Shown here one piece after another: positions 1 to 64,000 of a DNA stretch of 64,000 nucleotides. Both the position numbers and the translations under genes were made by a program. The stretch is from the NCBI GenBank assembly GCA_947044365.1, contig OX345637.1:11418576-11482575 (forward strand), given 5' to 3'. How positions within the stretch are numbered: the first letter of the stretch is position 1; each line of letters opens with the position of its first letter. This DNA comes from Petrosia ficiformis. Lineage: Eukaryota > Porifera > Demospongiae > Haplosclerida > Petrosiidae. The notes beneath the pieces are model-generated. The model had not been told where the DNA came from. It was given only the letters and a program-made list of their open reading frames with translations, and made no database searches.

Positions 1-1040
1 CCCTCTCCAAATGGTTTGATGATTGTGATGTGGTTAGTTTTAGTGTCAAGCAAGAACAGATCATCAAAGAATTTCTTATTGGCATAACCACCATAATAAA
101 TAATGGATGAACCAAAACATACTGCTGTTACAGTCCTTCGACCAGGAGGCCGATATCCAGTCAAGGAAAGCTTTCTCCACTTACGAGAGATAGTGTTGCA
201 TTCATAAAACCCCATATCATATTGACATGCTCCAGTTCTTATATACCCATGAGGAATCTCTGGAGATCTTCCCCCGAACACAATGATTTTTCCATCCACA
301 TAAACAGCAGAGTGGAAGTCTCGATGGAGCAGAAAAAAGTCACTTAGTAGGGGTAGACCACCATAGCCTCCTGTTGGAGGTGTTTTGTAGTCAGGCATCT
401 CAACTCTCCAAATTTGTGTTTCCATGTTGAAGGAAAGAAGTTCAGCTGTATAGAGGTCACCGCGATAACTACCTTGCTCTACCCTTCCACCTTGAATGTA
501 CATTATAGGGCCATTCACTGCGCAGGCATGGCCGAATCGAGCTGATGGGTATGCACAGTCTTCTACTAAGCAGTCCAAAGTCATCCACGAATTGTTTTTG
601 ATGTCATAGCATTCAACTTCTCCAAAAAATGTGGAGCTATGCTTTCCTCCATATAAGTACAGCTTTCCATTGTAGTAGCAACAAGAGTGACCATGTCGAC
701 CAGGAAGGGTCGGGCCAGATGTATGAAGCATTGTCCATGTAGATGCTTCCTTCTCCAATGTGTAAACAGTCAATTTCTCGTCATCTTGAATCTGCCCTGA
801 GAGACCATCTTCTTCATAGTAAAGTGTATCCACTTGTGCAAACCCTTGCCTTGACTCTTGTGGTAACCAGTCATTGTTGTTACCTCCGAAAGAGTATAAC
901 GTCTCTCCATCTGTGACCAGTACATGATTCACTCTTGGCAGAAAGCCATGACAGTTACCAGCAGTCCAGACATATCGTCGTTCTGCTATTGGTATTGGTA
1001 TTGGTATTGGTATTGGTATAGCTGTAGGTCGGTAATCCAT
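1..1040 (-). CDS. Kelch-repeat protein, KLHDC3-like, copy A (3' end outside window)
   Basis: The reading frame runs from an ATG at 1040-1038 to the window edge without a stop, so the C-terminus is missing. It aligns throughout with the intact copy at 7107-8405 and carries the same kelch blades, including GRHGHSCCYYNGKLYLYGG and ARFGHACAVNGPIMYIQGG. Order and spacing of the motifs resemble KLHDC3 (Peas), a beta-propeller substrate receptor of cullin-2 ligases in vertebrates. The odd feature is a hexanucleotide expansion (GGTATT units at about 989-1018) inside the coding sequence, which adds Pro-Ile dipeptides near residues 8-18. The copy has a 6-base in-frame difference from the intact copy near 347-352. 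It looks functional, but the missing 3' end prevents a firm statement. Confidence 0.75.
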   Translation of the reverse strand, partial: MDYRPTAIPIPIPIPIPIAERRYVWTAGNCHGFLPRVNHVLVTDGETLYSFGGNNNDWLPQESRQGFAQVDTLYYEEDGLSGQIQDDEKLTVYTLEKEASTWTMLHTSGPTLPGRHGHSCCYYNGKLYLYGGKHSSTFFGEVECYDIKNNSWMTLDCLVEDCAYPSARFGHACAVNGPIMYIQGGRVEQGSYRGDLYTAELLSFNMETQIWRVEMPDYKTPPTGGYGGLPLLSDFFLLHRDFHSAVYVDGKIIVFGGRSPEIPHGYIRTGACQYDMGFYECNTISRKWRKLSLTGYRPPGRRTVTAVCFGSSIIYYGGYANKKFFDDLFLLDTKTNHITIIKPFGE

Positions 1041-1369
1041 TCAAAGATTCGAGTGCTCCCCTCCTCCTTTTTCATAGCGATCGATTGGTGCAACCATACG
1101 CACGGCAGCTTACGTACAACCATGTTGCCGACCACGCCTCTAACGGGCGAATGCTCTTTTCAGAAGTCATTGTGAAAATTTAATTTACTCCTTACTCATG
1201 GATCACATCATATTGATTTTTCTGATTTAATTAACAGCATAGTTTCAGAATAGTCTGACATAGTCAGACCCAACCTATTTGGGTCTAGCCACATATATAA
1301 GACTACTGTTCTTCCTCTTCTCTTTGCATGCATCATTGTCATGCACTCTTTGCTTAATAGTGTGGCTTG

Positions 1370-1735
1370 TGTATTTTAATTTGAAAAAGGCATTTGATAG
1401 CATTTCCATGCATCACGAAGACTTACTGAATAAACTACATCATATTATTGAATTTCCAAATGTCTTGTAGATTCTCTTAGATTGTAGTTGACTTCATTTG
1501 AACTTCTTGCTATTCAGGTGTTCCAGGATCAATTCTAGGACAAATACTGTTCACAATTTATATGTTTGGTAACTCTTTTTTTAGAGGAACTAAGTTAAAC
1601 ATGCTTGTGGCATAGACAAATGACGATATTCTGTTGTATAAGAAAGTCTCTGCTTATATAAGTTGAAGAATTTCAATCAATTGAACATGACTTAGTAAGT
1701 GGGTCAGTGATAATTACCTGACAATGAACACTGGG
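1370..1735 (+). pseudogene. Non-LTR retrotransposon reverse-transcriptase remnant
   Basis: Short blocks in shifting frames match the order of a non-LTR RT. They are FNLKKAFDSI followed by LLNKL (motif A region), GVPGSILGQILFTIYM (the GVPQGSILGP-type block), TNDDILLYKK (a damaged YADD-type block) and KWVSDNYLTMN. Stops and frameshifts separate the blocks and no ends or poly-A tail are clear, so this is a dead fragment. The family is recognised from motif order only and the clade is not assigned. Confidence 0.6.
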
Positions 1736-1832
1736 TCTCTTTATAATTATAGATATACTTAAATAAATTAGTATGTACTGATTTACACATGTACAATGGA
1801 GAGTGAAGACAAACACATGCATGCTCTACAAT

Positions 1833-3091
1833 CATAGGCGTAGGAACCCATAGGGCAGGGGGGGGCTTTAGCCCCACCATTTGAAATTGTGGAGGGGCTT
1901 GCCCCACCAAATTTTTTGCATGCCTAATAATAAATTCATAAGCCTTCATGCTTCATTTCATCATGCCATTCATCATTGTGATGTACAATGTGGCAGCTGA
2001 TTAACACTGTTTTTAGACTAGATCACATGACTAAAACTAAAAGCACATGATCTTAGCTAGTTAAGTAGGACTGTCAACTAATGTCAAAGTGTCAACTTTA
2101 GAAGTATCTAGAAGATTCAAAAATGCAAAGATCTCTTTTATCATTTTTTCCTAATCCCAAGAAACCTAGATATGATGATAATGGTCAAGATAATGATAGT
2201 AATGATAATGACAGTAGTGGTGATGAATTAGTTGATAATGTTCAAGAAAAGGAAGTCAGTGAAGTCCACGAAGTTTGTGAAGATAGTCAAGATAGTGAAG
2301 ATACTACTCATACACTGCAAAAACAAAATCGTTAAAATAACTATTTTATTGGTTAGTACAGTTGCAAGGATTTAACGATTAGACAGTTATTCAGATTGCT
2401 ATGGATTCATCATGCTTAATGCCATAGCTACTTTGTACTAATTATAATCAATTAATTGAAGCAGTATAATTTGAGGGTGCTGTCTACTCGTATTTCATTA
2501 TTTTCATACCAATTAACTAAATCTGGTAGTATTTGGCCAACAACTACAGTTAATAGCTCACCTTGAAACAATATTTGTAGAAGGGTGCAATGGAAAGAAG
2601 ATAGTTGTTTCTGATGAAATCAAGAAACTTTATAGTACAGATATTGACTTTGATCGCCTACATTTGCAAATGAGTATGTTACCAGATTTAGTTAAAACAG
2701 AGAACCAAAATCGAAATATACCCATTAAACAAGTTTCTACCATTTCCACTGTATGTGAGCTGTTTAATTCAAATTCCTTTGCAAAATCAATGTTCAATGA
2801 AGTTCATAAGTTACTAATTTATCTAACTGTTCCAATGACGTCTGCCACAGCAGAAAGGTCCTTCTCTGCACTTCGAAGATTAAAATCCTACCTACGTTCC
2901 ACCATGTCGCAAAAAAATTGAATCACATAACTTTACTGCATACTCATAAAAGTAAAACGGATGAACTTAATTTATTAAGCATTGCAAAACTATTTGTAAA
3001 CTCTAATTCTAGACGTCAATCATTTTTTGCCAATTATAATTAAATAAATCCATTTAGCCCCACCATCTTCACATTCATTCCTACGCCTATG
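1833..3091 (+). mobile_element. hAT DNA transposon, internally deleted, with 8-bp target duplication
   Basis: The element is bounded by terminal inverted repeats beginning CATAGGCGTAGGAA. It is flanked on both sides by the same 8 bases, TCTACAAT (1825-1832 and 3092-3099), which is the duplication length expected of hAT elements. Inside, 2123-2335 encodes an acidic N-terminus starting MQRSLLSFFPNPKKPR, typical of TTF/ZMYM-type hAT transposases. Region 2664-3042 encodes the hAT C-terminal dimerisation domain (ATAERSFSALRRLKSYLRS), which continues after a one-base frameshift in the A-run near 2910-2917. The catalytic middle of the transposase is absent, so the copy cannot be autonomous. Confidence 0.9.
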
Positions 3092-3099
3092 TCTACAAT

Positions 3100-3700
3100 C
3101 TGACCAGCATTCAGCAGATGCTCTCAGCCTCTCACCCCCCACCCCCCACTCAAATTTAATTAAATGACTTGAATCATCAACATTCATTATAGGAATTATA
3201 GTGCTGAAAGTATAGAAACCATTTGTTTAATATTCTTAATTACTTTCAAACAGCCATTCAGATTCTCCCAGCAAGTCATTTATTGCAAACATACAATAAC
3301 TTGATGCACTTTAATGGTTAATCATGATCACATGACCATTTTTCTGTGATCTGATTCGCTATAATAACACCTTTTTGTTTTTTTTTCAACACAAATGATA
3401 TACAAATCTAATACAATAGGCTAAATACTAATGATGTATTATAAAGTGTGTATATAGGGTTAAGTTATAAAGAGGAGAGATAGTTATTTCGTGGTTTGTG
3501 CAACACCATTATTATTAGCATATTCAAAACCCAACATAGGAACAAAATGCATTAGAATATATTTGGACAAGCTATACTTTTGAAATGACTGTAATTCATA
3601 ATTTGGTTGATGTTCGAGTTTATCTTGAGCAAAACAATGCTTGATAAGCATTTTCCTGTGCATATAATAGTAAATAAATTTATGTAGGATTAACTACCCT
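3100..3700. other. Intergenic, no gene seen
   Basis: No coding signal is visible. Bases 3310-3485 are similar to 12205-12425, upstream of Kelch copy C, which shows they belong to the duplicated Kelch unit and not to a separate gene. Confidence 0.5.
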
Positions 3701-3709
3701 AAGGTGTTT

Positions 3710-4260
3710 ATAAACTGATGAAGTTCATAGCAGAAAGACAAACACTCTCCTTCCAGGAAACAGCATGCCGAGAGTGGAATAGAACCACTGACCTTGCGAT
3801 CAAGAGGTCCAAGCTCTAACCTCTGGCCACACTGCCTCCTTAAAACAAAAGAATGCCTATCAATCTGGGACTTTTTGATGGGAATGACTAACCACTGTTT
3901 AAAGAAGGCAGTGTGGCATAGTGGTTAGAAGAGCTTGGGCCTCTTGATCATGAAGTCAGTGGTTCTGGTTCTGCTCTTGGCAAGCTATTTCCTGGAAGAA
4001 GAGTGTCTGTGGACTTCATCGGTTTATATAATAGTAAATATATATACTCTTCTCTGTATAATTGTTGCTGTCAATTCAATGTTAATTTAGGTATGCTAAG
4101 GTCCCAAGACAGGAATGGTACAAACAGCATCAACTGTACTGGTGAGAAAGATTAGAAATTTTAAATTCTTCTTTCATTTTATTTTCTTTCTTATTATTGC
4201 AAGGATGAAAATATTAGATCTGGAAACCAGGTACTAACTATATATAATGTATATTTGTAA
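3710..4260. repeat. tRNA-derived SINE-like repeats in inverted orientation, first set
   Basis: Bases 3717-3840 (minus orientation) and 3906-4027 (plus orientation) are inverted copies of one sequence. The plus copy has a box-A-like TGGCATAGTGGTTAGA at 3914-3929 and a degenerate box-B-like segment near 3958-3971, as in tRNA-derived SINE heads. A body of about 230 bp follows. The same arrangement recurs at 8610-9080, so it was copied with the Kelch unit. Confidence 0.55.
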
Positions 4261-4616
4261 TGTTGGTGCTCCAATAAAAGTACAACTCATATCACAAGCA
4301 TTTGTATGTATGTTGTGAATGTGTATGTGTATATATGTCAAAGGAGTTCGTAATTAAAATCAGTCGAATGATCATTGGAATGTGAGAATCATCATTAGAA
4401 TATTACTAGAAATATCACTTGTAAAACCATTAAATAGAATGCCAGTAGAATGATGGATAAAATGTAAGTGGAATTAGTATAATCATAAGTAGATGCAAGT
4501 ACAGTAATCATTAGGATGTCAGTAAACATATCAAGAAAAGAATTGCTTTATTCATAATTATGTAAGCACAATAGTGATAATTAGTACTGGTATATATACG
4601 TCATTTTTTCTATATA

Positions 4617-4890
4617 CAGATCTTCATGAATGCAGTATATTATGACAGTGGATCATCAGATGAAGATAATGGGATGATCACAAGTACCTGGAAAAAGGAT
4701 AAACAGTCCTTTGGGAAGTTCTCTAAAGATGGTACTGTCTCTTCATGATCATTGAACAGTTTGGGATCTAGAAGTTGGTCAGAAACAAACAAACCCATTC
4801 GCTACTAGCACTAGTCATTCTGATATGATTGCATTGATTGAACTGGATGATGAGAAAGATCATGTCTGGGAGGAACTACATTCCTAAACA
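4617..4890 (+). pseudogene. Orphan 3' exon relic of an unidentified gene, copy 1
   Basis: After a splice-acceptor-like CAG near 4618, the sequence encodes an acidic stretch (YYDSGSSDEDNGMITSTW), then a Ser-rich region. An in-frame TGA falls at about 4746, within the stretch homologous to copy 2 at 9418-9694. Codon-level similarity between the two copies, with insertions and deletions, points to a formerly coding exon. I do not recognise the protein. Its other exons are not in the window. Confidence 0.5.
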
Positions 4891-5009
4891 TCAGGAAATT
4901 TGATTTTCAGAACTGAAATAGACTTATGCAAATAGCTATAAAATACATAGTATATATATTTGCTAAAAACTTAAAATAAGAAAATAGTCTACAGCAATAA
5001 GTTGCACAA

Positions 5010-5145
5010 TTGCAAACAAAGAAACCTTTCTTTGAAGTTTTGGTGGAAGAAGAACAATACAAATCTTCTCTTTAGCCACTATCATCAGACAAAACATGCT
5101 CCAGAGATGTCTCATGTTTCCATGTTAAAGGAAAGAAGCTTATTT
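5010..5145 (-). pseudogene. Kelch gene relic, internally deleted
   Basis: The block joins sequence matching the Kelch 3' end (the stretch with TTTTGGTGGAAGAAGA) directly to sequence matching the middle of the gene (TCCATGTTAAAGGAAAGAAG), with the intervening exon sequence missing. An equivalent deleted relic lies at 9815-9945, so the deletion predates the duplication of the unit. Confidence 0.6.
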
Positions 5146-5935
5146 GCACTTTCTTGACTGTGATATGAGTAATGAATGAATGATCTTCTATGCCATTTTG
5201 TAGAAACATATCACGAGAATTTCAGAAAAAAACGCAAAGAAAGGTTTTTGCAATCTGCATGAAGTGAACTCTATACTGTTATGAGAACGAAAACATTCAT
5301 ATTAATACTCACAACGTTAACATCTGCATGGGAGCATGATCTTGCGGCAGTACATGTACACTGCAAAAATAGAATTGTTAAAATAACAAATGTATTTGTT
5401 AGTACAGTTGCAAGAATGCAAATTATAATTTAGTTAGTCATACAGGATGTTATGACTGCATGATAACGTACTTATACCAATTTTAATAATATCATGTCTA
5501 ATATCTGCACAAAGAAGAATTTAAAATATTTATTTTGCTTTTTGTAAATCAATTAGACCATATAAGGAAATTGAAACTGCAATTATTGGATTATAATTGG
5601 TAGTATAATAATTACATGTACATTGTATGTCACCATGCAGTCACAAGAACCTATACGACTAATTAATTATTACAATTTCCATTATTCCTTGGAACTGTGC
5701 TGAATTAGTTATTTTAACAATTTTTTTTGCAGCGTATATATCAGTTTGTAAGACACAAGCAAGTATAGTAGTCTATTTAAGCATTATAACCATCCTCTTA
5801 TAACACAATGCAGTCATTTATATGCAAGGAATTGATTATTATGGAGATGTGCATTTATAAATGCAACTCATCATTTAAATTTTATAGTTTTGGTACAAAA
5901 GGCACCCCATAATTTGGTGCTCTTAAAATAGATAA
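5145..5935. other. Intergenic, no gene seen
   Basis: The stretch is AT-rich. Bases 5150-5300 resemble 9950-10110, again part of the duplicated Kelch unit. A pair of short inverted segments (AAAATAGAATTGTTAAAATAAC near 5367 and its near-complement near 5703-5730) suggests a small MITE, but no target duplication is clear. Confidence 0.35.
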
Positions 5936-5939
5936 ATAT

Positions 5940-6180
5940 TATTATAATTATTGTAGAAAGCTTCTCTGTAGCCTCCATCATCACATACAAATGTTCCAGA
6001 TGGAACAAGGTGAAGCATTGAAAATTGCCTTATTTTGCCTGGTCATGCACATGGTATCAGCTGTTATACTTGAGCTCCTCAACAGAAAATTACTCAAGAG
6101 CCCAGCACACAACATTTTATTAGCCCTTTGCAGTGATGGTGGCCCAATATCTAAATGGTTTGATGAATGTGTCGAATAGT
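5940..6180 (-). pseudogene. Degenerate Kelch C-terminal fragment
   Basis: Segments such as CTTCTCTGTAGCCTCCATCA, GATGGAACAAGGTGAAG and AAATGGTTTGATGAATGTG match, in the same order, the minus-strand 3' part of the Kelch genes (compare 7160-7410 and 10675-10930). Divergence is much higher than in the other copies and the frame is broken. It is an older relic of the array. Confidence 0.55.
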
Positions 6181-6299
6181 TATAAATTGCAATGGAAAAT
6201 ATGTTTTGCTATCACTGTGGAAAGATGGGTACAAAAGTTCATTAAAATTCTGCTGGAAGTGATTCAGAATATGTTAGCTAAGTATATGAACTTGTGATA

Positions 6300-6960
6300 T
6301 ACTATACACTATACTAATACTATACACTCCAGGACTCAGTGAGAATATTGATGTGGTTTGTAAACATCTACCAGTGAGAATTGCCTTTACCAGTAAAAGC
6401 ACACTTGGGAATATGTTGACACAAGTCAAAACTCCGATTCCACCCTTTGAAAAGACGGGGGTCATTTATGCCATTCATTGTGAGTGTGGTGGAACTTACA
6501 TAGGTGAAACCGGAAGGACTTTCAAGATCAGGATGAGTGAACATAAGAGAACTATCAAGATCGGAGATCATAACAATGCTTTGGGACAAGTGTGAAGTTT
6601 TAGCAGTTGAAGAAAACTGGAGAAGAAGAAAGATCAGAGAAGCTATTTTAATAAGAAGTACTCCCTACACCATCAATACAGACCCTGGAATACACATTAA
6701 TACATCTTGGAACACTATTCTATCATCACAGACTTAATCTAAACCTTCATGTCATAGTTTACTTTCCTTGTACCATCATTGTCAAACTTTGTTACTTTCT
6801 GTACCACCCTTTGTATTCCTGTACCATCATTGTTCTCACCTTTCTTACTCTTTTGTACTGTCATGACTCATCACTTGTTATCTGTCCGTATATAAATAGG
6901 CTATTTGGTTTTGTTTTTTGTATACTGCTGAAGAAGACCTTCGGGTCAAAACGTTCAGTT
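6300..6960 (+). pseudogene. Penelope-like retroelement 3' remnant with GIY-YIG endonuclease domain
   Basis: Region 6353-6595 encodes YAIHCECGGTYIGETGRTFK and then a stretch with RMSEHKR and NNAL. This is the GIY-YIG nuclease core in the form seen at the C-terminus of Penelope-like elements. After a frameshift, 6595-6737 continues with the usual tail (VEENWRRRKIREAILIR, then TPYTINTDPGIHI). No intact reverse transcriptase precedes it. Downstream, 6928-6953 holds a hammerhead-like core. The element is a 5'-truncated, inactive copy. Confidence 0.75.
6928..6953 (+). ncRNA. Possible degenerate hammerhead ribozyme core
   Basis: The sequence reads CTGAAGA, then a 4-bp stem (GACC/GGTC) closed by TTCG, then AAAAC. 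This matches the CUGANGA - stem II - GAAA layout of the hammerhead ribozymes found in Penelope-like elements, except that the first base of GAAA is A. It sits just downstream of a Penelope remnant. Stem I/III pairing and a cleavage triplet were not established, so activity is doubtful. Confidence 0.3.
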
Positions 6961-7106
6961 TTTATTAATAATAATTTTATTATTGTTATTGATAATTTAA
7001 AAAACTATAGTGTTTACTGAAAAAAGTAGTTTATAATATAGCATTCAGTTATACAAAGTATTATAGGAAAAAATTAGTTTATATATTCTTGTAATATAGC
7101 ATTCAG

Positions 7107-8405
7107 TTATACAAACAAAGAAACTTTGCTTTTCAGTTTTGGTGGAAGAAGAGCAATAGAAAGCTTCTCTTTAGCTACCACCATCAGACATAAATACTCC
7201 AAAGATGGAAGTAGGTGAAGTGCGCATACCTGAGATAAAGTCTTCAAATCCTGATCAACATTTTCAATACTTATATTTCTGGCTTTTTTTCTAGGTGTAT
7301 CATGTACTTGAATTTGTCGCACTCCTCCACAGAGAATTATTTGAGAATGTAGTAGACAAGCACCAGCACCTCTGAGTGGTGGTGGGCCCTCTCCAAATGG
7401 TTTGATGATGGTGATGTGGTTAGTTTTAGTGTCAAGCAAGAACAGATCATCAAAGAATTTCCCATAGGCATAACCACCACAATAAATAATGGATGAACCA
7501 AAACATACTGCTGTTACAGTCCTTCGACCAGAAGGTTGATATCCAGTCAAGAAAAGCTTTCTCCACTTACGAGAGATAGTGTTGTATTCATAAAACCCCA
7601 TATCATATTCACATGCTCCAGTTATTACACACCCAAGAGGAATCTCTGGAGATCTTCCCCCGAACACGATGATTTTTCCATCAACAGAAACAGCAGAGTG
7701 GAAGTCTCGATGTAGCAGAAGAAAGTCCCTTGGTAGGGGAAAACCACCTCCTGTTGGAGGTATTTCATAGTTGGGCGTCTCAACTCTCCAAATTCGTGTT
7801 TCCATGTTGAAGGAAAGAAGTTCAGCTGTATAGAGGTCACCGCGATAACTATCTCGCTCTACCCTTCCACCTTGAATGTACATTATAGGGCCATTCACTG
7901 CACAGGCATGGCCAAATCGAGCTGATGGGTATGCACAATCTTCTACTAAGCAGTCCAAAGTCATCCACGAATTGTTTTTGATGTCATAGCATTCAACTTC
8001 TCCAAAAAATGTGGAGCCATTCTTTCCTCCATATAAGTACAGCTTTCCATTGTAGTAGCAACAAGAGTGACCATGTCGACCAGGAAGGGTCGGGCCAGAT
8101 GTATGAAGCATTGTCCATGTAGATGCTTCCTTCTCCAATGTGTAAACAGTCAATTTCTCGTCATCTTGAATCTGCCCTAAGAGACCATCTTCTTCATAGT
8201 AAAGTGTATCCACTTGTGCAAACCCTTGCCTCGACTCTTGTGGTAACCAGTCATTGTTGTTACCTCCGAGAGAGTATAACGTCTCTCCATCTGTGACCAG
8301 TACATGATTCACTCTAGGCAGAAAGCCATGACAGTTGCCAGCAGTCCAGACATATCGTCGTTCTGCTATTGGTATAGCTGTTGGTCGTTCTAACCAGTAA
8401 TCCAT
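7107..8405 (-). CDS. Kelch-repeat protein, KLHDC3-like, intact copy B
   Basis: A single uninterrupted frame of 432 residues starts at the ATG at 8405-8403 and ends at TAA 7109-7107. The N-terminal RVNHVLVTDGETLYSLGG and the later RDFHSAVSVDGKIIVFGGR follow the pattern of KLHDC3 (Peas). At least six kelch blades are visible, with diglycines at about residues 50, 128, 181, 252, 313 and 365, consistent with a six-bladed propeller. Near the C-terminus, TLSQVCALHL fits the BC-box pattern (T-L-xxx-C-xxx-hydrophobic) that docks elongin C. The likely role is therefore a cullin-2 E3 ligase substrate receptor. The substrate is unknown. The gene is intronless over this span, unlike its neighbours, which could reflect an ancestral retrocopy. 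It lies in a tandem array with copies A and C. Confidence 0.85.
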   Translation of the reverse strand: MDYWLERPTAIPIAERRYVWTAGNCHGFLPRVNHVLVTDGETLYSLGGNNNDWLPQESRQGFAQVDTLYYEEDGLLGQIQDDEKLTVYTLEKEASTWTMLHTSGPTLPGRHGHSCCYYNGKLYLYGGKNGSTFFGEVECYDIKNNSWMTLDCLVEDCAYPSARFGHACAVNGPIMYIQGGRVERDSYRGDLYTAELLSFNMETRIWRVETPNYEIPPTGGGFPLPRDFLLLHRDFHSAVSVDGKIIVFGGRSPEIPLGCVITGACEYDMGFYEYNTISRKWRKLFLTGYQPSGRRTVTAVCFGSSIIYCGGYAYGKFFDDLFLLDTKTNHITIIKPFGEGPPPLRGAGACLLHSQIILCGGVRQIQVHDTPRKKARNISIENVDQDLKTLSQVCALHLLPSLEYLCLMVVAKEKLSIALLPPKLKSKVSLFV

Positions 8406-8609
8406 ACTCAATTGAAGTTACCCTCACATTCAGTAGCCTCGCATTCCACACCTCACTATAAACCCCGCCTAGCGAACTTTTTTTTATTAACTTGCTGTGG
8501 AATGTACAGTACAAGGGTCCGGGTTGTGCTGATTTAACAACCGCGGGTCGGGCTGGCTTAGTCTGGCGTTGCCGCCCCTTCGCATATAAATGAATTATGT
8601 AGGATGTTT

Positions 8610-9080
8610 ATAAACTGATGAAGTTCACAGCAGAAAGACAAACACTATCCTTCCAGGAAACAGCATGCCGAGAGCGAAATCAGAACCACTGACCTCACAA
8701 TCAAGAGGCCCAAGCTCCTCTAACCACTACGCCACACTGCCTCCTTAAAACAGTGCCTATCAATCTGTGACTTTAGTCATTCCCATCAAAAAGTCCCAGA
8801 TTGATTGTGAGGTCAGTGGTTCTGGTTCTGCTCTCGGCATGCTATTTCCCAGAAGAAGAGTGTCTGTGGATTTCATCAGTTTATATAATAGTAAATATAT
8901 ATACTCTTCTCTGTATAATTTTTGCTGTCAATTCAAGACAGGAATGGTACGAACAGCATCAACTATACTGGTGAGAAAGATTAGAAATTTTAAATCATTC
9001 TTTCATTTTATTATTAGGATGAAAATATTAGATCTGGAAACCAGGTACTAACTATAATACATATTTGTAATGGTGCTCCA
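8610..9080. repeat. tRNA-derived SINE-like repeats in inverted orientation, second set
   Basis: Bases 8617-8750 (minus) and about 8800-9080 (plus) repeat the arrangement at 3710-4260. The plus copy has lost its box-A half. The close match over several hundred bases shows both sets were duplicated with the Kelch unit. Confidence 0.5.
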
Positions 9081-9417
9081 ATAAATGTACAAACTATATC
9101 CCAAACATTTTGTATCTATGTTGTGAATGTGTATATGTGTATATATGTCAAAGGAGTTCCTTGAATGTAATTAGAATCAGTCGAATGTAAGTAGAACATC
9201 ATTGGAATGTGAGAATCATCATTCAAATATTACTCTTATAGTAGAATGCCGGTAGAATGATGAATAGAATGTAAGTGGAATTAGTATAATCTTAAGTAGA
9301 TACCAGTACAATAATCATTAGGATGTCAGTAAAAATATCAATAGAAGAATTGCTTTATTAATTTGGTGTCACAATTATGTGAGCTGTACAATAGTACTGA
9401 TATACTTCTATATACAG

Positions 9418-9694
9418 ACCTTCATAAATGCAGTATATTATGACAGTGGATCGTCAGATGAAGATAATGGGATGATCACAAGTACCTGGAAAAAGACAAA
9501 CAGTCCTTTGGGAAGTTCTCTAAAGATGGTACTGTCTCTTCATTGAACAGTTTGGGATCTAGAAGTTGGTCAGACACAAACCCATTCGCTACTAGCGCTA
9601 GTCATTCTGATATGAGTGCATTGATTGAACTGGATGATCATGTCTGGGAGGAACTACATAAGAAGAAAAAGAAGAAAGGGGAGTCAAAGTTGTA
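9418..9694 (+). pseudogene. Orphan 3' exon relic of an unidentified gene, copy 2
   Basis: After an acceptor-like TATACAG (about 9412-9418) the sequence encodes an acidic segment, then a Ser-rich segment with SWSDTNPFATSASHSD, and ends with IELDDHVWEELH, a lysine run and a TAG stop at 9692-9694. Relative to copy 1 a 2-base loss near 9495 shifts the frame, so the exon is broken here while its 3' part is better preserved than in copy 1. It contains an NPF tripeptide and a basic tail. No family is recognised. Confidence 0.5.
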
Positions 9695-9814
9695 GGATTC
9701 CTAAACATCAGGAAATTTGATTTTCACATAATAGAACTGAAATAGACTTATGCGAATAGCTATAAAATATATAGAATATATATTTGCTGAAAACTTTAAA
9801 TAGTCTACAGCAAT

Positions 9815-9945
9815 AAGTTACACAATTTTCTTTGCAGTTTTGGTGGAGGAAGAGCAATAGAATCTTCTCCTTACCCACCATCATCAGACGAAAATGCTCC
9901 TGAGATGTCTTGTGTTTCCATGTTAAAGGAAAGAAGCTTATTTGC
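9815..9945 (-). pseudogene. Kelch gene relic, internally deleted, second copy
   Basis: It has the same fusion of the Kelch 3' end with an internal segment as at 5010-5145. A leftover frame is present, but most blades are missing. Confidence 0.55.
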
Positions 9946-9949
9946 ACTT

Positions 9950-10615
9950 TCTTGACTGTGATGTGAGTAATGGATGAATGATCTTCTATACCATTTATTA
10001 GAAATATATGTATTACGAGATTTTCAGAAAAAAATCACAAAGGATCGGAAGGTTTTTGCAATCTGCATGAAGTGAACTCTACTATTATGAGAATGAAAAC
10101 ATTTATATAAATATTCACAACATTATGTGTTGTATAGTTATAAATTGCAATACAAAATATGTTTTGTTATCACTGTGGAAAGATGGCAATATTTGGTACA
10201 AAAGTTCTGCTGGAAGTGATTCAGAATATGTTAGCTAAGTATATAACTTGTGATATATATACTGTGTGTGTATAGTGTATAAGTAGTATTATGTATACCT
10301 GTGTTATGTGCACCTAAATAAATAAAGAAATATTATTATTACAATCAATGACAAACTATATATATATACACATGTGTATAATAATACTATACAGTATACA
10401 GATACAGTGTATAACAAGTTCATATACTTAACTAACATATTATTATATACTTTCACACTAAAGAACTGATATAAAATGTGATTATTTGAAATAGCCTAAA
10501 AGTGTTTACTGCTTATATATATTTTTAATATAGCATTCAGTTATACAAGCAAAGTATTATAGTGTTTACCAAAAAAATTAGTTTCTATATTATATATATA
10601 TACATATAATGTAGC
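9950..10615. other. Intergenic AT-rich spacer
   Basis: No coding signal is seen. The stretch contains TATA-rich simple sequence (10255-10400) and matches parts of 5150-5340 and 6180-6300, consistent with duplicated spacer between Kelch copies. Confidence 0.4.
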
Positions 10616-10621
10616 ATTTAG

Positions 10622-11911
10622 TTATAAAAACAAAGAAACTTTTCTTTGCAGTTTTGGTGGAAGAAGAGCAATAGAAAGCTTCTCTTTAGCTACCACCATC
10701 AGACAAAAATGCTCCAGAGATGGAAGTAGGTGAAGTGTGTATACCTGAGATAAGGTCTCCAAATTCTGATCAACATTTTGAATACTACTATTTCTGGCTT
10801 TTGTTTTAGGTCTATCATGTACTTGAATTTGTCGCACTCCTCCGCAGATGATTATTTGAGAATGTAGTAGACAAGCACTGGCACCTCTGAGTGGTGGTGG
10901 GCCCTCTCCAAATGGTTTGATGATTGTGATGTGGTTAGTTTTAGTGTCAAGCAAGAACAGATCATCAAAGAATTTCCCATAGGCATAACCACCACAATAA
11001 ATAATGCATGAACCAAAACATACTCCTGTTAGAGTCGTTCGACCAGGAGGCTGATATCCAGTCAAGAAAAGCTTTCTCCATTTATGAGAGATAGTGTTGT
11101 ATTCATAAAACTCCTTATCATATTGACATGCTCCAATTCTTCTTACACACCCAAAAGGAATCTCTGGAGATCTTCCCCCGAACATGATGATTTTTCCATC
11201 CACATAAACAGCAGAGTGGAAGTCTCGATGTAGCAGAAGAAAGTCCCTTGGTAGGGGTCAACCACCATAGCCTCCTGTTGGAGGTATTTTATAGTTGGGC
11301 GTCTCAACACTCCAAATTTGTGTCTCCATGTTGAATGAAAGAAGTTCAGTCGTATAGAGGTCACCGCGATAACTACCTTGCTCTACCCTTCCACCTTGAA
11401 TGTACATTATAGGGCCATTCACTGCACAGGCATGGCCGAATCGAGCTGATGGGTATGCACAGTCTTCTACTAAGCAGTCCAAAGTCATCCACAAATTGTT
11501 TTTGATGTCATACCATTCAACTTCTCCAAAAAATGTGGAGCCATTCTTTCCTCCATATAAGTACAGCTTTCCATTGTAGTAGCAGCAAGAGTGACCATGT
11601 CGACCAGGAAGTGTCAGGCCAGATGTATGAAGCACTCTCCATGTAGATGCTTCCTTCTCTAATGTGTAAACAGTCAGCTTCTCGTCATCTTGAATCTGCT
11701 CTAGGACACCATCTTGATTGTGATAAAATCCGTGAAAGCCTTCTTGCCCTTGTGGTAACCAGTCATTGTCGTTACCTCCGAGAGAGTATAACGTCTCTCC
11801 ATCTGTAATCAGTACATGGTTCACTCGAGGCAGAAAGCCATGACAGTTATTAGCAGTCCAGACATATCGTCGTTCTGCTATTGGTATAGCTGTTGGTCGT
11901 TCTATCCAGTA
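10622..11911 (-). pseudogene. Kelch-repeat gene copy C, start lost and internal stop
   Basis: The sequence is collinear with the intact Kelch copy and remains in one frame from about 11911 to the TAA at 10624-10622. Two lesions are present. The region matching the start codon reads AATTTTAC, with an in-frame TAA just upstream. An in-frame TGA at 11260-11258 stands where copy A has Leu and copy B has Phe. The BC-box-like segment has Tyr in place of Cys (TLSQVYTLHL). The lack of frameshifts suggests recent inactivation. A shorter product from an alternative start cannot be excluded. Confidence 0.8.
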
Positions 11912-12002
11912 AAATTAATGACTCGTGTTAGCCCCTCCTCCTTTTTGATAGATCATTATTCTATGGGCGTTTCAGAGACAAATTGGTCTTCAAACAAGAA
12001 TC

Positions 12003-12207
12003 CGTCAACCTGTATATAATGAAGCAGTACACTTTCCCTAATGGCCTTTGATGCTATTCATTTGTAGAACATGGCTAAATACGTACATACAAGTTCATAA
12101 TGTTTCGCCCTGAAACTTTTTGTATGTACGTATTTAGCCATGTTCTGCAAATGAATAGCATCAAAGGCCATTAGGAAAAGTGTACTGCTACTCATTATAT
12201 ACAGGTT
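12003..12207. mobile_element. Fold-back MITE
   Basis: Two arms of about 90 bp are near-perfect inverted complements, separated by only about 25 bp. The outer ends read AACCTGTATATAATGA on the left and TCATTATATACAGGTTAA on the right. The core of each arm contains ACATGGCTAAATACGTACAT or its complement. No coding capacity is present. The structure would form a long hairpin. A target duplication was not identified. Confidence 0.7.
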
Positions 12208-12600
12208 AATGACATGACCATTTTTCTGTGATCTGATTTGCTATAATAACAACTTGTTTTTTTTTTCAACACAAATGATATACAAATGTAATACAATAGG
12301 CTAAATATTAATGATGTACTAAATATATTATAAAGTGTGTGTACATTATTTATATTAACACTAGCAAACATAATATAGAGAACAAAGGGTTAAGTTATAA
12401 AGAAAAGAAGATAGTTATAATATAATGAGAACAGGGAGAAAAAGGGTAGAGTTTGAAAGGTATTTGAAATAATTAAAAGTTTATCAGTGACCAGTGGTTA
12501 GATTTTTTTGAAAGAAGATTTTTTAGTTTGACAAACTATATTTGCATTCTAATTATTCCCCTTTCCGTCTCTTTGTCACATGCTTTGCTGTGTTATCTAC
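12208..12600. other. Intergenic between Kelch copy C and the GSK3 3' end
   Basis: Bases 12210-12425 match 3310-3485 near Kelch copy A. The remainder contains nothing recognisable. It probably includes the GSK3 3' untranslated region, since the stop codon of that gene is at 12660-12658. Confidence 0.4.
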
Positions 12601-12657
12601 CTCAGGACTAATACAAAACACATACATACATACATACATATAGACACATAAATACAG

Positions 12658-27088
<14,431 letters not shown>

Positions 27089-27878
27089 GGTTATAACATT
27101 CCACAACTTGTGTTCATAAGATTTTGAAAACGAAATACAAAAGAAGAAATACCTGCTCCTGAAATAAAACAATTTGGGGGGGTCTCCACCCTCCTAGTAC
27201 TTCCCCCAGTGAGTGAGAATATCTGGGATCTGTAACAAATGGCTATTTTAAAGCCTCTTTGTATCTTCCCGAGTGATAATTATGTCTATGTAGTAATACA
27301 CAGCTGTAACTTTCACTTCTTCGCTTCTCTCTTCACCTTCAAAGTTAACAACAGGAACGGAAATATACGGAGAAATGGTTTCAAATTTACTTATACAGAT
27401 AATTAGAGTAATCACGTCTCCACCTTAATAGAATGTTTCGCAATGATTAACAATAATTAACAATAGTTATTAATAATAATTAAATAAACATTAATTAGTT
27501 CAGTTTGTTTTAATTAATGATTCTACAGCAGGTCCAAGTTAATATTTAAGAGTTCTCTATCTGTGGGAAAATAGGAAAAGTAGATTGATGCATTTCATTA
27601 TAGATGAATGGAGGGGCTAAATATGAGAAATGGGCTGAGCCTGAGCCACACCCCTGTTACAATGAACATTCCAAGTAAATCTCTCGTTGTGTGGTAGAAG
27701 CTCTTGCAGCTTTTTTAAAATGGATAACCACACAAAGAATTTAAGTAGGCAGATTCATAATCAGTTCTCTAATTACATTTTTCAAACTTAAATTATTTCT
27801 GCCCACACAGACTTTTGTGGGGGCAAGTGCCATGCCATCTATTCCTATTCCACTGCCTATGCTTATACTACATGTACA
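27089..27878. promoter_or_regulatory. Upstream region of GSK3
   Basis: This is the 5' flank of the GSK3 start codon (27088). No canonical TATA box is identified and no gene is visible. It is the most likely location of the GSK3 promoter, since the next gene is divergent and 5 kb away. Confidence 0.3.
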
Positions 27879-27879
27879 T

Positions 27880-28155
27880 TAGTGTTGTTTTAGTTAACTA
27901 TAACTATAACCCCTTGTAGTAATTAACGCATTGCGACTTTTAGTTAACTAAACTATAACTAACAAGTTTACAACTATAACTAACTAAATAATGGGCACTT
28001 TTAGTTAGTTAACTAAAACTAAAACCTTTTTAGTAAGCATAAATTATTACTAAGTTAATTAAACTATAACTAAACTAAAATTATGATAAACTAGTCATAC
28101 TATAACTACATGTATAACTAAAAGTGGTCATTATTGTTATACTAAAACAACACTA
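27880..28155. mobile_element. MITE family B, copy 2
   Basis: The ends AGTGTTGTTTTAGTTAACT and ACTAAAACAACACTA are complementary over 15 bases. The internal ACTATAACTAAA motifs are as in the other copies. Confidence 0.7.
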
Positions 28156-28196
28156 ATGTGCATGTACATGTATAATTGTGCACCTGTTGTGAAAAT

Positions 28197-28737
28197 CAGT
28201 CATTAGGCAAATAAGAATTTTCTCAAGCTTTTAGCTTTAAATGTTCAATACGCCAATTTGCATAGGAAAATAACTAATTTGGTATCTAGCAGGGCATAAA
28301 CAAAGGTGGTAACATTCAAAGGTTCGTTACCTTCAAAAGTAGAATCCATTCCACAAAGGTTCGTAATTAACACGTGGTTAATTATTTGCTGCAATAATTA
28401 TTTATAACCCTTAATTAATTATTACATTTGTCACGTGGAGATTGATAATGGCTGAGAGTGAAGAGACCATGGACAAGAGTGTGGACTTTCAAAACCAGAA
28501 TGTACTGAATCTCATCTGCCATTTTCTGAATTAAGAGATCTCCCATTAGATAAACACTTGTATAGGTACAAAGTTAACACATTCATAGTGTTACACCTTC
28601 GTTTATGCCCTGGTATCTAGGTAGAGGAGTAATTGCTCTTTCTGGATACCTAAGTTTAGTTGACTACCTGTACTTGTATGTGTTTAAATATAAGTGTTCA
28701 GAAACATTAATTTATGCCAAATGATTGATTTTCACAT
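28197..28737. mobile_element. MITE family A, copy 3, with a nested insertion
   Basis: The ends TGTGAAAATCAGTCATT and AATGATTGATTTTCACAT are inverted. The palindromic core is interrupted at about 28300-28600 by unrelated sequence flanked by GCATAAAC and its complement, consistent with a second element nested inside. The nested part includes a 28-codon frame from 28449 that I do not call a gene. Confidence 0.5.
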
Positions 28738-28961
28738 CAATGGTCATGCACAATTGTACATTACCAGAGATTTCAGCTATTCACTTGCAATTAAAATGTA
28801 TGGGTGGCCATTTTTTTCCATGCCATCCCTACACAGAGAGTACTACTATACTCTCTGATATATATTATACATGTATAACTACAACTATACTTACATGTAC
28901 ATAATCCTATATAAATTTTAGTGTTGTTTTAGTCACACTCTTCAGTTTCATAGTGTCTAGT

Positions 28962-29293
28962 AGAGTTGGGCAATACTTCATTAATACATTGAAATATTAA
29001 TGCATATTGTAATAATTGTATTGCATGATTTTGTTTGGCCAATATTATTGCAACAGCAAAATATTGTCTTACTGCAATTAAATAGCTATAATATATGCAC
29101 TTGAAAAATATTATAACACTTGAGCAGTATGCTCCCAAAACAAGGATCAAAAGTGTCATCTTTTAAGAAATGACGCTATTTTTGGTATCATAGACAGTAT
29201 CAATGAATATATAGTTGCAATATTGCAATAATCGCAATTCGCAAGTCACCTTTAGCAATAATTGCAAACTTTTCAGTATTGTCTAACCCTGAC
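28962..29293. mobile_element. hAT-type MITE
   Basis: It is flanked by GTCTAGT on both sides (28955-28961 and 29294-29300). The termini AGAGTTGGGCAATACT and AGTATTGTCTAACCCT are imperfect inverted repeats of the hAT type (CAGxGTTGGGCAATA). No coding sequence is present. Confidence 0.65.
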
Positions 29294-29395
29294 GTCTAGT
29301 TTCTGAAAATTTAATAAATAAAACATTAACTAAATGTTTCCATTACTGGTCAATTTCTATTTCAGTCATCAGATTAAAGCAGATCATACTTAACC

Positions 29396-29706
29396 CTTTT
29401 CACACTGGCACTAATGTATATTCTGGATTCAATTCTGATTGAATCCAGATTCACAGATTGAGATAATTAACTTCGATTGATAGAATCTAGATTCAATCAA
29501 TCAACTTGAAGAGGTGGTTTGAAAGTGGATTCAATCAAGATGATAATTGTGTTGCTATGGAAACTAAATGTTTATATGACTAACTAAGGTTTAGTCGGTG
29601 AACAGAGTTGATCTGGATTCAATCTGGATTCAATCCGGATTAGTTAATACAAAACTAGTTTGATACAACATCAAACCTGGATTAAAAGTAAACTAGTGTG
29701 AAAAGA
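29396..29706. mobile_element. Possible MITE with GGATTCAA repeats
   Basis: The ends CTTTTCACACTGG and CTAGTGTGAAAAG are inverted repeats of 13 bases with one mismatch. The inside contains repeated TCTGGATTCAA motifs in both orientations. A target duplication was not resolved. Confidence 0.45.
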
Positions 29707-30560
29707 ACTTTACATAAATTATTATTTTATATTATTAGAGGATATTCTAATTATATGTTGATAATAATAGGGGCACTTTACACTAATTACAAAGTAGAAT
29801 CACATTGAGTTGAAATTGAGATTACTATAAATCCATAATTTTAAATGTGTGTGTACAGATGCAGTAATATGGGTTCAATCACCGTGGTAACCACACTGTA
29901 CATGCTGAGAATGTGGATCTGAGGTATAAATTACACTACATGTGTACAATAAGCTTTAGATTTAGCCTAAGGGATGCTAAATAACATGAATGCCGACAAA
30001 TAGGTGTATAGCCATTATAAACCATATTCATAGATAATTTTGGTAATTAAATTGTATTCATAGACATATTCATAGGCAAATTACCCACACATCTTGTCTT
30101 CAAGCAATGAATCCACAATGACACTACAGATCTGAGACTTGTTTGTGGTTTCCACTATACAAACCAGGCTCTAAATCCCAGTTCATACTATAAACTGGGA
30201 TTTATACTACTGTATATACTTAGAGTGTTTGACATCAAAGGGAATTATTCATGCTATGGTTTATGTAGCATTATTGTTTAACACTGTTATATCAATTGAT
30301 AATCAATTAATAAATAATGATTTTACATGTTAATAAACACTAATTAGCAACGTAATGATAGATGTACTATAAACTCACATGTAGTATAAAGGTCATGACT
30401 TCTCTCTTTTTTCATGTGCTCGTAATATTCCAGCAAAGATCCTAATAGTAAAATATAGATTCTTCGAATTGAGTAAACATTTTTTAAACAAAGTAATGAA
30501 GAATACGATTATCACAGATAAATTAATGTACATCAATAATAATATGTTATATATCTATCT
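29707..30560. other. Intergenic, nothing recognised
   Basis: The sequence is AT-rich, without open frames of coding character, repeats or RNA-like structures that I could support. Confidence 0.4.
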
Positions 30561-30766
30561 GTTCGCTGGCCTAGCTATTCTTCATTTGTCTATCTACCTA
30601 TCTATCCATCCACCTATCCATTTGTCTGTCTATCTATCTGTACATTCATCTGTTCATCCATCTGTCTATCTATCTGTAGATTCTGTACAATCATCTATCT
30701 AACATCTCTGTCCATCTATACAGTATTCATTTATCAGCCCAATATTTCAGATATTAGTAATGTTAA

Positions 30767-31281
30767 CCCTTAGAGGACTGAGCTTAAATTCTTCCCATTT
30801 CCAACACTGGCGACTCTATTGCATATATTTTGGCCACCGTTCACTTTCTCTACCCCAAACCTGGCTCCTTTTCCGACATGGAGTACTACTTCTACCAACT
30901 TGCTTACCGGGACTTGAAAGTCTCCAAGTGCTTCGTAGGATTAAATTAAATGCAGTGCTCTCCCTCTTCTGACTGGAACTGGGGCAAACAAAATGACCCC
31001 ACTGCATGGCAACACCAGCTACACCCACGATTTCAGGTTTTACAGCAAGGGAAATGCCTCAGGTGTCCACCAGAGCGCGTGGGCGGGGTCACTAAAATTC
31101 CCCCCGTAGTCATTATTTAGGCCAAAGGGCGGCCGAAAAACCATCAACTTTTTGGGCCATTTTCATGGGCTTGTGCCTGACGCCAATTACAAGCATTTGA
31201 AGAGCTTCATAAAGCTAGGAACACACTTTGAACCACGTAGGGGTGAAATGTCACATAAATGTGACATCAGTCTTCTAAGGG
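30767..31281. mobile_element. piggyBac-like MITE with TTAA target duplication
   Basis: It is flanked by TTAA at 30763-30766 and 31282-31285, the piggyBac target site. The termini CCCTTAGAGGACTG and CAGTCTTCTAAGGG are inverted with one mismatch. The inside is unusually GC-rich for the window and holds open frames on both strands, none with a recognisable domain. Confidence 0.7.
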
Positions 31282-31294
31282 TTAAACGTTCATC

Positions 31295-31508
31295 TTACTA
31301 GTATAACTATAACTAAAACCCTTTTTAGTAAGGGATTAAGACTTAAATTACAAGTCTGTTGCAATAACTACAACTATCTAAATATTGCAATTGGGCACTT
31401 TTAGTTAGTTAACTAAAACCCTTTTAGTAAGCCTAATATTATATTAGTTAATCAACTAGAACTATAAAAATTTGAATTTGAAAAACCACCACACTAAAAC
31501 AACACTAG
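31295..31508. mobile_element. MITE family B, copy 3 (5' end damaged)
   Basis: It has the same ACTATAACTAAAACCC and GGGCACTTTTAGTTAGTTAA blocks and right end ACTAAAACAACACTA as the other copies. The left terminus is missing. It abuts the piggyBac-like element. Confidence 0.6.
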
Positions 31509-31759
31509 TGTTAAGATATATAATCAGTTTCTGATGATAGTGTGTATATATTTTGTGATGTCATAAATCATAACCTGCTTAGTTCAACTGCTGATAGAAA
31601 ATAAATCTTTATTTCTCGACTTGTGCAGTGAGGATAGCTACAACCTGCAGACAAATGACACACAACATATTTTATACACACTACAGTGTCAACACCATTC
31701 CAAATGACACATCCAGCAATTATATATAATTATGTTAATTAAAAATAATATTGACAGAC

Positions 31760-31874
<115 letters not shown>

Positions 31875-32049
31875 GATTGCAACAGTACTGATAGCCACAT
31901 ACTTCATACTTCTATAAGTGCATTTCAGAGTTACTGATACTTGATTAGATTATCTTCCAGATAAATGCTTTAAGTTAGCTGTACTGAAGCTCCACTTCCC
32001 ATGATTGTGAAGTGTGAAGTGTGAACTACACTTTTGTCTGAGCTCCGCC

Positions 32050-32090
32050 CATATTATGACGTAATACAAACCAGACACGCCCCTTTTTCT
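32050..32090 (+). promoter_or_regulatory. Probable proximal promoter of the PRA1-family gene
   Basis: TGACGTAA (32057-32064, CRE/ATF-like) and CACGCCCC (about 32076-32083, GC-box/KLF-like) lie 40-65 bases upstream of the ATG at 32122. The local GC content is higher than the surroundings. The assignment rests on motif match only. Confidence 0.4.
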
Positions 32091-32121
32091 ACTAAGCACT
32101 TTTGTACTACTTTCTTTCCAA

Positions 32122-35100
32122 ATGGCTGAAGAAGAGAAAGTTGACTTCGATTCTTTCACGCTGATATCTACCTCAGATGAAGGAGGAGGTGGTGTTGGAG
32201 GACTGGTTGATAAATTCCAGATGGGAAAAGAATGGTTGCAAAAGAAACAATCTGGTATTCAATATAAGTATATATATACATGTAATGATGTAGTGATAGG
32301 ATGATACATGACATTTTCATTTTGATATGATACTGAGTAGTTTAGGAATGAGCATTGATGGTATCAAGTTAGTATAATACTGATGGTTGATAGTAAGTGT
32401 GTGTAAACAATGCATGTACGTTTTGATAATCACTTCATATTTTGCTTACATTAGGGCTTGGGCTATGTTTAACAATGGGCATGGATATTGTAAATTGTAA
32501 TAAGTATGGCAGAATGAATGTGCTGTAGTAGTGTTGGTATTAATATTCATACATGTAGTTACACAGAGGAATGGATTATGACAGTTCTGTTTACGCTACT
32601 ACAAAGTAAAGTTCCAGACTACATGTACATGTGGTTCAGACTTCCCATTAATAATATATCCCTTTTGGTATGGTAAGGATCACTTCAGAACTGTTCCAAA
32701 AGTGTTTATACATCAAACTGCTCTTCTGTGTATTTTAAAACAAATTTCAGGCATGGTATGGAAGTATTGAGTACTTCAGATATCATATCACTCCTTGCCG
32801 GTATGAGTAATTTACAGTATCTGACATTATTAAGTTTTCATACTATCACTGTACTTCCATTGACTACAGTCTACCTTGTGAGTGAAGTACACTGTACTTC
32901 GAATGTAATACACACAGTATTACACCTTAGTACTATGCTATCACACACAAATGTAAAGGGAATTCACACATTACTATGATTACAGTACAAAGTAGTATTA
33001 CATAGAAGTACAGTTGACTATCACCTTATTAAAGTTTAGGTCTCATCATAGTATGTACTTAATATAGTCAGGTACCCAGGGTGTCCTTGGGCTTTTTTTT
33101 TTATGGATTAGAACACTTCTTGTCAGCCTAAGTACATGTACTCTTCATAAAACAGGAATTATTTACCTTTTTCCCTTAACTACTTTATGATTTACATGTA
33201 TTATCCAATTATATATATACATGTATATAATATATATAATTATATATATATATATATATATATATAATTATATATATTATATACATATAATATATTATTA
33301 TTATAATTATATTATTATTACAGGAGTTCATCCCTGGGCTGAATTCTTTAATGTACGTTCTGTATCAAGACCAGCAAATGTTGGTGATGCTACTAGCAGA
33401 TTGTTATCAAATTTGAGAATTTTCTATATGAACTATCTTTTTGTGTTTATGGGATTAACAGTTTATTGTGTGTAAGTTTTAATACAACTACATGAACATG
33501 TACATGTACATGAACATGTACATGTACATGTTCTGTCAGGTAGAGCTTGGCAATATCAAATGTTGTGGTAACGATTAATTGTCAAGTATTTAATTGCGAT
33601 TATACAATTAATTGTGATTTTTTTTACTCAAACAAGAACTACAATGTATTACAAGTTTTTTGCAGTTCATTGACTGTGTGTGGTTTCATGCATGATCGTT
33701 TTTTTGTCACAATGTTTCCACCGAGGCTGAAAATGCGTTCTGATGATACGCTTGTAGCATTTACACATAGATATTACTACATTGCACATGTGCATACATG
33801 TACACCATGTATGTGCTTACAATGTACATAATGATACTGTAATGCATGCATACACTTTGATAATTTACACTATTTATACTGTATAGTGTATACAGGTATA
33901 TTATGTACTTTGTGTACACACTGTGCAAATCAACCAAATTACTGATGATACACCTAAGCTATACCATTGACTAATTGTTAATAATTGTTAATAATTGTTA
34001 ATAATTATTAATTGTCCACAATAATTTAAAATTTCAATACAATATAATAAGATGATTACAGAATTAATTGTTATATTGCCAAGCACTACTGTCAGGTCAT
34101 CTGTTCATCCATCCAGTGATCTCACATTCATCCATCCAGCCAGCTTGTCATCTTCCTATTCATCTAACCTTGTGTTCATTTATCCATCTAGTCATCTACC
34201 TATTCATCTACCCATTTGTCCATTCATCCATCCAGTCATTCATTCAATTTTTCTTTCATCTGTCATTCATCAATTCAACCACTCATTTTATTCATCAATC
34301 AATTCACAGTGTATTCATCCATCCATTTGTTCACCCATCTATCCATGTATTTATCACTCCACCCATCAATCCATCATTCATTCATCCATCCATTCATTCA
34401 TTCATTCATCCATCCGTCTAATCACCCATCCATCCATCTAATCATTTACCCATCCATTCAGTCATTCATCAATCCATTCATCCAGCTATCCATTCATCCA
34501 TCCATCCATTCATCTATTTATCCATCCATTCATCTATTGTCATATATTGTCATATATACATACACTCAAATCTACAAGTAAATCATTTTATTCACAGTGT
34601 TACAAATCCCATATTACTGTTCGGTGTTGCATTCTGTGTTTTGGCATATTGGTTCATCAGCATCAAAAATAAAGGAAATAACATCACAACATTAGGTAGG
34701 CATGTGTATATAACATACCAACATCATCACATGAACACAATGAATACAGGGCACCTCATACCAGCATAATAGTGAAACCTCTTGGATAATGTTTGTTGCC
34801 AGAGGTTGATTTACAGTATATGTCAATAAAAAGTCACCATACAGTATAGTAATTACTCAGTAGTTTCATTATCACACTACAGTAGTTCAACAGTAGTTTT
34901 GACAGTAATTGATATACTGAACAACACAGTAGTGAGACAGTAATTACTATACTATACTGACAGTAGAAACTGTAACTGTATAGGGACATTTTATTGACTT
35001 ATACTGTACATGTACATGTATAATGGTGATTTGTGTTCTGATAATGAATATTAATAGTGTCTCCCTCGTGGTTAGAGCCTGCATAATAGAGTTTGTGTGC

Positions 35101-38100
35101 TCTCTATTGAGTAATGAGTATGTTCTTGTTTTGGTGGTATCTGAATAGAGGACACCTCTCATTTTATTGATGGTGTCTTCATTTGATTGTCTCAAAGAAG
35201 ACACCTGGATAAATTAATCAGAGAATATTTAACCCTTTGTTGTAAGATACATATACACCCTTGTGTCCATATTCTAGGAGTATATATGCAATCCTCAAAA
35301 TAATGTCCAGCAATTGGCCATTTTCTCGATATTTTGGCTCTTTGTGTGGACAAAACTGTATATGACTGTCTGATTAGTTATAAGAATAAAACAAAAATAA
35401 GAACAATAATCCCATAGCAAGGTTAATTGTAAGTCAAGAGCAGTCATGGCCTAGTGGGTTACTTCTGTATCTCATAAGCCATAAATGGGTACAGTGCTGG
35501 TTTTCTGGACAAAATTCACAACTTGCTGGTCAATATTGTTTTGTGTATATGTTTCTGCTGTACACTTTCAAAAACTATTTCAAGCACTGGAACATGTAGG
35601 TCACTCTGAGTGGCAGTCATGATTTTTATTTGACTTTTTTTGTACATGTACAATCAGTGTTTTTGATAAGCTTATATGGTGTGCTATTGGCCCAAAGAGC
35701 TTCTTATTTGGCACTGCACAGTTCTCTCTTCCAGCTATATAGTGGTGCAGTTAATTATGATTATATTGTCACTAACAGCATTGTACAGTGTATGTGACCA
35801 TGTTTGCCAAAATCCATCGTTTTGAGGACATTTTTGCTTAAAAGCTTGTTATTTGGTTGTTTTATTTGTAGGATATCACTGACATTATATGCTCTGTAGA
35901 TATCAAATTTCAGTGACTCCTTTCACAAAATGGCTGAGTAGAAACCATTGATTGATCCTTCAAATGATCAAATTACACAAATGTGACCCAATTTGGGAAA
36001 ATCACACGTTGGCATACAGTGTGTATAATAATTTTGACGAAATGCTTACTATCCAACACTAGCTGTTCAGCCATTCTATACAGGAAGCTAACTACATTTG
36101 GTATTCATGAGGCTGGAGCATTAACTGATCTTCCTGGATACCATATTCTATTTGCTTCCTGTACAAAATAGACAAATAGTGAGTGTTTGAAGGTAAGTAT
36201 TTTGTTCAAAATTATTATGCGTCACAAAATGTGGTTTTCCCAAATCAGGTCACAAATAATTATGGTCTCATATAATAGTAATACTGTATATGATATCTGA
36301 GTTGTGACCTTACCAAACCACCTTTCAACCAGTTTGTGTAGAATTCTATTTTTGTCATGTTGCACATTAATTTATATATCCATGTACAAGTATTTAATGT
36401 CACATGATATTCACATGATATAGGGCGTGAATTCAGTCCTGCAGAGTTATACACAGCATTAGGAGTTATCAGCGTACCAGTATTTTATATTGTAGGTGCT
36501 GGAAGTGCTATATTTTGGATTATAGGTATGTCTATTTGAGTATATACATATACATGCATAATAATAATTATTGTACCTACTAAGATGGCAGTGAAAAAGA
36601 CCACGTGCTAATTAACTTTTTAGATTTCTGAGGCGACTGTGATACTATCATAATCTTTTTGTTTTACTTACATGTACATGTAGCTGAAAATAGGTAGTAT
36701 AATCAATATGGCTAGTTTCAATATGGCTAGTTTCAATATGGCTAGTTTCAATATGGCTAGTTTCAATATGGCTAGTTTCAATATGGCTAGTTTCAATATG
36801 GCTAGTATCAATATGGCTAGTTTCAATATGGCTAGTTTCAATATGGCTAGTTTCAATATGGCTAGTTTCAATATGGCTAGTTTCAATATGGCTAGTTTCA
36901 ATATGGCTAGTTTCAATATGGCTAGTTTCAATATGGCTAGTATCAATATGGCTAGTTTCAATATGGCTAGTTTCAATATGGCTAGTTTCAATATGGCTAG
37001 TTTCAATATGGCTAGTTTCAATATGGCTAGTTACAATATGGCTAGTTTCAATATGGCTAGTTTCAATATGGCTAGTTTCAATATGGCTAGTTACAATATG
37101 GCTAGTTACAATATGGCTAGTTTCAATATGGCTAGTTACAATATGGCTAGTTTCAATATGGCTAGTATCAATATGGCTAGTTACAATATGGCTAGTATCA
37201 ATATGGCTAGTATCAATATGGCTAGTTTCAATATGGCTAGTTTCAATATGGCTAGTTTCAATATGGCTAGTTTCAATATGGCTAGTTTCAATATGGCTAG
37301 TTTCAATATGGCTAGTATCAATATGGCTAGTTTCAATATGGCTAGTTACAATATGGCTAGTTTCAATATGGCTAGTATCAATATGGCTAGTTTCAATATG
37401 GCTAGTTTCAATATGGCTAGTATCAATATGGCTAGTTTCAATATGGCTAGTTTCAATATGGCTAGTTACAATATGGCTAGTTACAATATGGCTAGTTTCA
37501 ATATGGCTAGTTTCAATATGGCTAGTTTCAATATGGCTAGTTACAATATGGCTAGTTTCAATATGGCTAGTATCAATATGGCTAGTTTCAATATGGCTAG
37601 TTTCAATATGGCTAGTATCAATATGGCTAGTTTCAATATGGCTAGTTACAATATGGCTAGTTTCAATATGGCTAGTTTCAATCCAGTGATCTCTGTTCTG
37701 TACAGTACCTTGGATATCCTGATCTCGTTCCAAACCAGGAGCAGATATTGTTTGCGTTATTGTGTACTACAAACTGACACACCCTTTAGTGACCACATGT
37801 TATTTTGCATGTTAATTAGCACATGTATAAACAGTTGAATGCAGGCTCTTTTTCTCTGCCATCTAAAAAGCCCGGGTATGAGGGTAGTATACATGTACGT
37901 GTATGTACATATATGTACATCACAGTACATGTGTGTGTACATGTACTTGTGTGTGTATGCATACATTGTACATGTAGTGCTGCTAGAAAATCTGTAGTAC
38001 TTGACATTATTAAGTTTACATACTATCACTGTACTTCGAATGTACTACACAGTAATACACCTTAGTGCTATGCTATCACATACAAATGTAAAGGAAATTC

Positions 38101-40927
38101 ACACATTACCATGATTACAGTACAAAGTAGTACTATAGTACTACATAGAAGTACAGTTGACTATCACCTTATTAAAGTGTAGCTCCCATCATAGCATGTA
38201 AACTTAATAAAGTCAGGTACTCTAACCTAGCAACATTGTAGTAGTGACACTTATAGAGACAAAGATTACATGTACGTCAATGGATAGTTCACTCTGTTAG
38301 ATATGGTCATTCCTAATGTAACACTACTCAAAACCTAGCAACATTGCAGTAGTGGCACTTACAGAGACAAAGATTACATGTACGTCAATGGATAGTTCAC
38401 TCTGTTAGATATGGTCATTCCTAATGTAACACTACTCAAAACCTAGCAACATTGCAGTAGTGGCACTTACAGAACACAGTAGAGAAAGGCCATCTTGGCT
38501 AAATGATAACCAAACCCTCTTGCAACATGCATTCCAGCTCTAGTCAGGCGTGGCCTGACCCTCGCAGAGACGGAGGGTCAGGACCAGTACGGTAACAGTT
38601 TTTGTGTTGGCGGGTGGGGCTGCCTGGGTGGGGCTGGTTGCCTGAGATGCAGCTAAACAATAATAAAACTAAAGCAAACAGTGTATCTAACACCTGGTCC
38701 TTCATAATAGCAGTCAATGGCGTTACTACAATAACGACAGATAATAGTCTATCATCCCGAATTTTATCAAAGGCAAAAGGTAGGCAGCTGTAACATAAAA
38801 TTTTCCGAATCCTGTGGGTAATACTGCAAAGATGTTCTCTCCATGAATGAAGGCATTAATCACTCTCCTTTGCTGTTCTTTTAAAAAGTACCCCAACTTC
38901 CTAGCTGCTTCTTCGTCTACTTGCTCCACCATCGTGTTTTTAACAATATTCATAACCATTATCGCATCAGTATGAGGTCACTTCCTGTACTGCAGAATTT
39001 TTGCAGCAGGCACAAATACTGCCACTGTACCGGTCCTGACCCTCCGTCTCTGCGAGGGTCAGGCCACGCCTGTCTATTCCAGCTCCACTTTTATTAACTA
39101 AATACATGTATGTGTACATGTATCATACATGTAAATCAACTGAGATAAAATAACAATTTTAATGAATGCCACGCTGCACAGAACTCTCACCATCATGGCA
39201 TGGTAAATAATACATCAAGTTAATATAACAACACTGAATCTTTAATTCACATTACATTGTACTGTTTACTATGTCATTATGGTGAGGGTTCTGATTAGCA
39301 CAGCATTCATTATGTACATGTACATGTCTATTTACTATGTCATTATGGTGAGGGTTCTGATTAGCACAGCATTCATTATGTACATGTACATGTCTATTTA
39401 CTATGTCATTGTGGTGAGGGTTCTGATAAGCATTCGTTACGTACATGTACTAAAACAGGAGCTTGTGACGCGAAGGAGCATCAAATTCTAGTATGTTTTG
39501 CAAACCATTTGTTGTCGAATCACACCTTTGCAAACTGCCTTCTATGGAAAACCTCTGTAAACTGCATAAGTGATTTAAGTAGGTGTCATAAGTTCTTTCC
39601 AGACAGAAACGATACTAGTATAGTCAGGAAAGGATAGGTGCTACCAAACTCTGTAAAAAAAAGTGTCAAAGTGCTGTCAGTGTGTTGATTCTACAGGGTG
39701 TACAAAAGGACTATTAATAGACAACAACAAAAGCAATATCTCTAATGAAATAAGCACATGATGATTAGTTTGTTACCTGGAGCAGAATTTGAAACTGCCT
39801 TGTATTCAACCTTTCTTCTCGAGTTTCATCTTTGGCTTGTAGAACTTCCATTTTGGGCTTCCAGTTAGTTTGAAGTGTCCCATTTGAAATGTTCCATCCC
39901 AGAAATCTATGCATTGGTTCTTTTGATCACAATTTCATACTAAACAACGAAGCTGCATAGGATTGTGGCTTGACTGTTCTTCTGCACAAGTGCATTCGAC
40001 ATTGTTTTCTTGACTAGATTCTAATAATTGCCCACCCACTTTGGAACACTTATCTTAAACCCATCCTTTTGACCATATTTGAAGTTTTGCTGAAAGTGTT
40101 ATTCGACAACAGATTTTTAGTGCAGTTTGACGGTCCTTCGTGCTGCTTCGCAGCACTTATAAGCTCTTGACTAAAGCTATTTTAAATTCTTATACTAGTA
40201 CTTATGTACTCATACATGTACTTGGTTCACTGTATTTAAGTATATGTACACATATACATGTATTTACATGTATATGTGTATGATTATACATGTAGTCACA
40301 TGTATATGCACATGAACAAGTACATGTATATAATAATTATACATGTCTTTTATCATTGTATCATGCAGTTAGTTATAATATATCTAATTGCCAAATTAAA
40401 AGTACATAAAATGTTGTATTGTAAATGTAAATGTGTGTAATTTTATATTTGTATTTATATGAAGAATGTAGAATTTGTATATACATGTGTAGATAATATA
40501 TACATGTAGAATGTAGACAATCTATTTATAGAATGTAGACAATCTATTTATAGAATGTAGACAATCTGAATTTAAAGTATGTATAAATAGACATGTAGAT
40601 GATTTACCTTTTATGTTGAGCTACATGTAGTTTTCAACTGTGCTACTTCTCCTTGTATTCAAATGTATGTATTGTACTGTATGTATGCAGTGTTTCCTCC
40701 AAAGGGTGGTACCACGGCACTCCCCCACCCTTTAATTTTAAAGTTTATATTGTATGTATGTATGTATGTATGTATGTATGTATGTATGTATGTATGTATG
40801 TATATATGTATGTATGTATGTACATGTATGTATGTACATTGTATGTATATATGTATGTATGTACATGTATGTACATGTACATGTATGTATGTATGTATGT
40901 ATGTATACATATATATGTACATGTATG

Positions 40928-40961
<34 letters not shown>

Positions 40962-43356
40962 TGTACATTGTATGTATATATGTATGTATGTATGTACATG
41001 TACATGTATGTATGTATGTATGTATACATATATATGTACATGTATGTATGTATGTATTATGCATGTATGTGTGTGCATTACTATATTATAATACTGTTAT
41101 AATCATAGCTGTGGAGGTTGCTATGATAATGTCACTGTAGTTGCTGTGTGTTCAGTTTTGAATAACTCACATCACTTATAATATCATCCTTCCTACCTTA
41201 GGATATACAGTATATAGTACAATTAAGTATTCATTATTAAGACCTGGCTTATTGTCATGACAAATAAATTAGTTCTTACATGTATTTGGTGACATGAATT
41301 GCATGTTACATCATATCTAGTGATGTACAGTGCTGCTGCTAAAACTAAATAGCCATTTTTATTGGTTAGTATACAGTTGCAAGGAATAGCATGAATTTTA
41401 ATTTAGTTTGTCAATTATCATATATAGAAGATTTGTGGCTACATGCATAATGTTACTATGATATAAAGTGTATCAAGATATATTTACAGAAGCCGAGAGC
41501 GACATGCACGTTCATGTTCACGTTCATGTTCACGTTCATGTTCGAGCACGTTGCGTCATGCACTAGCGACATCTATATATAAACGAAGCGTGGCAAACTG
41601 GGGGGGTCTGGGGGGGGGGGCAGAGCCCCCCCACTATAGGCCCTGGGATCGTTAGGGTTATCATCCATGTTGTTTGAGTATGGTTTAATTTGTGGGTGCA
41701 GCTATGCCCACGCCTTATTTTTACAGCCACGCTTCATTTTTATATGTCACTAGTGCATGACGCAACGTGCTCGAACATGAACGTGAACATGAACGTGAAC
41801 ATGAACGTGCATGTCGCTCTCGGCTTCCGTATATATTAGACTATGTGTTTGTAGGTGTACAAACCTTTTTGTTGGCATTACATGTACTTTAGTACTAAAT
41901 CTATACTAAACTGTAGACATGAAATATGAGCGGGTAGCACCCTAACATTATAGTGGTTCAACTAATTGAATAAAACAGATGTTACTTACTCATTCCAGAG
42001 TAATTAGTATGTACATGAATTTGTACATAAAATAACAAATAATATCCACTGTGCTTAATTTACTATGAGATATTCCACTCTTTATTATGACATGTACCTT
42101 TATATGCTAGTCAATATAAATATAGATCGGTATATTATTACTTGTAAACATTACATAGCAATCAATAATTGATTGATATACATGTAGTCTCAGAAGAATA
42201 TTATTAATATTGGACTGAAACTCATAGGGTTAAGATAACCCATTAATTTTTACAATGACATAGTATAAAGGCTGGGTCACATAATGATGCAAAGCCTTGT
42301 GTCGCATCAATGTGTTGTATTGTAAACAATATATGCTTTCATGAATGCCATCAAACACAGCACAACGCAGATCTGAGTCTATCTTGCATCAGCTAGGCTT
42401 TGCGTCAGCTAGGCTTTGCGTCATATTCTGAACTAGGCTTAAGTCTTGCTGCTTTGTGCATGTTCTTATAATGGGATGTTATCAGTTCATATAGTCTTAT
42501 GTAAATTAATAGTGGGAGAACTAATGACCTGTGAAATCCTGTTTTTCAAATCTTGTACTATCAATTTCATTCAGTAACAACATTGCAACACCATGAGATA
42601 AAAATACAACTAGTCTGATTTGCTCATTAACAGTTAAATTCAGTAATTTATAATGTGAATACTATAATATGTATAATTATTACATGTTGACATGTAGTTG
42701 AGGTAACCAACTGATTGGTTGAAATAACCAAACTGTATTTGCAGTGAAACTCCATCTCTACTCTATTGTTGCATTTGTACCAGTATGGCAGAATTCAGTA
42801 CTTCAACGTAAAAAGTTTCTGTTAGGGAGTTTTTTAATTGTACTGTGAAATACTTGTATTCCTTCCAAAACAAGAAGAAAATAGATTTGACAAAAATTCA
42901 AAGCATAGAAGAGAAGGCAGTGTACACGATATACATGTATTTGGAGAAAACATTACATTATTCCTATGATCATTACTGTAATTTTTGAAACTCAACTACC
43001 TAATACAGTTCCACTCTTCTTGTGTTTTAACTGTGTAACTTTCATTTCAGCTATATGTACATGAGTATAACAGTTATTATTTGCAGTTCCTAATAAGCTA
43101 TGACTCTGTGGACCATGATTAGACAAATGGTGGTACTTATACTTGTATTATTACATCCATAATAGTGTAAGACATCACACACTATTCTGTATGAGTCATT
43201 CTATTAGTCACATATCTTTCTTTCTCCCAACCTCCCCTCTCTTTAGGTGCATCAGTAGTAATCACTTTACTACATGCCATCATGATGACTCCACCCTCTT
43301 TAAAATCAGGAGATGAAGAAATGGGAATTGTCATGGAAGATGTTACCATATCATGA
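32122..43356 (+). CDS. PRA1 (prenylated Rab acceptor) family protein, five exons
   Basis: Exons 32122-32254, 33324-33471, 34598-34695, 36424-36525 and 43247-43356 join in phase to 591 bases, or 196 residues plus stop TGA at 43354-43356. All junctions are GT-AG. After a cytosolic N-terminus (MAEEEKVDFDSF) comes HPWAEFFN with RPANVGDATSRLLSNLRIF, the PRA1-family entry segment. Two hydrophobic hairpins follow: YLFVFMGLTVYCV with NPILLFGVAFCVLAYWF, then ALGVISVPVFYIVGAG with IFWIIGASVVITLLHAIM. The length matches the family (about 180-200). These proteins sit in Golgi and endosomal membranes and bind prenylated Rabs. Which of the PRA1 paralogues this is cannot be settled here. Intron 4 is about 6.7 kb and full of repeats. 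Confidence 0.93.
33541..34088. mobile_element. hAT element with 8-bp target duplication and transposase remnant
   Basis: It is flanked by CTGTCAGG at 33533-33540 and 34089-34096. The termini TAGAGCTTGGC and GCCAAGCACTA are inverted with one mismatch. On the minus strand, 33760-33639 encodes SERIFSLGGNIVTKKRS, the hAT C-terminal dimerisation signature, ending at a TAG (33641-33639). The rest of the transposase is missing. It lies in PRA1 intron 2. Confidence 0.88.
34097..34545. repeat. (ATCC/ATTC)n degenerate tetranucleotide repeat
   Basis: It consists of long CATCCATTCATC-type simple sequence. Ile-His-Pro-Ser-rich frames in all three phases are products of the repeat. Confidence 0.9.
34700..35650. 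other. PRA1 intron 3, nothing recognised
   Basis: The stretch has AT-rich sequence with ACAGTA-type short repeats at 34850-34990 and no coding signal. A tRNA-like TGGCCTAGTGGGTTA near 35449 lacks a matching box B. Confidence 0.4.
35655..35785. mobile_element. MITE family C, copy 4
   Basis: It starts CAGTGTTTTTGATAAGCTTA and continues with the family blocks (GCCCAAAGAGCTTCTTATTT and AATTATGATTATATTGTCAC). The right end is truncated near a family A element. Confidence 0.55.
35791..36254. mobile_element. MITE family A, two adjacent copies
   Basis: A partial copy (35791-35975) is followed by a complete one (35981-36254). The complete copy has inverted ends ATGTGACCCAATTTGGGAAA and TTTCCCAAATCAGGTCACA. 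The core contains AGGAAGCTAACTACATTTGG and the complementary half. It lies 170 bases upstream of PRA1 exon 4. Confidence 0.65.
36706..37682. repeat. 15-bp satellite, about 65 units, no length variation
   Basis: The unit is ATGGCTAGTTTCAAT. About 65 units follow with no insertion or deletion. Only one codon-sized site varies, as TTC, ATC or TAC. Because 15 is a multiple of three and the unit lacks stops in two frames on the minus strand and one on the plus, long frames exist on both strands: plus Met-Ala-Ser-x-Asn repeats, minus x-Thr-Ser-His-Ile repeats. It lies in PRA1 intron 4. I treat the frames as repeat products. Confidence 0.95.
38225..38475. repeat. 108-bp tandem repeat, 2.3 copies
   Basis: Copies start at 38225, 38333 and 38441 with ACCTAGCAACATTG and are nearly identical. 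No coding potential is seen. Confidence 0.85.
38541..39075. mobile_element. Non-autonomous TIR transposon with 10-bp target duplication
   Basis: The target duplication ATTCCAGCTC occurs at 38531-38540 and 39076-39085. The terminal inverted repeats of about 47 bp contain CAGGCGTGGCCTGACCCTCG and CAGAGACGGAGGGTCAGGAC, each TIR itself holding an internal palindrome around GACCCTCG...CGGAGGGTC. The interior carries a helicase fragment on the minus strand. The duplication length suggests a Mutator-like or related superfamily, which is inference. Confidence 0.85.
38726..38959 (-). pseudogene. RecQ-like helicase N-terminal fragment inside the transposon
   Basis: The 77-codon frame contains LGYFLKEQQRRVINAFIHGE followed by NIFAVLPTGFGKFYVTAAYL. 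This matches the Q-motif and Walker A region of RecQ helicases, where LPTGxGKS is expected; here the Ser/Thr after the lysine is Phe. The remaining helicase motifs are absent. It is either a remnant of the element's own gene or captured host sequence. Confidence 0.75.
39265..39445. repeat. 66-bp tandem repeat, nearly 3 copies
   Basis: Units starting TTTACTATGTCATTATGGTG occur at 39265, 39331 and 39397, the last truncated. Confidence 0.85.
39460..40250. other. PRA1 intron 4, unassigned stretch
   Basis: There is no gene signal on either strand. The ends GTGACGCGAAGGAGCATC (39468) and GACGGTCCTTCGTGCTGCTT (40129) contain similar CGAAGGA/TCCTTCG words in inverted orientation, so a decayed DNA transposon is possible but not demonstrated. 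Confidence 0.35.
40747..41060. repeat. (GTAT)n tetranucleotide repeat
   Basis: GTAT units are interrupted by ACATGTAC words. An imperfect larger period of about 125 bp is visible (ACATTGTATGTATATATGTA at 40837 and again at 40965). Tyr/Met/Cys/Val frames here are repeat products. Confidence 0.95.
41489..41827. mobile_element. MITE with long terminal inverted repeats and 12-bp iterons
   Basis: The first about 79 bases are perfectly inverted at the other end, starting GAAGCCGAGAGCGACATGCA. Each arm contains three tandem 12-base iterons of the form ACGTTCATGTTC. The centre (about 41600-41660) has two long G/C runs. No coding sequence or clear target duplication was seen. Confidence 0.8.
41828..43240. 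other. PRA1 intron 4, 3' part, nothing recognised
   Basis: The sequence is AT-rich. A short direct repeat AGCTAGGCTTTGCGTC occurs at 42391-42425. No gene or known element is supported. Confidence 0.4.
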
Positions 43357-43738
43357 TATAAAAAACTTGTCACTAGATTACAACTTACAGCACACTTAAA
43401 ATATACACAACCATGTGTTCCATGTGTTCAGCACTTTTCTTTTCTTTTTAAACAATGAAGTACGTTTATGACTGATTTAGAAATGTCACATTAGCCCAAA
43501 TGTTCATATAATCTTGTAATTCATTGTTAATTAACTATTATAATTATACATACTGTATTCTGTTTGGGTGCATTTATGCTGATTTTGACAAAAATAATTA
43601 CACAAAAATAAAATTTAAGAAGCCGTAGTAATAAAACGTCTATCACATTGTGCAACAGTACATCCAGTAAGCCCGCGGGACCAGCACTGATGCTGTTGTG
43701 AGTTCACTAATGTTAATATTAGTTCGCTTCTATTTCAG

Positions 43739-43799
43739 AGTATTAAAGACCAATTTAAGGTTTGAATCTTCTTTAAGAATTACTTCCGAGTTCTGACAG
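43739..43799 (+). other. Probable non-coding 5' exon of Roco copy 1
   Basis: A segment with acceptor CTATTTCAG and donor GTGAGA is similar to 51538-51598 and 60134-60185 upstream of the other two Roco copies. In those, an upstream donor (AGTG then GTGAGTTC) is also conserved. Conservation of splice signals without an open frame suggests untranslated leader exons. Confidence 0.45.
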
Positions 43800-44281
43800 G
43801 TGAGAGAGGGCTGGCAACCCAATTTTCAATGTAACTAGCGGTTACTAGCCCACCACTTCAACAGTAACTCCATTATATATTTTTATATATAATATTATAT
43901 AGGTAGTGTCTATACTGTAAAAGGTAATGGCTTATAAACCCTCACCCACTTAGGCAAAGTGGATTGTTATTGTAATCATCTTGCGTGTGTATTTACAAAA
44001 CTATTCACATTAATTCATGAATATACTATTGAATACAAATCAGAAGAATAATTAAATTTGTCCATAATTATGATAAGAATTTGACAGAATATTCACACAC
44101 ATTCAATTGTTGATACTGTGGTTGAAGTAATGGATGAGGTAAGTTTTTTATTTCACTGGTTTTCCTAACAACTGTGTTCATATTCCTCCTGTCTGTAATT
44201 ACATCACAATACATTCAGGAACTTACTGATGGTATTTATCTTTTAATAATAATAATTATATTATTTGAATTATAATTTTAG

Positions 44282-45188
44282 AAGGTGAGTTGATCTGTTA
44301 ACTATATATCTATGATGAATAATAATTATTTCTCCACTCGTATTATGTTTTCAAAAATAATAGAAGGTGAGTAAACAATACGCTCTGAATGATTGATCAT
44401 TATTTCTTCATTTCAATTCTTGTTTTCATCATAATGAATTCACCTATAGATGGTAAGTATATCAAAATTAATATATAGACTCGACTGGTAATTAACTATA
44501 TTTATTTTCTCATTAATAATGTGATTTAGGAGGTGAGTAGATCTGTTTATTATAGCTATACAATATTATAGTAATAATTTATTCATCCATTCAAATTTGT
44601 GACCAAATATGAATATCACTGAACTTTATTAGATGGTTAGTAAATATTAATATTAAAATATTGACTTGAATTATTAATATTTTCATAATATGTTTTTGAC
44701 TTCTTTTTCATGATGTGATAAAAATATCAGCTGGTTAGTATTTAGAAATTCAATGTTGTATAATTTTATATTTCTTTTCATTTCCTATTTGTGATGAATC
44801 AACTAGAAAGTGAGATACTTAAATTCCATTTCTAATATAATTGTGATTAAAGTATCCACTAAATCCTTTTATTTGTCTTCTTTCCGTCTGAATTATCCTT
44901 CTCATATTGTGCTGGGGTTACATGTTACTTTAATTTGCCTTTAATCCTGACACTTCCATTTTATATTGTGACGACATGTTACTGTGAATCTACTAGATGG
45001 TGAGTATAATGAGACTGTTAACATAATTATGAATATTTATTAAATCTCTCAATTTGCCTTTTAATCCTGTCTATATGACTCTTCCATTCATTTATATTGT
45101 GATGACATGTTACTATGAATCTACTAGCTGTGAGTATAATGAGACTTTTAACACAGTTATGAACATGTTACTATAAATCTACTAGAGG
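44282..45188 (+). other. Microexon series of Roco copy 1
   Basis: Each site has an AG acceptor, three bases, and a GTGAGT, GTAAGT or GTTAGT-like donor. The cassettes are AAG (44282-44284), AAG (44364-44366), ATG (44450-44452), GAG (44530-44532), ATG (44633-44635), CTG (44731-44733), AAA (44807-44809), ATG (44997-44999) and AGG (45186-45188). One further site at 45128-45129 has only two bases (CT) and would shift the frame if used. The 9-base exon present in copies 2 and 3 has been deleted here, near 44219-44222. Confidence 0.65.
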
Positions 45189-48153
45189 GTGAGTATAATG
45201 AGACTGTTAACTAATTATGAATAATCATTAAGTAGTTTATTAAAACTTGCATGATAATAATCCACAAATCTATACAGGCATTGTGACATTTGTACTACAC
45301 ATTATATATAGTCCATACTTGTTTCTTGAAATAATACCCTGGCAACATTAATTTTTGGGAGGTATGGTTACCATAGTTACACCATCGTTTGAAAGGAGGT
45401 TTATATAACATTTACGAACCAACAATCTAATTAATGACATGGTATAAATATAATTATATTCTTGTACCTTTTTTCTGAAACAGGGTGAAGAAGCAATGAA
45501 GGAAGGTATGATGTGAGTGTAGAATAGATCATGTATGTTAATAATGATGTTTGGTAAGTTAGTTGATTATATGTGATGTAATTATGTAAGCCATGATGCT
45601 TATATTCTTTCATTCAGAAGAACATAGTCTATCAAAAGTGTTCAAAATAACAATAGTGCATTTTTTTTACACTAATTGTAACCAAATTTAGTTACAATAG
45701 GTTTATTATTGTGTAAACACTATTATCAAATGTTTATTGCTGTTTTTGTATAGCTTATAGAATTGCACTCTCTCATGGGGAGCTTGATGTAGCATATGCT
45801 CGTATCATGCTACTTGGTCCAGGTGGTGTTGGGAAAAGTAGCCTTAAACGTGGACTTATGAGCTTACCATTTGATGCGAAAATGAACAGTATCATTGTTG
45901 CTGATTGTCATTCAGTATGACACGAATGGGCCCAAGCAGGAGACCATTGGAAGGAGATAACCCCAGATGATGAAATAGCTCAATTGCTAGCCATTGTCTA
46001 TAACAACCCAAGAGATAGTCAAGGACATTTGAATACAACAGCTGCTACTACTCTATTTACAGGAGACATGATACTATCTAGTGGAAACATTCCACAAGGT
46101 TATGTGGAGAAAGTAAAATGAATTTCAGTGACTGAAATTTTCTCAAAAGCAATGGAAATAGCCAAGAGTATGCCGCACTGCTTTCAGTCAGCTAAAACCA
46201 CAACCATTCCTTCACATTTGGGATTGTGGGGGTCAACCAGTGTTCTTGGAGGTGCTACCAGCCTTTCTCACCTCTCATACCATGTTTCTCCTCCTTTTTG
46301 ATGCTTCTACTGATTTCAATACCCGAATTGCTGTCGGTAAAGCCTGTGAGATCAAAGCTGAGGATGTTCCGAAAGTCTTAAAGTTCTACCATGAACTGGG
46401 AGTGGTATTGTACTACCCTCATATCAAGGGACTTGGAGATAAAGTTATTCTCAGTTCAAAATGGTTTGTGGACTGCCTAGGGAAAGTCCTCACTCTTGAG
46501 GGAAGAGAAACATATGACGACATAAGGGATATGTGGGATCTTCTTAGGGAGAAAGGCATTCTTTTACAACCTCTATATGCTGCAGCCTGGAGAGGATGTG
46601 AGGGTGTTGAACCAGAAGAGATGATTCAACTTCTGGTTCATTTTTGTTTAGCTGCTGAAGTCAAAACGGAACTGTACTATAATCCCAATCTGAAGCAGTT
46701 TTTTGTACCTGCTGTGCTGCCACCATTCAATGGTGATCCGTCATTAGCCATTACCCCTGGATATCAGCTGAAAGCTACCCATCTACACATCACATTTCGC
46801 ACTGGGTATGTAATCCCTGGTTTCTTCACTCGTCTTGTCACTTCCATGACTAAATCTTCGCAATGTAATCTTCAATTCGATGAAGATATTTTTCGTAATC
46901 GAATCATGTTCCAGTTTGATGTGAATGATGTGACGCTTACCGAACTACCAAAAGCAATCCAAATTGATGTGTTACGATATACTCCACATTCTTTTAAGGT
47001 AACTCCGATACATAAAAGTTGTGAATCTTTACAGGTAAAGTTGATTGTAATATATAATTCATTTGTAATAATGTACCAGAGTTCTCACTAGACTAGTAAA
47101 AGAACCCTTTTATTGGATTATGTTACTAACACTCATCTCAGCTCAATGATATTAATATTGCTACCTTCCTTGAACAATAGCAGAAGGATTCTTACAATAA
47201 TAGTTATGGCAATAATAATTACACTTTTATGGGTATGGTATTTTGTATATAGGTTATGCACGGTTTATGTGGGATTACAGTTATTTGGGTCCTGAGGGTG
47301 AAACTCAAGGAATCCAAATAACCATTTCATAGTGGAAAACGCGGCTGAGTTGATTATATATTACTTCCACTTTACAAACAGTTTATCATTAAACATATTC
47401 ATATTTTACCGGGATCCAAATCAATGTAGTGTTAAACATCAATTTCCCTGAAACTGCTGGTGAGAACACTGTAACGTATTATAATAAATATACAAAATAT
47501 TAAACTTTCACTACACAGATTCTTCTTGAGTCCTGTTGTGAACAAGCTAAAGAATGTCTACCATTTATTGGTATACCAATAGAGAAAAAATTCAGATTTA
47601 TATGCCAAGGAAAGGAATGTAATTCTTCCTCTGATCCCCATTATCTACTCCATCCTCCTAATGGTATTCACATCTCTTGTGAGCGTAAGAAAAGAGGGTT
47701 TCGAATTCTAACCTGCGAGGAAGCTTACTGGTTCCCTGTGGATATTGATGCAGAAGAAGCATCAGCTGGTACTCCATATATTCCACTCAAGTTATTCCAC
47801 CTAATACTCTACAATGTAAGTAAGAATATTGAAACGAAAATTGTGTGTAATTTATAATATGTTAATAATTATGGGAAAAAAAGGCAGCTGCATGTATATT
47901 TTAAAATTATATTAACTAGTGATGACAAATCAGTCCAATATGGCTGAGGGGTATATCCACATAAACCTCTGAACACCAGCAGGTGGTATATATACCACAT
48001 CAACTAGACATAATATACTATAACTTAACAATTGATTACAACTAACCACATAATTGGTTGCCATGGTAGCATGGTTTATACTAGTCTGGAGAGCTGTTAC
48101 TCCATACATACAATATATATCTGTACAGCTAATGCTTTATGGATTTATATTGT

Positions 48154-48253
48154 TATATTCACAAATATCGATTGGTTATCGCTTATCAGTATCGGCTGAT
48201 AAGTTATCAGCTGATATTGATAAGCGATAACCAATCCGATATTTGTGAATATA
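48154..48253. repeat. 100-bp near-perfect palindrome
   Basis: TATATTCACAAATATCG at the left pairs with CGATATTTGTGAATATA at the right (one mismatch). The inner GGTTATCGCTTATCA pairs with TGATAAGCGATAACC. It lies in an intron of Roco copy 1 that has no equivalent in copy 2. It is probably a small fold-back element. Confidence 0.8.
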
Positions 48254-48847
48254 GGGATAACTGTTAGAAGATAACTGGTTATTGGAACATTGGTTAATAT
48301 CAATATTGGTGCATCACTAATTATAGAACTGTTTTACAATTTTAGTTTTCTAAATTATTTTTCAATAATTTTGTTGCAAGAATTATGATATAAGATGATT
48401 ATGATCATAAAGATATTTATGTTCCACAGACCATTCACCACCTGAAGTAGATGATAAACCTTTAACAGGTAATAATTATTAATTCATCTCTCTCATTGTG
48501 TATCATCAAAATGTGTATCAACTCCAAAGGAGGAAAATGTATGCTCTGAAGCAATGAAATATGTACATGTACTTATGAATTATTATCACGTTATTTTAAA
48601 TTTTAGTGTATTACAGAATCACACCCTTTCTTGTATACTACATGTATATACAGTGTATTCTGTTAATATTTTAAAATTTATTCATAAATACTTTGCCATT
48701 TATATTACAGTCTATTTGAATTGCATTCCCTCTTTATAAATAAAGCATGTCAGAATAAATGTAATGAAATTTAATTTAGTGTAAATTTCATGAATACACA
48801 CCACCGTGTATATTAGCCTTATTCATGATATTAATTATTATTCTGTA

Positions 48848-48882
<35 letters not shown>

Positions 48883-49689
48883 CTGATGATCTTCTACCAG
48901 TATTGAGAGCCACTGTTGAAGTTAATAACTGGTATAGTCTAGGTCTCGAACTTCGTATTCTTCATCATGAGCTTGAGAAAATTCAATCAGATGGTCGTGA
49001 TATACAAGATTGTCAACGCAAGATGATATTAAAGTGGCTGGATACCGGATGTGCTACTTGGTCGATACTTATTGAAGCTCTAAAGAGTCCCTTAATTAAC
49101 AAAGTAGCCGTTGCAGAAAAGATTGCCAAAGATCGTCCTCGTAAGTATGAAATCACAGCATATCTAAACAATATCCAAGGTTTCACATACAGGATTTGTT
49201 GGTTGTAGGGGTGTACAAGCCTTACTGTTACATGGAAGGGTCTATGGGGAATTTTGGAAATCTATAGAGTATAAATGTCATTCATAAGATCGCATCTGAT
49301 AAATTTTTAACTGAGATATTTAGAGAGGGGAGGATCTTTCTGGCCATTTTTGAAACCCTGGTATTAAATACATATTCGTCCATATAATGTAACATTAGTA
49401 TTGTAATATCCCTATAAACAGGTACACAAGAACATTAACTCTTTTTCATTTGTGAGGAGATTATTTTTTTTTGTCAATGCATACCGGATAATATAATTAT
49501 AATTTCATTATCATTAATATTGTGTGTTGGGCTTTCTTTTGATTTTCCTTTTGTTATTACTTTAGACTTAATTCTTATGTATTCCTTTAATTATGATTAT
49601 GTTCAACTTGATTTTAATGTCCGTTTTATTTTGATTTTAAATGTATTTCCATTTGATTTCGACTTGACATGTATACATGTATTACTTGA

Positions 49690-49870
49690 TTTAAATGTTT
49701 TGTATTCCATTTGATTTTATTACTTGATTTAATGTATTTTAATGTATTGTATTCCATTTGATACATGTATTACTTGATTTAATGTATTTTAATGTATTGT
49801 ATTCCATTTGATTTTGATACATGTATTACTTGATTTTAATATACTTTAATGTATTAATTTTGTTTGTTTT
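49690..49870. repeat. 36-bp minisatellite, short array
   Basis: The units contain TGTATTCCATTTGATACATG and TATTACTTGATT. The same minisatellite lies at the matching place downstream of copy 2 (57890-58170), where it has expanded. Confidence 0.8.
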
Positions 49871-50428
49871 TGATATGTATTCCATTTTATTTTAATATTG
49901 TAATTACTTAATTTATTGTATTTTTGATTTTGATTATGTTCTATTCGAGTAAAAATGTATTCCATCTGATTTTTGATTAATTTTCTTTTGATCTGTATCC
50001 ATCTGTTGTTGCTAATGTATTATAAATTTAATCAAATAATAACTTTATTAAGTTACATACATGTAGATCATAAGAAGTGTCAGTCTAAACACTCAAACAT
50101 GTATACAATTATGTACTGTGTTCCAGATATGCTACTAATCACGATACATGTATGTACTACTAATCACATGATACATGTATGTACTACTAATCTGCACTAT
50201 CATTAAAATGTTGTACACACATGCTATAGTACGTAAAATTAATAAATCATAATAATCATGTCAATTTACATCATTCCTGATTATGTATACTACATATAAT
50301 ATACTCCGTGTGAGAGTACATACCATTTTATCAACATCTGTATACAGGATTTAATTAAATATAATAGTGTGGATTTATTACACAATGAATATTAATATTG
50401 AGAATAGTGGAAATTCCTAAAATAATAA

Positions 50429-51300
50429 TTAAATGTTGAGTGGAGGTAGAGATGGGGTATTAATAGGAGGACAATGATGATAATCAAATACTTCAATAAA
50501 CCCTGTCTCGTCTTCCCTTTCATTTTCTATATCATCTTTTTTGATTTCTACCTTAAGCTTCCCCTCGTCTGAGATTATTACATCTTCTGTGACTTCATTG
50601 TCATCACAGCTAAATGAAAAATAGGCTGGAGGAAGAAGAGGAGGAGTGGAACAAGAAAGAGGTACTGAATGGTGAATGTTATTAAGAGGAGGAGTGGGAC
50701 AAGAAAGAGGTACTGAATGGTGAATGTTATTAAGGGGAGGAGTGGGACAAGGAAGAGGTACTGAATGGTGAATGTTATTAAGGGGAGGAGTGGGCAAAGG
50801 GAGAGTGTGAACATTATTTGAGAACAGAGAAATGGGAGGAGTTGAATTACTGGAGATAACAGTAGTCGGGTGTGGTAAAGAAAATAAAGGTGTAATATTA
50901 CATGTTGTGTTAAAAGAAACAGCATGAAGAGGTAGACTAGGAGGTGGAGGAGGAAGGAGTGGTATTTGTGGAGGTGTGAAAATTGGAGGTGGAAATGGAG
51001 GACAGGGGAAGACATCTTGAGGTATACATGGAGGAGGGAAAGGAGGAAAGATTGGAGGAGGTGTGTTCATGAGTAATGGTCGAGGAGGAGGCTTAGAGAG
51101 AGAGTTTGATAGAGTGGTTTGAAACGTTGGAACAGAAATTGAAAACAATGAAGAACTAGATGACTGTTCTACAATATTTTCTAGTGGAGGCATAGTATTA
51201 TCTGAAGTGTTCTCTTCATCCATTTGATCTTCATCTTTCTTTTGTATTTTGACTGGTACTAAATTAACTCCTATGTACATACCCAGTAGTCGTATGCCAT
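50429..51300 (-). CDS. Proline-rich protein of unknown function, copy 1, frameshifted at the N-terminal side
   Basis: The minus-strand frame encodes an acidic/Ser stretch (QMDEENTSDN), a Pro-rich core with PPIFPPFPPPCIPQ, three tandem 17-residue repeats (TPPLNNIHHSVPL type, 51-base DNA units) and an acidic C-terminus with DETGFIEVFDYHHC. Upstream, 51470-51264 continues the same protein in another frame; a single extra base near 51272, relative to copy 2, separates the two. I do not recognise a family. It lies tail-to-tail with Roco copy 1 and head-to-head with Roco copy 2, which starts about 200-360 bases away. It could be a real gene with an intron or a pseudogene. Confidence 0.5.
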
Positions 51301-51537
51301 GATGTCGCCTTAAACTTGTGGCACAGAGACTTCATGCATGAACTGAACAAATCCATATCCTCTATGTTCCCCTTGTCATATGGAATGAAAACCAGGCTCA
51401 CTGGACTGAAACTGGTACAGGCTTCAGGATCCATACATATGTCAAGTACAATCTGGCGGGAGATTGTCAAAAAGGGGCGAGGCTGACACCAGTGGTGAGT
51501 TCGGGAATAGTTACTTATTAGTTTGCTCCTATTTCAG

Positions 51538-51598
51538 AAAAAGACTGAAAGTATTTGGAATATCTCCTATAAGAGTTACTTCTTACAGGTGATAAAAT
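51538..51598 (+). other. Probable non-coding 5' exon of Roco copy 2
   Basis: Acceptor ATTTCAG and donor TTACAG/GTGATA bracket 61 bases with no useful frame. It is nearly identical to 60134-60185. An upstream donor lies at 51494/51495. Confidence 0.45.
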
Positions 51599-51832
51599 TA
51601 TAATTTGCTATTGTTTTCCTCCTCAGTTGTGTAGTGCATTCGTGATCTTTCATATAATTTGGTATGTACAATAATTATTATAATTATATATATATATATA
51701 TATATAATTATTACAATAAAATTGAAGGCAAATCAGAAGAATAATTTTTTTACATAATTAATTTCAACTCTGACAGAATATTCACACATTCAATTGTTGA
51801 TACTGTGGTTCAGTATAATTATAATTGAAGTA

Positions 51833-54800
51833 ATGGATGAGGTAAGTTTTTTATTTCACTGGTTTTCCTAACAACTGTGTTCATACTCCTCCTGTCTGTA
51901 ATTAACATCACAATAAATTCAGGAACATGTGGTAAGTGTATCAACTATAGTACTACTGATGGTATTTATCTTTTAATAATAATAATTATATCATTTGAAT
52001 TATAATTTTAGAAGGTGAGTTGATCTGTTAACTATATATCTATGATGAATAATAATTATTTCTCCACTCGTATTATGTTTTCAAAAATAATAGAAGGTGA
52101 GTAAGCAATACTCTCTAAATGATTGATCATTATTTCTTCATTTCAATTCTTGTTTTCATCATAATGAATTCACTTATAGATGGTAAGTATATCAAAATTA
52201 ATATATAGACTCGACTGGTAATTAAATGTATCTTTTTTGTCATTAATAATGTGATTTAGGAGGTGAGTAGATCTGTTTATTATAGCTATACAATATAGTA
52301 ATAATTTATTCTTCCATTCAAATTGTGACAAAATATGAATATCACTGAACTTTATTAGGAGGTGAGTAAATATTAATATTAAAATATTGACTTGAATCAT
52401 TAATTTTCATAATATGTTTTTGACTTCTTTTTCATGATGTGATGAAAATATCAGCTGGTTAGTATTTAGAAATCAATGTTGTATAATTTTATATTTCTTT
52501 TCATTTCCTATTTGTGATGAATCAACTACAAAGTAAGTTACTTTTTAATTCAAGCACTCTATTCATTACTAATATAATCATAATTATATTGAAGTATCCA
52601 CTAAATCTTTTATTTCTTTCCGTCTGAATTATCCTTCTGGTATTGTGCTGGGGTTACATGTTACTTTAATTTGCCTTTAATCCTGACACTTCCATTTTAT
52701 ATTGTGATGACATGTTACTGTGAATCTACTAGCAGGTGAGTATAATGAGACTGTTAATATAATTATGAATATTCCTTTTTATATTGTGATGACATGTTAC
52801 TGTGCATCTACTAGACGGTGAGTATAATGACATAATTATGAATATTCATTAAATCTCTCTATTTGCCTTTTAATCCTGTCTATATGACTCTTCCTTTTTA
52901 TATTGTGATGACATGTTACTGTGAATCTTCTAGTTGGTGAGTATAATGAGACTGTTAACATAATTATGAATATTCATTAAATCTCTCTATTTGCCTTTTA
53001 ATCCTGTCTATATGACTCTTCCTTTTTATATTGTGATGACATGTTACTGTGCATCTACTAGGCGGTGAGTATAATGACATAATTATGAATATTCATTAAA
53101 TCTCTCTATTTGCCTTTTAATCCTGTCTATATGACACTTCCTTTTTATATTGTGATGACATGTTACTGTGAATCTACTAGTGGGTGAGTATAATGACATA
53201 ATTATGAATATTCATTAAATCTCTCTATTTGCCTTTTAATCCTGTCTATATGACTCTTCCTTTTTATATTGTGATGACATGTTACTGTGAATCTTCTAGT
53301 TGGTGAGTATAATGAGACTGTTAACATAATTATGAATATTCATTAAATCTCTCTATTTGCCTTTTAATCCTGTCTATATGACTCTTCCTTTTTATATTGT
53401 GATGACATGTTACTGTGAATCTTCTAGTTGGTGAGTATAATGAGACTGTTAACATAATTATGAATAATCATTAAGTAGTTTATTAAAACTTGCATGGTAA
53501 TAACCCACAAATCCGTACAGGCATCACTATTAATTTGTTACTGTGACATTTGTACCATACTATATAGTCCATACCTGTTTCTTAAAATAATACCCTGGCA
53601 ACATTAATTTTTTGGGAGGTATGGTTACCATAGTTACACCATCGTTTGAAAGGAGGTTTATATAATATTTACAAACCAACAATCTAATTAATGACATGGT
53701 ATAAATATAATTATATTCTTGTACCTTTTTTTCTGAAACAGAGTGAAGAAGAAATGAAGGAAGGTATGATGTGAGTGTAGAATTGATCATGTATGTTAAT
53801 AATGATGTTTGGTAAGTTAGTTGATTATATGTGATGTAATTATGTAAGCCATGATGCTTATATTCTTTCATTCAGAAGAACATAATCTATCAAAAGTGTT
53901 CATAATAACAATAGTGCATTTTTTTACACTAATTGTAACCAAATTTAGTTACAATAGGTTTATTATTGTGTAAACACTATTATCAAATGTTTATTGCTGT
54001 TTTTGTGTAGCTTATAAAATTGCACTCTCTTATGGGGAGCTTGATGTGGCATATGCTCGTATCATGCTACTTGGTCCAGGTGGTGTTGGGAAAAGTAGCC
54101 TTAAACGTGGACTTATGAGCTTACCATTTGATGCGAAAATGAACAGTACCATTGTTGCTGATTGTCATTCAGTACGACACGAATGGGCCCAAGCAGGAGA
54201 CCATTGGAAGGAGATAACCCCAGATGATGAGATTGAAGAAATAGCTCAATTGCTAGCCATTGTCTATAACAACCCAAGATATAGTCAAGGACATTTGAGT
54301 ACAACAGCTGCTACTACTCTATTTACAGGAGACGTGATACCATCTAGTGGAAACATTCCACAAGGTTATGTGGAGAAAGTAAAACGAATTTCAGTAACTG
54401 AAATTTTCTCAAAAGCAATGAAAATAGCCAGAAAAATGTGTTACACTGTTAACAGTCGGCTAAAACCACAACCATTCCTTCACATTTGGGATTGTGGGGG
54501 TCAACCAGTGTTCTTGGAGGTGCTACCAGCCTTTCTCACCTCTCGTACCATGTTTCTCCTCCTTTTTGATGCTTCTACTGATTTCAATACCCGAATGAGA
54601 TCAGTGCGATACCAATATGGAAATATGATTACAGAGGGCGAGGCGAGCATGACTACCCTTGAGCTTATGGAAGGTTGGATGTCTAGTATTCATGCCAATC
54701 TTGTGAGGCATGATGACAAGGGTGCTGTACTGGAGTATCCTCGAATTATCACTGTTGGTACTCGGGGAGACAAATTGACAGCAGGAGGAAAGGATAGAGT

Positions 54801-57604
54801 TAAGAAGACTCTAGAAGAACGACTACAACGCCAACCTTTCTCTGAAGTACTGAGTAAAGAGAAGGTCCTCGTCGTTGATAATACCACATCAGGAAGGGGA
54901 GAAAAAGAAGATGAAACTTACAAATGTTTGAGGCGAGAAATTGGTGATTTTACCTCCAAGAAGCTGAATGTTAGAACACCAATAACTTGGGTTCTATTTC
55001 GTAAAGTCTTACAAATGCTTGTGAAGGAATCGAAAAATACCATTCCCCTCAGTGAAGCAGTTGCTGTCGGTAAAGCCTGTGAGATCAAAGCTGAGGATGT
55101 TCCAAAAGTCTTAAAGTTCTACCATGAACTGGGAGTGGTATTGTACTACCCTCATATCAAGGGACTTGGAGATAAAGTTATTCTCAGTCCAAAATGGTTT
55201 GTGGACTGCCTAGGGAAGGTCCTCACTCTTGAGGGAAGAGAAACATATGACGACATAAGGGATATGTGGGATCTTCTTAGGGAGAAAGGCATTCTTTTAC
55301 AACCTCTGTATGCTGCAGCCTGGAGAGGATGTGAGGGTGTTGAACCAGAAGAGATGATTCAACTTCTGGTTCATTTTTGTTTAGCTGCTGAAGTCAAAAC
55401 GGAACTGTACTACAATCCCAATCTGAAGCAGTTTTTTGTACCTGCTGTGCTGCCAACATTCAATGGTGATCCGTCATCAGCCATTACCCCAGGATATCAG
55501 CTGAAAGCTACCCCTCTACACATCACATTTCGCACTGGGTATGTAATCCCTGGTTTCTTCACTCGTCTTGTCACCTCCATGGCTAGATCTCCACAATGTA
55601 ATCTTCAATTCGATGAAGATATTTTTCGTAATCGAATCGTGTTCCAGTTTGATGTGAATGATGTGACGCTTACCGAACTACCAAAAGCAATCCAAGTTGA
55701 TATGTTACGATATATTCCACATTCTTCCAAGGTAACTCCGATACAGAAAAGTTGTGAATCTTTACAGGTAAAGTTGATTGTAATAATTCATTTGTACCAG
55801 GGTTCTCACTAGACTAGTAAAAGAACCCTTTTATTGGATTATGTTACTAACACTCATCTCAGCTCAATGATATTAATATTGCCACCTTCCTTGAACAATA
55901 GCAGAAGGAATAATTCTTACAATAATACTTATGGGGCATTAATAATTACACTTTTATGTAATTTAAATGAAGCATACATGTGTGCATATAACCACTTATG
56001 GATATTGTATTTTGTATATAGGTTATGCACGGTTTATGCGGGATTACAGTTATTTGGGTCCTGAGGGTGAAGCCCAAGGAATCCAAACAGCTGTGATTAA
56101 CATTTTAAAACCATTTCATAGTGGACACCCGGCTCAGTTTATTGTATATAACTTCCACTTTACAAACAGTAATTAGTTTATCTTCATATTTTACCGGGAT
56201 CCAAATCAATGTAGCGTTAAACGTCAATTTTCACTCTACTATTTGAAACTAGTGGTGAGAACACTGTAACTTAGTATAATAAACTTTATAAATATACAAA
56301 ATAATAAAATTTCAATACACAGATTCTTCTTGAGTCCTGTTGTGAACAAGTTAAAGAATGTCTACCATTTATTGGTATACCCATAGAGAAAAAATTCAAG
56401 TTTATATGTCAAGGAAAGGAGTGTAATTCTTCCTCTGATCCCCACTATCTACTCCATCCTCCTAATGGTATTCACATCTCGTGTGAGCGTAACAAAAGAG
56501 CGTTTCGAATTCTAACCCGTGAGGAAGCTTACTGGTTTCCTGTGGATATTGATGCTGTAATAGCAGAAGAAGCATCTAGTAGTACTCCACAAGGTATGAA
56601 CATTAATGAAAATAGAGTATAATACATGTGACCTAACGTTTGGAAAAGGACACTTTCCCGTAAAATTAATACTTACTTTTAATTACATGTCATTTTGTAC
56701 AAGAAGTCAATCTATATCTAATAATATTAATAATATATAGGTATTCTTGGATACCATATTTCATTGACTTCCTGTGGGAATGTTGATCAAACATACTTTG
56801 CAGAAAATAATTATGTTACTTTATCATGTGTTGTGTAATTATAATGATTACATTCCCACATGTAATTATAACATCCCTACTCTTAATGCTGAAATTATTT
56901 TACTCTATAATCTTTAAATTTACATAATTTTCAGTTAGCAGTGTTTTCCCTGGAAAAAAAGTAGAGTGGTGATTATATTAGCCCCACCCAAAGCTCCATC
57001 GATTTCAAACAGACAACTCTCCTTGCTGACACTCTTCATCTCTTTCCTTTCTCTTTGAAAAACAGCACCACCATTTTAAATTAATAATGCAATTACAAAA
57101 AAAAGGAAAACAAAAAGAAAACAAAGTAGCACACTCTAGGGAGAACACTGCCTAGCTTTTGGGAAGGGACACTGATAGGAGTATCAATGGATTTTATAAT
57201 TTAGGAATGAATGAGTATCATTTTTCTATACAGCTACAGTTACAAGTGCTCAGAGTAAATGCCGTCCTTTGCTGAGGAAATCTCCAGAGAGACAAGATGT
57301 TTACAAGTTGCTCAAAAAGAAGTCTACTTACTGGGATGATTTTGCCCGAGATCTCGATATAGATTTCAATTTTCGTGAAGAGTTAAAACGAGAAGGTTCT
57401 ACAACAACAGGTGGGAGCAAGTTAGAGAGAGTTATCATCAAATGGATAGATTCTGAGTCCTCTGATGTAACATGGAATAACCTCATTGAGGTTTTGGAAG
57501 GATTGGAGTTTCTAGACATTGCACGAGAAGTAAAAAGTTACCTGGAAAGAGAAGAAGTGGTTAAGAAATATAGTCGAAAAGATGACTATACTCGTTACCA
57601 GTAA
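51833..57604 (+). CDS. Roco-family GTPase with C-terminal death domain, copy 2 (intact)
   Basis: Exons are 51833-51841 (MDE), 51923-51931 (EHV), 3-base microexons between 52012 and 53430, 53742-53763 (22 bases), 54011-55767, 56323-56593 and 57234-57604, giving roughly 820 residues. The phases agree at every junction; for example the 22-base exon ends in G, which joins CT of the next exon as Ala. Roc features are the P-loop GPGGVGKSS, DCGGQ (G3) and TVGTRGD (G4 position). COR follows, with VLKFYHELGVVLYY and SPKWFVDCLGKV. The last exon folds like a death domain (TYWDDFARDL, then WNNLIEVLEGL). There is no kinase domain, so the protein resembles the DAPK1/MFHAS1 side of the Roco family and not LRRK. 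Its probable role is nucleotide-gated signalling through death-domain partners, which is inference. Confidence 0.88.
52012..53430 (+). other. Microexon series and tandem microexon array of Roco copy 2
   Basis: Three-base cassettes between acceptor AG and donor GTRAGT or GTTAGT are AAG (52012), AAG (52094), ATG (52180), GAG (52260), GAG (52359) and CTG (52455). The tandem array follows: CAG (52733), ACG (52815), TTG (52934), GCG (53062), TGG (53181), TTG (53300) and TTG (53428). Tandem units are 119 or 128 bp. The flanks (CTACTAG or CTTCTAG before, GTGAGTATAATGA after) are almost identical, while the first two bases of the cassette differ. The site matching AAA of copies 1 and 3 (about 52529) has lost its acceptor (ACTACAAAG in place of ACTAGAAAG) and is probably dead. 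Confidence 0.72.
56624..56830. mobile_element. MITE family A, copy in a Roco intron
   Basis: The left end ATGTGACCTAACG is followed by the family core (AAGAAGTCAATC, TCTTGGATACCATATTTCAT and GACTTCCTGT). Copy 1 has no equivalent insertion at this intron. Confidence 0.5.
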
Positions 57605-57624
57605 CTAACTAACGTTAGTGTGTT

Positions 57625-57780
57625 TGTGTGTGCTTAGTATATTATTAGTGTATTATTAGTATATTATTAGTGTATTATTAGTGTATTATTAGTGTATTAT
57701 TAGTGTATTATTAGTGTATTATCAGTATACTATTACAGTATACTACTAACAATACACTAATAATACACTCTAATATTAGT
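57625..57780. repeat. (GTATTATTA)n-type minisatellite with inverted tail
   Basis: Tandem TGTATTATTAG units immediately downstream of the Roco copy 2 stop are followed by the complementary AATACACTAATAATACAC. The transcript could form a hairpin near its 3' end. Confidence 0.7.
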
Positions 57781-57889
57781 AGTATATTTATGTGTATGTA
57801 TGATCCTTATTCTTTTCATGATTATTAATGTATTAATGTATTGTATTGTAATACGTATTCCATTTGATTTTGATTTTAATACATGTATC

Positions 57890-58170
57890 CATGTATACAT
57901 GTATTACTTGATTCTAATGTATTGTATTCCATTTGATACATGTATTACTTGATTCTAATGTATTCTAATGTATTGTATTCCATTTGATACATGTATTACT
58001 TGATTTAATGTATTGTATTCCATTTGATACATGTATTACTTGATTCTAATGTATTGTATTCCATTTGATACATGTATTACTTGATTCTAATGTATTGTAT
58101 TCCATTTGATACATGTATTACTTGATTTAATGTATTTTAATGTATTGTATTCCATTTGATTTTGATACAT
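57890..58170. repeat. 36-bp minisatellite, about 7 units
   Basis: It is the expanded version of the array at 49690-49870, in the equivalent position of the segmental duplication. Confidence 0.85.
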
Positions 58171-58747
58171 GTATTACTTGATTTTAATATACTTTAATGT
58201 ATTAATTTTGTTTGTTTTTGATATGTATTCCATTTTATTTTAATATTGTAATTACTTAATTTATTGTATTTTTGATTTTGATTGTGTTCTATTCGAGTAC
58301 AAATGTATTCCATCTGATTTTTGATTAATTTTCTTTTGATCTGTATCCATCAGTTGTTACTAATATCATTAATCAAATAATAACTTTATTAAGCTACATA
58401 CATGTAGATCATAAGAAGTGTCAGTATAAACACTCAAACATGTATATGATTACGTACTATGCTCCAGATATGCTATATAATCACATGATACATGTATGTA
58501 GTACTAATAATCTGTACTATCAATAAAATGTTTTACACACATGCTATAGTACGAAAATTAATAAATCATAATAAATTTGTCAATTTACATCATTCCTGAT
58601 TATGTATACTACATATAATATACTCCGTGTGAGAGTACATACCATTTTATCAACATCTGTATACAGGATTTAATTAAATATAATAGTATTGATTTATTAC
58701 ACAATGAATATTAATATTGAGAATAGTGGAAATTCCTATAATAATAA

Positions 58748-59751
58748 TTAAATGTTGAGTGGAGGTAGAGATGGGGTATTAATAGGAGGACAATGATGAT
58801 AATCAAATACTTCAATAAACCCTGTCTCGTCTTCCCTTTCATTTTCTATATCGTCTTTGTTGATTTCTACCTTAAGCTTCCCCTCGTCTGAGATTATTAC
58901 ATCTTCTGTGACTTCATTGTCATCACAGTTAAATGAAAAATAGGCTGGAGGAAGAAGAGGAGGAGTGGGACAAGAAAGAGGTACTGAATGGTGAATGTTA
59001 TTAAGAGGAGGAGTGGGACAAGGAAGAGGTACTGAATGGTGAATGTTCTTAAGGGGAGGAGTGGGACAAGGAAGAGGTACTGAATGGTGAATGTTATTAA
59101 GGGGAGGAGTGGGACAAGGAAGAGGTACTGAATGGTGAATGTTATTAAGGGGAGGAGTGGGCAAAGGGAGAGCGTGAACATTATTTGAGAACAGAGAAAT
59201 GGAAGGAGTTGAATTACTAGAGATAACAGTAGTCGGGTGTGGTAAAGAAAATAAAGGTGTAATATTACATGTTGTGTTAAAAGAAACAGCATGAAGAGGT
59301 AGACTAGGAGGTGGAGGAGGAAGGAGTGGTATTTGTGGAGGTGTGAAAATTGGAGGTGGAAATGGAGGACAGGGGAAGACATCTTGAGGTATACACGGAG
59401 GAGGGAAAGGAGGAAAGATTGGAGGAGGTGTGTTCATGAGTAATGGTCGAGGAGGAGGCTTAGAGAGAGAGAGTTTGATAGAGTGGTTTGAAATGTTGGA
59501 ACAGAAATTGAAAACGATGAAGAACTAGATGACTGTTCTACAATATTTTCTAGTGGAGGCATAGTATTATCTGAAGTGTTCTCTTCATCCATTTGATCTT
59601 CATCTTTCTTTTGTATTTTGACTGGTACTAAATTAACTCCATGTACATACCCAGTAGTCGTATGCCATGATGCCGCCTTAAACTTGTGGCACAGAGACTT
59701 CATGCATGAACTGAACAAATCCATATCCTCTATGTTCCCCCTGCTTGTCAT
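58748..59751 (-). pseudogene. Proline-rich protein of unknown function, copy 2, frameshifted
   Basis: It is nearly identical to 50429-51300 but has four 17-residue repeats, not three. A 2-base expansion of the AG run near 59463-59474 splits the frame into 59751-59434 and 59437-58748. A further 4-base difference near 59740 alters the upstream end. In this copy the junction that is broken in copy 1 (near 59640) is intact. Each copy is therefore damaged at a different place, which suggests that the ancestral gene was intact at duplication. Confidence 0.6.
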
Positions 59752-60027
59752 ATGGAATGAAAACCAGGCTCACTGGACTGAAACTGGTACAGGCTTCAGG
59801 ATCCATACATATGTCAAGTACAATCTGAATCTACATGTCTGTCTTCTCAATCCACATTGGTTCTCAATCGGGCTCCCCACCCCTTCATTAGTCATATATA
59901 ATTATATATAATTATATAATTTTATAATTTTATAATTATATAATTATGCGATATGCGCGCGATATTATAGTTATATTTATAATTATAGTACGTACATGTA
60001 CATATAGCCTCTCCCCGGCCCCTAGGC

Positions 60028-60071
60028 CCTTTTGACAATCGGACGGCGCCGGCGGGAGATTGTCAAAAAGG
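60028..60071. promoter_or_regulatory. GC-rich inverted repeat between divergent transcription units
   Basis: CCTTTTGACAATC (60028-60040) pairs with GATTGTCAAAAAGG (60058-60071), flanking a CGGCGCCG palindrome. This is the only GC-rich island between the minus-strand proline-rich gene and Roco copy 3. In the equivalent place at copy 2 (51451-51483) only the right arm remains. It is possibly a bidirectional promoter element, or the end of an insertion. Confidence 0.4.
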
Positions 60072-60133
60072 GGCGAGGCTGACACCAGTGGTGAGTTCGG
60101 GAATAGTTACTTATTACTTTGCTCCTATTTCAG

Positions 60134-60185
60134 AAAAAAGACTGAAAGTATTTGGAATATCTCCTATAAGAGTTACTTCTTACAG
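60134..60185 (+). other. Probable non-coding 5' exon of Roco copy 3
   Basis: It is equivalent to 51538-51598, with the same acceptor and donor. The upstream donor is at 60090/60091. Confidence 0.45.
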
Positions 60186-60438
60186 GTGATAAAATTATAA
60201 TTTGCTATTGTTTTCCTCCTCAGTTGTGTAGTGCATTCGTGATCTTTCATATAATTTGGTATGTACAATAATTATTATAATTATATATATATATATATAT
60301 ATATAATTAATTATTTTTACAATACTATTGAAGGCAAATCAGAAGAATAATTTTTGTACATAATTAATTTCAACTCTGACAGAATATTCACACATTCAAT
60401 TGTTGATACTGTGGTTCAGTATAATTATAATTGAAGTA

Positions 60439-63400
60439 ATGGATGAGGTAAGTTTTTTATTTCACTGGTTTTCCTAACAACTGTGTTCATACTCCTCCTG
60501 TCTGTAATTACATCACAATAAATTCAGGACCATGTGGTAAGTTATCAACTATAGTACTATATTGATGGTATTTATCTAATTATCTTTTAATAATAATAAT
60601 TATATCATTTGAATTATAATTTTAGAAGGTGAGTTGATCTGTTAACTATACTATCTATGATGAATAATAATTATTTCTCCACTCGTATTATGTTTTCAAA
60701 AAAAATAGAAGGTGAGTAAATAACACGCTCTAAATGATTAATCATTGTTTCTTCATTTCAATTCTTGTTTTCATAATGAATTCACTTATAGATGGTAAGT
60801 ATATAATTATATAGACTCCACTGGTAATTAACTATATCTATTTTCTCATTAATAATGTGATTTAGGAGGTGAGTAGATCTGTTTATTATAGCTATACAAT
60901 ATAGTAATAATCTATTCATCCATTCAAATTCTTGTGTATCACTGAACTCTATTAGATGGTTAGTAAATATTAATTTTAAAATATTTACTTGAATTATTAA
61001 TATTTTCATAATATGTTTTTGACTTCTTTTCATGATGTGATGAAAATATCAGCTGGTTAGTATTTAGAAATTCAATGTTATATAATTTCATATTTCTTTT
61101 CATTTCCTATTTGTGATGAATCAACTAGAAAGTAAGTTACTTTAATTCAACAACTCTATTTCTAATACAATCACAATTATATTGAAGTGTTATTTACTCA
61201 CCTTCTTCATTTCAATTCTTGTTTTCATAATGAATTCACTTATAGATGGTAAGTATATAATTATATAGACTCCACTGGTAATTAACTATATCTATTTTCT
61301 CATTAATAATGTGATTTAGGAGGTGAGTAGATCTGTTTATTATAGCTATACAATATAGTAATAATCTATTCATCCATTCAAATTCTTGTGTATCACTGAA
61401 CTCTATTAGATGGTTAGTAAATATTAATTTTAAAATATTTACTTGAATTATTAATTTTCATAATATGTTTTTGACTTCTTTTCATGATGTGATGAAAATA
61501 TCAGCTGGTTAGTATTTAGAAATTCAATGTTATATAATTTCATATTTCTTTTCATTTCCTATTTGTGATGAATCAACTAGAAAGTAAGTTACTTTAATTC
61601 AACAACTCTATTTCTAATACAATCACAATTATATTGAAGTATCCTTTTATTTGTTTTTCATCCTATCTACTAGTGGGTGAGTACAATGAGACAGTAACAT
61701 ACTTAGGAATATTCATTAAATCCTTCTATTTCCTGCTCTTATTGTGATGACATGTTATTGTGAATCTACTAGTCGGTGAGTATAATGAGACTGTTAATAT
61801 AATTGTAAATATTCATTAAATCTTTTAATCCTGTCTATATGACTCTTCTTTGTATATATTGTGATGACGTGTTACTGTGAATCTACTAGTTGGTGAGTAT
61901 AATGACATAATTATGAATATTCATTAAATCTCTCTATTTGCCTTTTAATCCTGTCTATATGACTCTTCCTTTGTATATTGTGATGACATATTACTGTGAA
62001 TCTACTAGTCGGTGAGTATAATGAGACTGTTAATATAATTGTAAATATTCATTAAATTTTTTAATCCTGTCTATATGACTCTTCTTTGTATATATTGTAA
62101 TGACGTGTTACTGTGAATCTACTAGTTGGTGAGTATAATGAGACTGTAACATAATTATGAATATTCATTCAATCTCTCTATTTGCCTTTTAATCCTGTCT
62201 ATATGACTCTTCCTTTTTTTGTATTGTGATGACATATTACTGTGAATCTACTAGTCGGTGAGTATAATGAGACTGTTAATATAATTGTAAATATTCATTA
62301 AATCTTTTTAATCCTGTCTATATGACTCTTCCTTTGTATATATGGTGATGACGTGTTACTGTGAATCTACTAGCTGGTGAGTATAATGAGACTGTAACAT
62401 AATTATGAATATTCATTGAATCTTTCTATTTCCCTTTTAATCCTGTTTATATATATATATATATATGACTCTACCTTTTTATAATTATTATGCTGACATG
62501 TTACTATGAATCTACTAGAAGGTGAGTATAGTAAGACTGTTAACATAATTATGAATATTCATTCAATCTCTCTACATGTATTTGCCTTTTAATCCTGTCT
62601 ATATGACTTCCTTTTTATATTATGATGCCATTTCACTGTGAACCTACTAGGAGGTGAGTATAATGAGACTGTAACATAATTATGAATAATCATTAAGAAT
62701 ATGTCATAATGTAATCAAAAGTAGTTTATTAAATCTTGGATGATAATAATCCACAAATCTGTATAGGCATCACTATTAATTTGTTATTGTGACATTTGTA
62801 CTACACATTATATATAGTCCATACTTGTTTCTTGAAATAATACCCTGGGAAGATTAATTTTTTGGGAGGTATGGTTACCATAGTTACACCATCGTTTGAA
62901 AGGAGGTTTATATAACATTTACGAACCAACAATCTAATTAATGACATGGTATAAATATAATTATATTCTTGTACCTTTTTTTCTGAAACAGTATCAAGAA
63001 GCAGTGAAGGAAGGTATGATACGAGTATAGAATTGATCATGTATGTTAATAATGTTTTGGTAAGTTAGTTGATTATATGTGATGTAATTATGTAAGCCAA
63101 GATGCTTATATTCTTTCATTCAGAAGAACATAGTCTATCAAAAGTGTTCATAATAACAATAGTGCATTTCTTTTACACTAATTATAACCAAATTTAGTTA
63201 TAATAGGTCTATTCTTGTGTAAACACTATTATTCCTAGCTTATGAGATTGCACTCTCTCATGGGGAGCTTGATGTGGCATATGCTCGTATCATGCTACTT
63301 GGTGCAGGTGGTGTTGGGAAAAGTAGCCTTAAACGTGGACTTATGAGCTTACCATTTGATGCGAAAATGAACAGTACCATTGTTGCTGATTGTCATTCAG

Positions 63401-64000
63401 TACGACACGAATGGGCCCAAGCAGGAGACCATTGGAGGGAGATAACCCCAGATGATGAAATCGAAGAATTAGCTCAATTGCTAGCCATTGTCTACAACAA
63501 CCCAAGAGATAGTCAAGGATATTTGAGTACAACCGCTGCTACTACTCTATTTACAGGAGACGTGATACCATCTAGTGGAAACATTCCACAAGGTTATGTG
63601 GAGAAAGTAAAACGAATTTCAGTAACTGAAATTTTCTCAAAAGCAATGGAAATAGCCAGAAAAATGCCTCGCATTGTTATCAGTCAGCTAAAACCACAAC
63701 CATTCCTTCACATTTGGGATTGTGGGGGTCAACCAGTGTTCTTGGAGGTACTACCAGCCTTTCTCACTTCTCGTACCATGTTTCTCCTCCTTTTTGATGC
63801 TTCTACTGATTTCAATACCAGAATGAGATCAGTGCGATACCACTATGGAAATATGATTACAGAGGGCGAGGCGAGCATGACTACCCTTGAGCTTATGGAA
63901 GGTTGGATGTCTAGTATTCATGCCAATCTTGTGAGGCATGATGACAAGGGTGCTGTACTGGAGTATCCTCGAATTATCACTGTTGGTACTCGGGGAGACA
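60439..64000 (+). CDS. Roco-family GTPase, copy 3 (3' end outside window)
   Basis: The start exon is 60439-60447 (MDE), followed by 60528-60536 (DHV), the microexon series, a 22-base exon 62992-63013 and the Roc exon from 63239, which stays open to the window edge. The P-loop reads GAGGVGKSS (Ala in place of the Pro of the other copies). DCGGQ and the start of the TVGTRGD motif are present. The 22-base exon encodes YQEAVKE and joins in phase to the Roc exon, giving AYEIALSHGEL at the junction. The Roc part is intact as far as it can be read and very close to copy 2, so this copy is probably functional. Its C-terminal domain cannot be seen. Confidence 0.82.
60626..62653 (+). other. Expanded microexon series and array of Roco copy 3
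   Basis: Cassettes are AAG (60626), AAG (60709), ATG (60792), GAG (60866), ATG (60956), CTG (61053) and AAA (61129). A duplicated block follows with ATG (61246), GAG (61320), ATG (61410), CTG (61505) and AAA (61581). The tandem array is TGG (61674), TCG (61773), TTG (61890), TCG (62009), TTG (62126), TCG (62255), CTG (62374), AAG (62519) and GAG (62651). That is 21 three-base exons, all with AG acceptors and GTGAGT, GTAAGT or GTTAGT donors. Alternating TCG and TTG cassettes suggest that two-unit blocks of the array were copied together. Confidence 0.72.

Follow-up and report, generated by a model that had tools for sequence, protein, structure and literature searches.

In arthropod Dscam genes the exons encode whole domains and one is chosen at a time, unlike the single codons considered here. 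Tandem duplicated exons that diversify a receptor are nevertheless shared with the arrays described below. The Dscam exon arrays are also mentioned in PMC11378527. The brown-algal LRR-ROCO genes, as described in PMC11378527 (which cites Zambounis et al. 2012), share with the genes of the sponge Petrosia ficiformis the Roco GTPase, tandem small exons upstream of Roc with one unit per exon, a few residues under diversifying selection, and a proposed part in immune diversity. In the algal genes each exon of 72 bp encodes one leucine-rich repeat and alternative splicing is documented (PMC11378527), whereas the Petrosia genes are of animal type with a Death domain, have candidate exons of one codon, and showed no repeat domain. 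There was no leucine-rich repeat model among the Pfam matches of the two exons scanned, and the cassettes measure 3 nt, not 72 bp.

Schistosome micro-exon genes resemble the Petrosia genes in having series of very short exons, whose lengths are mostly divisible by three, and variable proteins (PMC10526429). They differ in exon length (6-81 bp in the text and 3-81 in the abstract, 15 bp being the commonest), in introns of 0.1-5 kb and in secreted products, and they are not arrays of one-codon exons. They are also made up mainly of short exons, whereas the bulk of the Petrosia protein lies in a single Roc-COR exon of 585 codons. Single microexons of 3 nt, which add one amino acid, are reported in Drosophila homothorax (PMC7392893), and the same length occurs in Ncam and TnT (PMC8042270); these sources describe them singly, whereas roughly 10-44 per gene stand in tandem here. 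Ratchet points (PMC8605326) and the 1-nt exon of APC11 (PMC4674806) share an acceptor and donor that nearly touch, with stepwise removal of the flanking introns as the likely mechanism. Ratchet points leave no sequence (PMC8605326) and the APC11 exon is single and constitutive, its authors favouring intron definition combined with recursive splicing (PMC4674806), which offers a mechanistic precedent for the splicing proposed below. The literature searches listed nothing equivalent to one-codon exon arrays. We know of no other case in which about 40 exons of 3 nt are spliced in succession, a point against the reading preferred below.

The six-copy Roco cluster

The window, a stretch of 64,000 nucleotides of the P. 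ficiformis genome, contained three Roco genes, which are half of a six-gene cluster (Table 1). The range given in the earlier note, 44130..63013, does hold an array-bearing Roco trio and covers only half of the six copies. The start exon MDE, the exon of 22 bases and the in-phase join of the latter to the Roc exon agreed with the description in that note, the join being translated for copy 2.

Table 1. Positions of the features of the Roco cluster on the scale of the window
Copy	Feature	Position	Strand
1-6	Roc exons	45822, 54079, 63307, 75313, 85970, 97405 (window-scale)	
1	Start exon ATG GAT GAG (MDE), then GTAAGT	44130..44138	+
1	Array, 9 one-codon cassettes KKMEMLKMR	44282..45188 (first 44282-44284, last 45186-45188)	+
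1	Array, A-ending donor behind cassette	cassette at 44805	
1	Array, extra 2-nt cassette	after AG at 45126	
1	22-base exon (GEEAMKE+)	45484..45505	+
1	Roc-COR region, stops and deletion	45754..47034	+
2	Start exon MDE	51833..51841	+
2	9-base exon EHV	51923..51931	+
2	Array, 13 one-codon cassettes KKMEEL QTLAWLL	52012..53430	+
2	22-base exon (SEEEMKE+), phase 0 to phase 1	53742..53763	+
2	Roc-COR exon, open; Roc, Ras and COR-A matches	54011..55767	+
2	Last exon, Death domain match to PF00531 (E 1.9e-6)	57234..57604	+
3	Start exon MDE	60439..60447	+
3	9-base exon DHV	60528..60536	+
3	Array, 21 one-codon cassettes KKMEMLK MEMLK WSLSLSLKE	60626..62653	+
3	22-base exon (YQEAVKE+)	62992..63013	+
3	Roc-COR exon, open, runs past window end	63239..64000	+
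4-6	Genes downstream of copy 3	about C2:11488000-11520000	

The gene of copy 1 was broken, its Roc frame being interrupted by stops and a deletion. The 9-base exon was kept in copies 2-6 and lost in copy 1, and the start exon of copies 4-6 still encoded MDE despite synonymous changes. Pfam confirmed Roc followed by COR in the copy 2 exon (PF08477, 44 bits; PF16095, 56.4 bits). A C-terminal Death domain was confirmed in the last exon of copy 2 (PF00531, 28.3 bits), and last-exon homologues were present in copies 2-6 of the window cluster. In copy 2 the seventh conserved cassette was gone through a change of AG to AC at 52528-52529, and in copy 3 cassettes 3-7 were duplicated internally. The predicted N-terminus is MDEEHVKKMEEL, and the variable block of copy 4 is MMGGINMRPMWW. 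The helix suggested earlier for the cassette residues appears to fit a variable block such as that of copy 4 less well than the conserved KKMEELK-like block that comes first.

Cassette length, splice sites and stop codons

A search for AG-NNN-GT(A/G/T)AG reproduced the 9, 13 and 21 cassettes previously counted in window copies 1, 2 and 3, the numbers being 8, 13 and 21 when a final T was required in the donor. The remaining cluster copies contained 44, 26 and 18 cassettes, and cassette spacing in the cluster ranged from 74 to 278. Dinucleotide shuffles (300 per array) gave means of 0.03-0.08 and never more than 1. With the motif AG-N{k}-GT(A/G/T)AGT, the three window arrays together yielded 42 matches at k=3, 17 at k=0, the latter because AAG and GAG codons overlap the motif, and no more than 2 at any of the remaining k between 1 and 40. 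In 230 kb of the genome outside the arrays (both strands, clean upstream zone, with the motif-bearing minisatellite locus L023 left out), k=3 was not preferred: it occurred 3 times, and the lengths k of 1-60 averaged 2.2. A chance origin of the cassettes was ruled out by the shuffles, the k-specificity and this background scan.

Across 12 divergent arrays, there were 274 sites with at least 40 AG-free bases upstream at k=3, and the other lengths from 0 to 60 together gave 15. None of the sites was at k=0, and zero-length ratchet points were rejected, the exon length being k=3. Upstream exclusion of AG was seen at 402 of the 411 cassettes, compared with 194 of the 1999 AGs that these regions contain outside cassettes. 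The cassettes thus have the form of microexons (30 nt or less), with an acceptor and a donor at their ends (AG-NNN-GT(A/G/T)AGT). The donors of the 434 cassettes were GTGAGT (337), GTAAGT (83) and GTTAGT (14), a tally limited by the motif search, which admits only these three. The earlier statement that the last cassette base is almost always G held for the window cluster and did not extend to all arrays, where G was third in 231 of 434. Since the motif itself was used to locate cassettes, decayed ones are uncounted. Three sites of 2 nt or 4 nt lay in a cassette-like context, two of them in the two arrays beside broken Roc genes and one, a 2-nt site in the C9 array, beside an open Roc exon. 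Codons that make competing splice sites were depleted (CAG, 1 vs 12.9 expected; GTN, 3 vs 28.1), while the comparison codons were not (AAG+GAG, 45 vs 40.5; CAA+CGA, 12 vs 12.5). AAA+AGA was enriched (38 vs 21.0).

The 434 cassettes contained 43 codons, used all 20 amino acids and included no stop. TAA+TGA was seen 0 times against 8.0 expected in the full set (0 of 5000 permutations), 6.1 in 286 distinct contexts (P = 0.0002) and 3.3 when one cassette per array and codon was kept (151; P = 0.018), the effective samples being below the raw counts because the cassettes of one array arose by duplication. Stop triplets numbered 5 to 87 of 433 when nine other offsets at the cassette sites were read. 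The absence of TAG was confounded, because CAG is depleted too, and was down-weighted. TTA+TCA, which are sense codons of the same TNA shape, were mildly depleted (2 vs 5.9, P = 0.037; 2 vs 2.6 in the collapsed set), and the TAA+TGA test is therefore weakened.

Arrays across the gene family and codon variability

The 22 family members examined included 16 divergent Roco paralogues from other parts of the genome, and arrays were present in 14 of these; in two members on C13 no array was seen in the 2.1 kb that were read. Together with the exact k=3, the AG exclusion, the depletion of competing splice sites and the absence of stops, this strongly supports the earlier proposal that the sites form an array of 3-nt exons. 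The downstream phase 0 to 1 exon was clearly located only in the window cluster and C14. A genome-wide scan for two cassettes returned 284+381 places compared with 151+399 for the reversed control, totals that prove nothing, simple repeats inflating both. Among the first 100 places listed, 40 were on C1. Of these, 27 preceded a Roc exon or fragment by no more than about 7 kb, 4 belonged to one minisatellite, and 9 were simple repeats or single matches. A search of predicted proteins gave 871 matches, and none of the 22 inspected by eye among 120 listed extended upstream into the predicted exons. Neither a relative nor the motif was found in viral contigs.

In homogeneous arrays the codon varied far more than its flanks. 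One such array had 1.58 and 1.94 bits at codon bases 1 and 2 compared with 0.02 upstream, and 20 units that were identical outside the codon carried six different codons. In copies 4-6 there were 20 changes at the 3 codon columns compared with a mean of 0.42 (maximum 5) at 107 other columns, counted on a tree that includes the codon columns. In diverged arrays (e.g. C2:8206k, C14, C1:10866k) the flanks were nearly as variable as the codon, and C3:930k had 11 near-identical units with GAA and CGA only. From the excess in homogeneous arrays we infer diversifying selection or targeted mutation of the codon. The earlier note mentioned neither codon hypervariability nor arrays as a trait of much of the gene family.

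Interpretation of the arrays

The preferred reading, to which a probability of roughly 70% is given, lowered slightly in view of the weakened stop test, is a putative stepwise splicing of one-codon exons that builds a variable N-terminal peptide in Roc-COR-Death proteins. Each cassette would be a phase 0 exon of exactly one codon, and many members of a large Roc-COR(-Death) gene family would have arrays of roughly 10 to 44 such exons, preceded by a short start exon and followed by the Roc exon. The short introns would be removed in succession through intron definition, and with every splice the donor needed for the following one would be restored. This resembles recursive splicing, yet one codon would stay. 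Most cassettes would be joined in genomic order into an N-terminal peptide of about 10-50 residues ahead of the GTPase domain, and the arrays would have grown by unit and block duplication while selection diversified the codon. The peptide may serve a death-domain signalling protein as a variable segment for recognition or assembly, with immunity or self recognition as a possible setting. The proposed role is the weakest step of the explanation and is drawn by analogy with other Roco proteins, in which N-terminal parts act as sensors. A broader version is put forward tentatively, at somewhat below even odds, namely a hypervariable peptide written one codon per exon, read fully or in cell-specific subsets, that would be the recognition segment of death-domain GTPases and form an immune or self-recognition repertoire, with exon and codon as one and the same unit. 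Its codons would be diversified by selection or by a mutation process dedicated to them.

The data fit an ordered and largely complete read-out and combinatorial use equally well. In combinatorial use, real single-codon exons would be included in a different subset in each cell or transcript to give a very large isoform repertoire per gene, up to 2^21 variants in the earlier proposal for copy 3. Such use is considered the less likely, though a serious contender: subsets keep the frame because the cassettes are of 3 nt (with the one 2-nt exception beside an open Roc exon), the arrays reach 44 cassettes and brown-algal ROCO exon arrays are alternatively spliced (PMC11378527), whereas the uniform consensus donors and the lack of stops at any cassette suggest frequent inclusion. 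Hypervariability driven by targeted or local mutation at the cassette, with selection only purging stops and splice-damaging codons, is judged improbable. In several repeat families whose sequences look different by eye, the excess is found at none but the bases flanked by the splice sites, as would suit such a process, but all four bases were present at codon position 1 (A 41, T 19, G 13, C 12) and position 2 (T 32, G 25, C 18, A 10), and the codon was nearly constant (8 CGG, 1 GGG, 1 CGA) in a 66-bp minisatellite that is unrelated to the arrays and contains AG-NNN-GTGAGT in 10 of its units. The type-B units of the window cluster also speak against it, since a non-G third base occurred in 13 of 85 and all 13 encoded Ile, Asn or Asp, for which there is no NNG codon; the rule fails in other subfamilies and was therefore kept as local to these units.

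Intronic or 5'-untranslated repeats, with motifs that are decoys or recursive-splicing steps and leave no codon in the mature mRNA, would agree with the tandem repetition of many arrays, with the partly confounded stop test and with known ratchet points, which join acceptor directly to donor inside long introns (PMC8605326). This account is nonetheless very unlikely, as ratchet points are of 0 nt and the exon here is exactly 3 nt, the absence of TAA and TGA and the near absence of frame-breaking lengths in intact genes would be unexpected without translation, and the upstream start exon retains MDE. Ordinary repeat expansion that happened to include AG-NNN-GTGAGT is scarcely credible: many of the units, about 119-142 bp long, are copies in tandem and a minisatellite elsewhere matches the motif, yet C2:8206k, C1:10866k and C1:41965k hold 23, 32 and 30 cassettes between strongly diverged spacers (mean upstream entropy of 1.68, 1.38 and 1.54 bits), and the spacers of some subfamilies are unlike one another by eye. 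Simple repeat expansion was rejected, being contradicted by the diverged-spacer arrays.

If stepwise splicing of one-codon exons is true, a single codon would be the smallest unit of exon shuffling, and gene architecture would have a new lower bound. Spliceosomes would be able to remove dozens of consecutive short introns flanking 3-nt exons, recursive splicing would become a peptide-writing device, and an early-branching animal would possess an unrecognised diversification system. One-codon exons are easily missed by gene annotation, and similar arrays may therefore exist unseen elsewhere. When residues 1-60 of the N-terminal prediction were compared with 5.8 billion predicted proteins, there were 3 matches and no spliced protein; the two matches examined (P0002 and P0004) resemble open reading frames of unspliced contigs.

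One-codon cassettes in a six-copy Roco cluster

The earlier note had claimed that, in each of the three tandem Roco genes of the window, sites made of AG, three bases and GTRAGT or GTTAGT recur from the start exon to the Roc exon, and had proposed that they form arrays of 3-nt exons; its counts of 9, 13 and 21 were reproduced. Each AG-NNN-GT(A/G/T)AG site was read as a one-codon exon (cassette), and a run of cassettes as an array. With the donor required to end in T, copies 1-3 contained 8, 13 and 21 cassettes. When the three window arrays were pooled, 42 sites had a 3-base interval and at most 2 had any other length within 1-40 bases, while the 17 sites with a 0-base interval reflect the overlap of AAG and GAG codons with the motif. 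Dinucleotide shuffles (300) gave 0.03-0.08 expected sites per window array (maximum 1). Non-array DNA (230 kb of other P. ficiformis sequence, both strands, with stretch L023 excluded) had 3 motifs with a clean upstream zone at length 3, against a mean of 2.2 at lengths 1-60.

The neighbouring contig DNA showed that the tandem cluster extends past the window and comprises six copies, with 9, 13, 21, 44, 26 and 18 cassettes (copy 4 has 40 under the strict donor and 44 under the looser one). The start exon encoded MDE in all six copies, with synonymous changes in copies 4-6 (ATGGACGAG, ATGGACGAA); the 22-base exon was likewise present in all six, and the 9-base exon (EHV or DHV) in copies 2-6. 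The junction of the 22-base exon with the Roc exon translates in frame in copy 2, and the Roc frame was open in every copy except copy 1, where it was broken. By Pfam, the large exon matches Roc, Ras and COR-A, and the final exon matches Death.

Cassettes 1-7 (KKMEELK-like) were nearly identical across all copies, with mutually dissimilar spacers, and the later cassettes lay mostly within tandem units of about 119-128 bases. Units of the copy 4 array (stretches L009-L010, window-scale 70376-74660, the numbering running on past 64000) recur in a higher-order pattern with a period of about 11-12 units (repeated MMGGINMRPMW), so block duplication also contributes to array growth.

Splicing and reading-frame constraint

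Splice-site constraint was assessed in 12 divergent arrays, those on contigs C4 and C6 being extended upstream. Among sites preceded by 40 or more AG-free bases, 274 had length 3 and 15 had some other length from 0 to 60, 3 of these 15 being 9 long. The same AG-free zone preceded 402 of 411 cassettes versus 194 of the 1999 remaining AGs in these regions. The competing-acceptor codon CAG was depleted (1 against 12.9 expected), as were the competing-donor codons GTN (3 against 28.1), with no depletion of AAG and GAG (45 against 40.5).

A total of 434 cassettes, being 442 motif matches minus 8 with an AG inside the 30 bases upstream, used 43 codons, which cover all 20 amino acids; no stop codon occurred among them or anywhere in the 442 matches. 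The looser donor gave one TAA match, on contig C14, 8 bases past another cassette's AG and over that cassette's donor, which we take as an overlap. As the depletion of CAG confounds the absence of TAG, the stop test rests on TAA and TGA. These were absent from 433 cassettes against 8.0 expected under within-array permutation (0 of 5000 permutations). Collapsed tests are given beside the raw ones, cassettes of one array being duplication relatives: none was found among 286 distinct contexts (6.1 expected, P 0.0002) or among the 151 left after one per array and codon (3.3 expected, P 0.018). Counting against this test, TTA and TCA were mildly depleted (2 against 5.9, P 0.037, 433 cassettes; collapsed, 2 against 5.2, P 0.08, and 2 against 2.6, P 0.51). 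AAA and AGA were enriched over permutation when the arrays read were taken together (38 against 21.0). This depletion and enrichment indicate that codon shape is constrained for other reasons too.

At nine other offsets of the same sites, stop triplets numbered from 5 to 87 of 433. Frame-breaking cassette-like sites were found in broken genes (2 nt in copy 1; 4 nt next to a fragmentary C1 Roc gene) and once adjoining an open Roc exon (2 nt, C9), while the remaining 18 arrays adjoining open Roc exons had no 2-nt or 4-nt site of cassette-like look. Matches that by eye were unlike the units occurred at two Roco loci, here named by contig and kb: C2:6158k (4 and 34 bases) and C2:15587k (28 and 33 bases).

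Distribution and codon variability across the Roco family

The genome-wide Roc exon search, in which 75 of 485 candidates were scored, gave at least 87 matches, spread over eight contigs (C1, C2, C3, C4, C6, C9, C13 and C14). Upstream DNA was read for 16 divergent members (41-82% identity), and for 14 of them the stretch read contained an array of 4 or more cassettes. The array at C2:6158k had 4, with 2500 of the 6000 bases read being N. No cassette lay within 2.1 kb upstream at C13:2404434, and one was found at C13:2509946. These C13 members, without an array in that distance (stretches L041 and L042, 51% and 41% identity), may represent the ancestral state or a loss. Longer upstream reading gave 37 motif matches for C4, 36 for C6 (with N gaps) and 32 for C1:41965k. 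Stretches of N (2500 and 5000 bases) lay close to two arrays (L029, L038). The genome-wide scan for arrays outside Roco genes gave 284+381 places versus 151+399 in the reversed control, no clear excess; among the first 100 places listed, 40 were on C1, and 27 of these lay upstream of a Roc exon or fragment at a distance of up to about 7 kb.

Spacers ranged by eye from similar to dissimilar among loci, with one type shared by the window cluster, C14, C3:11162k and C1:10866k, and others by C6 and C2:15587k, by C4 and C3:930k, and by C1:41965k and C1:14773k. Unit-to-unit spacer divergence was strong at C2:8206k, C1:10866k and C1:41965k (mean upstream entropy 1.68, 1.38 and 1.54 bits); as cassettes were located by motif, motif constancy is by construction and the evidence is count and length. 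NNT codons with GTAAGT donors were favoured at C1:41965k and C1:14773k (L036, L043), versus NNG with GTGAGT in the window, and cassette donor context thus varies by subfamily.

Among 18 window units, entropy was 1.66 and 1.90 bits at cassette bases 1 and 2 and at most 0.65 bits, mostly 0, elsewhere from -7 to +17. The mean pairwise difference per base was 0.56 in the codon versus 0.063 outside it for 85 units of all six copies, and 0.56 versus 0.033 for 67 units of copies 4-6. Twenty units matching at every other aligned position bore six codons (GGG, ATG, ACG, GCG, ATA and AAT). On a tree for copies 4-6, conservative in being made from all columns, the codon columns changed 7, 8 and 5 times, whereas 107 other columns averaged 0.42 changes (maximum 5). 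Sense NNG codons were almost all present among the 85 units (14 of 15), GTG and the stop TAG being absent.

The 20 units at C2:15587k had a mean upstream entropy of 0.02 bits versus 1.58, 1.94 and 0.29 in the codon; corresponding values were 0.37 versus 1.83, 1.74 and 1.19 (C3:7562k), 0.44 versus 1.52, 1.83 and 1.72 (C4), and 0.61 versus 1.95, 1.91 and 1.16 (C6). A codon that evolves faster than its surrounding intron cannot be explained by relaxed constraint alone, and requires either selection favouring change or a locally elevated mutation rate. In diverged arrays flank variation almost equalled codon variation, and at C3:930k GAA and CGA were the only codons in 11 near-identical units. An unrelated 66-bp minisatellite (L023, 5330-5930) served as control: 10 of its units match AG-NNN-GTGAGT, and their codon is almost invariant.

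Proposed mechanism and other window features

At the level of sequence, these comparisons established that the cassettes are exon-like and consist of a single sense codon, that they are under splicing constraint and occur across the family, and that their codons are hypervariable in homogeneous arrays. In the proposed mechanism, intron definition would recognise the short introns, these would be removed in order, and every ligation would deposit one codon ahead of the next donor. For a 1-nt exon, the model favoured in PMC4674806 is close to this stepwise one. We think that most cassettes are included, as every position has a consensus donor and no stop, which suggests that they are used often; transcripts may, however, include subsets. 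The predicted product would be a Roc-COR-Death protein whose N-terminal segment varies; by analogy, that segment might serve in recognition.

The literature describes microexons (PMC8042270, PMC8831610), schistosome micro-exon genes (PMC10526429), a 3-bp homothorax exon (PMC7392893) and brown-algal ROCO genes with 72-bp LRR exons, diversifying selection and alternative splicing (PMC11378527). The open-licence literature searched, including the accessible portions of these five papers, PMC4674806 and PMC8605326, held no description of one-codon exon arrays. Among these, the brown-algal system is closest in logic, since in both a Roco gene carries a variable array of exons ahead of Roc, but the P. 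ficiformis arrays lack its defining exon type and are therefore treated as their own kind.

Other features of the window are listed in the table. The Pfam Kelch matches belong to the middle Kelch-type frame, the one scanned, and the third is split over two adjoining frames. The open frame with the kinase match presumably resembles the GSK-3 N-lobe.

Other features of the window
Feature	Window position	Strand	Basis
Three similar Kelch-type open frames	3-1040, 7107-8417, 10622-11914	-	ORF reading
hAT-family transposase C-terminal dimerisation remnant	2517-2921	+	PF05699
Open frame, weak protein kinase match under curated cut-off	21628-22047	-	Pfam
Long minisatellite, several frames open (peptides SHIET..., ASFNM...)	36648-37838	both	
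Duplicated proline-rich open frame between Roco copies, on the opposite strand	50429-51331, 58748-59524	-	Pfam scan of 50429-51331: no match
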